From contig JANQSA010000002.1 of the NCBI GenBank assembly GCA_028284285.1, positions 1 to 64,000 on the forward strand: a DNA stretch of 64,000 nt, read 5' to 3'. Shown in pieces: positions 1 to 64,000 of this stretch. Every line of letters starts with the position of its first letter. Within the stretch, counting starts at the first letter, position 1. Origin of the DNA: Croceivirga sp. GTDB lineage: Bacteria; Bacteroidota; Bacteroidia; Flavobacteriales; Flavobacteriaceae. The notes beneath the pieces were generated by a model. That model was not told where the DNA came from and searched no databases. It saw nothing but the letters and a program-made list of their open reading frames with translations. The position numbers and the translations under genes were made by a program.

Positions 1-169
1 GATATAACCTTAACGAGTCCCCCTTAGCTGCAAAATGGTTCTCTTCTGTTCTACGCTGTCGTTTTACAATATCCCAATGAACTTATTCTCTCAAAAAAAA
101 CAAAAAAAGAAAGCCCTAAAGCCCCCGTTTTTTCGCTCTTATAACCTCGCCTTAATAGCAAAGCGGGTG
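1..169 (-). other. Probable rRNA operon leader (partial, gene off the edge)
   Basis: The minus-strand transcript from the promoter at 170-197 runs at least 165 bases to the window edge without a convincing coding frame. It contains an element reading GTTCATTG (75-82). This resembles the GTTCTTTGA-like antitermination element seen in Bacteroidota rRNA leaders. Strong promoter, non-coding leader and no 16S start within the window together suggest the 16S gene begins a little further left. This is inference. A tRNA or other stable RNA off the edge is the alternative. Confidence 0.4.
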
Positions 170-197
170 CAAATATAGAAAGGATTATTTCTAACAA
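170..197 (-). promoter_or_regulatory. Strong consensus promoter reading off the left edge
   Basis: On the minus strand a TTG (195-197) is followed by a 17-base spacer and TATATTTG (170-177). This matches the flavobacterial primary-sigma consensus TTG-N17..20-TAnnTTTG. No open frame follows it before the window edge, so it should drive a stable RNA or a gene with a long leader. Tandem TTG triplets (195-200) precede it. Confidence 0.75.
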
Positions 198-357
198 CAA
201 AATGTTTTGAGGTAAAATTTTTCAAATCTTTCAACAATTTGAAAACGAATTGTTTACAACTAAAAGGCTGACTTATTTCACTTTTTTGACATGTCCCTTT
301 TCCTTTCCCCAATAACTTCTTTGCCCATCCAACCTCCATAACATCAACAGAATGAAC

Positions 358-387
358 TTGCCACTTCAACCCCAGATACTATCTTTG
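358..387 (+). promoter_or_regulatory. thrS operon promoter
   Basis: TTG at 358-360, a 19-base spacer and TATCTTTG at 380-387 match the flavobacterial promoter consensus. Transcription would start near 393, giving a leader of roughly 24 bases before the thrS ATG at 417. No T-box-like leader fits in so short a space. Confidence 0.75.
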
Positions 388-416
388 CCAAAATTCTAAC
401 ATTTGTTCGTTTAAAT

Positions 417-2357
417 ATGATCAAAATAGCACTGCCGGATGGCGCCGTAAAAGAAGTACAGCAGGGTACTACAGCAATTGAGATTGCCAAAAGCATAAGT
501 GAAGGCTTAGCCCGAAATGTGATATCTGCACAGTATGATGATACTACCGTAGAAGTCACTACCCCACTGACCCATGACGGTAGACTTACCCTGTATACAT
601 GGAAGGATGATGCCGGTAAAAAAGCCTTTTGGCATTCTTCATCTCATGTGGTAGCCCAGGCTTTGGAAGAACTATACCCGGGGATACTACTTACTATAGG
701 CCCCGCAATAGAAAAAGGGTTCTATTACGATGTGGATTTTGGCGAACACACTATTTCCGAAAAAGATTTTCCAAAAATTGAGAAAAGAGCCCTGGAAATA
801 GCAAGAGGCAAGCATGATTTTAAAATGCGACAAGTATCCAAAAAAGAAGCCCTCTCCTATTACAGACAACAAAACAATCCTTATAAGGTGGAGTTGATCG
901 AGGATCTGAGCGATGGGGAAATCACCTTTTGCGATCACAGTACCTTTACCGATCTGTGCCGGGGTGGCCATATTCCCAACACCGGATTCATCAAAGCGAT
1001 TAAAATCTTAAATGTTGCAGGGGCGTACTGGCGTGGCGATGAAAATAATCCGCAACTGACCCGGGTGTACGGAATATCCTTCCCTAAACAGAAAGAATTA
1101 AACGAATACCTGGAGTTATTAGAGGAGGCCAAAAAACGAGATCACCGGAAGTTGGGGAAAGAGCTGGAACTTTTTACTTTTTCCCAAAAGGTAGGACAAG
1201 GCCTTCCCTTATGGTTACCTAAAGGGGCAGCACTTCGGGAACGCCTGGAAAACTTCCTAAAAGCTGCTCAAAAAAAGGCAGGTTATGAAATGGTGGTTAC
1301 TCCTCATATAGGGCAGAAAGAATTGTATGTCACTTCCGGACACTATGCCAAATACGGGGAAGATAGTTTTCAACCTATTCAAACTCCTAAAGAAGAGGAA
1401 GAGTTTTTGCTAAAACCAATGAATTGTCCCCATCATTGTGAAATATATAAGTACAGGCCCTGGAGCTATAAGGATCTTCCCATACGGTATGCAGAGTTTG
1501 GCACAGTATACCGTTATGAGCAAAGTGGGGAATTACACGGTCTTACACGGGTTAGGGGATTTACCCAGGATGACGCCCACATCTTTTGTACTCCGGACCA
1601 ATTGGGCGAAGAGTTCAAAAAGGTTATAGACCTTACCTTATATGTCTTACGCTCTTTAGGTTTTGAGAACTTCACGGCCCAGGTTTCCACTCGGGACCTG
1701 GACAAACCCGAAAAATACATTGGTGAGACCGAGAATTGGGAGAAAGCGGAGCAGGCTATTATTGATGCTGCAGAAGCAAAAGGCCTGGATTACGTAATTG
1801 AAGCGGGTGAAGCTGCTTTTTACGGGCCTAAGTTGGATTTTATGATCAAAGATGCCCTGGGAAGGAAGTGGCAATTGGGCACTATCCAGGTAGATTATAA
1901 CCTTCCGGAGCGGTTTGACCTGACCTACAAAGGCAGTGATAATGAATTACACAGACCGGTAATGATACACCGTGCTCCGTTTGGAAGTATGGAACGGTTT
2001 GTGGCTTTGTTACTGGAACATAGCGGGGGAATTTTTCCGCTTTGGCTTACTCCTCAACAAGTTACGATACTACCGGTGAGTGAGAAACATGAAAAATATG
2101 CCCAAAAAGTTTTGAATTCGTTGGAAAATCACGAAATTCGCGCGCTCATTGATAATAGGAACGAAACCGTAGGGAAGAAGATCCGGGAGGTTGAAATGCA
2201 AAAAATCCCTTTCATGATAATTGTTGGGGAAAAAGAAGAGGAAGAAGATACTATTTCGGTCCGCAGACATGGTGGAGAAGATCTTGGACAGCTAAACGTA
2301 AAGGGATTTTCAAATTTGATTGCCACCGAAATAAATAGTACCTTAAAGTCGTTCTAA
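417..2357 (+). CDS. thrS: Threonine--tRNA ligase
   Basis: Cytoplasmic enzyme that charges tRNA-Thr with threonine. At 646 residues it is the usual full length. The N-terminal TGS domain covers about 1-62. The editing domain shows H73 and H77 of an HxxxH pair plus C181 and H185. The class II core has the MNCPHH motif with zinc ligand C337, then H388, then the late [11 protein letters not shown] motif 3. The HGTP anticodon-binding domain ends the protein. The start at 417 gives the expected MIKI..LPDG N-terminus and sits just behind the promoter at 358-387. infC, rpmI and rplT follow on the same strand, the order common in Bacteroidota. Confidence 0.98.
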
Positions 2358-2387
2358 AATTTTAAGTTTAACTAAAAGCAATACATC

Positions 2388-2945
2388 ATAGCAATACGAA
2401 GAAGATCTAGGCCGCAGCCACGCAGGGAAAACAAAAATCCCCATAATATCAATGAAAAAATCACTGCCCGGGAAGTGAGACTTGTGGGAGACAACGTAGA
2501 AATGGGAATTTATCCCTTGCCAAAGGCCCTGGAAAAAGCTGAAGAACTGGAATTGGACCTGGTGGAAATATCCCCAAAGGCACAACCACCGGTTTGCAAA
2601 ATAATTGATTACAAGAAGTTCTTATACGAGCAGAAGAAGCGGGAAAAGGCTATGAAGGCCAAGGCCACTAAAGTAATTGTGAAAGAAATCAGATTTGGAC
2701 CCCAAACCGATGATCACGATTACGAGTTTAAAAAAAGGCATGCTGAGAAATTTTTAAAAGACGGGGCTAAACTAAAAGCCTATGTTTTTTTTAAAGGACG
2801 ATCTATAGTATATAAGGATCAGGGAGAAATCCTTCTTTTGCGATTGGCACAGGAGCTGGAGGAATTTGGAAAAGTAGAACAAATGCCAAAGCTGGAGGGT
2901 AAACGAATGACCATGTTCATTGCCCCTAAGAACACAAAAAAGTAA
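2388..2945 (+). CDS. infC: Translation initiation factor IF-3, apparent AUA start
   Basis: IF-3 binds the 30S subunit, prevents premature 50S joining and discriminates against non-AUG starts. From an ordinary start codon (GTG at 2475) the protein would lack its conserved N-terminus. The frame extends upstream through [11 protein letters not shown] and [16 protein letters not shown], which is standard IF-3 sequence. In that extension the only codon that gives the expected MAIRRR beginning is ATA at 2388; an in-frame TAA lies at 2373. Length is then 185 residues, normal for the family. Non-AUG starts on infC are a known autoregulatory device in other bacteria. The gene lies 30 bases after thrS and before rpmI. 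Confidence 0.9.
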
Positions 2946-3002
2946 GCGGGAAGCTGTTCCTATTTTTAAAAAGGGGCATGCGCAATATATAAAGGAAAGA
3001 AA

Positions 3003-3200
3003 ATGCCAAAGATGAAAACAAAATCCAGTGCCAAAAAGCGATTTAAGCTTACCGGTTCTGGTAAAATCAAAAGAAAGCACGCTTTTAAGAGTCATATCCT
3101 GACAAAAAAATCTAAAAAGCGTAAACTCAGATTGACCCACTCTACCTTGGTGCACGAGGCGGATGTCAATAGTATTAAGGAACAATTACGTCTAAAGTAA
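3003..3200 (+). CDS. rpmI: 50S ribosomal protein L35
   Basis: Small basic 65-residue protein of the large ribosomal subunit, opening [15 protein letters not shown], which is diagnostic for bL35. It follows infC by 57 bases and precedes rplT, the classical infC-rpmI-rplT order, so the three are probably co-transcribed from the thrS promoter. No internal promoter matching the consensus was seen between infC and rpmI. Confidence 0.97.
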
Positions 3201-3292
3201 TCGTTCGTATCGGTTTATTAATGTTTAACCCTGGAGTCAGGCTTACGAATGAAGTGTCCCTTTGGACCGCCTGCTACAAAAAAAAGTAAATT

Positions 3293-3637
3293 ATGCCAAG
3301 ATCAGTAAACTCAGTTGCTTCAAGAGCCAGAAGGAAGAAGGTAATGAAGCAAGCCAAAGGCTACTTTGGACGACGTAAAAACGTTTGGACGGTAGCGAAA
3401 AACGCGGTAGAAAAAGCCATGCTGTATGCTTACCGCGATCGACGAAATAAAAAGAGAACCTTTAGAGCACTATGGATTACCCGTATCAATGCGGGAGCCC
3501 GTTTACATGGGATGTCCTACTCTCAATTCATGGGAAAAGTAAAAGCCAACGGCATTGCACTCAATAGAAAGGTGCTGGCCGACCTTGCAATGAACCATCC
3601 TGATGCCTTTAAGGCAATTGTTGAAAAGGTAAAATAA
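3293..3637 (+). CDS. rplT: 50S ribosomal protein L20
   Basis: 114-residue bL20, opening [16 protein letters not shown], with the family's highly basic N-terminal tail and globular C-terminal half. It binds 23S rRNA early in assembly. In E. coli and Bacillus it also represses its own operon by binding an mRNA mimic of its rRNA site. The 92-base gap before it holds a nested hairpin (see finding at 3238-3273) that could serve the same role. A strong terminator follows at 3671. Confidence 0.98.
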
Positions 3638-3670
3638 GAAGAATTTACATAAACTTTACCCCGCTTAATG

Positions 3671-3697
3671 ATCCCGCCTTCCGGCGGGATTTTTTAT
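3671..3697 (+). terminator. Intrinsic terminator after rplT
   Basis: Perfect 8-bp stem ATCCCGCC/GGCGGGAT with a TTCC loop (3671-3690), followed directly by a run of T. It ends the thrS-infC-rpmI-rplT transcript. Its T-run touches the 3' end of the convergent gene at 3694. Confidence 0.92.
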
Positions 3698-4116
3698 TGC
3701 CCAAAAATGGTAATGACCAGCTTTCTTCCGGAAGCGTGGTCCCGATGCTCGCACAAGTAAATGCCTTGCCAAATGCCAAGGTTCAATTTTCCTTCAGTTA
3801 TGGGAACCTGTACCGAGGTTCCCAATAACGAAGCCTTGATATGTGCCGGCATATCATCCGGCCCTTCATAATTGTGTGTGAAGTAAGGGGCATTTTCGGG
3901 GACCATTTGATTCATATGACTTTCAAAATCCATTCGTACTGTTGGATCGGCATTTTCATTTATCGTTACACTGGCGGAAGTATGTTTGATAAACACCTGT
4001 AACATTCCCAATCGTATGGTTTTTATCTGGGAAATGGATCGGATGACCTCTCCTGTAATTAAATGAAAACCCCTTGGAAAGGGAGGAAGTTGTATTTCGG
4101 TTTGATAAAATTTCAT
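3694..4116 (-). CDS. YjbQ/UPF0047 family protein
   Basis: 140-residue single-domain protein of the YjbQ (UPF0047) family, some members of which show weak thiamine-phosphate synthase activity. Family hallmarks are present in order: HTSASVTINENAD, HNYEGPDDMPAHIK and GIWQGIYLCEHRDH, including the conserved histidines that form a metal-like site. The physiological role of the family is unsettled. It stands alone on the minus strand, convergent with rplT and divergent from the HAD phosphatase at 4180. Confidence 0.9.
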   Translation of the reverse strand: MKFYQTEIQLPPFPRGFHLITGEVIRSISQIKTIRLGMLQVFIKHTSASVTINENADPTVRMDFESHMNQMVPENAPYFTHNYEGPDDMPAHIKASLLGTSVQVPITEGKLNLGIWQGIYLCEHRDHASGRKLVITIFGQ

Positions 4117-4162
4117 AGAAATGAATTTAATACAAACTTTACAAGATTCACTGCTATACTTC

Positions 4163-4170
4163 TACCTTTG
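4163..4170 (+). promoter_or_regulatory. -7 element of the HAD phosphatase promoter
   Basis: TACCTTTG matches TAnnTTTG. No clear TTG lies 17-20 bases upstream, so only the -7 box is claimed. Transcription would begin near 4176, very close to the ATG at 4180, so the mRNA may be almost leaderless or the ATG at 4189 may be used. Confidence 0.45.
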
Positions 4171-4179
4171 TGCTCTTAA

Positions 4180-4980
4180 ATGAATTTTATGGATTTATCC
4201 CATATTAAAATGGTGGTTTCGGATATGGACGGAACGCTGCTGAACTCTGATCATGAGGTTAGCAATCGTTTCTTTACACTTTTTGAACAACTCAATACAA
4301 AGGGAATTCAATTTGTTGCCGCCAGTGGACGCCAATACAATAGTATAGTGGACAAACTCGACCCTATAAAGGACCGCATCACCATTATTGCAGAAAATGG
4401 GGCTTTTGCTATGGATAAGGGTGAAGAAATCGTATCGACACCACTATCTACCGAAGTACGTAATACCGTTTTCAGCATCTTAGAAGCGGTAGGAGATAAT
4501 TATCCGGTGCTATGTGGACGATACACCGCCTACATTTCGAATAGCTCCCCGAAATTTGAACGGTTGCTTCGGGAATACTATACCGCCTTCAATGTTATAG
4601 AAGATTTGAAATCCTCGACAGAGGAAGCTATGAAGATTGCGGTGTATCATTTTATGGATTCGGAAAAATATATCTACCCTGCCGTAAAACATCTGGAAGG
4701 CCAAATGAAGGTAAAGGTATCCAGTGAAAATTGGGTGGACCTATCCAGCCTTAACGCGCATAAGGGCTATGCGCTCAAAAAAGTCATGGAGCGGCGTCAT
4801 CTGAAAGCACACGAAATCATGGTTTTTGGGGACTACAATAATGACCTGGAAATGCTACAGCTTTCGGATTTTAGTTTTGCCATGGCCAATGCCCATCCTA
4901 ATGTGAAAAAGGTGGCACGATATGAAACCGCCAGTAATAATGAATATGGAGTAGAATCCATCCTGGAACAACTGGTATGA
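4180..4980 (+). CDS. HAD-superfamily hydrolase, Cof type
   Basis: 266-residue haloacid-dehalogenase-like phosphatase of the Cof/YbiV (IIB) subfamily, acting in the cytoplasm on small phosphorylated metabolites; the substrate cannot be read from sequence. Motif I is DMDGT (D15 nucleophile, D17 acid/base). The conserved lysine lies in the NAHKGYALKKVM stretch and motif IV in FGDYNNDLEML. A type IIB cap lies between. A second ATG nine bases downstream (4189) is an equally good start given the promoter position. The stop overlaps the next start (ATGA), so it is probably co-transcribed with the cupin gene. Confidence 0.9.
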   Translation: MNFMDLSHIKMVVSDMDGTLLNSDHEVSNRFFTLFEQLNTKGIQFVAASGRQYNSIVDKLDPIKDRITIIAENGAFAMDKGEEIVSTPLSTEVRNTVFSILEAVGDNYPVLCGRYTAYISNSSPKFERLLREYYTAFNVIEDLKSSTEEAMKIAVYHFMDSEKYIYPAVKHLEGQMKVKVSSENWVDLSSLNAHKGYALKKVMERRHLKAHEIMVFGDYNNDLEMLQLSDFSFAMANAHPNVKKVARYETASNNEYGVESILEQLV

Positions 4981-5483
4981 AAGAAGAAATTGACAGTATC
5001 ATACAAGAGCTCAATTTAGTTCCCCACCCGGAAGGAGGGTATTTTAGGGAAACCTACAGAAGCAGCGATAGTATTCCATCACATCTCCTGGAAAATCAGA
5101 ATCAAGGCGATCGAAACGTTTGCACTTGCATTTACTTTTTATTGACTTCTTCTTCCTTTTCTGCTTTCCACAGAATCCAGCAGGATGAGATCTGGCATTT
5201 TTACAAAGGTGCTGCCATTGAACTTCATCAGATCTCCCCTAGTGGGCACTATTCTAAAAATAGTATAGGGAACAATATAGCAGAAGGCGAAACGCCTCAA
5301 TTGGTAGTTCCCGGAGGAAATTGGTTTGCTGCTGCGGTCCCCAAACCGGATAGTTATGCCTTAGTGGGTTGTACCGTGGCTCCCGGATTTGATTTTCAGG
5401 ATTTCATATTGGCCAGGCGCAATGTACTGATTACCGAGTTTCCCGAGCATACTGAAGTGATCAGAAAATACACTCGTGAGTGA
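4977..5483 (+). CDS. Cupin, DUF985 family
   Basis: 168-residue protein of the DUF985 cupin family (yeast YML079w-like). Visible family features are LVPHPEGGYFRETYRS near the N-terminus, STFHRI/DEIWHFYKG-like central strands and GCTVAPGFDFQDFILA toward the end. Members fold as a double-stranded beta-helix and bind small ligands, but no reaction is established. It overlaps the HAD phosphatase stop by four bases. It ends immediately against the convergent gene at 5484 with no terminator between them. Confidence 0.88.
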   Translation: MKEEIDSIIQELNLVPHPEGGYFRETYRSSDSIPSHLLENQNQGDRNVCTCIYFLLTSSSFSAFHRIQQDEIWHFYKGAAIELHQISPSGHYSKNSIGNNIAEGETPQLVVPGGNWFAAAVPKPDSYALVGCTVAPGFDFQDFILARRNVLITEFPEHTEVIRKYTRE

Positions 5484-6758
5484 TCAGGTCTTTTGCTTTT
5501 TCTTTCGGGCCGCCGGAAATAGTACATTGTTGAGTATTAACCGGTATCCTGGGGAAGTCGGATGCAGTTCCAATTCGGTCTTAGGGTCCCCAACACGATG
5601 TTGATAATCTTCAGGGTCATGTCCGCCATAAAAAGTAAAAAAACCTTTGCCCTTAACCCCGTGGATATACCGCGCTTCCCCATTTAGTTTGCACTCTCCT
5701 AAAACCATTACGGTAGGTTTCACCTCGCGAGACTCAAAAGCAGTGGTCTGCCCCATAAATCCTTTAACCAAAGTAGTATGATTTTGTGTAAGCATAGTGG
5801 GTACGGGATCCCATTTGGCGGAAAACTCCATTAGGGTAAAATAATCTGATTCCTTGGGCACCCCTCTACGCTTTCCCGTCATATCAATGGAGGAAAACTC
5901 ATACTTAAGGGGATTGCGCTCCAATGTAAAATTGGTAAACGCAAAGGTTCTGGAGAAATCCAGTTTTCCCTGGTAGTTGGCTTCGGAAGGGTCTCCATCA
6001 AACATAGGTTCGCAAATATCCACACCATTGGCCGCAAGAGCAATGTCAAAACTATCGGTTGCGGAACACATGGCAAACATAAATCCTCCTCCGATAACAT
6101 ATCTTCTGATTTTTTCGACTACAGCACCTTTTTGCTCGGAGACCTTACTGAATCCTAATTTTGCAGCACGTTCTTCTGCTAATCGTTTCCCTTGAATATA
6201 CCAGGGGGCAGCACGATATGCACCGTAAAACTTACCATACTGTCCCGTAAAGTCCTCATGGTGCAAATGCAGCCAATCATACAACGCCAGTTTATCATCC
6301 AGTACTTCTTCATCATACAGCGTGATATAGGGAATTTCGGCATAGCTGAGCACCATGGTCACAGCATCATCCCAGGGTTGATTATCTTTTGGGGAATACA
6401 CAGCAATTTGGGGGGCCTTTTCCAAAATCACAGCATCCTGGTTTTGGGAGGGACTGCTAATCCCATCTAATATAGCTTCCGCCTGTGCATCGGTGAGTAC
6501 CTCAAAAGAAACGCCTCTAATCTGGCATTCATTTCTAATCGCTTCGCCATCCGGCAACAAAAAAGAACCGCCGCGATAGTTTAACAACCATTGCACCTTT
6601 TGCTGCTTGGTTAACACCCAATAGGTTATTCCATAGGCCTTTAAATGGTTTTTCTGGCTCTCTGCATCCATTGGGAGAAGAATCACGGAGGCATTGGCAC
6701 TAAAAAAAGTAAAGAGTATTAAGAAAAACGCAGTGGCTTCCTTAAAATTCCGGTTCAC
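5484..6758 (-). CDS. Secreted GATase1-like protein of unknown function
   Basis: A GTG start at 6758, one base after the dnaB stop, gives 424 residues with an N-terminal signal peptide (hydrophobic AFFLILFTFFSANA, then mature S). Longer versions would run inside dnaB and lose the signal. The middle has a class I glutamine-amidotransferase-like layout: APQIAVYSP, then PWDDAVTMVLSYAEIPY, then GGGFMFAMCSATD with a cysteine at the nucleophile-elbow position. Homologues beside dnaB in flavobacteria are often labelled asparagine synthetase B, but I see no Asn-synthase ATP-pyrophosphatase domain or N-terminal catalytic cysteine. The function is unknown; an extracytoplasmic peptide- or envelope-related role is only a guess. 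Confidence 0.75.
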   Translation of the reverse strand: MNRNFKEATAFFLILFTFFSANASVILLPMDAESQKNHLKAYGITYWVLTKQQKVQWLLNYRGGSFLLPDGEAIRNECQIRGVSFEVLTDAQAEAILDGISSPSQNQDAVILEKAPQIAVYSPKDNQPWDDAVTMVLSYAEIPYITLYDEEVLDDKLALYDWLHLHHEDFTGQYGKFYGAYRAAPWYIQGKRLAEERAAKLGFSKVSEQKGAVVEKIRRYVIGGGFMFAMCSATDSFDIALAANGVDICEPMFDGDPSEANYQGKLDFSRTFAFTNFTLERNPLKYEFSSIDMTGKRRGVPKESDYFTLMEFSAKWDPVPTMLTQNHTTLVKGFMGQTTAFESREVKPTVMVLGECKLNGEARYIHGVKGKGFFTFYGGHDPEDYQHRVGDPKTELELHPTSPGYRLILNNVLFPAARKKKQKT

Positions 6759-6759
6759 A

Positions 6760-8307
6760 TTAAAAGGGAATATCCTCGTCTTCGGAGCTTTCAGGATCAT
6801 TAAGCGAACTGCCAAAAGCCTCATCAGCACTTGGAAAACTTTGCGGGGAAAATGGGTTTTCTTCATCATCGTTCATCTTAGATTGAAACTCAAAAGGAGA
6901 ATCAAACTCATCTAAGTTATCAAATTTACCCAGGTGCCCAATAAATTTTAACCTAATATTATCGAGCCCTCCGTTACGGTGTTTGGCCACAATAAATTCC
7001 GCTTGTCCCTGGGTTGGGGTCCTTTCTTCATCGTCCCATTCATCTATTTTGTAGTATTCCGGTCTATAGATAAAAGAGACAATATCCGCATCCTGTTCAA
7101 TGGCACCGGACTCCCTCAAATCCGATAAAATGGGGCGTTTACTTCCCCCCCTTGTCTCTACGGCCCGAGACAGCTGAGACAAAGCAATCACAGGAACATT
7201 GAGTTCTTTGGCCAGGGCTTTTAGGTTACGGGAAATGGTGGAAATCTCCTGTTCCCGGTTGCCTCCTTTTTGACTTCCCCCGGCAGTCATCAATTGCAAA
7301 TAATCGATAACGATTAGTTTGATCTTGTGCTGGGACGCCAAACGTCTGGCCTTTGCCCTGAGGTCAAAGATGGAAAGCGAAGGGGTGTCATCAATGAACA
7401 ATGGCGCTTTTTCCAGAGTTTTTACTTTCACATTTAGTTGCTCCCATTCGTGTTTTTCCAAACGTCCTGTACGCAACTTTTCCGAGGAAAGTCCTGTTTC
7501 CGATGAAATCAACCGGGTAATCAATTGTACGGAAGACATTTCCAATGAAAAAAAAGCTACCGGAATTTCCGCATTTACGGCCATATTTCTGGCCATAGAC
7601 AGGGTCAAAGCGGTTTTACCCATACCGGGACGGGCCGCTATGATCACCAGATCGCTGGGCTGCCAACCGGAGGTGAGCTTATCTACCTTGTCAAAACCGG
7701 ATGGGATCCCGCTTAAACCTTCTTTATTAGCGATCTCTTCAATTTTTTTCTTGGCCTGCATCACCAGATTCTGGGCCGTCTCTGCGGAACGTTTTAAATT
7801 TCCCTGGGTGACTTCATAAAGTTTGGCCTCGGCATTGTCCAGCAAATCAAAAACATCTGTGCTATCGCTGTAGGCATCTTCTATGATTTCATTGGAAATT
7901 TTAATCAAACTTCTTTGAATATATTTCTGAAGAATGATTCTGGCATGAAACTCAATATGGGCGGAAGAGGCTACCTTTTGCGTTAACTTGATCAGGTAAA
8001 AGTCTCCTCCCACCGCTTCCAGGTGACCCTCCTTCTTCAATTGGGCAGAAACGGTTAATAAGTCCACCGGTTCAGAGGATTCAAACAGTTTGAAGATGGA
8101 TTCGTAAATAAAGCGGTGCGCATCCTTATAAAAAACATCCGGATGCAAAATGTCAATGACTTCGTCCACTCCCTTTTTATCAATCATCATAGCTCCCAAC
8201 ACAACTTCCTCTAAATCAACAGCTTGTGGAGGAATTTTGCCGCGCTCCAAATTGATGATGGTAGATTTTTCAATTTTCCTTCCTATGATGGGACTGGGTC
8301 TTTCCAT
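6760..8307 (-). CDS. dnaB: Replicative DNA helicase
   Basis: 515-residue DnaB, the hexameric helicase that unwinds DNA ahead of the replisome. The N-terminal DnaG-interacting domain (about 30-130) is joined by a linker to a RecA-like ATPase. Walker A is ARPGMGKT at 225-232. The later motifs IVIDYLQLM, ISRNLKALAKELNVPVIALSQLSR and SDLRESGAIEQDAD are all present. No intein interrupts it. The C-terminal tail is acidic, typical of Bacteroidota. The secreted protein at 5484 follows one base after its stop and is probably co-transcribed. Confidence 0.98.
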   Translation of the reverse strand: MERPSPIIGRKIEKSTIINLERGKIPPQAVDLEEVVLGAMMIDKKGVDEVIDILHPDVFYKDAHRFIYESIFKLFESSEPVDLLTVSAQLKKEGHLEAVGGDFYLIKLTQKVASSAHIEFHARIILQKYIQRSLIKISNEIIEDAYSDSTDVFDLLDNAEAKLYEVTQGNLKRSAETAQNLVMQAKKKIEEIANKEGLSGIPSGFDKVDKLTSGWQPSDLVIIAARPGMGKTALTLSMARNMAVNAEIPVAFFSLEMSSVQLITRLISSETGLSSEKLRTGRLEKHEWEQLNVKVKTLEKAPLFIDDTPSLSIFDLRAKARRLASQHKIKLIVIDYLQLMTAGGSQKGGNREQEISTISRNLKALAKELNVPVIALSQLSRAVETRGGSKRPILSDLRESGAIEQDADIVSFIYRPEYYKIDEWDDEERTPTQGQAEFIVAKHRNGGLDNIRLKFIGHLGKFDNLDEFDSPFEFQSKMNDDEENPFSPQSFPSADEAFGSSLNDPESSEDEDIPF

Positions 8308-8474
8308 AAGTGCGAAAATATGTAATTAACCTTTAGTTAACTTTAAATTTTCAAAATGCGATGTTCACCGGGTATCAACAAAAGTATTGTTGATAACTTA
8401 AAAAAAGTGTTAACTACGTAAATAATGAGAAAATTAGGACAAGTACAAAAACAAAAAAAACGGAAACATCAGGC

Positions 8475-9428
8475 TTAGCCATTGAAAACACCCATATTCG
8501 CATACTTGTCCATTCGGGTTTTCACCAGATCTTTTGGTGATAACTTTTTTAGGGCTTCATAGTGGGCAGAAATTTTGTTTTTAACGGTTAAAAAAGTCTT
8601 TTCCCGGTTGCTATGTGCCCCCCCCAACGGTTCCCGGACAATTTCATCTATCAGTTTTAATTTTTTCATGTCGGTAGCGGTTAGTTTCAAGGCTTCCGCA
8701 GCTTGTTCCTTGTATTCCCAACTTCTCCAAAGAATAGAAGAACAGGATTCGGGAGAGATCACCGAGTACCAGGTATTTTCCAGCATCAACACTTTGTCTC
8801 CAACGCCAATACCTAAAGCGCCACCGGAAGCTCCCTCCCCAATAATCACTACAATTATGGGTACTTTAAGACGGGTCATCTCTAAAATATTACGGGCAAT
8901 TGCTTCGCCTTGTCCGCGTTCTTCGGCTTCAATACCGGGATAGGCTCCCGGAGTATCAATAAAACTCACCACGGGAATACCAAATTTTTCCGCAGATCGC
9001 ATTAAACGTAATGCTTTTCTGTACCCTTCTGGATTGGCCATACCAAAATTTCTGTATTGCCTGGTCTTGGTATTATATCCCTTTTGTTGACCGATAAACA
9101 TATAGCTTTGATCCTCAATTTTTCCCAGGCCTCCTACCATGGCCTTGTCATCCCGTACTGTTCGATCGCCGTGTAACTCCAAAAAGGAATCCCCGCAGAT
9201 CGCGTTAATGTAATCCATCGTGTAGGGTCTGTTGGGATGCCGTGACAGTTGTACACGTTGCCAGGCCGTTAGGTTTTTGTAGATTTCCTTTTTAGTCTCT
9301 ACCAATTTTTTTTCGATTTGTTGACAGGTTTCGGTAACGTCTACATCACTTTCTTCCCCAATCACCTTACATTTTTGCAATTGCTCCTCCAGCTCTTTAA
9401 TGGGAAGCTCAAATTCCAGATATTCCAT
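8475..9428 (-). CDS. accA: Acetyl-CoA carboxylase carboxyltransferase subunit alpha
   Basis: 317 residues, standard AccA length. With AccD it transfers the carboxyl group from carboxybiotin to acetyl-CoA, the first step of fatty-acid synthesis. Recognisable blocks are [55 protein letters not shown] and [16 protein letters not shown] (oxyanion-stabilising glycines). It is a single-gene unit with a -7 box at 9460. Confidence 0.98.
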
Positions 9429-9459
9429 GAAAGACTTCTTGTTAGTTCAGTTGGCAAGG

Positions 9460-9467
9460 CAAATATA
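9460..9467 (-). promoter_or_regulatory. -7 element of the accA promoter
   Basis: Minus-strand TATATTTG, a perfect TAnnTTTG, lies about 32 bases before the accA ATG. No TTG is found at the expected distance, so only the -7 element is supported. Confidence 0.55.
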
Positions 9468-9525
9468 AAAACTTTGTTAAATTGACACCCTCATTCCGTT
9501 CAAAACAGAAAATAGGCACTACAAC

Positions 9526-10608
9526 TTACCTTTTAGCCTTTTGAAGGAGGTATATCCCTATTATTCCAAACGACACATTGGGAATTAACACCGCCAGCAA
9601 GGGCGAAAATCCGGATTGTTCCGCCAAGGTTCCAAATATCCGGTCAAAGAAAATATAGACCATCCCCAACGCAATACCCACCAATAAATTAAATCCCATA
9701 CCACCTCTACGTTTTACTGAGGAAACCGCAACCGCAATAATGGTTAAGATAAAGGCTGCAATGGGCAAAGCCCATCGTTTGTATTTCACCAAAACATAGG
9801 TATTAATATTTGCTGCACCTTTCTGCTTCTGGTCTTCAATAAACTCGTTTAACTCAAACAGGTTTTTTGTATCCGCAACATAAGAAACCGGAGTTAGATC
9901 TTCTATTTGAAAGGTGAACAAAGTGTCCAAACGTCGCTTGGTTTCCACCATCTCATACCCATCTCTAATTTTCCGTTTAGTATAGGTAGTAAGACGGTAA
10001 ACACTATCTTTTTCTACCCAACGTATATTGGCAGCAGCTATTTTAAATTTGAGTTGATCTTGCTCATCAAAATGTTCATAGGTGAAATTATACCCGATTT
10101 TTCTATTGGGATCAAAACTACTCACATAGATGAAATCATTCTCATTGAGCTGATTAAATACGTTGCTGGTTTGTCTGTTCTGCCTTCCTTTTTTAAAGTA
10201 GGTATACTCAAATTCATTATAACCGATACTTGCTGTTGGAACTATAAACTGTCCCATAAAAAAAATAAGGACAGCCACTATTGTTGCGCCTAGAAAATAA
10301 GGCCTTAAAAACCGCCAATAAGATATCCCGGAACTCAGCATAGCCACAATTTCCGTATTGCTGGCCAATTTTGAAGTAAAAAATATAATGGAGAGAAACA
10401 ATAAAATAGGCATCAACAAATTGCCTAGGACAAGGCTAAAGTTGGCGTAAAACAGGATCACCTCCTGGAGAGGAGCTTCATTATCCATAATCTTGCCTAT
10501 TTTTTCGGCAAGGCTGATCATTATCCCTATCGGGATAAAGAGCAACAGAATGCCAATAAAAGTGACGACGTATCGCTTTAAAATGTATTTATCAAGTATG
10601 GTGAGCAT
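9526..10608 (-). CDS. LptF/LptG family permease
   Basis: 360-residue inner-membrane protein of the YjgP/YjgQ family. The transmembrane half of the LptB2FG transporter extracts lipopolysaccharide from the inner membrane. Transmembrane segments lie at about 12-33, 55-75 and 100-120. A periplasmic beta-jellyroll region follows (about 130-275), then three C-terminal membrane helices. The opening TILDKYILKRYVVTF is typical. I cannot tell LptF from LptG. The start overlaps the tgt stop by one base (TGATG), implying translational coupling with tgt. Confidence 0.92.
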   Translation of the reverse strand: MLTILDKYILKRYVVTFIGILLLFIPIGIMISLAEKIGKIMDNEAPLQEVILFYANFSLVLGNLLMPILLFLSIIFFTSKLASNTEIVAMLSSGISYWRFLRPYFLGATIVAVLIFFMGQFIVPTASIGYNEFEYTYFKKGRQNRQTSNVFNQLNENDFIYVSSFDPNRKIGYNFTYEHFDEQDQLKFKIAAANIRWVEKDSVYRLTTYTKRKIRDGYEMVETKRRLDTLFTFQIEDLTPVSYVADTKNLFELNEFIEDQKQKGAANINTYVLVKYKRWALPIAAFILTIIAVAVSSVKRRGGMGFNLLVGIALGMVYIFFDRIFGTLAEQSGFSPLLAVLIPNVSFGIIGIYLLQKAKR

Positions 10609-11738
10609 CAGCGTCTATTATCCATTTGTTGTACCATCTTTGCTTTCCATGCCCCAAATTCCCCTGTAATGATCTTTTCCCGCGCCGTACGGGTTAACCA
10701 AAGATAAAACCCTAAGTTATGAATGGTAGCAATTTGTTTTCCTAAATATTCATTAGCGGCAAACAAGTGCCGTAAATACGCTTTAGAATACTCTTTATCC
10801 ACAAATGTTAGTCCCATTTCATCAATAGGCGAAAAATCATTTTCCCATTTTTTGTTCTTAATATTTATTGTACCACTGGCGGTAAACAACATGCCGTTTC
10901 TTGCGTTTCGCGTAGGCATCACACAGTCAAACATGTCTATCCCCAAAGCTATGTTCTCCAGGATGTTTATCGGAGTTCCTACACCCATAAGATATCGGGG
11001 TTTACTTTCGGGGAGAATGGAACACACCGCCTCGGTCATAGCATACATTTCTTCTGCAGGTTCACCTACGGAAAGCCCCCCAATAGCATTTCCAAAGGCG
11101 TTGGCATTGGCAATATACTCTGCAGATTGTATTCTCAGGTCCTTGAAAGTAGATCCTTGCACGATCGGAAAAAAAAGCTGTTGATTCCCATATTTCTCCG
11201 GAACTTTCTGAAGATGTGCAATGCACCTATCCAACCAGCGATGGGTAAGATGCATAGAGCGTTTAGCGTAATTGTAATCACAGGGATAAGGGGTGCACTC
11301 GTCAAAAGCCATAATAACGTCCGCTCCAATAGTGCGTTGTATTTCCATTACCCTTTCGGGAGAAAAAAAGTGAAGGGAACCGTCTATATGGGATTTGAAT
11401 TTTACGCCTTCCTCTTTTATTTTGCGGTTACCGGACAGGGAATATACCTGATAGCCTCCGCTATCCGTCAGTATATTTCTTTCCCAACCCATAAAACGAT
11501 GTAACCCCCCGGCCTGTTCCAAAATCTCCATACCTGGCCGTAGGAACAAATGATAGGTATTGCTTAGAATAATATCCGGATCAATTTCTTCCCGAAGTTC
11601 TCGTTGATGTACGCCTTTTACAGAAGCCACTGTCCCTACCGGCATAAAAATCGGGGTGGCAATTACCCCATGATCCGTTTTAAACCGTCCCGCTCGTGCT
11701 TTGCTTTGGGTATCCTTATGTTCTAGGGTAAACTCCAA
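10608..11738 (-). CDS. tgt: tRNA-guanine transglycosylase lacking the zinc cysteines
   Basis: 376-residue Tgt, which exchanges guanine-34 for preQ1 in GUN-anticodon tRNAs on the way to queuosine. DSGGYQVYSL, MAFDECTPYP (general acid/base Asp) and MFDCVMPTRNARNG (nucleophilic Asp) are intact. Where most bacterial Tgt have CxCxxC followed by a histidine, this protein reads EMGLTFVDKEYSKAYLRHL. All three cysteines are replaced, while the later ATIHNLGF histidine remains. I believe related Bacteroidota share this change. It is upstream of, and coupled to, the LptF/G gene. Confidence 0.95.
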   Translation of the reverse strand: MEFTLEHKDTQSKARAGRFKTDHGVIATPIFMPVGTVASVKGVHQRELREEIDPDIILSNTYHLFLRPGMEILEQAGGLHRFMGWERNILTDSGGYQVYSLSGNRKIKEEGVKFKSHIDGSLHFFSPERVMEIQRTIGADVIMAFDECTPYPCDYNYAKRSMHLTHRWLDRCIAHLQKVPEKYGNQQLFFPIVQGSTFKDLRIQSAEYIANANAFGNAIGGLSVGEPAEEMYAMTEAVCSILPESKPRYLMGVGTPINILENIALGIDMFDCVMPTRNARNGMLFTASGTINIKNKKWENDFSPIDEMGLTFVDKEYSKAYLRHLFAANEYLGKQIATIHNLGFYLWLTRTAREKIITGEFGAWKAKMVQQMDNRR

Positions 11739-11755
11739 CCGGAAATTTTAAAGCG

Positions 11756-11763
11756 CAAATATA
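11756..11763 (-). promoter_or_regulatory. -7 element of the tgt promoter
   Basis: Minus-strand TATATTTG about 18 bases ahead of the tgt ATG. The region 17-20 bases further upstream has no TTG, so the -33 element is weak or different. Confidence 0.5.
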
Positions 11764-11853
11764 GCCAACTACGGCAGAGGAAGGACTTAACAAAAAAATA
11801 AAGTTGACATCATCAAAAATTATTGCCCCCGTTAAAATTAATAGAGTCCAGAC

Positions 11854-11884
11854 TTGGTCGAGCCATTTAATGCCATTACTTTTG
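11854..11884 (+). promoter_or_regulatory. Transketolase promoter
   Basis: TTG at 11854-11856, a 20-base spacer and TACTTTTG at 11877-11884 match the flavobacterial consensus. The predicted start near 11890 leaves a leader of about 18 bases before the ATG at 11908. This excludes the longer upstream frame, whose TTG start would be the promoter's own -33 box. Confidence 0.65.
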
Positions 11885-11907
11885 GCACCATATCAATACA
11901 AACTACA

Positions 11908-12753
11908 ATGACGGAAATTCAAGAATTGCAGGATCTGGTGATTCAGGTCCGAAGGGATATCCTGAGGATGGTGCATAATGTAAACTCAGGGCATCCTGGA
12001 GGTTCTCTGGGTTGCACAGAATTCTTTGTAACCCTGTATAATGAAATTATGGAATTGAAGGAAGGATTTGACATGGACGGTACAGGGGAAGATATTTTTT
12101 TCCTTTCCAATGGCCATATATCCCCGGTGTTTTACAGTGTTTTGGCCCGAAAGGGATATTTCCCTCTGGAAGAGTTGAACACTTTTAGGCTCATTAATTC
12201 CAGATTGCAAGGACATCCCACCACACATGAAGGCCTTCCAGGGGTGAGGGTGGCTTCCGGATCTCTGGGCCAGGGCATGTCCGTAGCCATTGGTGCGGCA
12301 CTTGCAAAGAAATTGAACAAGGATCCTCACCTGGTATTCAGTCTTCATGGCGACGGGGAGCTTCAGGAGGGTCAAAACTGGGAAGCCATCATGTTTGCCG
12401 CTGCCCATAAAGTGGATAACCTGATTGCTACGGTAGATAGAAATGGCCAGCAAATTGACGGTCCTACCGAAAAGGTTATGCCCTTGGGCGATGTTGCTGA
12501 AAAGTTTAGTGTATTTGGTTGGAAGGTACTGCACCTTGAAAACGGGAACGACCTGCAGCAGGTTAAAGTCAAACTGGAAGAGGCTAAAAGCCATACAGGA
12601 AAAGGACAACCCGTATGTATCGTCATGAATACCGTAATGGGGCATGGGGTTGATTTTATGATGCATACCCATGCATGGCACGGGAAAGCCCCGAATGATG
12701 AACAATTGGAAACAGCATTGGCGCAAAACCCGGAAACTTTAGGGGATTATTAA
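11908..12753 (+). CDS. Transketolase, N-terminal (TPP-binding) subunit
   Basis: 281 residues forming the pyrophosphate-binding half of transketolase, which moves two-carbon units between sugar phosphates in the pentose phosphate pathway. The thiamine diphosphate motif begins GDGELQEG and continues to a VDRNGQQIDG stretch. VNSGHPGGSLG near the N-terminus and HGVDFMMHTHAWHGKAP near the end are also typical. In this lineage the enzyme is encoded as two adjacent genes; the C-terminal half begins 15 bases downstream. The start at ATG 11908 is chosen because the upstream extension runs through the promoter. Confidence 0.95.
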   Translation: MTEIQELQDLVIQVRRDILRMVHNVNSGHPGGSLGCTEFFVTLYNEIMELKEGFDMDGTGEDIFFLSNGHISPVFYSVLARKGYFPLEELNTFRLINSRLQGHPTTHEGLPGVRVASGSLGQGMSVAIGAALAKKLNKDPHLVFSLHGDGELQEGQNWEAIMFAAAHKVDNLIATVDRNGQQIDGPTEKVMPLGDVAEKFSVFGWKVLHLENGNDLQQVKVKLEEAKSHTGKGQPVCIVMNTVMGHGVDFMMHTHAWHGKAPNDEQLETALAQNPETLGDY

Positions 12754-12768
12754 TTTAGAATTGGAATC

Positions 12769-13722
12769 ATGACAAAATATACAGACCAGGGAAAACAAGA
12801 TACCCGTAGTGGATTTGGCGCGGGAATGACAGTATTAGGAAGAACCAATCCCAATGTAGTAGCCCTTTGTGCAGATTTGGTGGGTTCCCTCAAAATTCAG
12901 CCTTTTATCGATGAGCATCCGGAGCGATTTTTTCAGGTAGGTATAGCAGAGGCTAATATGATGGGGATTGCCGCCGGCTTGACCATTGGAGGTAAAATTC
13001 CTTTTGCCACAACCTTTGCCAACTTTGCCACAGGTAGGGTATATGACCAGATACGGCAATCCATTGCCTATTCCGGAAAAAACGTAAAAATCTGTGCTTC
13101 CCATGCCGGGGTGACCCTGGGAGAAGATGGGGCTACACACCAGATTTTGGAGGATATCGGCTTGATGAAAATGTTACCTGGGATGACGGTGATTAATCCT
13201 TGTGACTTTAACCAGACCAAAGCGGCTACCATTGCAATCGCTGAACATCAAGGCCCGGTCTATTTGCGATTTGGCCGCCCAAAAGTGGCGAATTTTACGC
13301 CGGCGGACCAAAACTTTGAAATTGGGAAGGCACTCATGCTTCATAAGGGTTCGGATGTGACCATTGTAGCCACAGGGCATTTAGTGTGGCAATCCCTTTT
13401 AGCCGCTGAAAATCTTGAAAATCAAGGGGTTTCTTGTGAAGTAATTAATATGCATACCATAAAGCCTTTGGACGAAGCAGCGCTCCTGGCTTCCGTACGA
13501 AAAACCGGATGCATTGTTACTGCAGAAGAGCATAACTATCTGGGGGGACTGGGAGAAAGCGTGGCACGTACGCTGTCACTTCACCAGCCAACACCTCAGG
13601 AATTTGTGGCCACCCAGGATACTTTCGGTGAAAGCGGTACCCCTGAGTTACTCATGGAAAAATACGGGCTTAACAATAAAGCTATTGAGGCTGCCGTTTT
13701 AAAAGTGTTGAAAAGAAAATAA
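12769..13722 (+). CDS. Transketolase, C-terminal (pyrimidine-binding) subunit
   Basis: 317 residues carrying the pyrimidine-binding and C-terminal domains of transketolase. The N-terminal part shows GIAEANMMGIAAGLTIGGK, containing the glutamate that activates the TPP aminopyrimidine. The C-terminal regulatory-like domain has VTAEEHNYLGGLGESVA. It must pair with the product of 11908-12753 to form an active site. The two genes are separated by 15 bases and run in the same direction. A weak hairpin (GGTATC/GATACC, 13728-13745) follows the stop. Confidence 0.95.
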   Translation: MTKYTDQGKQDTRSGFGAGMTVLGRTNPNVVALCADLVGSLKIQPFIDEHPERFFQVGIAEANMMGIAAGLTIGGKIPFATTFANFATGRVYDQIRQSIAYSGKNVKICASHAGVTLGEDGATHQILEDIGLMKMLPGMTVINPCDFNQTKAATIAIAEHQGPVYLRFGRPKVANFTPADQNFEIGKALMLHKGSDVTIVATGHLVWQSLLAAENLENQGVSCEVINMHTIKPLDEAALLASVRKTGCIVTAEEHNYLGGLGESVARTLSLHQPTPQEFVATQDTFGESGTPELLMEKYGLNNKAIEAAVLKVLKRK

Positions 13723-13776
13723 GCTTTGGTATCGTCTTTGATACCCTTTCAACACATATAATAAACAGAACACATT

Positions 13777-14364
13777 ATGAAAAAAACACTTTTATTGGTG
13801 TCCGCAGTTCTAATGGGCACAGGTCTTTTCGCCCAAACAGGCCCTGGATTTGGTATTAAAGCGGGACTTAACTACAACGGTAATGGGGATTATTTCAATT
13901 CTGCAGAACAAGCTTTTGAGAATCCCGATAGAAATGCCGGCTTCCATGTGGGTTTTTGGGGTAAAATCGGAAATCGAATTTATTTTAGACCGGAACTTGT
14001 GTATACCAGTACGTCTTCCGGCTATGACGAAGGGGATCTAAAAATCAAAAAATTAGATGCGCCTATGCTTTTGGGTGCAAAAGTAATTGGGCCACTACAT
14101 GTTTTTGCCGGGCCTTCCTTTCAATTCCTATTGGATACGGAGTTTGACGGTACCACTTTTGATGACGTGGACAACGATCTTACCGTAGGGTTAAATATAG
14201 GCGCCGGGGTGAATTTAGGAAAGTTTGGTATTGACCTCCGATACGAGAGAGGGTTCTCGGAAAATGAAGTAAACTTTATTAATTCTAATATCACTAATCT
14301 AACAGGTGATAGAGTGGATACCCGGCCGGATCAATTAATTCTGAGTTTTAGTCTACGACTATAA
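13777..14364 (+). CDS. Outer membrane beta-barrel protein, PorT-like
   Basis: 195 residues with a signal peptide (about 1-20, ending FAQ) followed by alternating strands: GFGIKAGLNYNG, NAGFHVGFWGKIG, RIYFRPELVYTST, PMLLGAKVIGPLHVFAGPS, GLNIGAGVNLGKFGIDLRYE. The protein ends in an aromatic/hydrophobic beta-signal (LSFSLRL). This fits the small outer-membrane barrel family (PF13568, PorT type) common in Bacteroidota. The specific role is unknown. It is a single gene with a good terminator at 14392. Confidence 0.88.
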   Translation: MKKTLLLVSAVLMGTGLFAQTGPGFGIKAGLNYNGNGDYFNSAEQAFENPDRNAGFHVGFWGKIGNRIYFRPELVYTSTSSGYDEGDLKIKKLDAPMLLGAKVIGPLHVFAGPSFQFLLDTEFDGTTFDDVDNDLTVGLNIGAGVNLGKFGIDLRYERGFSENEVNFINSNITNLTGDRVDTRPDQLILSFSLRL

Positions 14365-14391
14365 GAAAAGTACTTTAAACGAATATAAACT

Positions 14392-14417
14392 TCCCGGGTA
14401 ACTCCGGGATTTTTTTA
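14392..14417 (+). terminator. Intrinsic terminator after the barrel gene
   Basis: Six-bp stem TCCCGG/CCGGGA with a GTAACT loop (14392-14409) followed by eight T in a row. It separates the barrel gene from the convergent lipoprotein gene that ends at 14419. Confidence 0.88.
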
Positions 14418-14418
14418 T

Positions 14419-15372
14419 TTAACTATCCGGGTCAAGATAATCAGGGATACCATCCCCGTCCGTATCGGGGAACGTAATGTTTCCGTTTTCATCAATGATG
14501 ATCTCTTCCGCTGTGGGGATACCATCCCCATCATCATCTATATCCAAAAAATTGGGAGCTGGGAGAATAAAGTTCTCTTCCTCGAATTGAGCATCTGTAT
14601 TGTCATCAAACAAGAAATTATTGTCATTCAAATCTTCTTGTATATTAGGTATACCGTCGCCATCACTGTCGGTATTTTCAATTGTCAATCCATTTTCAAA
14701 AGTAAAAACCAAAGGGGCATAAAGTGGTATAAGGGGTGTTCGTGGACTATTGAAAAAACCTAAACCTGAAGGGATAACCATCAATCCAATCCCGCTATCC
14801 GTAATTTCCGTAGTCCCGTCAGGATTTATTACAATATTTTCCCGAGTTCCGGAGTTCGTCTGTGCAATGGTATTGGCATATCCTCTGGGTTCAGCCGGTA
14901 ATAATTCCCAGGTAAAATCGGAAACAGCATCAAAAACAGCGCCATTCAGGAGTGAACCTTCAAATTTCGTCAATACGGAATCCCCGACAGTTGGACGTAC
15001 ACCCTGACCCTCCCGAACTTCAAGATAATAATAGGTGTGGGGTATATTTTCCTCTCCTGTGTCAATTCCTAAATCAGTCGAGGACACCTCGATCGTAGCA
15101 GAAGAAACCTGCTCCGCCAGTGGAACTTTATCCAAATTTTCTCCAGCTATCGTATCAATAACTATTTTAAAATCAAAATCAGGGGCAACGGGTTCTTGAA
15201 AGTCTTCGTAATTGTAAAAATGAGTATCTAAGAATTCCTGGATCTCTGCATCATTTTCAAGGACAACTTCAGCCAGTAATCTTGGGGGCGTAAGTTGGAC
15301 TCCCCCATTATCATCATCCCCGCATGCCTGCAATATTGTTATCACCGATACCGCGGCCAAAACCTTCTTCAT
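14419..15372 (-). CDS. FKBP-type peptidyl-prolyl isomerase lipoprotein with calcium-type repeats
   Basis: 317 residues. The lipoprotein signal ends at ...ITILQAC (C17), followed by an acidic DDDN stretch suited to surface display. An FKBP-like domain lies at about 110-230: YYLEVREGQGVRPTVGDSV, then GSLLNGAVFDA, then LMVIPSGLGFFNS. The C-terminal third has three DSDGDGIP/DDDGDGIP-type repeats, the thrombospondin-3-like calcium-binding motif, ending DTDGDGIPDYLDPDS. FKBP enzymes catalyse proline isomerisation; several usual active-site aromatics are not obvious, so activity is uncertain. It is a stand-alone gene. Confidence 0.85.
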   Translation of the reverse strand: MKKVLAAVSVITILQACGDDDNGGVQLTPPRLLAEVVLENDAEIQEFLDTHFYNYEDFQEPVAPDFDFKIVIDTIAGENLDKVPLAEQVSSATIEVSSTDLGIDTGEENIPHTYYYLEVREGQGVRPTVGDSVLTKFEGSLLNGAVFDAVSDFTWELLPAEPRGYANTIAQTNSGTRENIVINPDGTTEITDSGIGLMVIPSGLGFFNSPRTPLIPLYAPLVFTFENGLTIENTDSDGDGIPNIQEDLNDNNFLFDDNTDAQFEEENFILPAPNFLDIDDDGDGIPTAEEIIIDENGNITFPDTDGDGIPDYLDPDS

Positions 15373-15601
15373 ATGTAAACTTGGATTAGCATTCGGTGGC
15401 GCAAGATACGATTTTCAGCTTTTAAGGCTTTCTTATTAACATTTTTTGATTTACATGTGAAATTGCAAACCGTGTATGTAAAGTTAATGTAATCTTTTTC
15501 TTTGATATGCTACAGAAATACGAGTTAAAGTATGACGAAAATCAGTATAAACAGAGGTGAATACTTTTAGTTTTAACTCCGAAAATTCTAAACACATAAA
15601 C

Positions 15602-16405
15602 ATGAAAAAAACCTTAATCACATTCCTGATCGTCCTTTTGGTTTCCTGTTCCACTGAACAGGACAAACACTTAGAAGATAGTCTATTTGAGGATAGTCTA
15701 GCTATTGAGAATGTCAACTATATCCTTGACGGAAAAACACTAAAAGTAGATTTCCTGGTCTCAGAAGACGATGAATTGATCGTTGTAGAAAATGAAAGTT
15801 CAGTACTAGTTGAACGTTTTATTTCGGAGCATGAAAACTATATCGAATATCATATTGATGAAGCAAATATCGTATTGCTTCGCGATGATTTAGAGCTAGA
15901 TAATTATTTAAAAGCAATTAGGAATCCTTTAAAAACTAGTGAGAACTTTTCTTCCAGATCCTCAACCGATCCTTATCAGCGCTGGCATCTGGAGTTGTAC
16001 TATAAATGCTGTTATGATGATAGGGGATACTTTGATTGGATATCAGCATGTGATGAGGTGATTGGTTTTCCATGTGCGGATGGACAAGAAGTGGCGAGGC
16101 TAAAGGATTTTAAAAATGCTACACTTTGGTCGTCCTTAGGGAGCTTTCAGGGATGTGCCACTTACGCTTGTATTGCCCAAGACAGGATATATCCCTTCGG
16201 CGATCCAGACAACCAACTTGAATCGGTACTTGTCCGGAATGTTTTTGCCAGATTTTATGAGCATACAAATTATGGTGGTAAGAGTATTGTACTTGATGCA
16301 CGGGGCGGACAGGAAAAAGGTCATAGAAAGTTAAGACAAGTTAAAGATGGTCTTTTTGGAAGAGGTTGGAAGGATAGGATCAGTTCCATATTGCTTTCTA
16401 ATTAA
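15602..16405 (+). CDS. Lipoprotein with a C-terminal beta/gamma-crystallin-like motif
   Basis: 267 residues starting MKKTLITFLIVLLVSC, a lipoprotein signal with C16 as lipidation site. The central part (about 80-215) has several cysteines (YYKCCYDD, ISACDEVIGFPC, GCATYAC) and no domain I recognise. The last 55 residues read like one Greek-key crystallin unit: ARFYEHTNYGGKSIVL followed by WKDRISSILL. The DRISS segment corresponds to the (N/D)(N/D)xxSS calcium-binding motif. This points to an extracytoplasmic protein that may bind calcium. The start at 15602 is chosen over 15557 because it gives a clean signal peptide. Confidence 0.75.
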   Translation: MKKTLITFLIVLLVSCSTEQDKHLEDSLFEDSLAIENVNYILDGKTLKVDFLVSEDDELIVVENESSVLVERFISEHENYIEYHIDEANIVLLRDDLELDNYLKAIRNPLKTSENFSSRSSTDPYQRWHLELYYKCCYDDRGYFDWISACDEVIGFPCADGQEVARLKDFKNATLWSSLGSFQGCATYACIAQDRIYPFGDPDNQLESVLVRNVFARFYEHTNYGGKSIVLDARGGQEKGHRKLRQVKDGLFGRGWKDRISSILLSN

Positions 16406-16428
16406 GTCAAAAAAAAGTTTTAATATTA

Positions 16429-16453
16429 AGCCCTAATTCCTAGGGCTTTTTTT
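16429..16453 (+). terminator. Intrinsic terminator abutting the next start codon
   Basis: Seven-bp stem AGCCCTA/TAGGGCT with an ATTCC loop (16429-16447) and a run of seven T ending at 16453. The ATG of the S4-domain gene is the very next base. It ends the lipoprotein transcript and leaves no room for a promoter or ribosome-binding region between the two genes. Confidence 0.9.
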
Positions 16454-16849
16454 ATGCGTGTCGATAAATTTCTCTGGTGCATTCGATACTTCAAAACAAG
16501 AAGCCTTGCTACGGCTGCGATAAAAAAGGGTCAGGTAAAGGTGAATGATGATGTTGTGAAACCCTCCAGGGAAGTTTTCCCTCAGGATAAACTGCAGCTT
16601 CGAAAAAATCAGATTGACTACCAACTGATCATTTTAGACATTCCGGAAAGCAGGGTGGGCGCAAAACTTGTGGATCTGTATCGAAAGGATATTACCCCAA
16701 AGGAAGCCTTTGAGCATAATGAACTTTTGCAATATGCGAAGAAACACTATAGAAAAAAAGGTGCCGGACGTCCCACAAAAAAGGATAGAAGGGATATTGA
16801 TGATTACCTTTTTGAAACAGATGAAGAAAAGAAAGGTGCAGAAGATTAA
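16454..16849 (+). CDS. S4-domain RNA-binding protein, Hsp15 family
   Basis: 131 residues with an N-terminal S4 RNA-binding fold (about 1-60): MRVDKFLWCIRYFKTRSLA, then IKKGQVKVNDDVVKPS. A basic tail rich in KK/RR and an acidic end follow. Relatives of E. coli Hsp15 bind stalled 50S subunits carrying nascent chains. The opening residues are the family N-terminus, so the start at 16454 is secure even though it follows a terminator T-run directly. A phosphoribosyltransferase gene follows 19 bases later. Confidence 0.9.
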   Translation: MRVDKFLWCIRYFKTRSLATAAIKKGQVKVNDDVVKPSREVFPQDKLQLRKNQIDYQLIILDIPESRVGAKLVDLYRKDITPKEAFEHNELLQYAKKHYRKKGAGRPTKKDRRDIDDYLFETDEEKKGAED

Positions 16850-16868
16850 CTAATTTTAAGTAAAAAAG

Positions 16869-17366
16869 ATGACCAATCGGATTCTGGAACATAATAAGAT
16901 TCAACACAAGATTAAACGGATGGCCTATCAGATTTATGAAGCCAATGTTGAAGAAAACGAAATTATAATTGCAGGTATCGCAGGGGGAGGGGAGTTATTT
17001 GCCAAAGAAATTGCCAAGGTTTTACAGGAAATCACATCTGCGACCATTGTATTTTGCCAGGTAAACATGGACAAAAGCAACCCCCTGACAAGCGGAGTTA
17101 CCACTTCTCTTCCGGCGAAAGCATACGAAAACAAATCTGTGGTCCTTGTGGATGATGTATTAAATTCCGGTACTACCCTGATTTATGGGGTGCATCACTT
17201 TTTGAAAACACCCTTGAAGCAACTTAAGACAGCGGTTTTAGTCAATCGCAACCACAAAAAGTATCCCGTAAAGGCAGACTACAAGGGCATATCGCTATCC
17301 ACTTCCTTACATGAGCATATTCGTGTGGCGTTTACGGCAAAAAATTACGGGGTATATCTAGAGTAA
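16869..17366 (+). CDS. Phosphoribosyltransferase (PyrR-like)
   Basis: 165-residue type I phosphoribosyltransferase. The PRPP-binding loop VVLVDDVLNSGTTL lies at 91-104 and an IAGIAGGGELFA PPi-loop at about 34-45. The overall arrangement resembles PyrR, the pyrimidine attenuator/uracil phosphoribosyltransferase, but no pyr genes are nearby and substrate cannot be assigned. It is closely spaced after the S4-domain gene and its last 9 bases overlap the convergent shikimate kinase gene. Confidence 0.85.
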   Translation: MTNRILEHNKIQHKIKRMAYQIYEANVEENEIIIAGIAGGGELFAKEIAKVLQEITSATIVFCQVNMDKSNPLTSGVTTSLPAKAYENKSVVLVDDVLNSGTTLIYGVHHFLKTPLKQLKTAVLVNRNHKKYPVKADYKGISLSTSLHEHIRVAFTAKNYGVYLE

Positions 17367-17870
17367 GCTTTGTATCTCTTCGCTCACTTGCTCCAGGCTT
17401 TTATAGTTACCTTCAATAGTAAAACCGGCCATGGCATAAAACGGTGCTCTTTCAAATAGATGCTTGCCAATGAATTCCGGGAGTTGTTCGTCCGGGATAT
17501 TAGCTACTAAAGGTCTGCGTGTTTTCCCGGATAGTATGCGCTCCGCCAAACTTCCTATGGACCATTTCAAATAAAAAGAATACGGTGTACGTTCTTTTAT
17601 GAGTTGCATATTATTCCCGTAACAAGGTGTCCCCCCCCCTAACGATAGTACCATCCCGGTATTCTTATCCAGAATATTTTGCAAAACCTCCATTTCCTTT
17701 TTTCGAAAAAAGAGCTCTCCCTTTTTTTCAAAAATCGCTGGAATCGTGCTTTCCATTGCCTTTTCAATTGCGTGGTCCAGGTCAATAAATTCAAGATCCA
17801 AAGCTTTAGCCAGTACTTTCCCTACGGCAGTCTTTCCGCTACACATATAGCCCAACAATACTATCTTCAT
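17358..17870 (-). CDS. aroK: Shikimate kinase
   Basis: 170 residues, normal for AroK. It phosphorylates shikimate at the 3-hydroxyl using ATP in the chorismate pathway. Visible are Walker A GYMCSGKT (7-14), the shikimate-binding FIDLDHAIE segment, the FRKKE arginine, LSLGGGTPCYGN and the lid SGKTRRPLV. It is convergent with the phosphoribosyltransferase gene (9-base overlap) and divergent from tRNA-Lys. Confidence 0.97.
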   Translation of the reverse strand: MKIVLLGYMCSGKTAVGKVLAKALDLEFIDLDHAIEKAMESTIPAIFEKKGELFFRKKEMEVLQNILDKNTGMVLSLGGGTPCYGNNMQLIKERTPYSFYLKWSIGSLAERILSGKTRRPLVANIPDEQLPEFIGKHLFERAPFYAMAGFTIEGNYKSLEQVSEEIQSLL

Positions 17871-17920
17871 ACCTACAAATAACGCAATAATTAAAAACTC
17901 AAATTTATCACTATTTGCTG

Positions 17921-17950
17921 TTGAATAATAAATTAAGGATTGTATATTTG
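17921..17950 (+). promoter_or_regulatory. tRNA-Lys promoter
   Basis: TTG at 17921-17923, a 19-base spacer and TATATTTG at 17943-17950 form a perfect consensus promoter. It lies 25 bases ahead of the mature tRNA-Lys 5' end. Before the island arrived it may also have served tRNA-Leu, now at 33810. Confidence 0.8.
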
Positions 17951-17975
17951 CAGCCGTTTTTAATCAAAAACATTA

Positions 17976-18048
17976 GACCTGATAGCTCAGTTGGTAGAGC
18001 ATCTCCCTTTTAAGGAGAGGGTCCTGGGTTCGAGCCCCAGTCAGGTCA
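17976..18048 (+). tRNA. tRNA-Lys (anticodon TTT)
   Basis: A 73-base cloverleaf. The acceptor arms are GACCTGA (17976-17982) and TCAGGTC (18041-18047), with discriminator A. The anticodon arm is TCTCC-CTTTTAA-GGAGA. The T arm is CTGGG-TTCGAGC-CCCAG. CCA is not encoded. The last 22 bases of the gene plus one more are repeated at 33733-33755, marking it as an integration site. The gene itself remains intact. Confidence 0.97.
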
Positions 18049-18049
18049 C
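18027..18049 (+). repeat. attL-like direct repeat (3' end of tRNA-Lys)
   Basis: The 23 bases starting GGTTCGAGCCCC, covering the T arm, 3' acceptor strand and discriminator of tRNA-Lys, recur perfectly at 33733-33755. This is the usual signature of site-specific integration by a tyrosine recombinase at a tRNA 3' end. Confidence 0.9.
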
Positions 18050-18192
18050 TTTTTTTCTTGTAACTTTTGAAAGTATTTTATTATTAGCTCATTACAGCTT
18101 TAAGTTTCCCAACTTTTTTCTAGTCTTTCTTTTTACAAATAATTAATAATCAGATACTTATATTTTATCTATCTAAAGTCTGGTAGGGCAAT

Positions 18193-18228
18193 TGACACAA
18201 ACCGGTCGCAATTTTTCGATTTGTGTCA
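18193..18228. repeat. 9-bp perfect inverted repeat at the island's left end
   Basis: TGACACAAA (18193-18201) and TTTGTGTCA (18220-18228) are perfect complements separated by 18 bases. The repeat lies 144 bases inside the island and about 90 bases before the DUF4365 remnant. It has no T-run, so it is not a terminator. It could be a regulator site or an arm-type recombinase site. Confidence 0.5.
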
Positions 18229-18321
18229 TTATTCTTATAGTATGTAAAAAAACATTTTTACAAAGAAATAGAATTAGTTGTAAAACCTTAGATTTAAAGA
18301 CTTACATTCTCAATTTTAATA

Positions 18322-18639
18322 ATGTCAAGAAGAGACAGTAGAACAGAAAGAATTGGAGTTTACAAAGCTGCTATAATCTTTACGGATGAGCTAGAGTGGA
18401 TTTTTAGAGAACAAGAAACCGTTGATGTAGGTGTCGACGCAATTCTTGAAAAGTCAAAAAGCGGTGAGCCTTCGGGAAAACTTTTGGCAGCTCAAATTAA
18501 AAGTGGTTCCGGTAACTTTTATGAGAATAAGGATTATTATGCCCATTACGTTTCTACTGTTCATCACGATTATTGGCTCTCCCTAAATTACTCTGTGTTC
18601 CGTGCTTCGTATCCCAGTATGCATACACAATATGGATGA
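18322..18639 (+). pseudogene. Truncated DUF4365 protein
   Basis: 105 residues. The first ~90 match the start of DUF4365: a short charged lead, then IFREQETVDVGVDAILEK, GKLLAAQIKSGSGNF and HHDYWLSL. The 'VDxGVDA...QIKSG' pattern resembles a nuclease-like D-(x)-QxK core. After HHDYWLSL the sequence leaves the family and stops, where full domains continue for roughly another 60 residues. DUF4365 proteins are frequent in mobile and defence regions; function is unproven. Most likely an inactive remnant. Confidence 0.6.
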
Positions 18640-19329
18640 TGTCAATATTTTTAGAACCAGCGCGGGGACGTCTTTGGCCAAGATTTATAAAGCCTTTGAA
18701 AACTGTAAGCCCTTATATACATCTTGATCGGCCTGCATTTTAAAGTGTGTGTAATGGTTTTGAATACAAGTGACAAAACAGCCAAATGCTCAATTCAATA
18801 AAAGGAGTCCACTATATTGTTATAAAGAACATCAGTTCTATAGACATATGAGCAAAAATTAGCATTATTTATCAAAATAGCGGAAAATGGTAAAAAAGTA
18901 TTGCAAAAGGTGTTTTTTTTGGAGGATTACAGTCCCGTTTTGTTCTAGTTTTACAGTACTTTCATTAGGTGTTTCTTTTAATTGAAAAGCAAACTCTTAA
19001 GAAACAACCCTATTTTAAGTTTTGTTAGGTAATTCTTTGAGTTAGTTTTAAGTTTAATTAAAAGGGCCGGTTTTCACCGACCCTTTTTATTGTGGTTTGG
19101 TCATGTTGGTTCTAGTATCAGAATTGTACTGGTGGCTTTAACCTTACCAGCAGAGAGCTTTCGGTTTAAGTCGTTCTATCCTATTTCTTCCAGAAGGGCT
19201 TTTACCTGTTTCCGTTTTTAAAGCCTAGTATCAGAAGAGCAATTGTTGCCGTAAAACAAAAAACTGTTGCTTAAATGAAATCCTCTGGCACAAATTCTCC
19301 GCCTGTAAATCATTCGGTTCCTTCCATGT
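18640..19329. other. Non-coding, decayed part of the island
   Basis: About 690 bases without an intact gene on either strand. Short open stretches are present, but none resembles a family I recognise. The only clear structure is the terminator hairpin at 19060. This suggests a gene once ended just before it. A phrase close to CTAGTATCAGAA occurs twice (about 19114 and 19228). Confidence 0.6.
19060..19088 (+). terminator. Orphan intrinsic terminator in the island
   Basis: Stem AAAAGGG..CGG/CCG..CCCTTTT with one internal mismatch, a TTTTCA loop and a trailing T-run (19060-19088). No intact plus-strand gene precedes it, so it is probably a leftover of a deleted gene. Confidence 0.7.
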
Positions 19330-19595
19330 TGGCTTTTACAAATGCTTTTGAAACCATATTCCTGGAACTTTACCCATATGGCCTTTTTCAAGTTTTTATT
19401 GTCCTTGGTGATTTACATTGCAGTAGGCTTGGCAACCGACACTCCAGATTATGCAACCCTAAAGAACTTTTCTTAGGTATCCTTGGTTCAGAAGGCAGGG
19501 CCGTTTCAAAGAAAAGCAAATCCATCATTGCTATTGTGCTCTCAATCGTCTTAATCATAATTGTAGCAACGGTGCTGATTTACATTACAGGATGA
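19330..19595 (+). pseudogene. Sodium:solute symporter C-terminal fragment, frameshifted
   Basis: One frame reads HMAFFKFLLSLVIYIAVGLA followed by TDTPDYATLKNFS and a TAG at 19474-19476. A shifted frame continues LGILGSEGRAVSKKSKS, then a hydrophobic helix ending VLIYITG at 19595. Joined, this is the usual C-terminus of a Bacteroidota SSS-family symporter: a membrane helix, a TPDYxxxK linker and a last helix ending Y-[IF]-T-G. The N-terminal ~500 residues are absent. It lies tail-to-tail with the intact symporter at 19743 but belongs to a different subfamily, so it is not a duplication of that gene's end. Confidence 0.55.
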
Positions 19596-19742
19596 AAGCT
19601 TGGGTCCAGAAAAAAGATTTGGTACTGATACCCATTTAACCACAAAATCTAACATTGAACCGGTCTTGAACAGGCCAGTCCTTAGCAATGACAATGGCAC
19701 AATCCTAGAGCCTGTCAAAAGTTTAAAAAGCACTTCCTTATT

Positions 19743-21404
19743 TCACCAGAAAATAGCATACAATACGGCCAAAACAATCATTACAAAAAAGGAACCAATA
19801 TTGAACAAAGGTGTTGTTTTGAACAATTCCCTGGTGAGTGGAATGCCTTTTGGGTCATCGGCTCCTTTGGCTTCAAGATGGCTCAAAAAAATAATAATGG
19901 CCATAGTCAATAAAGTGGTCAGACCCATTTGATGCATCCAAGGGGCCAACCATTCAAAGGAGGCCATGTTTGTTGGCATAATCTTGAGCGCCAAGGCCAA
20001 GGGAATGGAAAGAATAGCACCCCAAATAGCTGCTTTGTTGGTCGTTTTCCTGTAGAACAGCCCCAAGAGGAACACGGCCAAGATACCAGGGCTGACTAAC
20101 CCGGTGTATTCCTGAATATATTGGAAGGCCTGATCTAATCCATCCAACAATGGTGACACCAATACGGCAATAATCAGGGCTACGGCAGCAGTTAGCCTTC
20201 CCACACCGACCGTCTTTTTTTCACTGGAATTTTTATTGAAATACTGTTTATAAATATCCATCGTAAATATGGTCGAAGTGGAATTTAGCATGGAAGCCAA
20301 TGACGATACAATAGCTGCAGCCAAGGCGGCAAAAGCCACCCCTTTAAGTCCCGTTGGCAAAAATTGCAACAACCATGGATAAGCCTTATCGGCTTGGCCC
20401 AAAGAGGGGGTATTCATTTGCCCCACTTCTCCTAAAGAGGCCATGATCTCAGGATCATTGACCATTACATAGGCCGCTATACCGGGCACAACCACAATCA
20501 ACGGAATCAACAGTTTTAGAAAAGCTGCTAAAAGGATTCCCTTTTGCGATTCTTTCAATGATTTGGCGGCCAAGGTCCGTTGAATAATGTACTGGTTAAA
20601 TCCAAAATAGTACAAATTGGCTACCCAAAGGCCCCCAATCAACACCCAAATACCGGGAAGATCCAGATAGTTTCTGTTCGTACTACCATCGGCGTTGAAC
20701 TCCTCCAAAACCATATGAAACTTCTCCGGAGCGGCATCCCAAACCTTATGGAAACCAGCCATAACTCCCTCTCCCCCAGAAACTGTGTTCAAAGCTAAGT
20801 AAGTAGTGACCAGACCTCCCAGAACCAAGAAAACCACCTGAATCACATCGGTCCACGCTACGGCCGATAACCCACCATAAAGGGAATAGGCGGCAGCAAA
20901 CAGGGCTAGGCCTACGATAGCATATATCATGTCTATGCCCATGATAGTTTCAATGGCCAATCCGCCTAGGTATAGTACAGAGGTAAGGTTGACAAATACG
21001 TACAGAGCCAGCCAGAACACGGCCAAAATGGTCTTTAGGTTGGTAGAAAACCGTTTTTCTACGAATTCGGGAATGGTATACAACCCCTTTTCTATAAAAA
21101 TGGGCAGAAAGTACTTTCCGACAATTATCAAAGTCAAGGCCGCCATCCATTCATATGAAGCGATTGCCAAGCCCAGTGCAAATCCAGAACCGGACATGCC
21201 AATAAACTGTTCGGCCGAAATGTTGGCAGCAATCAACGAAGCACCAATGGCCCACCATGGCAAGGACTTACCGGCCAAAAAATAATCTTCGGCATTTTTC
21301 TGGTGACCCTTTTTATCCCTGGACACCCATAGGCCTACACCCAAAATTAAAATGGCATAGGCCACAAATACCACATAGTCCCAGATATCAAATCCTGCCG
21401 TCAT
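19743..21404 (-). CDS. Na+/galactose symporter (vSGLT-like)
   Basis: 553-residue inner-membrane symporter of the SSS family, very close to Vibrio parahaemolyticus vSGLT along its length. Matches include VGLWVSRDKKG, EDYFLAGKSLPWWA, LIAANISAEQFIGMSGSG, NQYIIQRTLAAKS and AIVSSLASMLNST. Residues that bind galactose and Na+ in vSGLT have counterparts: N61, I62, Q66 and E85 here (N64, I65, Q69, E88 in vSGLT), and the SS pair of VSSLA. It should import galactose or glucose with sodium, a gradient typical of marine bacteria. It is divergent from the GntR regulator and shares the operator region 21460-21491 with it. Confidence 0.93.
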   Translation of the reverse strand: MTAGFDIWDYVVFVAYAILILGVGLWVSRDKKGHQKNAEDYFLAGKSLPWWAIGASLIAANISAEQFIGMSGSGFALGLAIASYEWMAALTLIIVGKYFLPIFIEKGLYTIPEFVEKRFSTNLKTILAVFWLALYVFVNLTSVLYLGGLAIETIMGIDMIYAIVGLALFAAAYSLYGGLSAVAWTDVIQVVFLVLGGLVTTYLALNTVSGGEGVMAGFHKVWDAAPEKFHMVLEEFNADGSTNRNYLDLPGIWVLIGGLWVANLYYFGFNQYIIQRTLAAKSLKESQKGILLAAFLKLLIPLIVVVPGIAAYVMVNDPEIMASLGEVGQMNTPSLGQADKAYPWLLQFLPTGLKGVAFAALAAAIVSSLASMLNSTSTIFTMDIYKQYFNKNSSEKKTVGVGRLTAAVALIIAVLVSPLLDGLDQAFQYIQEYTGLVSPGILAVFLLGLFYRKTTNKAAIWGAILSIPLALALKIMPTNMASFEWLAPWMHQMGLTTLLTMAIIIFLSHLEAKGADDPKGIPLTRELFKTTPLFNIGSFFVMIVLAVLYAIFW

Positions 21405-21459
21405 AATTAGTATGGTTTAGTCAACATAATTCAGACTCTAAATATAAAAATAAAATATC

Positions 21460-21500
21460 AAAAAGCTACTAGTAGGGTCTAGTAGCTTTTTGTATATTTG
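21460..21500 (+). promoter_or_regulatory. Divergent control region: operator inverted repeat plus promoter
   Basis: AAAAAGCTACTA (21460-21471) and TAGTAGCTTTTT (21480-21491) form a perfect 12-bp inverted repeat with an 8-base spacer. The left half also contains the palindrome CTACTAGTAG. Directly after it comes TATATTTG (21493-21500), the -7 box of the regulator gene, so the repeat occupies the -33 position. On the other strand a TATATTTA-like box lies toward the symporter gene. A bound regulator would block or control both genes; the obvious candidate is the GntR protein at 21512. Confidence 0.7.
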
Positions 21501-21511
21501 TTATTGTCGTT

Positions 21512-22504
21512 ATGATGAAAATTAGAAGTAAAATAGGTATTCCAAAATATAGACAGATCATCACCTCAATTGAAGAGGCCATAGTCTCGGGTGTCTTGCA
21601 AAAAGGAGATCAAATACCCTCTATCAATGAGGTTAAAAAAGAGCACAAGCTATCCAGGGATACTGTGCTTATGGCGTTTAACGATTTGAAAAATCGAGGC
21701 ATCATTCAGTCCGTTGTAGGAAAAGGATATTATGTAGCGAGTGAAAATGTTACCGTTGCCCAAAAGATTTTCCTGCTTTTTGACGAACTCAATGCTTTTA
21801 AGGAGGATCTATATAATTCTTTTTTGGAAAATCTGGGCGGCAATAGTCAGGTTGATATTTTTTTTCATCATTTTAACAAATCTGTTTTCAGCAAGCTTAT
21901 TCATGATAACATTGGCAACTATAATTATTACGTAATTATGCCTGCCAACTTGAAGGATACCCGTTATGATGTGCAAAACCTGCCCACTGATAAGGTCTAT
22001 ATTCTAGATCAAACACATGATGATCTGTCACAATATTCGTCCATCTATCAAAACTTTGACAACGCCATTTTTGGCAACTTGACAAAGGCCTTAGACCGAA
22101 TCAGAAAGTACGAAAAGTTGATTTTGGTCTTTGACAAAAAGAAACAACCAAAAGGGATCATGAACGGATTTCTAAACTTTTGTGAGGAAAATAGCTTTGA
22201 ACATGAAGTTGTTGATGATCTGAAGTATCGGACTCTCAATAAGGGGGAAATCTATATTATGCCGGATGACAGGAGCTTATTGACGCTGATCAAAAAGATG
22301 AAGAGATTACAATTTGCCTTGGGCAAGGATATAGGGATAATCTCTTACAATGACACACTTCTTAAGGAGATTGTAGAAGGGGGAATCACCACTATATCCA
22401 CGGACTTCAATGCTATGGGAAAGCGTTTGGCCGAAATGATTATGAACAAAGAACAAGTTCAAATTGAAAACCCCAACAACCTAATACTTCGGAGCTCTTT
22501 GTAG
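21512..22504 (+). CDS. GntR-family regulator with a sugar-binding-like C-terminal domain
   Basis: 330 residues. The N-terminal winged helix (about 10-80) is of the GntR type: YRQIITSIEEAIVSGVLQKG, IPSINEVKKEHKLSRDT, then VVGKGYYVAS. Instead of a FadR or UTRA domain the C-terminal part (about 85-325) resembles a LacI/periplasmic-binding fold, with LILVFDKKKQPKG and GIISYNDTLLKEIVEGGITT. Such chimeras regulate sugar use in Bacteroidota. Position between the symporter and galK, and the 12-bp inverted repeat upstream, suggest control of galactose uptake and the Leloir genes. The inducer is not known. Confidence 0.85.
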   Translation: MMKIRSKIGIPKYRQIITSIEEAIVSGVLQKGDQIPSINEVKKEHKLSRDTVLMAFNDLKNRGIIQSVVGKGYYVASENVTVAQKIFLLFDELNAFKEDLYNSFLENLGGNSQVDIFFHHFNKSVFSKLIHDNIGNYNYYVIMPANLKDTRYDVQNLPTDKVYILDQTHDDLSQYSSIYQNFDNAIFGNLTKALDRIRKYEKLILVFDKKKQPKGIMNGFLNFCEENSFEHEVVDDLKYRTLNKGEIYIMPDDRSLLTLIKKMKRLQFALGKDIGIISYNDTLLKEIVEGGITTISTDFNAMGKRLAEMIMNKEQVQIENPNNLILRSSL

Positions 22505-22593
22505 TTGATGGAACATGGAAAAACAATTAAAATACAAAAAAGGTCGGGTCTGAAATTGACATTGTCGGCGAAAATCTAAATACCTAAATCCAT

Positions 22594-23742
22594 ATGGTCA
22601 AAGCATTGTTGAATGATGTAAAGGAAACGTTCATAGCAATGTTCAAGAAAGAGCCTTTATTGGTTTTTTCTCCCGGTAGAATCAACTTAATAGGCGAACA
22701 TACCGATTACAATGACGGATTCGTGTTTCCCGCGGCAGTGGACAAGGGTGTTGTGGCGGCCATCCATAGAAGTAACATGTCCCAAAGTATGGCAATAGCT
22801 TTGGACTTGCACAGTTCAATAGTTTTTGATTTGGACAAAATAAAGCCCTCAAAAGAAAAAAGCTGGGAAAACTATGTGTTGGGCGTTGTGGCTGAAATTA
22901 AGAAAAGGGGCAAGGTTCTGGGCAATTTCAATATTGTTTTGAAAGGTAATATTCCTGAAGGTGCTGGCATGTCATCTTCCGCAGCTTTGGAGAATAGTGT
23001 GGCCCTTGGACTTAATGAATTGTTCCAATTGGGCCTTTCAAAGGCAGAAATAATCTTCGTCTCCCAAAAGGCCGAACATAACTATGTAGGGGTCAACTGC
23101 GGCATAATGGACCAATACGCAAGTATGTACGGCATAAAAGACACTGCACTTCACTTGGATTGCAGGACCATAAAAGCAAAACCTTATACAATAGACTTTA
23201 AAGACCACCAACTCATGTTGATCAACACCAACGTAAAGCATAGTTTGTCAGATAGTGCCTACAACGATAGGCGCTCTGCGTGTGAACGGGTGTCCAAAAT
23301 TCTTGGGGCAACCGCATTACGGGATGTTACTGAAGCCGATTTGGAGCAAATAGAGGAGAGGATTTCGGCGGAAAACTATCAAAAAGCCCTCTATGTAATC
23401 CAAGAAAATGAGCGTACCATCAATGCAGCCAAAGCAATCGAAAATGGCGATTTGCGAACCTTGGGCCAGCTCATGTACCAGTCTCATGACGGCCTGTCGA
23501 ACCAGTATAAGGTAAGTTGTGAGGAGTTAGATTTTCTGGTCGAACAGGCCAAAGAAAACCCCAATGTCCTAGGGGCCAGAATGATGGGAGGCGGCTTTGG
23601 GGGCTGTACCATCAATTTGGTTGCCAAAAAAGCGGTTGAGGGCTTTGCCGAATCGGTTTCAGTGGCCTATGCCAAAAAGTTCAACAGGGAGTGTTCTGTG
23701 TACTTTGTAGCCTTATCGGATGGGGCCCATATCATTGACTAA
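22594..23742 (+). CDS. galK: Galactokinase
   Basis: 382-residue GHMP kinase that phosphorylates alpha-D-galactose at C1, the first committed step of the Leloir pathway. The galactokinase signature GRINLIGEHTDYNDG lies at 28-42, the ATP-binding PEGAGMSSSAALE in the middle and GGGFGGCTINLV near the C-terminus. The NCGIMDQYAS stretch supplies the catalytic aspartate. It is followed 20 bases later by galT, so the two are an operon. No galM or galE is found nearby. Confidence 0.97.
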   Translation: MVKALLNDVKETFIAMFKKEPLLVFSPGRINLIGEHTDYNDGFVFPAAVDKGVVAAIHRSNMSQSMAIALDLHSSIVFDLDKIKPSKEKSWENYVLGVVAEIKKRGKVLGNFNIVLKGNIPEGAGMSSSAALENSVALGLNELFQLGLSKAEIIFVSQKAEHNYVGVNCGIMDQYASMYGIKDTALHLDCRTIKAKPYTIDFKDHQLMLINTNVKHSLSDSAYNDRRSACERVSKILGATALRDVTEADLEQIEERISAENYQKALYVIQENERTINAAKAIENGDLRTLGQLMYQSHDGLSNQYKVSCEELDFLVEQAKENPNVLGARMMGGGFGGCTINLVAKKAVEGFAESVSVAYAKKFNRECSVYFVALSDGAHIID

Positions 23743-23762
23743 ACCATAACAAACCAACTGCA

Positions 23763-24803
23763 ATGAACACCCAATTACAGGATTATTCACACAAACGATA
23801 CAACATCCTAACGCAGGAATGGGTCCTGATATCTCCTCATAGGGCAAAACGCCCATGGCAGGGTCAGGAAGAGAAAGTAATCAACGAGGCGCGCCCAGCC
23901 TATGACCCCAATTGTTATCTGTGTTCGGGCAATACACGGGCCAATGGAGAAATCAATCCTAAATATCAAGATGTCTTTATCTTCAACAATGATTTTGCTG
24001 CCTTGCAAGAAAAGGCCCATCTGGGAACATTTAAGGATGGCCTGCTATGGGCCGAGGGCGAACGAGGCATTTGCCGTGTGGTCTGTTTTAGTCCCGACCA
24101 CAGCAAAAGTTTGGCACAGATGACAGTTTCGGAAATCACCAAAGTGGTCAGGGCTTGGAAAAAAGAGTATAAGGAGTTAGGTGGTCTTGAGTTTATCAAC
24201 TACGTGCAAATTTTTGAGAACAAAGGAGCAATCATGGGCTGCAGTAATCCGCACCCTCATGGGCAAATATGGAGCCAGTCCACCCTCCCCAACGAAGTTA
24301 TTAAAAAGGACCGTAGCCAAAAGACCTTTTTTGAGGAAAACAGAGTGTCCTTATTACAGGTTTACCTAGACCAAGAACTTGAAAGGAACGAACGGATCAT
24401 TTATGAGAATGATGGTTTTGTGGTTTTGGTACCCTTTTGGGCCATTTGGCCGTTTGAGGCCATGATCATTCCCAAAAAGCACCAAAAGGACATCGACCTG
24501 TTGTCGGAAGGTGAAGAAATGGGCTTTGCCGATGCCATACATACCATCACAGCGGCCTATGACAAAATTTTCAATTGCTCCTTTCCGTATTCAAGCGGAA
24601 TTCATCAGGCCCCTACGAACGGTAAGGATAATGAACATTGGCACTGGCATATGAGCTTCTACCCTCCTCTATTAAGGAACGCAACGGTTAAAAAGTTTAT
24701 GGTGGGCTATGAAATGTTCGGTTCACCACAGCGGGATATCACTGCTGAACAAGCCGTGAAATTGATTAAAGTCTTTATAAAAGAGAAGATAAAAGAAACG
24801 TAA
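23763..24803 (+). CDS. galT: Galactose-1-phosphate uridylyltransferase
   Basis: 346 residues. It exchanges UMP between UDP-glucose and galactose-1-phosphate in the Leloir pathway. The active-site triad NPHPHGQIW has H164 and the nucleophile H166. CYLC (C51, C54) is a zinc pair and the C-terminal block contains HWHWHMSFYPPLL. It is downstream of galK in the same operon and 2 bases ahead of the FGE-like gene. Confidence 0.97.
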   Translation: MNTQLQDYSHKRYNILTQEWVLISPHRAKRPWQGQEEKVINEARPAYDPNCYLCSGNTRANGEINPKYQDVFIFNNDFAALQEKAHLGTFKDGLLWAEGERGICRVVCFSPDHSKSLAQMTVSEITKVVRAWKKEYKELGGLEFINYVQIFENKGAIMGCSNPHPHGQIWSQSTLPNEVIKKDRSQKTFFEENRVSLLQVYLDQELERNERIIYENDGFVVLVPFWAIWPFEAMIIPKKHQKDIDLLSEGEEMGFADAIHTITAAYDKIFNCSFPYSSGIHQAPTNGKDNEHWHWHMSFYPPLLRNATVKKFMVGYEMFGSPQRDITAEQAVKLIKVFIKEKIKET

Positions 24804-24805
24804 AC

Positions 24806-25240
24806 ATGAGTTCACAAAAAAGACGATCGGCCATAAAAAAAATCATGGCGACCTCGGGTGCTGTCCTTTTGGGAAATATCATGAAAGGGAGCATTGGACA
24901 AACCAAGACTATCGAAAAAAATGATTTTGGCCTTTTCGATATGACCGGAAACGTTTGGGAATGGACCAGTGACCTTTACAATACCCAATATTTTGGGCAA
25001 CTCAAAGCGAAGAATATGGTGGTGTTAAACCCTATTGGGGCAACTAGCGCCTACAACCCCTCCTACCCCAATACTAGTGAAAGGGCCATTAAGGGGATAT
25101 CTTATTTATGTAGTTCTTCTTATTGTGCCAGTTATCGTCTGTCATTTCGAATCACCACTGCCGAAGACTCCTCTATGGAGCATTTACGCTTTCGGACCGT
25201 GCTGTCGCCAAAAATGAGGAAAGAAGACAATACGCCATAA
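24806..25240 (+). CDS. Truncated formylglycine-generating-enzyme-like protein
   Basis: 144 residues. The first ~39 form a basic, weakly hydrophobic leader (QKRRSAIKKIMATSGAVLLG) resembling a Tat or signal sequence. Residues 40-131 match only the C-terminal part of the FGE/SUMF1 domain: DMTGNVWEWTSDLY, then RAIKGISYLC (C102), SYCASYR (C107) and HLRFR. The two cysteines align with the catalytic pair of FGE, which oxidises a sulfatase cysteine to formylglycine. The normal first ~150 residues of the domain are missing, so the fold cannot be complete. Probably a deletion remnant still under the gal operon; no sulfatase is nearby. Confidence 0.7.
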   Translation: MSSQKRRSAIKKIMATSGAVLLGNIMKGSIGQTKTIEKNDFGLFDMTGNVWEWTSDLYNTQYFGQLKAKNMVVLNPIGATSAYNPSYPNTSERAIKGISYLCSSSYCASYRLSFRITTAEDSSMEHLRFRTVLSPKMRKEDNTP

Positions 25241-25382
25241 TAAGGCCGCTTAAAATGTTTGACTATAATCAGTAAAAAACAATGGGAAAACAGCGATGCG
25301 GATACCAGACCATATGGTTGAATTGTTAAGCTTTTTGGGTGATTAAATACACCACATCCGGCACAATGGATAGTTAAATTGA

Positions 25383-28577
<3,195 letters not shown>

Positions 28578-28626
28578 ATAGTCGATCTAAGCGGAACAGC
28601 TTCTCCTAGTATTTAGAATCATGATG

Positions 28627-28870
28627 CGGACAAGTCCTTCCGAAGGTGATGAAGTTGTTGGAGACTTTGGTAATATGTTTGTGTTGGTAATGGAAATAAC
28701 TAAACAAGTTAAAGCTATGGGTTTACTTACCTATGGAAATTCTTCCAGTCCTGACAGCCCCACTATAGTGACCAACTAGAACTGTTAAGCAAGAACGCGC
28801 TAAGGGAAATTTGGATGGATAGGGACAGCTAAAAAGCACACTTATTGGAACTAGAAAGGTTTGTCGGCAA
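28627..28870 (+). pseudogene. Penicillin-acylase-family (S45) C-terminal fragment
   Basis: A short stretch translates as GDEVVGDFGNMFVLVMEITK, then GLLTYGNSSSPDSP. After a frameshift it continues QLELLSKNALREIWMDRDS, an in-frame stop, then KAHLLELERF. This is the end of a Bacteroidota S45 N-terminal-nucleophile hydrolase, where GLLxYGQSSNPxSP..DQLELxSKxxLRPIW is typical. The upstream ~700 residues are absent, so it is a dead fragment. The assignment rests on motif memory only. Confidence 0.45.
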
Positions 28871-28940
28871 AGGACTGTTTAAAAGCTGGCCACAAGCAAT
28901 GAACTCATAATAGACTTTTCTGAAATGGAAAAAATGGTTT

Positions 28941-29365
28941 TTGTTCAAGAAAACCATTAATAATCTAAAATATTCCTTAAAAAGCTTTTTGTATAAATCC
29001 GTCTATAATGAATTTATAGACTATTACTGCAAATCGCAATCGATATTACGGATTGAGAAAAAACATATGAAACTATTGGATTCAATTGTGATGGACAAGG
29101 ATGATGAGAAAACACAAAAGTTGATTCGGGCCGTTAAAGAGATAATCCAGGAACTACCCCCTAAATGCAAACAAGTTTTTGAATTGAATAAAACTGAAGG
29201 GTTGACCAATATTGAGATATCCAATATTTGGGCATTGCCATAAAATTGGGTAGAAGCTCAAATATTAAGAGGGTTTAAGCTCATAAGAAGAAAGCTCAAG
29301 GAAAGAACGAATCTTGTTTTGTTCCATATTTTTAATATCAGAACAAGAATTATCCGCTATCTATG
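28941..29365 (+). pseudogene. Broken ECF sigma factor
   Basis: The reading frame begins inside region 2 (SLKSFLYKSVYNEFIDYY) and continues to region 4 (IIQELPPKCKQVF, then EGLTNIEISN). It then shifts frame: LGIAIK in one frame and VEAQILRGFKLIRRKLKE in another. Joined, this is the C-terminal two-thirds of a SusC/D-associated ECF sigma factor. The first ~60 residues are missing. It hints that a polysaccharide-utilisation locus with its own sigma/anti-sigma pair once lay here. Confidence 0.6.
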
Positions 29366-29444
29366 AACTTTTTATTTTGAGATATACGATAGTATCGACT
29401 TCCATTGTCGAATGACGCAATTTCCATACAAAAAAGAGGCAATT

Positions 29445-30602
29445 TCACCATTCAGCTATACTACCATCTTGGTTTCGCCATATTGGGTTGCTCCACTGAT
29501 GACCAATTTTTTGCGCTTCTCTCAATTTTTCTTCATCGATGCGAATTCCCAGACCAGGTTCCTTTAAAAGTGGAATATACCCATCTTTTAAATCAAAAAC
29601 TTCAGGGTTTTCCATATAATCCAATAGCTCATAGCCCTCGTTATAATGAATTCCCAGACTACTTTCTTGTATGAACGCGTTGATACAGGTAAAATCAATA
29701 TGTAATGCTGAGGCCAGTGAAATTGGTCCTAAAGGACAGTGTGGTGCCAATGCTACATCATAAGCCTCGGCCATGGCTGCTATTCTCCTTACCTCGGATA
29801 TTCCTCCGGCATGGCTAAGATCGGGTTGTATAATATCCACCACACCTCCTTGAAGCACTTCTTTAAAATCCCATCTGGAATACATGCGCTCACCCATGGC
29901 AATGGGGATAGAAGTATGGGAATAGATATGGTCCAATGCATCATTGTTCTCGCTCAAAACAGGTTCCTCAATAAACATAGGGGCATAGGGGGCCAATTCA
30001 TCCACAAGCGGTTTGACCATGCCTTTGTGGATCCTTCCATGAAAGTCCAGTGCAATATCAAGGTCGTCGCCAAATTCCTTGCGCAAAAGGGCGATGTTCT
30101 TGGCAGCACTTTTTATTTTTTTAGTTGAATCAATCCATTCGAAGGCTGCTGTGGCATTCATCTTAACGGCCTTATAACCTTCATCTATCTTGGATTGGGC
30201 CTGCTCCATAACCACTTTGGGGCTATCACCCCCAATCCAACAGTACATTTTCATTTTCTGCCGTACCGCCCCTCCCAACAATTCATAAACTGGAACACCC
30301 AGCGACTTGCCCTTAATATCCCAAAGTGCCTGATCTATCCCTGCCAAGGCACTCATTAAAATAGGTCCTCCCCTATAAAAGCCACCCCTATAGAGGGTCT
30401 GCCATATATCCTCAATAGAACTGGCGGAACGACCAACCAGGTATTGGGAAAGTTCATGTACACACGCCTCCACGGTATCGGCTCTTCCCTCCACAACAGG
30501 TTCTCCCCATCCAACAATACCGTTCTTGGTCGTCATCTTTAAGAAAAACCACCGAGGGGGGACTTTGAAGAGCTCTATTTTTTCAATCAGTAAAGCGTCC
30601 AT
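29445..30602 (-). CDS. dgoD: D-galactonate dehydratase
   Basis: 385-residue enolase-superfamily enzyme converting D-galactonate to 2-keto-3-deoxy-galactonate in the De Ley-Doudoroff pathway. It closely resembles E. coli DgoD: VPPRWFFLKM, GWGEPVVEGRA, YRGGFYRGGPILMSA, ALDFHGRIHKGM (metal Asp and catalytic His), FIEEPVLSEN and GERMYSRWDF (metal glutamates), QPDLSHAGGISE, then LAPHCPLGPISLAS (second His) and GIHYNEG. Its start overlaps the end of the aldolase gene (30583) by 20 bases. It is the last gene of the operon driven from 32997-33025. Confidence 0.95.
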   Translation of the reverse strand: MDALLIEKIELFKVPPRWFFLKMTTKNGIVGWGEPVVEGRADTVEACVHELSQYLVGRSASSIEDIWQTLYRGGFYRGGPILMSALAGIDQALWDIKGKSLGVPVYELLGGAVRQKMKMYCWIGGDSPKVVMEQAQSKIDEGYKAVKMNATAAFEWIDSTKKIKSAAKNIALLRKEFGDDLDIALDFHGRIHKGMVKPLVDELAPYAPMFIEEPVLSENNDALDHIYSHTSIPIAMGERMYSRWDFKEVLQGGVVDIIQPDLSHAGGISEVRRIAAMAEAYDVALAPHCPLGPISLASALHIDFTCINAFIQESSLGIHYNEGYELLDYMENPEVFDLKDGYIPLLKEPGLGIRIDEEKLREAQKIGHQWSNPIWRNQDGSIAEW

Positions 30603-31233
30603 GGTTTCTTATGAATTCTTTGAATTGACGTGCCTTTGAGGCGATGCTGTCTAAATCCTCTTGCGTATTCGCTTCTTGTTTTACCAGGGTACTTCCAATT
30701 CCCAACCCATCAACTCCCGCATCAAGCCAATCTTTCATATTATCAATACCTATCCCTCCCACTGCAAAAAACATGGTTTCAGCAAAAGGTCCCCTCAGAG
30801 ATTTATAGTAAGAAATTCCCAATTGACCGGCAGGAAAGAGTTTTACAATATCCGCCCCATAGGAAACCGCATTGGCTATCTCAGTTGGGGTGAAAGCTCC
30901 CATGATAACGGGAATGTCACCCTTCATCGCTTCCCCAACAACGGCTCTGTTGGTATTGGGCGTTACCAAAAATTGGGCTCCAGCCCCAATTGCTATCTGT
31001 GCAAGTTGTTGGGTCGTAATGGTCCCGGCTCCGACCAAGATATCAGGATATCTTTTTCGTGCTGAAGTAATCTGAATATCAAAATTTGGAGTATTGGAAG
31101 TGATTTCCAACACCTTGATTCCTCCCTGTACGAGACTGTCAATTGCCTTGGATACCATTTCTCCATGCTTTAACCGAATAATGGAGACTATTTTTTCTTC
31201 CAACAATCCATCCAATATCTCTTCTTTTCTCAT
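30583..31233 (-). CDS. KDPG/KDPGal aldolase
   Basis: 216 residues of the class I KDPG aldolase family (Eda/DgoA). It cleaves 2-keto-3-deoxy-6-phospho-galactonate or -gluconate into pyruvate and glyceraldehyde-3-phosphate. Visible are the catalytic glutamate in KVLEITSNTPN, LVGAGTITT, LVTPNTN and the Schiff-base lysine in DIVKLFPAGQLG. The ATG at 31233 is chosen because it gives the family N-terminus and overlaps the kinase stop as ATGA. The longer frame upstream lies within the kinase gene. Given its neighbours the phospho-galactonate substrate is likelier. Confidence 0.93.
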   Translation of the reverse strand: MRKEEILDGLLEEKIVSIIRLKHGEMVSKAIDSLVQGGIKVLEITSNTPNFDIQITSARKRYPDILVGAGTITTQQLAQIAIGAGAQFLVTPNTNRAVVGEAMKGDIPVIMGAFTPTEIANAVSYGADIVKLFPAGQLGISYYKSLRGPFAETMFFAVGGIGIDNMKDWLDAGVDGLGIGSTLVKQEANTQEDLDSIASKARQFKEFIRNHGRFTD

Positions 31234-32240
31234 CGTATCACGTGTCCTAATAAATTCCCGTCCATAATTGACAAAACCTCTTCTTCCGTACTTGTATGCA
31301 AATCTCCCTTTATGGTATGTTTTAAGGCAAATGCAGATGTGGCAAATTCGATTGCCCGACTTACGCTCCATTTGTTGCCTACAGCATGAAGATATGCTGC
31401 CGCAAAGGCGTCACCCGTGCCAAAACGATCTTCAATTTGTACCTCATATACTTTTGAAACATTGATTTGCCCATAGGAAAAAGCCATTCCTTGAAGCTTG
31501 TTTTGCGAAGCGGAACGATGTTCCCTTATGGTGAAGGCCATTTGATCCACGCCAAAAAGGGAACTTGCCTTGAGCATGGCATTTTTTGTACGCTCTAAAG
31601 AATCCTCTTCAGCAAAACGTAGCCCGTATACATCGTTCAGGACCCCCAAATTGGCAAAAATCAAATCGGAGTGCTCAATGATTCGACTAAAGATTATCCT
31701 TGCCTTATTGCCACTGGGCCATAATGTTCTTCTGAAATTCAGATCGAAACTGACTTTGACCCCCATTTCTTTGGCCACTTTTGCGGCCAATACGGTTTCT
31801 TCGGCACATTGGTCGGACAAAGCCGGGGTAATTCCTGAAAGGTGCAACCATTCCTTATCTTTCAAAATGGTTTTCCATTCAAATTCCCCAACCGTTAATT
31901 TACTTATGGAAGACCCTTGCCTGTCATACACCACACGGGAAGGCCTGATTGATTTTCCAAGCTCAATAAAGTAGGTGCCCATGCGTTTTCCGCCAAACAG
32001 CACCCTATTCGTTGTAACCCCAAATTTCTTAAGACTCAACAATGCCGCTTTTCCGATGGGATTATTGGGAACTTTGCTTATGAAATCCACTTGGTTTCCC
32101 AAACAGGCAAGTGAGATGGCCACATTGGACTCGGCCCCGGCGTACCCGACCGAGAAATCATTTGCAAGTAATAGCTTATCTCCCTTATATGAAGGAGTGA
32201 GCCTTAGCATAATCTCACCAAAAGTTACAAAACCTTTCAT
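31230..32240 (-). CDS. 2-keto-3-deoxygluconate/galactonate kinase, PfkB family
   Basis: 336-residue ribokinase-fold (PfkB) sugar kinase: opening FVTFGEIMLRLTP, then YAGAESNVAISLACLG, and the C-terminal signature DRFGTGDAFAAAYLHA with the catalytic aspartate. This is the KdgK type, not the unrelated E. coli DgoK type. It phosphorylates the product of galactonate dehydratase for the aldolase encoded next. It overlaps the regulator upstream (4 bases) and the aldolase downstream (4 bases), so the operon is tightly coupled. Confidence 0.92.
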   Translation of the reverse strand: MKGFVTFGEIMLRLTPSYKGDKLLLANDFSVGYAGAESNVAISLACLGNQVDFISKVPNNPIGKAALLSLKKFGVTTNRVLFGGKRMGTYFIELGKSIRPSRVVYDRQGSSISKLTVGEFEWKTILKDKEWLHLSGITPALSDQCAEETVLAAKVAKEMGVKVSFDLNFRRTLWPSGNKARIIFSRIIEHSDLIFANLGVLNDVYGLRFAEEDSLERTKNAMLKASSLFGVDQMAFTIREHRSASQNKLQGMAFSYGQINVSKVYEVQIEDRFGTGDAFAAAYLHAVGNKWSVSRAIEFATSAFALKHTIKGDLHTSTEEEVLSIMDGNLLGHVIR

Positions 32241-32962
32241 CTCTCCATTGATTTGACATAATTATCCAGGGTGACTTTTAGATGCTCTCTCATAAGACCT
32301 TCTGCCTTCTTGGCATTCTTTCTTGATATGGCATTTGTTATCTTTTCATGATAATGGAGCATTTTTTCTTTCTCCTCGGCCATGTTACCTGCAATGGTCT
32401 TGGCAAAGACATCTTGTTTAAATTTTGGTACTAAGTTAAAAATGGGGTCCATAAGCAAATGAAGGACAGGGTTGTTAATGCTCTCTAGCAAAATACTATG
32501 AAATTGGTTGTCCAATTCCGCCTCCGTTATTTTATCATCAAGAGGGCACTGATATAGCTTTTCCATATTGTCATGAAGCCTAAGGATATGGTCGTCAGTT
32601 CTGGCCGTTGCAGATTTGGCAGCAATCATAGGCTCAATCATTTCACGACAATCAATTGCATGTAGCATCAGGTCCTTATTGGAAGAAAGTCCAAAGAACA
32701 GGTTCAAAATTTCTGAGGCATTTTGAATGCTCATCTCGGAGACAAATACCCCGCTGCCCTTTTTTACATCCACAATGCCTTTTGAGTTTAATCCTCTTAT
32801 GGCTTCGCGAATCACCGTTCTACTGACATTGAAAATGGAACAAAGTTCGTGCTCGGTCGGTATTTTCTGCAAAGGTCGATATTGTCCTTGTCTAATGGCC
32901 GTGGTCAATTCAGCTTCAACATGTCCACTCAGGGATTCGGGTTTTATAATGGGTTCAAACAT
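32237..32962 (-). CDS. FadR-type GntR regulator of the galactonate operon
   Basis: 241 residues. The N-terminal winged helix is LTTAIRQGQYRPLQKIPTEH, then FNVSRTVIREAIRGLNSKG and VKKGSGVFVS. The all-helical FCD ligand domain follows (about 95-230), with conserved polar positions able to hold a metal and a small acid. FCD regulators usually answer to sugar acids or keto acids. As first gene of the operon it probably autoregulates and senses galactonate or a keto-deoxy intermediate. It is unrelated to the GntR/sugar-binding chimera at 21512. Confidence 0.9.
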   Translation of the reverse strand: MFEPIIKPESLSGHVEAELTTAIRQGQYRPLQKIPTEHELCSIFNVSRTVIREAIRGLNSKGIVDVKKGSGVFVSEMSIQNASEILNLFFGLSSNKDLMLHAIDCREMIEPMIAAKSATARTDDHILRLHDNMEKLYQCPLDDKITEAELDNQFHSILLESINNPVLHLLMDPIFNLVPKFKQDVFAKTIAGNMAEEKEKMLHYHEKITNAISRKNAKKAEGLMREHLKVTLDNYVKSMER

Positions 32963-32996
32963 GGTAGCTCAAGATTAAAATTTATAATACATCATA

Positions 32997-33025
32997 CAAA
33001 TTTACAAAAATTTTACGTTTCGCAA
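32997..33025 (-). promoter_or_regulatory. Promoter of the galactonate operon
   Basis: On the minus strand TTG (33023-33025), an 18-base spacer and TAAATTTG (32997-33004) form a consensus promoter. It lies about 35 bases ahead of the regulator's ATG. Just downstream of the -7 box is a short direct repeat, TGTATGA-TGTATTA, which may be the regulator's site. Confidence 0.75.
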
Positions 33026-33732
33026 GCCTAAAGATTCTGAACGGCTATACCAACTGGGTTAAAAACTGGGTTTTGATAAAAACTGAGGGGCTCACAGTAA
33101 GTAGATTGTTTTCAACAAGGTTTAAACTATAGGTATCCCGGTAAATCAACGTTTACTAATACTTGGCTCCAACAATTTATTGTAGCTCTTGCTTTAGAAC
33201 TAAGGATTCTTCACTTTGAAATGGAAGTCAGATGACGCCATTTGCTATCAAATTGACCGTCAACAAATCGGTCAACAGATTTTGTAAGGTACTTGTGAAC
33301 CGTATCAAATCCTCGTTTTTAGGAAGCGTTTGAATCCTGCGGAGATTTAATACCGTCGGGTATCCTCAATGATTCTAATTAACCGCACGTGATTCTGAAT
33401 ATCACTCGTAACCTTAAAGTTCATAATGACTAAGAAATGATTGCCTATTGAATCTAGAGCGTTTTCCCTTTCTTGATTTCTTGGATAGCCTTCGATAAGT
33501 TTGCCGGATAAAATGTAATTTTCTGATTGATTTAAAGGAACGTAGTAACTTAAACTAAATGAATGGGATTTGATTTACACAAATCTTAAGGGCTTTTCAA
33601 TTAGCTATAAATAGTATTATCTTCGCCAGCGAAAGTTCAATTGACGTACTAACGCGTTTTTGGTTCACAAATCGTCAACATTGATGAGTGAGCCGTTGCA
33701 GGATGATTGTAAACACTGGGATCAGGCCGTTA
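33026..33732. other. Non-coding right end of the island
   Basis: About 700 bases with no recognisable gene. The longest feature is a minus-strand open frame of 75 codons (33574-33347) flanked by stops. It lacks a start codon and resembles no family I know, so it may be a remnant. No integrase fragment was found. No consensus promoter facing tRNA-Leu was seen. Confidence 0.6.
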
Positions 33733-33755
33733 GGTTCGAGCCCCAGTCAGGTCAC
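33733..33755 (+). repeat. attR-like direct repeat (copy of tRNA-Lys 3' end)
   Basis: A perfect 23-base copy of 18027-18049. The bases before it do not continue the tRNA, so this is only the 3' fragment left at the far boundary of the island. The terminator directly to its right probably belonged to the original tRNA-Lys transcript. Confidence 0.9.
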
Positions 33756-33757
33756 GG

Positions 33758-33789
33758 AAAAGTTAGGTCAGATGACTTAACTTTTTTTG
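33758..33789 (+). terminator. Intrinsic terminator right of the island boundary
   Basis: A stem of about 12-13 bp (AAAAGTTAGGTCA paired with TGACTTAACTTTT, one G-U pair) closes a very small loop and is followed by T. It begins 3 bases after the tRNA-Lys repeat. Before the insertion it may have ended the tRNA-Lys transcript. Confidence 0.75.
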
Positions 33790-33809
33790 TTTAATTTCAA
33801 AACGCAGTG

Positions 33810-33896
33810 GCCCACGTGGTGGAATTGGTAGACACGCTATCTTGAGGGGGTAGTGTTCGTAAGGACGTGCTGGTTCGAGTCCAGTCGTGGGCACCA
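33810..33896 (+). tRNA. tRNA-Leu (anticodon GAG)
   Basis: Class II tRNA with a long variable arm. The acceptor arms are GCCCACG and CGTGGGC (33886-33892), with discriminator A at 33893 and encoded CCA at 33894-33896. The anticodon arm is CTATC-TTGAGGG-GGTAG. The variable arm is TGTTCGTAAGGACG and the T arm CTGG-TTCGAGT-CCAG. Its terminator follows directly. The nearest consensus promoter upstream on this strand is the tRNA-Lys promoter, now on the far side of the island. Confidence 0.96.
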
Positions 33897-33933
33897 AAAG
33901 CTTTAGGAAGTTGATTTCTAGGGCTTTTTTTTT
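33896..33933 (+). terminator. Terminator after tRNA-Leu
   Basis: An 11-bp stem AAAAGCTTTAG/CTAGGGCTTTT, with two G-U pairs, encloses an 11-base loop and is followed by eight or more T. Confidence 0.85.
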
Positions 33934-33989
33934 GCGCATTATCGTTTCCAAACTGAGGAATTCTTAAAATTTAACGGTTGCTTATGAAG

Positions 33990-34015
33990 TTGGTTTAGAT
34001 TAAATTGTAAATTTG
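33990..34015 (+). promoter_or_regulatory. Promoter of the carotenoid regulator
   Basis: TAAATTTG (34008-34015) is a perfect -7 box. The nearest TTG (33990-33992) gives a short 15-base spacer. Transcription from here would begin near 34021, ahead of the ATG at 34037. The non-optimal spacing would suit a regulated promoter. Confidence 0.5.
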
Positions 34016-34036
34016 TTTAACGATTTTTGGCAAAAA

Positions 34037-34936
34037 ATGAACAATGTAAAGAAGTCCTTCAGCATTCGCGACATGGAAAACCTTTCTGGGATAAAGGCGC
34101 ATACCATTCGCATTTGGGAAAAACGCTACAACCTTTTTTCTCCGGAAAGAACCGCCACCAACATTAGAACTTACAGTTTAAAAAGTTTACAAAAGCTGTT
34201 AAACATTGTATTACTTTATCATAACGGGTATAAGATTTCCAAGATTGCAAAAATTCCGGAAACCGAAATTCCGGTAATAGTACGGGAAATAGTGGCTAAA
34301 AACAGCGAAAAAAGCCATGCCATCAACGCTTTTAAGCTGTCCATGATTAACTTTGACCAGGCGCTATTTTTTAATACCTACAACAGTCTTTTGGCAGAGC
34401 GCTCGTTCCGGGAAATTTTTATTGAAGTGTTTATCCCCTTGCTTAACGAGCTAGGATTATTATGGCAAACCGATACTATAAGTCCCTCTCACGAGCACTT
34501 TATTACCAATCTGATTAAGCAGAAGATATACATCAATACGGAAAAATTACAGATCATTGAACCCACCCGTAAGGATAAGGTCTTTGTTTTGTTCCTACCG
34601 GAGAATGAGATCCACGAGTTGGGCCTCCTTTTTTTGAATTACGAGATTAACTTAAAAGGATATAAGTCCATTTATCTGGGACAAACTATGCCGATAGAAA
34701 ATCTGGCAGATATCATCAGATATTACAGCAACCTCCATTTTGTTTCCTATTTTACAGTTTCTCCTACTAAAGACGAATTAGAAAAATATATTGTTAGTTT
34801 TCAGCACAAGATAAATGCTATTGGGGCATCAAAACTTTGGATATTGGGGCATCAAGTGCAGCATTTGGTACGGGAAGATTTACCGGAATCTGTGGAAGCT
34901 TTTAATTCCATTGAAAAATTGGTAAGTCAATTGTAA
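34037..34936 (+). CDS. MerR-type regulator with B12-photoreceptor motifs (CarH/LitR-like)
   Basis: 299 residues. The MerR winged helix lies at about 8-75 (FSIRDMENLSGIKAHTIRIW, EKRYNLFSPERT, then TYSLKSLQKLLNIV). The C-terminal part has the layout of a cobalamin-binding light sensor: a four-helix region with W143 followed after nine residues by E153-H154 (Wx9EH), then a Rossmann-like domain with E191-x-H193-x-x-G196, the ExHxxG cobalt-ligand motif. In CarH these bind adenosylcobalamin, and light breaks the tetramer to free carotenoid genes. W143 is followed by Gln, where I recall a His in Thermus CarH. crtI begins 19 bases downstream. Start 34037 was chosen because 34013 lies in the -7 box. 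Confidence 0.85.
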   Translation: MNNVKKSFSIRDMENLSGIKAHTIRIWEKRYNLFSPERTATNIRTYSLKSLQKLLNIVLLYHNGYKISKIAKIPETEIPVIVREIVAKNSEKSHAINAFKLSMINFDQALFFNTYNSLLAERSFREIFIEVFIPLLNELGLLWQTDTISPSHEHFITNLIKQKIYINTEKLQIIEPTRKDKVFVLFLPENEIHELGLLFLNYEINLKGYKSIYLGQTMPIENLADIIRYYSNLHFVSYFTVSPTKDELEKYIVSFQHKINAIGASKLWILGHQVQHLVREDLPESVEAFNSIEKLVSQL

Positions 34937-34955
34937 ATCTATCCGCAATCCCCAA

Positions 34956-36431
34956 ATGAAAAAAATAATCGTCATAGGTTCAGGTTTTTCTTCGCTATCT
35001 GCCGCGTGTTATTTGGCCAAAGCAGGATTTAAGGTTACCATGCTTGAAAAAAACACTACGGTCGGGGGTAGAGCCAGACAACTCGTTAAACAAGGATTTA
35101 CCTTTGATATTGGTCCCAGCTGGTATTGGATGCCTGATATTTTTGAAAAGTTTTTCGCGGATTTTGGTAAAAAAACATCGGATTTTTACAGCCTGGAGAA
35201 ACTGGATCCCGCGTATAAGATATTCTTCAAAGACGATATTTTAACCATCAGGGACACTCTGGATAAAATATGTGATGAATTTGAGCGAATAGAAGCAGGA
35301 AGTAGCACCTATTTAAGAGCCTTTATCAGCAAAGCCCAGGAGAATTACGATATTGCCATCAATAAAATTGTGCTAAAACCAGGGCTTTCACCATTGGAAC
35401 TGGTAACCAAAGAAACTGTTCTTAGAGTAGATCAATTTTTTAAGTCCATCAGTCAGGAAGTACGTAAAAAGTTCAAAAATCCAAAGCTGATCTCCACTTT
35501 GGAATTTCCGGTACTTTTCCTAGGGGCCAAACCCAATAAAACACCGTCTTTTTACAGTTTTATGAACTATGCGGATTTTGGCCTGGGTACCTGGCATCCC
35601 AAAGGCGGTATGTATGAAATCATAAAGGCTATGAAAAGCCTTGCCCTGGAACTGGGAGTAACCATAATCACTAACAGCCCGGTTGAAAAAATTGAGGTAG
35701 AAAACGGAAAGGTTAGCGGGGTTATCGCAAAGGGGAAAAGTTTTGCAACGGATATTGTTATCAGCGGAGCGGATTATCATCACTCCGAGACGCTCCTGGA
35801 CAAACCCTACCGGCAATACTCGGAAGCGTATTGGAACAAAAAAACCTATGCGCCGTCTTCGCTTTTGTTTTATGTAGGTTTTAGCAAAAAACTCAAGAAT
35901 GTAGAACACCATAATCTCTTTTTTGATACCAATTTTGATGTACATTCCTCCGAGATATACGATCATCCGCAATGGCCCACAGATCCATTGTTCTATGCTA
36001 ACTTTCCTTCGGTCACCGACAAGAGCATGGCACCGGAAGGATGTGAAACAGGATTTTTTCTTATCCCCATAGCACCCGGTCTGGAAGATACTCCCGAACT
36101 GAGGAAACAGTATTTTGACATTATCATCAATCGCTTCGAACAGCGCACGGGTCAGACCGTATTAAACGCTATATTGTTTACTGAAAGTTTTTGTGTAAAC
36201 GATTTTGTGGAGGAGTACAACTCCTTTAAAGGAAATGCCTATGGAATGGCTAATACGCTGGCGCAGACTGCGTTTCTTAGGCCCAGTCTTAAAAGTAAGA
36301 AAGTGGAAAACCTTTATTTTACAGGACAGCTTACGGTGCCAGGTCCCGGAGTTCCACCTTCATTGATTTCGGGGAAATTGGTTGCAGAATTGACCATCAA
36401 AAAAAACTTGCAAAATGAAAACCATATTTGA
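34956..36431 (+). CDS. crtI: Phytoene desaturase
   Basis: 491-residue FAD-dependent CrtI that converts phytoene to lycopene at the membrane surface. The N-terminal dinucleotide-binding motif is VIGSGFSSLSAACYLAKAGF, then VGGRARQLVKQGFTFDIGPSWYWMP-type residues. The C-terminal flavin motif is LYFTGQLTVPGPGVPPSLIS. It follows the MerR regulator by 19 bases and overlaps crtB by 17 bases, so the cluster is transcribed together. Confidence 0.96.
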   Translation: MKKIIVIGSGFSSLSAACYLAKAGFKVTMLEKNTTVGGRARQLVKQGFTFDIGPSWYWMPDIFEKFFADFGKKTSDFYSLEKLDPAYKIFFKDDILTIRDTLDKICDEFERIEAGSSTYLRAFISKAQENYDIAINKIVLKPGLSPLELVTKETVLRVDQFFKSISQEVRKKFKNPKLISTLEFPVLFLGAKPNKTPSFYSFMNYADFGLGTWHPKGGMYEIIKAMKSLALELGVTIITNSPVEKIEVENGKVSGVIAKGKSFATDIVISGADYHHSETLLDKPYRQYSEAYWNKKTYAPSSLLFYVGFSKKLKNVEHHNLFFDTNFDVHSSEIYDHPQWPTDPLFYANFPSVTDKSMAPEGCETGFFLIPIAPGLEDTPELRKQYFDIIINRFEQRTGQTVLNAILFTESFCVNDFVEEYNSFKGNAYGMANTLAQTAFLRPSLKSKKVENLYFTGQLTVPGPGVPPSLISGKLVAELTIKKNLQNENHI

Positions 36432-37254
36432 CCACGTTTCCTATTCCTGTAGCAAGATGGTTACGGAATCCTACAGCACCTCATTCTCATTAGCCACCAG
36501 AATGTTGGGTAGTTCCATACGGAGCGACATCTACAACATTTATGGTTTTGTCCGTTTCGCAGATGAAATTGTAGATACTTTTCACGATTACGATAAGGAA
36601 CTGCTGTTTGAGAATTTTGAAAAAGAGCTGTATCGTTCCCTGGAGCATAGAATTAGCTTAAATCCCGTCCTCAATTCTTTTCAGCATACCTACTGGAGGT
36701 ATAATATTCCATTACATCTTGTAGAAGCCTTTATGAAAAGTATGCGAATGGACCTCTCAAAAAAAGAATACAAAACCAATGCGGAATACAAGGAATACAT
36801 TTACGGGTCTGCGGATGTTGTAGGCTTAATGTGCCTTTGTGTTTTTGTAAACGGAGATGAAAAAAAATATGAAGCCCTTAAGGAATCTGCCATGGCATTA
36901 GGATCGGCATTCCAGAAAGTTAATTTTCTCCGCGACCTAAAAGCGGATTACGAGCTTTTAGAACGCTCCTATTTCCCAAATACCAATTTGCTGGAATTGG
37001 ATGAAGTATCCAAAAAACGCATTGTAGATGAAATTGAATCTGATTTTGCACAAGGCTATTCCGGGATAGAAAAATTACCCCCTGAGGCGAAGTTTGGGGT
37101 GTACACGGCATTTAAATACTACAAAAAGCTGTTGGACAAATTAAAAAAGACCCCTCCTCTAGAAATCAGGAACACACGAATTCGTGTTCCTAACTATCAA
37201 AAATTTGGCCTTTTAGCCAGATCATATGTCAACTATAAGCTACATTTGGTGTAG
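36415..37254 (+). CDS. crtB: Phytoene synthase
   Basis: 279 residues. It condenses two geranylgeranyl diphosphates to phytoene. The first aspartate-rich motif is DEIVD (50-54). The second region is KVNFLRDLKADYE, with SYFPN after it, and YSGIEKLP follows. The gene overlaps crtI by 17 bases and ends 1 base before crtZ. The GGPP synthase gene (crtE) needed to feed it is not in this window. Confidence 0.96.
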   Translation: MKTIFDHVSYSCSKMVTESYSTSFSLATRMLGSSIRSDIYNIYGFVRFADEIVDTFHDYDKELLFENFEKELYRSLEHRISLNPVLNSFQHTYWRYNIPLHLVEAFMKSMRMDLSKKEYKTNAEYKEYIYGSADVVGLMCLCVFVNGDEKKYEALKESAMALGSAFQKVNFLRDLKADYELLERSYFPNTNLLELDEVSKKRIVDEIESDFAQGYSGIEKLPPEAKFGVYTAFKYYKKLLDKLKKTPPLEIRNTRIRVPNYQKFGLLARSYVNYKLHLV

Positions 37255-37255
37255 T

Positions 37256-39806
<2,551 letters not shown>

Positions 39807-39817
<11 letters not shown>

Positions 39818-40517
39818 ATTGGGGAAGCGGATTTTTCCCTTCCCAAGTCCCAACGGATTTGTAAGGTTGAAACCGTGAGAAAAGCTCTTCACTGTACCAG
39901 TTCAAATTCCGTGTCATCTTTATGGCTTGGGTATGCGCTTTCGACTGATACGCAAAACTGTCCAGAAATCGTTTGTCCTTCCAAACACTGAAGGTAGCCA
40001 TTTGCTTTACCGGTACTTCCCCGATTCCTTTGGTATAGAGCAACCCGGGGTTATCCCATAAGTTTTCCTGGGAACTGGGTACATACCTCCAGAACCTTAC
40101 CAGAAGCCTGGTCTTAATGGTAGCCCGGGTAATTACCGCCAGGTACGGGTTGTTCTTTTCAAGTGTAGCACTAGGCTCAAAGGGATTGGCGCCTCCCCAT
40201 TGACCTCTACTCATGATTTGCTTCAAATATAACACCCAGTGCTCTGCTGATCTTGTTTTGTAATTGCCAAAGACCGAAGCACTCTTAAAGAAAGCGTCTG
40301 CGTCAGCTTCACGGTCCCAAACCTGAAGAATAGCATAGACCCCCCAGTCCGGCAGAGGATTAAACCTGTTTTTCCCGCTACCCAAAAGTTTATAGAACTG
40401 CTGGCCAGGGATCCTTTGTAACTTTTTATGCGCAAATTGCATCATCCCAAATGCCCATAGCCTGGAAATAAACGAATCAAACCTAAAAAAGCTTATGGTA
40501 GTAATTTGTTGACTCAT
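39807..40517 (-). CDS. crtA: CrtA-family carotenoid oxygenase, probable 2-hydroxylase
   Basis: 236 residues of the spheroidene monooxygenase (CrtA) family: TISFFRFDSFISRLWAFGMM, FYKLLGSGKNRFNPLPDWG, GGANPFEP, ITRATI and VKQMATFSVWKD. In purple bacteria CrtA makes 2-ketocarotenoids. A flavobacterial relative is known as a 2-hydroxylase in myxol synthesis, which fits the neighbours here. The ATG at 40517 overlaps the TlpA-like gene's stop as ATGA, so it lies in an operon with two TlpA-like genes on the opposite strand from crtI-cruF. Confidence 0.85.
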
Positions 40518-41083
40518 CCCTGTAGTAATTCCGATAACAACTGCCGTATACCGGATGAATTCCAATTGGCCGAACCGACTTCTTCCACAACTATTTCCCC
40601 ATCCCTGGAAAGGATATACGTAGTAGGTAAGCTAGCGCTTTGCAAAGGGGCTGGTGGCTTACCATATTCAAAATATACGGGAAGATCATATTCCTGCTCA
40701 CTTAAAAACGCCAATACCTTTTCCTTTTCATCCCTGGCTACAAAAACAAATGCAACTTTGTCCCCAAAATCCTGGTAGAGGGTATTTAGGCTTGGCATTT
40801 CAGCAACACAGGGCGCGCACCAGGTTGCCCAATAGTTAATTACAACTACTTTTCCTGCTACAGATTCCAGAGAAAAGGTTGCACCATTTCTATCCTTAAC
40901 CTGCCAATTGAAATCATCCAGAACGGTTCTTTCATCAATAGATACCGTTTGGGGAGAAAGTGAAAGCCAGCGCGTAAGATGCACCCGAAATTGGAATCCC
41001 ACAGGAGTAAACACGATTATCCCGATAATCAAAATCCATAGGACATCTCTGATCTGACTCCGTTTTAATGACCACTTTTTCAT
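40514..41083 (-). CDS. TlpA-like membrane-anchored thioredoxin
   Basis: 189 residues. One N-terminal membrane helix (about 13-32) anchors a periplasmic thioredoxin fold. The active site is WATWCAPC (C89, C92) and the cis-proline loop is SLPTTYIL. TlpA-type proteins reduce disulfides in extracytoplasmic targets. It is preceded by a cysteine-less paralogue (4-base overlap) and followed by crtA (ATGA overlap). How redox and carotenoid oxygenation are connected is not apparent. Confidence 0.9.
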   Translation of the reverse strand: MKKWSLKRSQIRDVLWILIIGIIVFTPVGFQFRVHLTRWLSLSPQTVSIDERTVLDDFNWQVKDRNGATFSLESVAGKVVVINYWATWCAPCVAEMPSLNTLYQDFGDKVAFVFVARDEKEKVLAFLSEQEYDLPVYFEYGKPPAPLQSASLPTTYILSRDGEIVVEEVGSANWNSSGIRQLLSELLQG

Positions 41084-41637
41084 TCCGCAAGTAAGTCGTC
41101 CAGAACCTCGTGCACCTTACGCGTATCCCAATCTGCTATACCCTCTTTTTCAATGACAATATAGCCTTGTTTGTCAATGAGGTACGAGAAAGGAGGTTCG
41201 GGTATCTCCAGGGGCGCCCGATCCCCTATGATCAAATACGTAACCGGAAAAGAAAATTCATGTTTGACCATAAACTCTTCTACCGGAGGCCGATTTTCAT
41301 TGGTAATGATATAGAAGTCTATTTTCCCTTGATATTTGTCGTACAGGGATTGAATGCTGCTCAATTCTGCCTCGGAAGGTAGCCGCCAGGAAGCCCAAAA
41401 GTTAATAAAAACCACCCTGCCCCTGGATTTTTCAAAATTGAAAAAATTCCATGCTTCATCCTTCAAACGCCAGTTATAGTCCGGGAGCTGCCTTCTTTCG
41501 GAGGTTTCAATTACCGGAGGGGCAAAAGAAAACAAGCGGTTGAGAAGAATCTTTCCGTAATACCCCAGGGGAGTCACAAAAAAGGATAACACAAAAAGGA
41601 TGAGCAGCACATTAAGTAAGGTCTTCCTCTTGGCCAT
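41080..41637 (-). CDS. TlpA-like protein lacking the redox cysteines
   Basis: 185 residues with the same design as its neighbour: N-terminal membrane helix (about 7-28), then a thioredoxin-like domain with the same flanks (RVVFINFWASW). Where the partner has C-A-P-C this has R85-L-P-S88, so it cannot do thiol chemistry. Shared lead sequences (TPxGxxxxxxLxRxxSxxPxxxxxxERxxLxDxNWxxKD) show that the two are paralogues. It may act as a binding partner or scaffold. It is the first gene of the operon, ahead of the active TlpA-like gene and crtA. Confidence 0.85.
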   Translation of the reverse strand: MAKRKTLLNVLLILFVLSFFVTPLGYYGKILLNRLFSFAPPVIETSERRQLPDYNWRLKDEAWNFFNFEKSRGRVVFINFWASWRLPSEAELSSIQSLYDKYQGKIDFYIITNENRPPVEEFMVKHEFSFPVTYLIIGDRAPLEIPEPPFSYLIDKQGYIVIEKEGIADWDTRKVHEVLDDLLAE

Positions 41638-41652
41638 ATCAATATTCTTTTT

Positions 41653-41687
41653 TACAAAAAAACTCCTGAAAATCAGGAGTTTTTTGT
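41653..41687 (-). terminator. Terminator after aconitase (bidirectional)
   Basis: ACTCCTGA/TCAGGAGT, an 8-bp stem with an AAA loop (41662-41680), flanked by A-run and T-run so it works on both strands. On the minus strand it ends the aconitase transcript just before the TlpA-like operon. Confidence 0.85.
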
Positions 41688-41703
41688 GGTCTTTTGAAAG
41701 AAA

Positions 41704-43974
41704 TCATGCGTTTTCTTTCTTGATGACATTTAATGCCGATCCTTCTTTGAACCACCCTATCTGGGCCTCGTTATAACTATGATTCGCTGTGATCATATCT
41801 TTATTACCATCTGAATGCACTACTTCTATGGTCAATGGTTTACCCGGGGCAAATTCCGTAATGTCCATGAAGTTGAACGTATCATCCTCCTGAATCACGT
41901 CATAATCGTTTTCATTGACAAAGGTAAGTGCCAGCATCCCTTGCTTTTTCAGGTTAGTCTCATGAATCCTGGCAAAAGACTTTACCAAAACCGCAGCTAC
42001 CCCTAAATGTCTTGGCTGCATGGCGGCGTGTTCTCTTGAAGAACCTTCCCCGTAGTTATGATCCCCAACCACAATGGTTTTAATCCCATTAGCTTTGTAT
42101 TCTCGCTGTGTATCAGGGACCGCCCCGTACTCTCCGGTGAGTTGGTTCTTAATAAAGTTAGTCTTCTGATTAAAAGCATTTACAGCACCTATTAGGGTAT
42201 TGTTTGCAATATTATCAAGATGTCCCCGATACCGCAACCAGGGCCCTGCCATGGATATATGATCTGTGGTACACTTACCAAAGGCTTTTATCAGCAATTT
42301 CATTCCTTTCAGACTTTCCGGGCTAATCGGTTCAAAAGGCGCCAATAATTGCAGGCGTTGCGAATCCGGAGCCACAATAACGGTGACGTCGCTGCCATTT
42401 TCGCTTGGGGCGACAAATCCGGCGTCTTCTACGTCAAATCCTTCCGGTGGCAATTCATAGCCTCGAGGTTCATCAAGCATTACTTCTTCGCCATCCTCGT
42501 TTATAAGCTTATCGGTCACGGGATTAAAATCCAATCGGCCGGCAATGGCGATAGCCGTGACTAATTCGGGAGAACCCACAAAGGCTAAAGTATTAGGATT
42601 GCCATCTGCACGTTTGGCAAAATTCCGGTTAAAGGAATGGACTATGGTATTCCTGGGCCCGTTGGCAGCCTTGTCGCCATAACGATCCCACATCCCAATA
42701 CAAGGTCCGCAGGCATTGGCAAAAACCGTAGCCCCAATGGAATTGAAGGTATCAATAAAACCATCCCGTTCTATGGTATATCGTACCTGCTCCGAACCGG
42801 GGGTAATGGTGAATTTCGATTTTGTTTTGAGGTTTTTCTCAGCTACCTGTTCCGCCAAAGAAGCCGCTCTGGAAATATCCTCATAAGAAGAATTGGTACA
42901 GGATCCAATGAGCCCAACTTCTACATTCAACGGCCAATCATTTGTTTTTGCTGCCTCGCTCATCTCGGATATGGGAGTAGCCAGATCAGGCGTAAATGGT
43001 CCGTTTAGGTGAGGTTCCAATGTATCCAAATCTATCTCGATCAACTGATCAAAATACTCTTCCGGATGGTCATACACTTCAGGGTCCGCTGTTAAATAAT
43101 CTTTAACCGCAAGTGCGGCATCTGCCACATCTGCCCTATCGGTTCCGCGTAAATACCGATCCATAGATTCATCGTATCCAAAAGTTGAGGTTGTAGCGCC
43201 TACCTCGGCTCCCATATTGCATATTGTCCCTTTTCCGGTGCACGACATGGCTAAGGCTCCCTCACCGAAGTACTCGATAATTGCTCCGGTACCGCCCTTA
43301 ACCGTAAGAATTTCGGCAACTTTTAAAATGACATCTTTAGGAGCCGTCCATCCGGAAAGTTTCCCTTTTAGCTTTACGCCTATCATTTGCGGGAATTTCA
43401 ACTCCCAGGCCATTCCTGCCATAACATCAACGGCATCCGCTCCACCGACGCCTATAGCTACCATCCCCAAACCTCCGGCATTTACCGTATGGGAGTCCGT
43501 ACCTATCATCATCCCTCCGGGAAAGGCATAGTTTTCCAACACCACCTGATGTATAATTCCTGCTCCGGGTTTCCAAAATCCTATACCGTATTTGTTGGAT
43601 ACGGATTCCAAAAAATCAAAGACCTCATTACTAGTTTCATTAGCGCGCTTTAAATCAGCTTCCGCTCCTACCTTGGCTTGTATCAAATGATCACAATGTA
43701 CTGTAGTAGGGACGGCTACCTTTGGCTTCCCTGCATGCATGAACTGTAAGAGTGCCATTTGTGCAGTAGCATCCTGGCAAGCCACCCTGTCCGGGGCAAA
43801 ATCGACATAATCCTTGCCTCTTTCAAATACCTGGCTGGGCACCCCTTCCCAAAGATGGGAATACAGGATTTTCTCCGCCAGGGTCATTGGTCTACCCAAT
43901 AGCTCTCGCGCCTTATCTACACGTTCTGCCATGCGGGAATACACCGCCTTTATCATATCTATATCAAAAGCCAT
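41704..43974 (-). CDS. Aconitate hydratase
   Basis: 756 residues of the mitochondrial-type aconitase common in Bacteroidota. It interconverts citrate and isocitrate in the TCA cycle. The [4Fe-4S] ligands lie in [12 protein letters not shown] and [37 protein letters not shown] and the C-terminal swivel domain [11 protein letters not shown] are also clear. It forms a single-gene transcript between a -7 box at 44023 and the hairpin at 41653. Confidence 0.97.
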
Positions 43975-44022
43975 ATTGAAAACTATTTAACGAATTTTGA
44001 ATTTTCGTAAAAATACGAAACC

Positions 44023-44030
44023 CAAAGGTA
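44023..44030 (-). promoter_or_regulatory. -7 element of the aconitase promoter
   Basis: Minus-strand TACCTTTG matches TAnnTTTG, about 49 bases ahead of the aconitase ATG. No TTG lies at the proper distance upstream. Confidence 0.45.
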
Positions 44031-44075
44031 TTATTCCGTATGAATCATTGCGAAAAAAGCAGTAAACGCCGGATA

Positions 44076-45032
44076 TTACTTCAGCAATTCGGAAATGAGA
44101 TCATCTTCTGAAATCCCTTCGGCCTCCGCCTTATAATTCTTTAGGATACGATGTCTGAGAATGCCGTGGGCCACAGCCTGAATGTCCTCGATATCCGGAG
44201 CATATTTTCCATGGATTACACAATGGGCCTTGGCCGCCAGGACCAAATTTTGTGAGGCTCTGGGACCCGCTCCCCAGTCGACATAATCTTTGATGAAATC
44301 CGGGGCGGTTTCCAGGTTAGGCCTAGTCTTGTTAACTAATCGTACGGTATAGTCCACCACATTATCCGCTATGGGAATTCTTCGGATCAATTGCTGGACC
44401 TCCCGGATGGCATCTGCGCTGAATAGCGTATTCAGAATGGTAGAATCATCTGATGTAGTGGATTTTACTACTTGAATTTCTTCTTCAATACTGGGATAAT
44501 CCAATTTAATGGCAAACATAAACCGATCCAACTGCGCTTCCGGCAAAGGGTAGGTTCCCTCTTGCTCAATGGGGTTTTGGGTGGCCAGCACAAAATAGGG
44601 TAACTCTAATTTATACCGGTGTCCCGCTACCGTGACCGCTCGTTCCTGCATAGCTTCTAAAAGCGCTGCTTGTGTTTTAGGTGGGGTACGGTTTATTTCA
44701 TCGGCAAGAATAATATTAGCAAAAACCGGGCCTTTAATAAACTGAAAATTACGGTCCTTATCCAACACTTCACTTCCCAAAATATCACTGGGCATAAGAT
44801 CCGGAGTAAATTGAATACGTTTAAAATCCAATCCAAGGGTTTGGGCAATGGTATTTACCATTAGCGTTTTAGCAAGCCCCGGTACGCCAATTAACAAGGA
44901 ATGTCCTCCGGTATATATGGAGAGCAAGATCTGCTCTATTACTTTTTCCTGGCCTATAATAACCTTGGCAATCTCTTTTCCAAGTGCATGATGTTTTTGA
45001 ACGAGATCTTGGACAGCTTTTACATCTGACAT
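44076..45032 (-). CDS. MoxR-family AAA+ ATPase
   Basis: 318 residues. Walker A is LIGVPGLAKTLMV, Walker B IILADEINRTPPKTQAALLEAMQE, and sensor 1 lies in FVLATQNPIEQEGTYPLPEAQLDRF. MoxR ATPases act as chaperones, usually with von Willebrand A-domain partners, but none is encoded here. It is the last gene of an operon with two SurA-like genes, 3 bases after the first of them, an arrangement seen in other flavobacteria. This suggests a role in envelope protein maturation. Confidence 0.93.
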   Translation of the reverse strand: MSDVKAVQDLVQKHHALGKEIAKVIIGQEKVIEQILLSIYTGGHSLLIGVPGLAKTLMVNTIAQTLGLDFKRIQFTPDLMPSDILGSEVLDKDRNFQFIKGPVFANIILADEINRTPPKTQAALLEAMQERAVTVAGHRYKLELPYFVLATQNPIEQEGTYPLPEAQLDRFMFAIKLDYPSIEEEIQVVKSTTSDDSTILNTLFSADAIREVQQLIRRIPIADNVVDYTVRLVNKTRPNLETAPDFIKDYVDWGAGPRASQNLVLAAKAHCVIHGKYAPDIEDIQAVAHGILRHRILKNYKAEAEGISEDDLISELLK

Positions 45033-45035
45033 TTC

Positions 45036-46427
45036 CTACAGTTTTAGCCAATTATTTGCAAAATCACAGCCCTTATTCTCGTTATCCACATGAATATAGG
45101 TGTCTTCTATTTTTTCTTTTATCCATTTTGTTACCTCCTTGTACTGTTTGTCCCGAAGCGCCAGCTCTTGTATTTTTAAGTAGTCCCTCGCAAAGTCTGC
45201 CTTGTGTTCGTCGTAACGGTTGGTAATTTGCATGACTTTAAATTTAGGCGGCCCGCCACGGGGATCATCCTCCCGAATAGGCCTGGATATCTCTCCATCC
45301 TTTAGGTTACGCACCTGGTTGTACAGGGAAGGGTCCATTTTGGTCAGTTCAAATTTGGAGTCAAAATTGATGGGGTTTCTGAGCAATCCGCCGTCAAATT
45401 TCGTTTCTTTTTCATCAGAAAAATTACGTGCTGCTTCGGCAAAAGTGTATTTTCCATCAAGTACTTGTTGCCGTATGGTATCCAGCTCTTTGGATGCTTC
45501 TTCCAACGCACTATCCTGAATCTCCGGAATGAGCAGGATATGCCTAAGATCCAATTCCTGCCCTCTGATTTTCTCAACTTTAATGATATGGTAACCAAAT
45601 GGTGACTCGAATGGTTCTGATATTTCCCCTTCCTGAAGGCTAAAGGCTACATCTTTGAACTCTTTTACAAAGGGTGTTTCTCGGGTCATGCTGTAGAAAC
45701 CGCCATTGGGTCTGGAGGCATCATCCCGGGTATAAAGAATGGCCTTTACTTTAAAACTGGCGTCGTTTTCTTCAACATCCTGTTTAATTGCTTTTAACCG
45801 GTCTATGACCTTCTGCTTTTCTTCTTCCGAAGGCTGCGGTTGTTTTACAATCTGAGAAATCTCCAATTCTGCCCCAAAAACCGGCCTTTCCTCTTCGGGA
45901 ATGCTGTAGAAAAACTGTCGCACTTCTTCCGGAGTTACTTCAATATTCTCCACAATTTTAGCTTGCATCTTTTCGGACAACATGCGCAACTTATTAATTT
46001 CATAAAGTTCCGCTTTGAAATCTTCCAGGTCTGTCTTTTTGTAGTACTTCAACATCTTTTCCACACTGCCAATTTGCGCTGCCAATTGTTGAATTTGACG
46101 GTCGGATGTACTATTTACCTGTTCATCGGATACTAAAAGGCTGTCCTGTACCGCCTGATGTGCATACAATCTGTCCTCCATTAATTTTCCCAGGAGTTGG
46201 CAGTGGCTGACGTCCTCCGTGGAGGCGCCCTGAGTTTTCAGATCAATCAGCGTTTTTTCAATATCGGAATCCAGAATCACGTAGTCCCCAATTACCGCCG
46301 CAATTCCATCCAATTTGAACATTTCCCTGGAACTTGTAGAATCCAATACGGCCATATCGCCCTGGGCGAATATTCCTCCGTAAAAAGCAAAAACAACAGC
46401 GGCTAAAATATTATTCCTTAGGTGCAT
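45036..46427 (-). CDS. SurA-like peptidyl-prolyl isomerase
   Basis: 463 residues. The signal peptide (about 1-22, ending IFAQ) is followed by a SurA N-terminal chaperone domain (GIAAVIGDYVILDSDIE, CQLLGKLMEDRLYAHQA). A first parvulin-like domain lies at about 165-275. The second, canonical one has FSLQEGEISEPFESPFGYHI, then RHILL and FSDE. SurA helps outer-membrane barrel proteins cross the periplasm. The ATG at 46427 is chosen because it gives the signal peptide. It overlaps the upstream lipoprotein gene by 17 bases. MoxR follows. Confidence 0.9.
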   Translation of the reverse strand: MHLRNNILAAVVFAFYGGIFAQGDMAVLDSTSSREMFKLDGIAAVIGDYVILDSDIEKTLIDLKTQGASTEDVSHCQLLGKLMEDRLYAHQAVQDSLLVSDEQVNSTSDRQIQQLAAQIGSVEKMLKYYKKTDLEDFKAELYEINKLRMLSEKMQAKIVENIEVTPEEVRQFFYSIPEEERPVFGAELEISQIVKQPQPSEEEKQKVIDRLKAIKQDVEENDASFKVKAILYTRDDASRPNGGFYSMTRETPFVKEFKDVAFSLQEGEISEPFESPFGYHIIKVEKIRGQELDLRHILLIPEIQDSALEEASKELDTIRQQVLDGKYTFAEAARNFSDEKETKFDGGLLRNPINFDSKFELTKMDPSLYNQVRNLKDGEISRPIREDDPRGGPPKFKVMQITNRYDEHKADFARDYLKIQELALRDKQYKEVTKWIKEKIEDTYIHVDNENKGCDFANNWLKL

Positions 46428-47292
46428 ATACTTCAAAATCATTTTTTTGTATGGCCTCATCTATAATTTCGGTCTCCAACTTTTTAATCCGTTGCAGCCT
46501 TCTTCTGTTTAAAATAATTTGTTTGATTTTGGGTTCAATGAAGGATAAAGGCGCCACATCATTCACTTCTAAAACATTGGTTACCTTTCCCAAATATACC
46601 CCCAAGCTATCTTGTAATTCAAAAAATTGTGATTTCTTTAAGTACCGGTCCTGGTTAGAAAAATCAATTGGAGGAATCTCATTCATAACCCGGGAAGCCC
46701 TCACCCAAATGGAATCGTTAAAATGCAGCTTCTTGAATTGAACCGCAATGGAATCCAGAAAAACCTTATCCGTTTCCTCAAATGACCTTAATTTTTGCTC
46801 TACTTCCTCCTGATTTAAAAAGGGCTGAGGAAGCACCACAAAGCGCAATTGTACCAATTTTTCATCCAGTATAAAATTGTTCTGCTGCTTTTCATAAAAT
46901 TCACGCAATTGCTCCTGGCTAATGGTGGTATCCAGGGATTGCTGCACCAGAAGTTCCAAATACGCCGTGGTATACAATTCCGTCTTATAATCGTTTACAA
47001 GTCGATCAAAGGCAGCCAGTTTGTCCTCGGGAAGATTTATTTTGGATTTGGACAACAGCAATTGTTTTGATGCCCATCTGTTGATATAATTCACTACAAA
47101 GGCTGCACTGTCATTGGGAGTAATATCCTTAGCAATAAATGGGGTGATATCTTCTTGGTATAAATAGGTTTCGCCAACACGAGCCAGTGCTACCTTGTCT
47201 TCCGTACCATTAAAAAAGGCTTCACACGAAACCAATACCCCTAAGATCAAAAGGAAACATCCTTTGAATATGTTGTTCTTTTTCAGAAACAT
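46411..47292 (-). CDS. SurA-related lipoprotein without a clear isomerase domain
   Basis: 293 residues with a lipoprotein signal ending LGVLVSC (C23). The rest is helical and charged (ARVGETYLYQEDITPFI, a SurA-N-like opening). A central stretch, EKLVQLRFVVLPQPF, resembles the edge of a parvulin fold, but the isomerase core is not evident. It probably acts as a membrane-anchored periplasmic chaperone with the SurA-like protein encoded next. It is first in the operon with that gene and moxR. Confidence 0.8.
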   Translation of the reverse strand: MFLKKNNIFKGCFLLILGVLVSCEAFFNGTEDKVALARVGETYLYQEDITPFIAKDITPNDSAAFVVNYINRWASKQLLLSKSKINLPEDKLAAFDRLVNDYKTELYTTAYLELLVQQSLDTTISQEQLREFYEKQQNNFILDEKLVQLRFVVLPQPFLNQEEVEQKLRSFEETDKVFLDSIAVQFKKLHFNDSIWVRASRVMNEIPPIDFSNQDRYLKKSQFFELQDSLGVYLGKVTNVLEVNDVAPLSFIEPKIKQIILNRRRLQRIKKLETEIIDEAIQKNDFEVYAPKE

Positions 47293-47296
47293 TGCG

Positions 47297-47326
47297 CAAA
47301 AATAACAATTCCTTAAAGTGGAGCAA
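47297..47326 (-). promoter_or_regulatory. Promoter of the SurA-like/MoxR operon
   Basis: Minus-strand TTG (47324-47326), a 19-base spacer and TATTTTTG (47297-47304) match the consensus. The ATG at 47292 lies only 5 bases past the -7 box, so the transcript would start at or near the start codon and be leaderless or almost so. Confidence 0.6.
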
Positions 47327-47407
47327 TGTCCTCGGATAGCATTAACAGATTTTTAGTCTCCACTGTAAATCAATATCTTAGTAAGCACTAACAAAAACCA
47401 ACTGAAA

Positions 47408-47863
47408 ATGAAATATACCACGGAAGTCGTTATTGACCTTACGAGGGACGCCTTTATTGAAAAATTGGACAACCCGGATAATATGAAACACTGGATGCGT
47501 GGTTTCTTAGGGTATGAGAACTTGTCCGGAGAACCCGGCCAGGAAGGTGCCCGAATGAACATGCGTTTTAAAATGGGGAAACGGGAGATGGAAATGGTAG
47601 AAACCATCATTAAACGCAATATGCCTGAAGAACTCCATATGACCTATGATACCAAGGGTGTTCACAACATCCAAAAGAACTTTTTTAAAGAGGAGAATGG
47701 AAAAACCCGTTGGATTTCCGAAAGTGAGTTTCAATTTGAAGGATTGGGTATGAAAATCATGGCCCTTTTAATGCCGGGGGCATTTAAAAAACAATCCAGA
47801 AAATATGCGGAAGATTTTAAAAACTTTGCAGAAAAAGGAATTTCCGTTTTAGATGCTGAATAG
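47408..47863 (+). CDS. START/SRPBCC-fold protein
   Basis: 151 residues with a helix-grip (SRPBCC, polyketide cyclase-like) pattern: an opening strand TTEVVIDLTRDAFIEKLDN, central strands ending MEMVETII and WISESEFQF, and a long C-terminal helix. The family binds hydrophobic ligands; no ligand or enzyme activity can be assigned. It is alone on the plus strand, divergent from the SurA-like operon. A hairpin GCTTAAA/TTTAAGC (47874-47891) follows, without a T-run. Confidence 0.8.
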   Translation: MKYTTEVVIDLTRDAFIEKLDNPDNMKHWMRGFLGYENLSGEPGQEGARMNMRFKMGKREMEMVETIIKRNMPEELHMTYDTKGVHNIQKNFFKEENGKTRWISESEFQFEGLGMKIMALLMPGAFKKQSRKYAEDFKNFAEKGISVLDAE

Positions 47864-48001
47864 TATGAAATGAGCTTAAACTTTTTTAAGCATACCCTAC
47901 CGAACATGATTAAAACAAGTTTATGTGAAAGCAAAGCGGTTCCATCTGCAATAAATTTTGGAATAGCTTTAATTTCAGTGTATTACAAAATTTTTTAACA
48001 G

Positions 48002-48265
48002 ATGAAAACACCACTGTTGGACAGGAAAATACGACTGATCTGGGATTTCAGGGGTCCCGCCGCTACAAGTACAGCCGAGCATTACACCAGGCACCTTCGT
48101 GAGTATGTATTTCATGAAGAACTAAAATATGATCTGGTGGGATACAAAAAACTGGGTGAGTCACATAGTATCTCTTTTTTGGTGGTAGCTGAGTTTGAAA
48201 TGCCAAAAGTCAGAGACGATCTGAAGCCCCACAGAGGAGAGGTTTATCTGGACGATTCCCTTTAA
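48002..48265 (+). CDS. Conserved-looking small protein of unknown function
   Basis: 87 residues, unrecognised. Visible features are an amphipathic start (LDRKIRLIWDFRG), TAEHYTRHLREY, a beta-rich middle (SHSISFLVVAEF) and an acidic/histidine end (DDLKPHRGEVYLDDSL). No signal peptide or membrane helix is seen. It is probably real: it sits 11 bases ahead of the hydrolase gene in the same direction, has no competing frame and has balanced composition. Confidence 0.6.
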   Translation: MKTPLLDRKIRLIWDFRGPAATSTAEHYTRHLREYVFHEELKYDLVGYKKLGESHSISFLVVAEFEMPKVRDDLKPHRGEVYLDDSL

Positions 48266-48276
48266 CCCCTAAAGGC

Positions 48277-49410
48277 ATGATACAGCGTTACTGTATTTCC
48301 TTACTAGTTGCCCTGGGAATATCCTGTTCCTATACCTCTAAACCAACAAACGCGCTAAAGGCCGCCCTGGAATCCAATGATAGTATCATACGATGGGTAC
48401 TGGACAACGCAAAACAGTATCAGGTTCAGATACGGTATACTCAAATTGATAGGAAAGGAGATAGCATACAATTTACAGATATTGATTTCGGGGTAGACCC
48501 TGATAATTACTTTTACCCAGCAAGCACGGTAAAATTTCCTGCGGCGGTTGCGGCCTTGGAAAAATTGAATACCCTGGATACTTTGGATAGGACGGACCGG
48601 TTTTACGTTGAGGGAGATTCTGTAGAAACCAATTTTGAAAGGGCCATACTTGAGATTTTTGCCGTGAGTGATAATGCCGCGAATAACCGGCTAATTGAAT
48701 TTTTAGGATTTGACTTTCTTAATGAGAGTATGCGGGAAAAAGGGGTTACTCCTATCCGGATCTCCCATAGATTGTCTACTTCCAATGCCGATGATGTTAC
48801 CACAAAACCATTGATCATCTACAAAAATGATAGCAGTATCGTACAGTCTTATCCTATAATTTCCGCACCGCCTCAACCTCTTAAACTTCTGAACATCAAA
48901 AAGGGAAAAGGCTTTTACGCCAATGATTCGCTATATCGGGAGCCTTTTAGTTTTGAGCTAAAAAACTACTATCCGGTTGCAGCACAACACGCATTGCTTA
49001 AACGCATTGTGTTTCCGGGTCAATTTCCGGAAAACCAACGATTTGGTTTATCTGAGGAACAACATCAATTTTTGCTGGACGCTATGGCGGTTTTACCCTA
49101 TGAAGCCGGTTATGAAAGGGAAGCCTTTTTTGACAGCTATGGTAAATTCTTTATGTTCGGGGATACCGAAGCACCTATTCCTGATCATATAAAAATATAC
49201 AACAAGGTAGGTTATGCCTATGGTACTTTAACCGATTGTGCCTACATCAGGGATACGAAAAATCAGGTGGAATTCTTACTCACTGCCACCCTATTGGTGA
49301 ATGCAGATGAGGTATTCAATGATGATCAGTACGAGTATGATCAAATTGGTATTCCATTTTTAGCACAATTGGGACGCGAAATTTATGATTATGAACTCCA
49401 AAGAAAGTAA
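48277..49410 (+). CDS. Serine hydrolase of the class A beta-lactamase fold, lipoprotein
   Basis: 377 residues with a lipoprotein signal ending LGISC (C17). The penicillin-recognising motifs are present in order: S83-T-V-K86 (SxxK), S131-D-N133 (SDN, within SDNAANNRL) and a K-V-G version of the KTG box in IYNKVGYAYG. It belongs with class A-like enzymes (PF13354), some of which act on peptidoglycan or peptides rather than antibiotics. The membrane anchor and extra insertions (about 180-290) argue against a typical secreted beta-lactamase. Its stop overlaps the next start (TAATG). Confidence 0.82.
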   Translation: MIQRYCISLLVALGISCSYTSKPTNALKAALESNDSIIRWVLDNAKQYQVQIRYTQIDRKGDSIQFTDIDFGVDPDNYFYPASTVKFPAAVAALEKLNTLDTLDRTDRFYVEGDSVETNFERAILEIFAVSDNAANNRLIEFLGFDFLNESMREKGVTPIRISHRLSTSNADDVTTKPLIIYKNDSSIVQSYPIISAPPQPLKLLNIKKGKGFYANDSLYREPFSFELKNYYPVAAQHALLKRIVFPGQFPENQRFGLSEEQHQFLLDAMAVLPYEAGYEREAFFDSYGKFFMFGDTEAPIPDHIKIYNKVGYAYGTLTDCAYIRDTKNQVEFLLTATLLVNADEVFNDDQYEYDQIGIPFLAQLGREIYDYELQRK

Positions 49411-49922
49411 TGAGCACTTTAGCCTTTGACCAATTCACAAAAAAGATCTTCATAAAAGCCCCGGTGGAAAGGCTGTATACCTATTGGGCTACCGCAGCTG
49501 GGATTACCACCTGGTTTTTGCGGAAAGCTACCTACAAAGATGGCAATGGAGTAGTACGAAAACCTAAAGCCCTGGTACAAGCCGGGGATACCTATACCTG
49601 GGAATGGCACAACTGGGAGGGACAAGAGCATGGAAAGGTGCTACAGGCCAATGATAAGGATTTTATGGAGATAAGCTTCTCCAATAGCAAAGTGGCTATC
49701 ACTTTGAAAAAAGTAGGTCAGGCCACTTTACTGACGTTAATTCAATATGGCATTCCTACTGATGACGAAAGCAAGTTAAATATCCATTATGGTTGTAGTA
49801 ATGGGTGGACATTTTGGTTAGCTAATCTCAAAGCGTATGCAGAACACGGTATATTGCTCAATGAGGAGGAGTTTGACCTCACTAACATTCCGTTAGCAGG
49901 ATTTGAATTTGTTAATATATAA
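49410..49922 (+). CDS. AHSA1/START-domain protein
   Basis: 170 residues of the Aha1-C/SRPBCC type: FTKKIFIKAPVERLYTYWAT, ITTWFLRKATY, GDTYTWEWHNWEG and a late GCSNGWTFWLANLKAYAEHG, the usual final helix. Function is unknown; these proteins bind hydrophobic or small-molecule ligands. It is coupled to the hydrolase gene by a one-base stop/start overlap, so the small protein, hydrolase and this gene form one transcript. Confidence 0.88.
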   Translation: MSTLAFDQFTKKIFIKAPVERLYTYWATAAGITTWFLRKATYKDGNGVVRKPKALVQAGDTYTWEWHNWEGQEHGKVLQANDKDFMEISFSNSKVAITLKKVGQATLLTLIQYGIPTDDESKLNIHYGCSNGWTFWLANLKAYAEHGILLNEEEFDLTNIPLAGFEFVNI

Positions 49923-50012
49923 AACAACTTCGCGAAAGGTCCTAGTGTTTTCGAGTCATTTTTCAAGCTTTCCCTACTATGTCCAGATAGTTAAGCTATG
50001 TCCCAAAATAAA

Positions 50013-50052
50013 GAAACCCTTCCCTAAGTCTATCGGGAAAGGTTTCCTTTCT
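50013..50052 (-). terminator. Bidirectional terminator between START and FAS1 genes
   Basis: GAAACC-C-TTCCC pairs with GGGAA-A-GGTTTC (one mismatch) around a 10-base loop (50013-50046). The minus strand ends in TTTCTTTATTTT, better than the plus side, so it mainly ends the FAS1 transcript. Confidence 0.7.
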
Positions 50053-50085
50053 TAAGCGTAAAATCCAAAGCCTTTTCGGCACTAC

Positions 50086-50604
50086 TTATTTAGGCATTAC
50101 CACATCTTCAATGATGTGAATGACACCATTGGAAGCCATTACGTCTGTTTTGGCAATTTTGCTATAGTTGCCGTTAGCATCTTGAAGATAAATTCCGCCA
50201 TCTTTACTTACAGCGGTCACCTTACCACCATTTAGAGTGGTTAATTCGGCCTTACCTTTACCTTTCTCCAAAGCAGCGACTACATCGGCAGCTGCAATTT
50301 TTCCAGACACCACGTGATAGGTTAAGATGGCCGCCAGTTTTTCTTTATTAGCGGGCTGCAAAAGCGAGTTAAGGGTATTCTTATCAATCTTGGCAAAACC
50401 GGAATTAACCGGAGCAAAAACGGTGAAAGGGCCATCTCCTTTCAACGCATTTACTAAATCTGCAGCTTTTAGGGCTGTGACCAAAGTGGAAAAATCATCC
50501 ACTGAAACCGCGATGTCAACAATATCCTTCCCTTTCTGGGCTTTACTGGTTTGTACTGCGGCGATAAGAGCAATAGTAGTGAGGATAAAAATTAATTTTT
50601 TCAT
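50086..50604 (-). CDS. Secreted fasciclin (FAS1) domain protein
   Basis: 172 residues. The signal peptide (about 1-22, ending TSKA) is followed by one FAS1 domain: FSTLVTALKAADLVNALKG, GPFTVFAPVNSGFAKI (H1 motif), ILTYHVVSGKI (YHVV) and NGVIHIIEDVVMPK (H2). FAS1 proteins mediate adhesion at cell surfaces. It is divergent from an ECF sigma/anti-sigma pair, the same grouping as the MPT70/MPT83-SigK-RskA system of mycobacteria, so it is probably the regulon target. Confidence 0.93.
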   Translation of the reverse strand: MKKLIFILTTIALIAAVQTSKAQKGKDIVDIAVSVDDFSTLVTALKAADLVNALKGDGPFTVFAPVNSGFAKIDKNTLNSLLQPANKEKLAAILTYHVVSGKIAAADVVAALEKGKGKAELTTLNGGKVTAVSKDGGIYLQDANGNYSKIAKTDVMASNGVIHIIEDVVMPK

Positions 50605-50635
50605 TTTTTACTGTTTAATTGTTAAAAGTTTAATT

Positions 50636-50643
50636 CAAATCTA
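50636..50643 (-). promoter_or_regulatory. -7-like element upstream of the FAS1 gene
   Basis: Minus-strand TAGATTTG fits TAnnTTTG, about 32 bases ahead of the ATG. There is no TTG at the matching distance; an additional ECF-type promoter recognised by the neighbouring sigma factor is possible but not identified. Confidence 0.4.
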
Positions 50644-50727
50644 TTTGCGCGCTTTTGTTCGTAAATACACGGTAACAATTGCCATGGATGAGCGAAAACC
50701 AATTTTATCATATCTTTAACACCGCCT

Positions 50728-51291
50728 ATGTCCCATCATAAAGAAGACGTTGAAGTAATCAAACGCATCAAAAACAAAGAAAAAGATGCACTCTATCTGC
50801 TTTATGATAAATACTCCGGTGCTCTTTTCGGAATAATTCTTAGAATTTGTCGTAATCAAACGTTGGCTGAAGATTTATTGCAAGAGACATTTATAAAGAT
50901 CTGGGAAAACATTCAGGGTTATGACAATGATAAGGGTAGGTTCTATACCTGGGCGTACAGAATAGCAAAAAATACCACCTTAAATGCCCTAAGAAAATCA
51001 GATATGCTCATCCAAACCGAGGATTTGGGTGTAGTTAAGGATAAAGGCACAACAACAACCGAGGTAGATTTAGATAAACTCAATGGTGCTATAAATACCT
51101 TGGAGCCGCATCATCAGGAAGCGCTCTCTTTGGTATATTTCCGGGGATATACGCATCGGGAGGCCAATGAAGCCATGGGAGTGCCCCTGGGAACATTTAA
51201 AAGTTATGTGCGTCAGGCACTACAGTTACTTCGGGAGAGTTATAAAAGTGAATTGCTGTTGATCTGGTGGTTATTTGTAACTATGGTATGA
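50728..51291 (+). CDS. ECF RNA polymerase sigma factor (SigK-like)
   Basis: 187 residues. Region 2 is LLYDKYSGALFGIILRICR, then LAEDLLQETFIKIWENI and the -10-recognition RFYTWAYRIAKNTTLNALRK. Region 4 is LEPHHQEALSLVYFRGYTHREA, then GVPLGTFKSYVRQALQLLR. This is the SigK-like ECF type that pairs with RskA-type anti-sigma factors. The stop overlaps the anti-sigma start as ATGA. An imperfect -7 box TATCTTTA lies at 50711. Confidence 0.93.
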   Translation: MSHHKEDVEVIKRIKNKEKDALYLLYDKYSGALFGIILRICRNQTLAEDLLQETFIKIWENIQGYDNDKGRFYTWAYRIAKNTTLNALRKSDMLIQTEDLGVVKDKGTTTTEVDLDKLNGAINTLEPHHQEALSLVYFRGYTHREANEAMGVPLGTFKSYVRQALQLLRESYKSELLLIWWLFVTMV

Positions 51292-52043
51292 GAAATAAGA
51301 AGGACATTGTGGAGGAAGGTTTACTGGAGAAGTACCTATTGGATGAGCTTACCGCAGAAGAAGTGGAAAAAGTGGAGTTGGCCCTTGCCCATGACCCGGT
51401 CTTAAAGGAAAAGTTTCAACTTTTGGAGGCGGACTTTGAAAAAATGGCATTTGAAAACGCCATTGCTCCTCCGGTGGCGGTAAAATCCAAGCTGATCACC
51501 CGTCTGGAACGCTCAAGAGTCAAAACCTTGTCTCCCAATTGGTTATGGATAGCAGCAAGCCTCGCTGCTCTATTTTTGTTAAGTACCCTCTGGATGTTTA
51601 CAAATTGGCAATCCACAAAAAATGAATTGAATTCGTTAAAAAATCAATCCGTAGTGTTGCAGGAACGCCTGGAAGAGTTAGAGGAAAACTATGCACTTAC
51701 CAACAATCGGCTGCAAATCATTAATAGCCCCGCTACCATACCCTTTGTGCTTAAGGGCAATGAGAAAGCACCTGACTCCCGGGCTGTGGCCTTTGTGAAC
51801 CACACCAACAAATTGGTGGTGGTAAACCCAAGAGGCCTACCCTCCTTACCCAAACACCAAACCTATCAAATGTGGAGTGATGTGGAAGGAGAAATGATTA
51901 ACATGGGACTACTCCCCACAGATAAAGATTTGGTTACCTTAAAGTATATAGATCATGCGGAATCCCTGAATATTACCATTGAACCGGCAGGGGGCAATGA
52001 CCACCCTACCGTGGAACAACTAATTTCTGCCGTTACCTTATGA
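51288..52043 (+). CDS. RskA-type anti-sigma factor
   Basis: 251 residues. A cytoplasmic helical part (about 1-75; LLEKYLLDELTAEEVEKVE) binds the sigma factor, with no zinc motif. One membrane helix (WLWIAASLAALFLLSTLWMF, about 80-100) and a short coiled coil follow. The extracytoplasmic RskA domain shows KLVVVNPRGLPSLPKHQTYQ, SDVEGEMINMGLLP and LNITIEPAGGNDHPT. Such factors hold the sigma at the membrane until proteolysis. The ATG at 51288 overlaps the sigma stop. Confidence 0.93.
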   Translation: MRNKKDIVEEGLLEKYLLDELTAEEVEKVELALAHDPVLKEKFQLLEADFEKMAFENAIAPPVAVKSKLITRLERSRVKTLSPNWLWIAASLAALFLLSTLWMFTNWQSTKNELNSLKNQSVVLQERLEELEENYALTNNRLQIINSPATIPFVLKGNEKAPDSRAVAFVNHTNKLVVVNPRGLPSLPKHQTYQMWSDVEGEMINMGLLPTDKDLVTLKYIDHAESLNITIEPAGGNDHPTVEQLISAVTL

Positions 52044-52051
52044 TCTAACGT

Positions 52052-53668
52052 TTAGGAAACCATGATAAAATCCGTATTTACCATTTCATTGGACAGTAAT
52101 ACGGCATCCAGATCAATGCCTTCAATAGGTTTTATGATCTCTAATTCAGGATCCCACTCAATTCTACGCCCCAATTTCCAGGAGAGTCCTGCCATGTGAG
52201 CGGATATGGCCTCTTCAAAACCTTCTTTTATCCCACAACTTACGGTGCCATCATTTTTAATAGCGCTTAACCATTCCCTCATGTGGAGAAAGGTAGAATC
52301 CACCCGTTTTCCATTAATATAGGTCCACATTAAGCCTTTATCGGCAAAATATTGCGATGTGGCTGAAGAAATCGCATCCGGTGAATTGGCACCCGGATCA
52401 TATTGGTAAATGGGCGTCCCGGGATACATTTTTTCATTCTCCAGCATCTCACGGTATCGGGTAGAACCGCCATCCGGCCATATGGTAAGCCTGTTGCCCA
52501 GTTCCATTGTAGCATCATGCCCCATTAAAATAGTTGGCCGACTAAATCCATTTCCCAATGTAGCACTATAGCAAAATGTCATTCCCATTTCTTTTCCCCG
52601 CAGTTGACTACTTCCCGTACTGAAATTTGGGAATTCCATATTTACTTGTAACACGTCGGGGACATTTCTTCCGTCATTATGGGTGTATACCCCACCGGAA
52701 GCCATAACCGAATCAGGGATCCCCATATTGAGTACGCAGTTCAAACGATCATAGTCATGGGTCAATAGATCTCCTGAAAGTCCCGAGCCGTAAGCCCACC
52801 ATTTTCGCCATCTAAAAAAATGGTTTTTGTTAAAAGGAATCTTCGGTGCAGTGCCTAAAAATTGCTCCCAATCAATGGTAGTTTCATTGGCATTTTCATC
52901 TATTTCATAATTCCAGGCCCCATTGTCATCATTTCTATTCGTATTGGTTTGAATGAGGGAGACATGGCCCAAAGTACCTTTGTCCACAATATCTTTTGCC
53001 GTTCTAAAACTAAGGGTTTGCCTATGTTGGTGGCCTACGGAAAAAACAGCCTTTGATTGTTGGGCGGCCTCCCGTAAACGGTAGGTTTCTTCAATGGTAT
53101 GGGTCATGGGCTTTTCCACATACACATGGATGTTATTCTCCAGGGCTTCAATGGCCATAGGCGCGTGCCAGTGATCCGGAGTGGCAATGACCACCGCATC
53201 AATATCGCCGCTATGGATCATTTCCTGATACGTACGATATCGCTTTATGGTATTATCCGAAGTAGAAAATGAATTGAGTGCCCGCTCTGCTTTAACATCA
53301 AAAATATCACATACCCCAGCTAGTTTCACATTTAGTTTTTCCTGGTTCATGAAGTCCTCCAGGCCCTTGTTATCAGGATTTTCCCGGGTGGCTAATTCCA
53401 TATCCGCTATCCATTCTTTGGTGGCAAATCCCAAAGAGCGACAAAGCTGCTCCCCGCGAATGCCAAAACCAATGATCCCCACTCGTATAGGGTCTCCCGA
53501 AATACCGGGAACCGCCTGTGGCAATGAGGGGGTAATATTAAGTTGCTGCAGTATTTCGGTGCGTTCTCGTCTTTTCCCTACTATTGAAGCCGCTCCTGCC
53601 CACCAGACTGCTCCTAAAATGGGTAATCCGCCTAACCCTTTTAATAAATCTCTTCTAGTCCATTTCAT
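52052..53668 (-). CDS. Tat-exported Gfo/Idh/MocA family oxidoreductase
   Basis: 538 residues. The twin-arginine signal is TRRDLLKGLGGLPILGAVWW. A NAD(P)-binding Rossmann fold follows (VGIIGFGIRGEQLCRS, then AVVIATPDHWHAPMAIEA) with the EKP lysine in YVEKPMTHTIEE. The C-terminal alpha/beta domain is long, as in the Bacteroidota secreted subgroup. Export folded with bound cofactor is implied. The substrate is unknown, probably a sugar derivative. Its ATG overlaps the DoxX gene's stop by four bases. Confidence 0.92.
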   Translation of the reverse strand: MKWTRRDLLKGLGGLPILGAVWWAGAASIVGKRRERTEILQQLNITPSLPQAVPGISGDPIRVGIIGFGIRGEQLCRSLGFATKEWIADMELATRENPDNKGLEDFMNQEKLNVKLAGVCDIFDVKAERALNSFSTSDNTIKRYRTYQEMIHSGDIDAVVIATPDHWHAPMAIEALENNIHVYVEKPMTHTIEETYRLREAAQQSKAVFSVGHQHRQTLSFRTAKDIVDKGTLGHVSLIQTNTNRNDDNGAWNYEIDENANETTIDWEQFLGTAPKIPFNKNHFFRWRKWWAYGSGLSGDLLTHDYDRLNCVLNMGIPDSVMASGGVYTHNDGRNVPDVLQVNMEFPNFSTGSSQLRGKEMGMTFCYSATLGNGFSRPTILMGHDATMELGNRLTIWPDGGSTRYREMLENEKMYPGTPIYQYDPGANSPDAISSATSQYFADKGLMWTYINGKRVDSTFLHMREWLSAIKNDGTVSCGIKEGFEEAISAHMAGLSWKLGRRIEWDPELEIIKPIEGIDLDAVLLSNEMVNTDFIMVS

Positions 53669-54147
53669 AATGCATCCGTTTTTGCCAATTTTCGATTTCT
53701 AAAATACTCCAGGCCAAATTTCCTTCCTGTGGGAAGGTAGTAAACGACCAACAAGGCTACCAATTCAATCAGGTTTTTGTTTACCAACCAATAGTTGCCC
53801 TCAACATTTAACTGCGTTAAACCCGGGAATGGGGGGTGCGATAAATAATACATGGCCAATAGCCCAATACCCACTATAGCCCCAATACGTTCAAAAATAC
53901 CTAGCAGAAGCGTTATTCCTACGAAAACGAGTGCCGCCATATTTAATGTATCTACCCAATACATGATACTGTCATTTGCCAAAGCTGTAAAAACTGACTT
54001 TAAAGGTCCTTGTGCGGATGCCAGGTATCCATAGGATGTCCAATCCGGATTGTACACTTTTGAGATACCTTCGTACAAAAAATGCCACCCTATTAATACC
54101 CGCAAAATGGTGACAACTACAGTTATTTTGTTTTGATTTCGGTTCAT
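53665..54147 (-). CDS. DoxX-family membrane protein
   Basis: 160 residues with four hydrophobic helices: ITVVVTILRVLIGWHFLYEG, then YWVDTLNMAALVFVGITLLLG, IGAIVGIGLLAMYYLSH and NLIELVALLVVYYLPTG. This is the DoxX/DoxD layout. DoxX-like proteins are often membrane partners of secreted redox enzymes, and pairing with a Tat-exported Gfo/Idh/MocA oxidoreductase recurs in Bacteroidota. Here the two genes overlap by four bases, implying joint function, possibly passing electrons to quinone (inference). Confidence 0.88.
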   Translation of the reverse strand: MNRNQNKITVVVTILRVLIGWHFLYEGISKVYNPDWTSYGYLASAQGPLKSVFTALANDSIMYWVDTLNMAALVFVGITLLLGIFERIGAIVGIGLLAMYYLSHPPFPGLTQLNVEGNYWLVNKNLIELVALLVVYYLPTGRKFGLEYFRNRKLAKTDAL

Positions 54148-54336
54148 CGAAGTTTGTTCGCTTTTAGTAAAAAAATGATAGCAAGGTTGACGAAGAACCG
54201 GACAGAAGTCAGGTTCCCCAAAGCCTAACCCTAAATATAGGTTGCCTCTAAAGCTACAAAAATGATTATTGTTAGGAAACCGGATTTTCTTTACGGGTAG
54301 CCAAACGCTCTTTACGATCGCACCCCCCGAGAAGGC

Positions 54337-55638
54337 TTAGGCCGGCTTCCCGTAGAGATCAAAATCAGATGCTTCTGAAATTGTGATGGTCGCAAAATCA
54401 CCGATTTTTACATAGTGTTTTGAAGCATCTATTAGCACTTCATTATCCACATCCGGCGAGTCAAATTCCGTACGCCCTACGAAATAATTACCTTCTTTCC
54501 GATCTATAATACAACGGAAGGTTTTCCCTATTTTCTCCTGATTTAACTCCCAGGATATCTGGGATTGAATCTCCATAATTTCACTGGCCCGTTGCTGTTT
54601 TACTTCTTCCGGGACATCATCCTTTAATGAATAGGCATGGGTATTTTCTTCATGGCTGTAAGTAAAACAACCCAAGCGCTCAAAGCGCATTTCCCGCACC
54701 CAATGTTTTAAGGTTTGAAAATCCTCATCCGTTTCCCCGGGATAACCCACAATCAGGGTGGTTCGGATGGCCATTTCGGGAACGGCTTCCCTAAAGTCCT
54801 GAAGTAATTTCGTGGTCTTTGCCTTGGTCGTCCCCCTACGCATGCTTTTCAGTATGGGATCGGCGATATGTTGCAAGGGGATGTCGATATAGTTACAGAT
54901 TTTGGGCTCGGTTCGCATCACCTCCAGGACGTCCATCGGAAATCCCGTGGGAAAAGCGTAATGCAATCGTATCCACTCAATACCTTCCACTTTTACCAAT
55001 TCCTTTAGCAAGGCCGCTAAATTTCGCTTTTTGTACAGGTCCAACCCATAATACGTTAAGTCCTGTGCGATCAGGATCAATTCTTTTACCCCTTTGGCAG
55101 CTAATCCGGAGGCTTCCGTCACCAGATCTTCAATGGGTTTACTTCTATGTTTGCCGCGCATTAACGGGATGGCACAGAACGAACAAGGCCTGTCGCACCC
55201 CTCGGCAATCTTTAAATAGGCGTAGTTTTTTGGTGTGGTGGTCAAGCGTTCGCCCAATAGTTCATGCTTGTAATCCGCCCCGAGGGCTTTTAGCAGATTA
55301 GGTAAATCGCTTGTGCCAAAGTACTGATCCACATTGGGGATCTCCTGTTCCAGGTCCGGTTTATAGCGCTCACTCAAACATCCGGTGACAAATACTTTAT
55401 CCACTTCCCCGGCCTCTTTCTTTTGCACATATTCCAAAATGGTGTTTACACTTTCCTCCTTGGCATTGGCAATAAACCCACAGGTATTGATCACCACTAC
55501 ATTCCCTTCCTCCTCGTGCACCACTTCTTTATTGTTGGCGCGTAATTGCCCCATCAACACCTCGGAATCGTACACATTTTTGCTGCATCCTAAAGTGACA
55601 ACATTGATAGTATTCTTTTTCAGGGATTTAGTGCGCAT
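54337..55638 (-). CDS. rimO: Ribosomal protein S12 methylthiotransferase
   Basis: 433-residue radical-SAM enzyme adding a methylthio group to an aspartate of ribosomal protein S12. The N-terminal UPF0004 domain has cluster cysteines C18, C53 and C87. The radical SAM motif is C148-DRP-C152-SF-C155. The C-terminal TRAM domain ends the protein. LGCSKNVYDSEVLMGQL distinguishes RimO from MiaB. It is a single gene with a -7 box at 55659. Confidence 0.96.
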   Translation of the reverse strand: MRTKSLKKNTINVVTLGCSKNVYDSEVLMGQLRANNKEVVHEEEGNVVVINTCGFIANAKEESVNTILEYVQKKEAGEVDKVFVTGCLSERYKPDLEQEIPNVDQYFGTSDLPNLLKALGADYKHELLGERLTTTPKNYAYLKIAEGCDRPCSFCAIPLMRGKHRSKPIEDLVTEASGLAAKGVKELILIAQDLTYYGLDLYKKRNLAALLKELVKVEGIEWIRLHYAFPTGFPMDVLEVMRTEPKICNYIDIPLQHIADPILKSMRRGTTKAKTTKLLQDFREAVPEMAIRTTLIVGYPGETDEDFQTLKHWVREMRFERLGCFTYSHEENTHAYSLKDDVPEEVKQQRASEIMEIQSQISWELNQEKIGKTFRCIIDRKEGNYFVGRTEFDSPDVDNEVLIDASKHYVKIGDFATITISEASDFDLYGKPA

Positions 55639-55658
55639 ACCTTCTTTTAAATGGAGGG

Positions 55659-55666
55659 CAAAAATA
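55659..55666 (-). promoter_or_regulatory. -7 element of the rimO promoter
   Basis: Minus-strand TATTTTTG (TAnnTTTG) about 21 bases ahead of the rimO ATG. The -33 position falls in the end of the amidase gene and lacks TTG. Confidence 0.45.
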
Positions 55667-55680
55667 CGAAAGTCCGGGCG

Positions 55681-57360
55681 TTAGTCTTTATACCCTTCAG
55701 GAATTTTTCTGGCTTTGGTCAGCGCTTCAAAGGCCGTACCCAATTCATATAACTTGCCTTCTTGAAATTGCCTGGCAATAAACGTAAGATTTACCGGTTC
55801 TCCGCTTTCCCGGCAGCCCATGGGTACCGTCAAGGCCGGATACTCCGCTACCGCAGCGGCTCCGGCATCAAAATTATTAATGGACAGAATGGCATCCAAT
55901 TGATGTTGCGCCATGGGGATATTGAAATAGGTCCGTCCATTTTGTTTCAAGCGTTGTTTTATTATTTGGAGGTCTTCCACTGAAGTACTGTCGGCCAGGA
56001 TCCCATCAAAATAGGTCTGACCGTAAGGAATACGCACTACACTGTCTTGAAGGTTAAAGTGTATCACATCTCCAACAGTTTCCACCCGGACCACGTCCTT
56101 ATTTTTGATTTGGGTAGCGATATACCGCGGCAGATCGTTCTTCATATCGATATTCAAAATGGACAAAAAACCATCAAACGCCACCTCGGGAGGTTCAAAT
56201 TCGATAATAGCAGCCCCGGCTTGTCGCAATTGTGCTACCGTTTCCTTGTAAAGGGAATCGCGCTCCATATAATTTTTCAACACCCCTAATCGTTTTCCCT
56301 TTAACGTAGCATTCCCGGGCGCATACCAGGTTTCCTCCCAATCTGCCTGAACGGATTTACTATCCTGTTCATCAAAACCACGCATGGCATCCATCAAAAT
56401 CCCATTGTCAATCACGCTTTTGGTCATCGGGCCCGGAGTATCCAGCGTACTGGAAATGGGTACGATTCCCGTTCTGCTCAACAACCCTATGGTGGGTTTC
56501 AGTCCCACTACAGAATGCTGTCCCGAAGGCGATAAAATAGAACCTGAAGTTTCTGTGCCCACAGCGGCAACGGCATAATTTGCCGCCACGGAAGCACCAC
56601 TCCCGGCACTGGAACCTCCGGTGTCAAAAACCCGGCGGCCATAGGGATTTAAGGTTTGGCCCCCTACAGCACTTTGTCCATTGGGGCAATCACAAATAAA
56701 GTTCGCCCATTCACTCAAATTAACCTTTCCCAGGATCAAAGCGCCTTTTTCCTTGAGTCGTTCCACAATAAAGGCATCTTCCGTTTCATTTTCCATCAAG
56801 GCAATGGCTCCCGCAGTGGTATTCATCTCCTGAGTACCAATATTGTCTTTTAAGAGAATGGGCATACCGTAAATAGGATGCTGCTCTGCTGAACTTGCCT
56901 CTAATAGTCTGGCTTCTTCCAGTACCCTTGGGTTTAACGCAAGTACCGTATTTAAAGTGGAGGTATTGGGTAATTCGTATTTGTAGATCCGGGTGAGGTA
57001 AAACAACACCAGATCTTCATATGAAAACCTTCCATCGGCAATATGTCCCTGAAGGGTGGGGATATTCTGCTCCAACACCAGGGGTTTCATCCGGTTATAG
57101 GTGGCTTCCGGAAATTGGGCAACCTCCTCGTACAACGGCAAAAACACAGTATTTTTATCCAGCACCTTGCTCTGAATGAACTTGTAGCGCATGTGCTCTT
57201 TTTCATGGTCGGCATTGGCCGCTACTTCGGCAGAATCGTTGTAGGGCGTCCAAAGCACTACTTCCTCTTCCAATGCTGTTGTTTGGGTGTTGGAGGTACT
57301 TTCCCGTTTGCAAGCTGCAAGAGCCAGTAGCATTACACCTCCTAAAATTGCTCTTTTCAT
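55681..57360 (-). CDS. Amidase-signature lipoprotein
   Basis: 559 residues with a lipoprotein signal ending LALAAC (C17), so an extracytoplasmic enzyme. The Ser-Ser-Lys triad of the amidase-signature family is visible: K171 in PILLKDNIG, the GGSSAGSG serine near 250 and S274 in GTETSGSIL. Family members hydrolyse amide bonds. This subgroup is periplasmic and distinct from GatA, which is cytoplasmic and lacks a signal. A peptide-amide or scavenging role is possible. Confidence 0.9.
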   Translation of the reverse strand: MKRAILGGVMLLALAACKRESTSNTQTTALEEEVVLWTPYNDSAEVAANADHEKEHMRYKFIQSKVLDKNTVFLPLYEEVAQFPEATYNRMKPLVLEQNIPTLQGHIADGRFSYEDLVLFYLTRIYKYELPNTSTLNTVLALNPRVLEEARLLEASSAEQHPIYGMPILLKDNIGTQEMNTTAGAIALMENETEDAFIVERLKEKGALILGKVNLSEWANFICDCPNGQSAVGGQTLNPYGRRVFDTGGSSAGSGASVAANYAVAAVGTETSGSILSPSGQHSVVGLKPTIGLLSRTGIVPISSTLDTPGPMTKSVIDNGILMDAMRGFDEQDSKSVQADWEETWYAPGNATLKGKRLGVLKNYMERDSLYKETVAQLRQAGAAIIEFEPPEVAFDGFLSILNIDMKNDLPRYIATQIKNKDVVRVETVGDVIHFNLQDSVVRIPYGQTYFDGILADSTSVEDLQIIKQRLKQNGRTYFNIPMAQHQLDAILSINNFDAGAAAVAEYPALTVPMGCRESGEPVNLTFIARQFQEGKLYELGTAFEALTKARKIPEGYKD

Positions 57361-57475
57361 AGTTTAGGGTTTGTTATTGTAAAGAAGAGAGGGGACTCGC
57401 TTTGAAGCGAGTGACTTAGGCATTTGAAGGGAGACAAAAAACAAAGAAAACAAAAGGAGCAAAACATGCCTTCCC

Positions 57476-58432
57476 CTATATCTTAAAAAAAGAATCTACA
57501 AACTCATATTTATTAAAGACCTGCAGGTCTTCAATGCCTTCGCCTACTCCAATATATTTCACCGGGATCTGGAATTGGTCCGAGATACCTATCACTACCC
57601 CACCCTTGGCGGTACCGTCCAGTTTGGTCACGGCCAAACTGCTTACTTCTGTGGCTTTGGTAAACTGCCTGGCCTGTTCAAAAGCATTTTGGCCCGTAGA
57701 GCCATCCAACACCAACAACACATCATGCGGGGCATCCGGTATCACTTTTTGCATCACCCGCTTTACCTTGGAGAGTTCATTCATCAGGTTCACCTTGTTA
57801 TGCAGCCGGCCAGCGGTGTCAATTAACACCACATCTGCTTCGTCTGCCACTGCGGCATTCAAGGTATCAAAGGCCACCGAAGCAGGATCGCTTCCCATTT
57901 TTTGTTTTACCAGGGGGACCCCCACCCGTTGCGCCCAAACTTCTAACTGGTCAATAGCGGCGGCGCGAAAGGTATCTCCGGCACCTAAAACTACTTTTTT
58001 GCCCTGTTTTTTAAATTGATGGGCCAGTTTTCCAATGGTGGTGGTCTTACCCACCCCATTGACACCAACTACCATGATCACATAAGGCTTGGTGTCTGCA
58101 GGAAGGATAAACTCTTCTTCTTCCCCCACATGGGTTTCGGATAGTAATCCCGCAATTTCTTCCCTGAGAATGCTATTCAACTCTTCGGTACCCAAATACT
58201 TATCCCGGGACACCCGTTCCTCTATCCGTTCTATGATTTTTAAGGTGGTGTCTACCCCTACATCCGAAGTGACTAACACCTCTTCCAAATTATCCAAGAC
58301 CTCGTCATCCACTTTGGATTTGCCGGCTACCGCCTTGGTGAGCTTACCAAAAAAACTGGATTTGCTCTTTTCCAGGCCTTTATCCAGTGTTTCCTTTTTA
58401 TCCTTGGAGAATATGTTTTTAAAGAGACTCAT
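57476..58432 (-). CDS. ftsY: Signal recognition particle receptor FtsY
   Basis: 318 residues. An N domain of helices is followed by the SRP GTPase NG domain: G1 VVGVNGVGKTTT, ADTFRAAAIDQLEVW-type I-box, G3 VLIDTAGRLHNK, G4 VTKLDGTAKGG and the closing VKYIGVGEGIEDLQVF. There is only a short N-terminal A region, usual in this phylum. It receives ribosome-SRP complexes at the membrane. It lies downstream of the DUF4295-rpmG-rpmB genes, beyond a terminator at 58487. Confidence 0.97.
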   Translation of the reverse strand: MSLFKNIFSKDKKETLDKGLEKSKSSFFGKLTKAVAGKSKVDDEVLDNLEEVLVTSDVGVDTTLKIIERIEERVSRDKYLGTEELNSILREEIAGLLSETHVGEEEEFILPADTKPYVIMVVGVNGVGKTTTIGKLAHQFKKQGKKVVLGAGDTFRAAAIDQLEVWAQRVGVPLVKQKMGSDPASVAFDTLNAAVADEADVVLIDTAGRLHNKVNLMNELSKVKRVMQKVIPDAPHDVLLVLDGSTGQNAFEQARQFTKATEVSSLAVTKLDGTAKGGVVIGISDQFQIPVKYIGVGEGIEDLQVFNKYEFVDSFFKI

Positions 58433-58486
58433 GGTTGATTTTGCTTAACATCCAAAGATAGGAAAGTAGTAGGAGTTTATTCAACC

Positions 58487-58522
58487 AAAAAGCCGCCCTG
58501 ATTTGGTCTCAGGGCGGCTTTT
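58487..58522 (-). terminator. Intrinsic terminator after the L28-L33-DUF4295 genes
   Basis: A 14-bp perfect stem AAAAGCCGCCCTGA/TCAGGGCGGCTTTT (58488-58522) with a 7-base loop, then TTTTT on the minus strand. It separates the ribosomal-protein operon from ftsY. Confidence 0.93.
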
Positions 58523-58542
58523 CATCGTTTAGTTTGTTTGGT

Positions 58543-58695
58543 TTATTTCTTAGCCAACCAGTCATTTACCAATTCCGGTGGCATGACCGATTCCACAAAG
58601 GTATAGGCACCGCTTTTGGGTGATTTTACCATCTTAATGGCTTTTGTCAATCTTTTAGAACTGCTCTGTAGTGTTGCTACCGTCTTCTTTGCCAT
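58543..58695 (-). CDS. DUF4295 protein, probable ribosome-associated
   Basis: 50 residues: opening MAKKTVATLQSSSKRLTKAI, then MVKSPKSGAYTFVESVMPPE and a short end WLAKK. It is small and basic, found almost only in Bacteroidota and always next to rpmG and rpmB, as here (6 bases after rpmG). From memory, a small extra large-subunit protein (bL38) was seen in a Flavobacterium ribosome structure and may be this family. I cannot confirm that here. Confidence 0.9.
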   Translation of the reverse strand: MAKKTVATLQSSSKRLTKAIKMVKSPKSGAYTFVESVMPPELVNDWLAKK

Positions 58696-58701
58696 GATCT
58701 C

Positions 58702-58884
58702 TTATTTTATCTCTTTGTGGATGGTCATACGCTTAAGGATAGGGTTGAATTTTTTGATTTCCAACCGATCCGGCGTGTTCTTTTTATTCTTAGTAGTAAT
58801 GTAACGGGAAGTTCCGGGCATACCGGAGTCTTTGTGTTCCGTACACTCTAAAATAACCTGAATGCGATTCCCTTTCTTTGCCAT
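58702..58884 (-). CDS. rpmG: 50S ribosomal protein L33
   Basis: 60-residue bL33: [15 protein letters not shown], then [20 protein letters not shown] and [12 protein letters not shown]. Only one cysteine (C14) is present, so this is the zinc-free form; a zinc-binding paralogue may not exist in this genome. It lies between rpmB and DUF4295 in one operon. Confidence 0.97.
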
Positions 58885-58896
58885 CTTGCTCTTTTT

Positions 58897-59133
58897 TTAC
58901 TTTACGTACCCTTTGGCGCGTGATTCCTTCAACACAGCGGAGATTCCTTTTTTATTGATGATCTTGATCCCTTTGGAAGACACATTCAGGGTTACCCATT
59001 TGTCTTCTTCGGGTATGTAGAATTTCTTCTTAAAAATATTGACATCAAACCTACGCTTGGTCTTATTGATGGCGAAGGAAACATTGTTCCCAAACATCAC
59101 CTTTTTCCCTGTAACTTCACAAACTTTGGACAT
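58897..59133 (-). CDS. rpmB: 50S ribosomal protein L28
   Basis: 78-residue bL28: [20 protein letters not shown], then [20 protein letters not shown] and a basic end. It is first gene of the rpmB-rpmG-DUF4295 operon behind the promoter at 59167-59196. Confidence 0.97.
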
Positions 59134-59166
59134 CTCCGTAACTTTTGCGTGATTTTATTGAGGCTG

Positions 59167-59196
59167 CAAATTTAGAGATTTCCCGTAGACCCACAA
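59167..59196 (-). promoter_or_regulatory. rpmB operon promoter
   Basis: Minus-strand TTG (59194-59196), a 19-base spacer and TAAATTTG (59167-59174). It is a full consensus promoter about 33 bases ahead of the rpmB ATG. Confidence 0.75.
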
Positions 59197-59205
59197 AATT
59201 CAAAC

Positions 59206-60453
59206 TCAGAAATTTACTATTTCTTTTTGAAGCAGTTCAAAAGCCTTATTGACTCCCTTTTGTACAATGCGTTCTCGGTGATTTCCCAACACAAATTTTT
59301 GGGCAAAGGTACGTTCGGGGGAACTTATCGCAATATAGGCCGTACCCACTTCCGCGTCCGAATCCCCTTTGGTCGGGCCGGCGTTTCCGGTGGTAGCCAC
59401 GGCAAAGTCCGTACCTATGATCTGCCGTACATTCCTAGCCATGGCCACTGCCACAGCTTCACTAACTACGGAGTGTTTTTCAATAAGTTCCGAAGCAACA
59501 CCCAACATTTGGATCTTCGTCTCGGTAGCATAACTCACCACGGCACCTTTGAAATATTTGGAAGCTCCGGGGATGGCGGTTAATTGTTCTGCGATTCTCC
59601 CCCCGGTAAAGCTCTCCGCGGAAGCTAAGGTCATTCCCTTTTGTGTTAGTAACTTGCCAATCCCGGCTTCAATACTTTCATTTTCCTCTTCCCCGTAGAT
59701 GATCTCCCCAATTAATGGATATAGCTTTTTGGCTTCCCCATTAACCAGGTTTTGCAAATAGGCCTTATCCGAACCTTTTGCACTCAATCGTAAACGCACC
59801 CTGCCCAAACTGGGTAAATAGGCAAATTTGATCTCCCGGGGCAGGTTTTCTTCCCAATCGACAATGGCGTTAGCAATAGCACTTTCTCCCCAACCGTAGG
59901 TCATTAAGGTCTTATGCACAATATGAGGACGATCATAGTGCGCTACAATTTTTGGAAGCACCGTATCGGTAAGCAAGGCCTTCATTTCAAATGGTACTCC
60001 TGGTAAGGAAATAAAGGTGCTGCCATTTCTTTCCATCCATAATCCAGGGGCAGTACCAAATTGATTGTGGAGTACCTCCGCCCTGGAAGGAACCATAGCT
60101 TGTTGCCGATTCAAATCCGAAATGGGTGTGGAAATATAGTGTTGGAAAAGATATTCAATATGCTTCAGGACTTCTTCGTCCTGTATTAGTGTATCTTCGA
60201 GAAAATCGCAAAGGACGTTCTTGGTAACATCATCCTTGGTAGGGCCTAAACCCCCGGTCATTATAATTATCCGGGAACGCGTATTTGCTTCAGTTAAGGC
60301 ATTTAAAATATGATCGCTATCGTCCTGTACAGAGGTGATTTGATAAACGGCGACCCCTATCTTGTTCAATTCCCTGGCGATAAAGGCAGAGTTGGAGTCT
60401 ACCACCTGACCTATAAGGAGTTCATCACCAATGGTAATGATTTCTGCTTGCAT
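59206..60453 (-). CDS. cinA: CinA-family nicotinamide-nucleotide amidohydrolase
   Basis: 415 residues. The N-terminal molybdopterin-binding-like (COG1058) domain has ITIGDELLIGQVVDSNSAFI and MTGGLGPTKDDVT. The C-terminal NMN deamidase domain (about 255-415) has ASAESFTGGRIAEQLTAIPG, FKGAVVSYA and TGNAGPTKGD. It recycles NMN produced by DNA ligase and can hydrolyse ADP-ribose. The ATG at 60453 is preferred to 60471 because it gives the family N-terminus MQAEIITIG. Confidence 0.94.
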   Translation of the reverse strand: MQAEIITIGDELLIGQVVDSNSAFIARELNKIGVAVYQITSVQDDSDHILNALTEANTRSRIIIMTGGLGPTKDDVTKNVLCDFLEDTLIQDEEVLKHIEYLFQHYISTPISDLNRQQAMVPSRAEVLHNQFGTAPGLWMERNGSTFISLPGVPFEMKALLTDTVLPKIVAHYDRPHIVHKTLMTYGWGESAIANAIVDWEENLPREIKFAYLPSLGRVRLRLSAKGSDKAYLQNLVNGEAKKLYPLIGEIIYGEEENESIEAGIGKLLTQKGMTLASAESFTGGRIAEQLTAIPGASKYFKGAVVSYATETKIQMLGVASELIEKHSVVSEAVAVAMARNVRQIIGTDFAVATTGNAGPTKGDSDAEVGTAYIAISSPERTFAQKFVLGNHRERIVQKGVNKAFELLQKEIVNF

Positions 60454-60494
60454 CCGATACTGATTCAACATCCGCTATTTGCGGTATTTGGCCG

Positions 60495-60502
60495 CAAAAG
60501 TA
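60495..60502 (-). promoter_or_regulatory. -7 element of the cinA promoter
   Basis: Minus-strand TACTTTTG, fitting TAnnTTTG, 42 bases ahead of the cinA ATG. A -33 TTG is not present at normal spacing. Confidence 0.4.
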
Positions 60503-60533
60503 ACCAAAAAGAACGTCTTGGATGATCCGGGGA

Positions 60534-60872
60534 CTACAGGTTAAAGTCTTTTTTCAGTTCGGAAATGACCTGCTCTATATCCTTTTTCAAAAGCGGAAAT
60601 TTGGCTTCAATTTCGGCTATACTACCGGAATTCTTACCCAACTGCTCTAAGTCATAGGCATTAGCACGTGTGGGTTCCATACCTAAAAGGTCTACGTTGG
60701 GCTTTATTTTATGTGCCATTTTCCCGATTTGCTCAAAATCTCTTGCAGTGATGGCATTTTCCAGGGCTATTAAATCCTCCGGTACTTCTTCTAAAAAAAC
60801 GGAAATAACAGAAATTACGAAATCCTGGTCGCCCTCTGCCATTTCATTGATCTTATCTAGTGTATAAATCAT
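60534..60872 (-). CDS. Stand-alone HPt phosphotransfer protein
   Basis: 112 residues forming a four-helix HPt bundle. The phosphoacceptor is H54 in KMAHKIKPNVDLLG, the standard HPt motif. HPt proteins relay phosphoryl groups between response-regulator receiver domains. No histidine kinase or response regulator is nearby, so its partners are elsewhere. The start overlaps the FAH-family stop by one base. Confidence 0.9.
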   Translation of the reverse strand: MIYTLDKINEMAEGDQDFVISVISVFLEEVPEDLIALENAITARDFEQIGKMAHKIKPNVDLLGMEPTRANAYDLEQLGKNSGSIAEIEAKFPLLKKDIEQVISELKKDFNL

Positions 60873-61483
60873 TAGCTAATCTTCACCTCAAAAATGGATT
60901 CATCTTCTATGCGCCCTTCAAAGTAGTCATTTCGTTCCACTCTTCCAACACCCGAAGGGGTACCAGTGAACAGGATATCGCCTTTTTTAAGGGTAAAATA
61001 GGTAGAAACATGGGCGATTAATTCATCTATCTCCCAGAGCATCAGGGCAGTATTACCCTCTTGTACAATTTCCTTATTTTTTAACAAGGAAAACCCCAGT
61101 TCTTGCAAGTTTTCGTACTTTTTCTTCGGAATCCACTTTCCTATCACTGCTGCCCCATCAAATCCCTTTGCCTTTTCCCAGGGCAATCCTTTTGCTTTTA
61201 ACTTTGCCTGAAGGTCCCTTGCTGTAAAATCTATCCCAAGGCTAATTTCATTGTAATACTTAGCGGCAAATTTTGGGGAAATGTGCTTGCCTACTTTATC
61301 AATCTTTACCAATAGCTCTACCTCATAGTGCACGTTATCGGAAAATTCGGGAATATAGAAATCCTGTTCTTTTGGTAATACAGCAGAATCCGGTTTGATA
61401 AACACTACAGGTTCTTCCGGCCTTTCATTATCCAGTTCTTTAATGTGGGCCGCATAGTTCCGGCCAATACAAATCAATTTCAT
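60872..61483 (-). CDS. Fumarylacetoacetate hydrolase family protein
   Basis: 203 residues. FAH catalytic-domain motifs: CIGRNYAAHIKELDNERPEE, VHYEVELLVKI (metal glutamates), LGIDFTARDLQ, WEKAKGFDGAAVIG and ILFTGTPSGVGRV. The short single-domain form includes acylpyruvases and oxaloacetate decarboxylases, so acylpyruvate hydrolase is plausible but unproved. It is coupled to the HPt gene downstream and follows the exonuclease gene by 9 bases. Confidence 0.92.
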   Translation of the reverse strand: MKLICIGRNYAAHIKELDNERPEEPVVFIKPDSAVLPKEQDFYIPEFSDNVHYEVELLVKIDKVGKHISPKFAAKYYNEISLGIDFTARDLQAKLKAKGLPWEKAKGFDGAAVIGKWIPKKKYENLQELGFSLLKNKEIVQEGNTALMLWEIDELIAHVSTYFTLKKGDILFTGTPSGVGRVERNDYFEGRIEDESIFEVKIS

Positions 61484-61492
61484 GTAAACGGA

Positions 61493-62269
61493 TTACAACA
61501 ATTTGTTGTTTATTTTGCTCAATTTAATCTGGGTAAGGACTTTCTTGGTATACAAGGGAAAATCTGCATTGATGATCCAGCCAAAATAACCCGGCTCTTT
61601 CTCGAGAATATCATCTACCTTTTTTCCTTTGTGCTTGCCAAAAGTAAAAATTGGAGTGCCGTCTTCATCTTTTCCGATGAATCCGGCAAAGTCCAAAGAT
61701 TGTTTTCGCGTAGTAAACTCTGATAGCTTTTTAATATCGTTTTCCAAATCCGGATACCGGTCCAACTGTGCCAGTAGTACTTCATAGGTCGCATTGGTGT
61801 CTGCTGCAGCGCTATGCGCTGCTTTTAATTCTTTATCGCAGTAGAATTTATAGGCAGCTTCCAACGTACGCTTTTCCATTTTGTGAAAAATGGTCTGTAC
61901 ATCTACCGAAACACTATTTTTCAGGTCAAAATCTACTTCTGCCCTTAGCATTTCTTCGGCCAGCAAGGGAATATCAAAACGATCCGAATTATAGCCCGCC
62001 AGGTCGCTATCCCGGATCATTTTATAAATCTCTTTGGACAGCTGTTTAAAAGTCGGTGCACTAGCTACTTTTTCGTTGGAAATACCGTGCACCGCCACTA
62101 CTTCCTGAGGGATTTCCATTTCCGGATTCACCAGCCAGGTCTTGCTCTCCTTGTTTCCATTAGGAAATATTTTAAGGATTGAGATTTCAACGATCCGATC
62201 CCTGGCAACATTAGTACCGGTAGTTTCCAAATCAAAAAAACAAATGGGTTTGGTCAATTTCAGTTCCAT
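61493..62269 (-). CDS. DnaQ-type 3'-5' exonuclease with DUF3820-like tail
   Basis: 258 residues. DEDDh exonuclease fold: Exo I FFDLETTGTN (D13, E15), Exo II near GYNSDRFDIPLLAEEML and Exo III near AAHSAAADTNATYEVL. After about residue 190 comes FTFGKHKGKKVDDI, then YFGWIINADFP, a small DUF3820-like module. It may be the proofreading subunit of DNA polymerase III or a free exonuclease; the second module is common in stand-alone exonucleases of this phylum. Confidence 0.9.
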   Translation of the reverse strand: MELKLTKPICFFDLETTGTNVARDRIVEISILKIFPNGNKESKTWLVNPEMEIPQEVVAVHGISNEKVASAPTFKQLSKEIYKMIRDSDLAGYNSDRFDIPLLAEEMLRAEVDFDLKNSVSVDVQTIFHKMEKRTLEAAYKFYCDKELKAAHSAAADTNATYEVLLAQLDRYPDLENDIKKLSEFTTRKQSLDFAGFIGKDEDGTPIFTFGKHKGKKVDDILEKEPGYFGWIINADFPLYTKKVLTQIKLSKINNKLL

Positions 62270-62274
62270 AGTAG

Positions 62275-63057
62275 TTATTTGCGTTTGGAAAACAACCAGC
62301 TCAACAATTCCGGTTCGGCAAAGGCGTTATCCCAGCTATTATGCCCTACCGCCAGATATAACGAATAACGCACCTTAACACGCCTTTCCCGCAAAGCTTC
62401 CACCATCTGTGTAGAGTATATTGGGGGGACCACTTCGTCTGCGCCACCGTGAAATACCCACCAGTTTGTTTTTTTTAATTTACCGGCAATTTCCGGATTA
62501 GCCCCACCACAAATAGGAAATGCAGCAGCAAACATCCTGGGATTACGCCGAACCAGTTCAAAAGTACCGAAGCCCCCCATGGAAAGACCTCCAACGTACA
62601 TCCGGTTCTTAGCAATACGGTACTCTTCTTTTAATTGTGCTATTAAACCTTCCAATAATACCATATCCTGAGTAGGCGGAGCGTCTTTGAAAAAGGTAAA
62701 TTCCCGGCTACCCATTGCCCCCTCTGCTTCAATCCTGACCCAGGAACTCTTTTCAGCACATTGCGGAAAAACCACTATGGCCGGATAATTTGTTCTTACA
62801 GTATCATTAAGGAACAGTGATGCGCCGTGGGTTAATTGCTTTTCATTATCGTTCCCGCGCTCTCCGGATCCATGGAGGAAAAGGAGAAGCGGATATTTTT
62901 TACCGGGATCAAAGTCCTTGGGCAATAACAAACGATACGGAAGTACCCCGCTGCCTTGTACAAACTGCTTTTTTTGATAGTCTGAATATTCCTGGGCAAT
63001 ACCTATACGGCACATCATATTCAATAAAAGAAAGGAAAATAGGAACGATCTAAGCAT
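62275..63057 (-). CDS. Secreted esterase, alpha/beta-hydrolase fold
   Basis: 260 residues. From the ATG at 63057 a signal peptide covers about 1-22 (FLFSFLLLNMMCRIGIAQ). The catalytic parts are LLLFLHGSGERGND (oxyanion loop), the nucleophile elbow GGLSMGGFG, the aspartate in FHGGADEVVPP and the histidine in GHNSWDNAF. It resembles Bacteroidota predicted peptidase/phospholipase-carboxylesterase proteins (the E-set-lacking short form) that often act as carbohydrate or phenolic esterases. It lies 5 bases before the exonuclease gene. Confidence 0.9.
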   Translation of the reverse strand: MLRSFLFSFLLLNMMCRIGIAQEYSDYQKKQFVQGSGVLPYRLLLPKDFDPGKKYPLLLFLHGSGERGNDNEKQLTHGASLFLNDTVRTNYPAIVVFPQCAEKSSWVRIEAEGAMGSREFTFFKDAPPTQDMVLLEGLIAQLKEEYRIAKNRMYVGGLSMGGFGTFELVRRNPRMFAAAFPICGGANPEIAGKLKKTNWWVFHGGADEVVPPIYSTQMVEALRERRVKVRYSLYLAVGHNSWDNAFAEPELLSWLFSKRK

Positions 63058-63119
63058 TTTGATGGGGTTTCGAAATCCGAAAATAGGCATAGTAAATCGA
63101 AAAGTCCGCTTTTTTGGGA

Positions 63120-64000
63120 TCAGATTTCCCTTTGAATGTCCCAGGCTTCCAAATAATCCGCTACTGTTTTCACGAACATGCCCCCTAGAGCCCCGTTTAC
63201 CACACGGTGATCATAGCTATGGGAAAGAAACATTTTATGTCGTATGCCTATAAAATCACCTTCCGGGGTTTCAATAACCGAAGGTATTTTTCGAATAGCC
63301 CCCAGTGCCAGGATACCCACTTGCGGTTGATTGATAATAGGGGTGCCAAAGACACTTCCAAAAGTCCCAACGTTTGTAACGGTGTAGGTACCCCCCTGAA
63401 CCTCATCCGGTTTCAATTGGTTGTTCCTTGCCCTATTGGCCAGGTCATTTACGGTTTTTGCCATGCCTACCAGATTCAATTGGTCCGCGTTCTTGATCAC
63501 CGGAACAATGAGGTTTCCGTCAGAAAGGGCCGCCGCCATACCCAGGTTGATGTTTTTCTTCTTAATGATCTTGTCCCCATCCAGGGAAATATTGAGTAAC
63601 GGATGTTTCTTTAGGGCCACGGCTACCGCCTCCATAAAAATTGGGGTAAAGGTGAGTTTTTCGCCCTCACGTTCTTCAAACGGTTTTTTCCATGTATTAC
63701 GCCATTGCACTACATTGGTGACATCCACCTCTACAAAACTTTGTACATGTGCCGAAGTGGCTACACTTTTTGCCATATGTTGTGCCACCAACTTACCCAT
63801 CCGGGATAAGGGAATGATTTCATCACCTTCCTTTATTTCCAAAGGAGATCCCTGAGCAGATGGTTGGGCCTTTTCAGGCGCCGCCGTAACTACCTCGACT
63901 TTCGGCGTTGCCACAGTTTCAACAACCTCAGGTTTTTCGTCCACTGTCCTTTTAGTAGGATCGCCATTTCCGCCGCTATCGGCAATAAAAGCAAGAATGT
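63120..64000 (-). CDS. 2-oxo-acid dehydrogenase E2 component, C-terminal part (partial)
   Basis: At least 293 codons, open to the right edge, so the lipoyl domain lies outside the window. The visible part has ILAFIADSGGNGDPTKR (end of a lipoyl domain or linker), an Ala/Pro/Val-rich linker, a peripheral subunit-like start IIPLSRMGKLVAQHMAKS, and the acyltransferase core (FTPIFMEAVAVALKKHPLLN, GTYTVTNVGTFGS, LSHSYDHRVVNGALGGMF). The active-site motif reads H-R-V-V-N-G where HxxxDG is usual. The substrate, pyruvate, 2-oxoglutarate or branched-chain acids, cannot be settled; branched-chain or pyruvate E2 is likeliest. Confidence 0.9.
   Translation of the reverse strand, partial: ILAFIADSGGNGDPTKRTVDEKPEVVETVATPKVEVVTAAPEKAQPSAQGSPLEIKEGDEIIPLSRMGKLVAQHMAKSVATSAHVQSFVEVDVTNVVQWRNTWKKPFEEREGEKLTFTPIFMEAVAVALKKHPLLNISLDGDKIIKKKNINLGMAAALSDGNLIVPVIKNADQLNLVGMAKTVNDLANRARNNQLKPDEVQGGTYTVTNVGTFGSVFGTPIINQPQVGILALGAIRKIPSVIETPEGDFIGIRHKMFLSHSYDHRVVNGALGGMFVKTVADYLEAWDIQREI

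Follow-up and report, generated by a model that had tools for sequence, protein, structure and literature searches.

Origin of a galactose-use island at a tRNA-Lys gene of Croceivirga sp.: a probable integrase-less remnant of a tRNA-targeting Flavobacteriaceae element

How does a 15.7-kb block of sugar-use genes come to lie within the tail of a tRNA-Lys gene, and what is left of the machinery that put it there? The question arises in a 64-kb stretch of Croceivirga sp. DNA (the window), in which tRNA genes were placed by ARAGORN. At the far border of the block, the final 23 bp of tRNA-Lys(ttt), GGTTCGAGCCCCAGTCAGGTCAC, appear again with 23/23 identity, the end of the repeat coincides with the tRNA 3′ end, and no third copy is found in the window at up to three mismatches. 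A genome-wide BLAST search with the 201-base tRNA region detects these two copies as the exact ones, plus five less similar matches (76–84%) elsewhere, and simple arithmetic puts the chance recurrence of a 23-mer within 15.7 kb at about 1e-10 to 1e-9. The initial annotation had proposed an island integrated at tRNA-Lys with perfect 23-bp ends, and the exact repeats at both borders confirm it. The island does not stand out in G+C (0.418, versus 0.419 and 0.430). The features are collected in Table 1.

Table 1. Features of the island and its borders (window coordinates)
Feature	Position	Strand	Remarks
tRNA-Lys(ttt)	17976–18049	+	integration target; ARAGORN
left core copy (attL core)	18027–18049	+	last 23 bp of tRNA-Lys(ttt)
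left end	18050–18321		without arm motif and without hairpin
truncated DUF4365 gene	18322–18639	+	PF14280, profile 1–87 of 139
sodium:solute symporter (SSF)	19743–21404	-	family search
GntR-headed, periplasmic-binding-like regulator	21512–22504	+	family search
galK, galactokinase	22594–23742	+	TIGR00131 332 bits, cut-off 227
galT, galactose-1-phosphate uridylyltransferase	23763–24803	+	family search
fused ORF	24806–25240	+	TIM-barrel gene start joined to FGE-domain gene end
lacZ-type GH2 beta-galactosidase	25407–28577	+	family search
FecI-type sigma factor relic, seemingly frameshifted	28914–29363	+	family search
galactonate dehydratase (MR_MLE)	29445–30602	-	PRK14017 627 bits, cut-off 311
KDPG-type aldolase	30583–31371	-	family search
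PfkB sugar-acid kinase	31230–32240	-	family search
GntR/FCD regulator	32237–32962	-	family search
fossil inner right end, decayed tRNA-Arg-like tail	33183–33357	+	sister subfamily associated with tRNA-Arg(acg)
element right end	33600–33732	+	promoter-like TATCTTCG (33618); arm motif; 52 bp to core
arm motif GTTCACAAATCGTCAACA	33663–33680	+	18/18 match, 52 bp before core
right core copy (attR core)	33733–33755	+	displaced original tRNA-Lys 3′ end
original tRNA-Lys terminator hairpin	33758–33790	+	compared with empty sites L030, L032, L036
tRNA-Leu(gag)	33810–33896	+	first host gene right of island; ARAGORN

The island is very probably what remains, without an integrase, of a site-specific integrative element from a Flavobacteriaceae family that inserts at tRNA 3′ ends. 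A tyrosine recombinase equipped with an arm-binding domain would have inserted a circular form of the element at the tRNA 3′ end, restoring the tRNA on the left and pushing the original 3′ end and its terminator to the right, an arrangement borne out by the repeats and by the empty sites of relatives. In three of ten congeners (G003, G005 and G009), tRNA-Lys is immediately followed by a similar hairpin, and then by tRNA-Leu and the carotenoid genes. These are the empty sites that the initial annotation had predicted; its orphan terminator beyond the right repeat resembles the hairpin of these sites, and its reading of the island as what separates tRNA-Leu and the carotenoid cluster from tRNA-Lys is supported. 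tRNA-Leu follows tRNA-Lys within 60 nt in these three congeners and at 8 of 18 relatives’ loci, and the two are adjacent in 7 of 80 loci of a second, MerR-centred set, 66 of which contain no tRNA-Lys in the stretch compared and in which L050 is G005 again; tandem tRNA-Lys copies are also present in relatives. The case that would have made the gal genes ancestral here was not encountered, as galK, galT and lacZ are absent from the interval in all seven congeners that have it whole; in G001, G008 and G010 it is broken over contigs and was judged only in part. The interval between the two tRNA genes holds different contents in several members of the genus. A tRNA tail could also be copied by ordinary duplication or by homologous recombination near tRNA genes, with no site-specific integration, as the tandem tRNA-Lys copies illustrate, but this is an extremely unlikely source of the repeat: the partial copy ends where the cores of other elements end, an arm motif lies 52 bp before it, and the empty sites restore the flank.

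The right end ties the remnant to its family. There are 27 occurrences of the 18-mer GTTCACAAATCGTCAACA, spread over 16 of 299 genomes and every one at an element end (27/27), while the reversed motif, used as a control, has no match in the 299 genomes. The 27 sites comprise 8 left ends, where a tRNA lies 103–104 bp before the motif and an integrase 94–138 bp after it, and 19 right ends, where a tRNA tail follows after 51–53 bp in all but one (L276, at 57–58 bp) and matches at 18–23 of 23 positions, against at most 14–16 in shuffles. In 12 of 12 att pairs, the distance from right motif to core is 51–52 bp, and a hairpin is present at seven of the eight left ends. The tRNA targets seen in the family are Lys (G209 and G420 being tRNA-Lys members with an integrase), Asp and Arg. 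With a model of the right end, matches at E<=0.01 were obtained in 91 of the 397 genomes of the family; in 28 of these they fall below 1e-6, and four of the 28 (G000, G016, G124 and G200) had been used in building the model. A 53.9-kb integrative and conjugative element (ICE) at tRNA-Asp in G195, bounded by exact 23-bp repeats, has the same right-end architecture with GTTCACAAATCGTCAACA, an integrase (PF00589, PF13102, PF17293) about 230 bp inside attL, and conjugation genes for TraG, a coupling protein and DUF5712; its right part is near-identical in G311 and G336. In their sequences, integrase-bearing members show the gene immediately within the left end, and a single arm motif keeps a set distance from the core on either side; the window’s right end is a member of this tRNA-targeting family. 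Their position and spacing suggest that the motifs are putative arm-binding sites of the integrase. Neither GTTCACAAATCGTCAACA, its reverse complement nor its 15-base core appears in any paper of the open-access literature searched. The motif and its near-fixed spacings offer a tag for both ends of the element family in Flavobacteriaceae, which also catches the integrase-less remnants that integrase-based searches would miss.

Reading the right end as an RNA gene was considered and set aside. TAnnTTTG, a Bacteroidota-type promoter motif, points outward at 13 of 19 right ends, against 5.7% of shuffles (the window’s TATCTTCG is not included, and L280 and L285 represent a single, near-identical element), and individual and consensus folds give a hairpin with some apparent covariation (six sequences, no control). 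Rfam returns, besides tRNA-Leu, just matches below the gathering score near the right end. A DNA site is preferred because just 5 of 19 right ends have a perfect inverted arm at least 7 bp long, the spacing to the core is near-rigid, and the motif is repeated at left ends. It is quite improbable that the right end gives a short RNA in both states, made of a tRNA 3′ tail and a terminator and regulating the element or the target tRNA; the terminator after the core is the host hairpin when the element is integrated, and in the circle the left-end hairpin (seven of eight left ends) would follow the core. If true, such an RNA could explain why, in the window, G295 and G070, the right end has lasted longer than the left.

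The island keeps attR with its arm, and attL consists of the core only. A left arm motif was not found at 103–104 bp inside the core (the best candidate matches at 12/18, and 46 of 200 shuffles do as well), and the hairpin that serves the family’s left ends as a replacement terminator is absent. The left end has no match at E 1e-3 among all loci compared and, since it resembles none of them, it may be a replacement or the end of another family, not a plain deletion. No integrase relic was detected in the island, either with a profile of 10 integrases (nothing at E<=1), which did detect a 77-residue fragment in L255, or by tblastn (nothing below E 0.1); none of the genome’s 10 PF00589 matches lies on the island’s contig. 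A Pfam scan of 13 island ORFs, to which shorter and opposite-strand ORFs did not belong, shows no relaxase, coupling or T4SS family. By these searches the island has neither an integrase nor genes for transfer or mobilisation, and so does not qualify as an autonomous ICE or integrative and mobilisable element (IME). Because the island lacks the integrase, the left arm and the left terminator but has an intact right end, and because the gaps in its cargo look like deletions, it is probably stranded, a CIME-like remnant. An excised circle is unlikely, given that there is neither integrase nor left arm site, and the island would be immobile, though a related integrase might still act on it; accretion of a related element could rescue it by bringing in an integrase together with a new left end.

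Mobility in trans, with the cores recognised by an integrase encoded elsewhere in the genome and satellite-like excision, would build on the perfect island cores and on two genome integrases (C82 and C22) that are 45 and 47% identical to that of G195, the former starting about 226 bp after tRNA-Pro(ggg), much as in the family. It is nonetheless improbable: the left arm is missing, the genome holds no other exact copy of GTTCACAAATCGTCAACA, and none at up to four mismatches lies around five of the ten PF00589 matches, C82 and C22 included.

The timing of the insertion is a separate matter. The closest relatives, G001 and G006, are not empty at this site: their contents are different, and their ends, which belong to the same element family, are decayed, with the left arms kept; no integrase was found in the stretches examined. 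Since they keep left arms yet show no integrase, the loss of that gene is not enough to date the event. The window, G001 and G006 have related right ends in the same position (L055, of another genus, shares this right end too), which could reflect one ancestral insertion before the three split, the gal genes having arrived later by interior replacement. We regard this as possible but rather doubtful. The window’s right end is 73% identical to that of G001 and 74% to that of L055; an old shared insertion with later turnover of contents would still be compatible with such distances, but the near-equality counts against it, as the host flanks are 77 and 70% identical, respectively. Furthermore, the window core is perfect, whereas those of G001 and G006 have three and four mismatches, and just MR_MLE, of 12 island proteins, has relatives in the G001 and G006 stretches examined, at 24–33% identity.

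In the cargo, the DNA from symporter to galT and that of lacZ are 79–91% identical to copies that G002 and G008 carry at other places; the host flanks are about 75% identical, so the cargo moves horizontally. The gal cargo is shorter than that of G002 by two gaps resembling deletions, the fused ORF sits where G002 carries an extra 3.7 kb, and the end of the DUF4365 gene (18587–18686) is 76% like G008:C39. The island is composite and partly decayed. Going by family names, the cargo is predicted to import galactose or galactosides, to feed galactose into the Leloir pathway and to take galactonate to pyruvate and triose phosphate. The locus is a case of sugar-use cargo moving among marine flavobacteria via a tRNA-targeting element, and what began as a guess from sequence letters has become a tested case with empty sites, a donor element family and identifiable missing parts.

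Several known systems resemble the island in part. Cis-mobilizable elements (CIMEs), as defined in PMC5704250, are likewise ICE- or IME-derived, with integration and transfer genes lost and core repeats kept at tRNA sites; the window island additionally lacks the left arm site, its attL being core only. The 10K genomic island of Riemerella anatipestifer (PMC6764341) encodes a tyrosine recombinase whose integration and excision activity at a tRNA-Arg has been tested and has, like the window island, direct repeats at both ends; it differs in its 53-bp repeat and in carrying its own integrase. The conjugative ICEEaIII group of Chryseobacterium and Elizabethkingia is reported to target the 3′ ends of tRNA Glu-TTC, Arg-ACG and Asp-GTC (PMC8694125), and includes ICECspPOL2 of Chryseobacterium with an 18-bp direct repeat; the likeness lies in the tRNA 3′ end, and the window island has no conjugation genes. 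The ICE of G195 differs in its tRNA-Asp target, in the presence of integrase and conjugation genes and in its other cargo, but shares with the window island the right-end architecture, the arm motif and the 23-bp tRNA core.

The final 23 bp of tRNA-Lys(ttt) recur without a mismatch at the far side of a 15.7-kb sugar-use island, as the initial annotation had claimed, and the two copies (the cores) are listed below with the other features discussed. No third copy was found in the window at ≤3 mismatches, and whole-genome BLAST returned only the same two exact copies (assembly of 4.82 Mb in 82 contigs; the window lies on the 99-kb contig C69). The right core is followed by a terminator hairpin and then by tRNA-Leu.

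Coordinates of the features discussed (window positions unless a genome is named)
Feature	Position	Remark
tRNA-Lys(ttt)	17976-18049	target tRNA
Left core copy	18027-18049	23/23 identical to right copy
Fused ORF	24806-25240	
Fossil right end, sister subfamily linked to tRNA-Arg(acg)	33183-33357	resembles ends in G005, G004, G000 (own genome), G006
Right core copy	33733-33755	23/23 identical to left copy
tRNA-Leu(gag)	33810-33896	right of second core copy
G195 element	G195:C1:200936-254866 (L257, L240, L239)	53.9 kb, tRNA-Asp(gtc) to exact 23-bp tail copy

The aroK-to-tRNA-Lys flank was searched in 60 genomes, including the own genome, and the loci of 18 relatives were fetched, eight of which have a tRNA-Lys to tRNA-Leu gap of ≤60 nt. 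The predicted empty site, with tRNA-Lys, hairpin and tRNA-Leu in succession, is present in three of the ten same-genus genomes (G003, G005 and G009, all three among these eight), where tRNA-Lys is followed by a hairpin and T run, AAGTTAAG...CTTAACTT; to the right of its second core the window has AAGTTAGGTC...GACTTAACTT in the same layout, in keeping with the orphan terminator proposed there. As empty sites carry a like hairpin in this layout, the comparison indicates that the hairpin at 33758 is the original terminator of tRNA-Lys and that the 15.7 kb between the cores are an insertion. In a second set of 80 named MerR-centred loci, tRNA-Lys stands directly before tRNA-Leu in seven and farther away in seven, the other 66 fetched stretches being without tRNA-Lys and hence uninformative on occupancy.

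The interval is non-empty in seven of the ten congeners. In G002, G004, G006 and G007 it measures ~15, 34, 35 and 67 kb, respectively, and the two tRNAs stand on separate contigs in G001, G008 and G010. G001 and G006, the closest by flank identity, retain a decayed 23-bp copy before tRNA-Leu (3 and 4 mismatches). That the gal genes are ancestral at this place had been named as the reading that would overturn an insertion; when 12 island proteins were compared with stretches of all ten congeners, seven with the interval whole and G001, G008 and G010 with it broken, galK, galT and lacZ were found in none. Only distant relatives (24-38% identity) appeared, namely MR_MLE in G001 and G006, the symporter in G004, and aldolase, kinase and GntR/FCD in G007. 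In G008 the lacZ copies start where contigs end, and they may therefore lie within its broken interval. Near this site, tRNA-Leu(gag) is flipped with respect to the MerR gene ~100 bp off, with neighbour order kept, at G002:C1:4561707 and G004:C33:410471 (L048). The G006 and G001 records L046 and L047 give the same match figures against the window over the host MerR-crtI stretch, where they may be near-identical, and their right ends differ by ~7%.

The window, G001, G006 and L055, a locus from a MAG of another genus, share a conserved stretch, the 150 bp preceding the right core. Of 397 family genomes, 91 match a sequence model of this end at E≤0.01, the weak matches being partly due to tRNA-Lys itself, and 28 do so below 1e-6, four of which had served to build it; strong matches combine a promoter-like TAnnTTTG, the motif GTTCACAAATCGTCAACA and a tRNA 3′ tail. 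In L055 (~100-1310), repeats (GAAATCATAGCCG and like) surround small ORFs, cassette-array-like by eye. In G195, G311 and G336, from three genera, the 20 kb leading to the right end are 99.98-99.99% identical and the next stretch 97-100%, and the DNA past the core differs. The G195 element opens with a 406-residue tyrosine recombinase (arm-binding, SAM-like and catalytic domains), also encodes TraG, a coupling protein and DUF5712, and is apparently conjugative. Schlafen-, GmrSD- and RES-domain genes lie near the conjugation genes of this G195/G311/G336 element, and its right part in G195 (L239, ~13780-19633) holds several dispersed direct repeats of 110-195 bp, 82-89% identical.

The exact 18-mer of this motif, the putative arm-binding site of the integrase, was counted 27 times, in 16 of the 299 family genomes searched (its reverse in 0 of 299), and each time it stands at an element end. 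At the eight left ends, 103-104 bp separate the end of the tRNA (Lys in three, Asp in three, Arg-cct in two) from the motif, and an integrase homologue starts 94-138 bp past it, the match being limited to the first 164 and 70 residues in L292 and L284; AATCGTCAACA, a part of the motif, is present at these ends in one to four copies at ≤2 mismatches, and a hairpin directly follows the core in seven (z -2.8 to -6.6 against mononucleotide shuffles; -0.9 in the exception, L271). None of the 19 right ends has an integrase match; their closest tRNA tails match at 18-23 of 23 positions, against at most 14-16 in shuffles, and in 18 of these ends lie 51-53 bp past the motif (57-58 bp in L276). Across the 12 pairs with both ends compared, the right motif stops 51-52 bp short of the core. 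Distances of ~5 and ~10 helical turns would fit arm-type integrase sites. Four of these 12 core pairs are perfect, and the other eight mismatch only at positions 5-10 of 23, on the T-loop side, with positions 11-23 identical, which would place the crossover toward the tRNA's end; from the same confinement, the elements seem to bring their own T-loop variant. Mismatches at positions 5-10 only are seen in G420, G295, G070, G200, G262, G087 and G171. At L248 (G295:C18), two right ends stand 1.75 kb apart in tandem behind a single tRNA-Lys, with no integrase detected.

The left end of the window island has no arm motif (best 12/18, equalled in 46 of 200 shuffles), and G001 and G006 retain 16/18 at the expected place. 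The 79 bases past the left core form a weak fold (-6.5 kcal/mol, z -1.4), and 18050-18330 resemble none of the loci compared. PF00589 matches ten places in the own genome, none on the island's contig; a profile of ten integrases, which does recover the L255 fragment, found no relic in the island at E≤1, and the tblastn matches were all short, with E of at least 0.1. G295 and G070 likewise have right ends behind tRNA-Lys with neither left arm nor integrase. Two related integrases are encoded in the own genome, with identities of 47 and 45%; one of them, on G000:C82 (L160), starts ~226 bp past tRNA-Pro(ggg), which hints at a further element of the clan. No second exact arm motif was found in this genome.

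The contents are composite and decayed in part. Copies of the fossil-type end in G004 and G005 terminate in tRNA-Arg(acg)-like tails, those in G000 and G006 align only in part, and the fossil contains AATCCTGCGGAG, also found in the own genome's tRNA-Arg(acg). A similar end stands ~4.6 kb away from a tRNA-Arg(acg) cluster in G004. Against the gal cluster of G002 (C1, 3.2 Mb, away from tRNA-Lys), the window is short by 3.7 kb and 1.1 kb, lacking the rest of a TIM-barrel gene, an NAD-epimerase, a LacI-type gene, most of an FGE-domain gene and an aldose epimerase; the fused ORF would be better explained by a deletion in the window than by extra DNA acquired in G002. A DUF4365 gene is truncated, and a FecI-type gene seems frameshifted. 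Compared with G002, identity is 83% over SSF-galT, 79% over lacZ and 71% over a 380-bp FGE piece; the final 2.5 kb of lacZ match two G008 contigs at 91 and 85%. Host MerR-crtI DNA is 75% identical to both genomes, which indicates that the cargo has moved horizontally. PF10509 (galactokinase) matches in all 11 genus genomes searched, with a second, weaker match in the own genome on C40. Pfam/NCBIfam names give a symporter, galK, galT, GH2 beta-galactosidase, KDPG-type aldolase, sugar-acid kinase and two regulators, and galactonate dehydratase scores well above its curated cut-off (nearest solved chain, 3rr1). On a plain reading, the predicted route takes beta-galactosides through the Leloir pathway and galactonate to pyruvate; epimerase and galactose dehydrogenase families were absent among the 13 island ORFs scanned.

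Elements of related kinds at tRNA 3′ ends are already known, and the useful part of the finding is the att architecture; the arm motif sequence was not found in the open-access literature searched. ICECspPOL2 and the ICEEaIII group (PMC8694125) sit at tRNA 3′ ends, as does the Riemerella anatipestifer 10K island, for which integration and excision by its integrase have been demonstrated (PMC6764341). The window island itself fits the definition of a CIME, an element that has lost its integration and transfer genes and kept attL and attR (PMC5704250), apart from its attL, which consists of the core alone.
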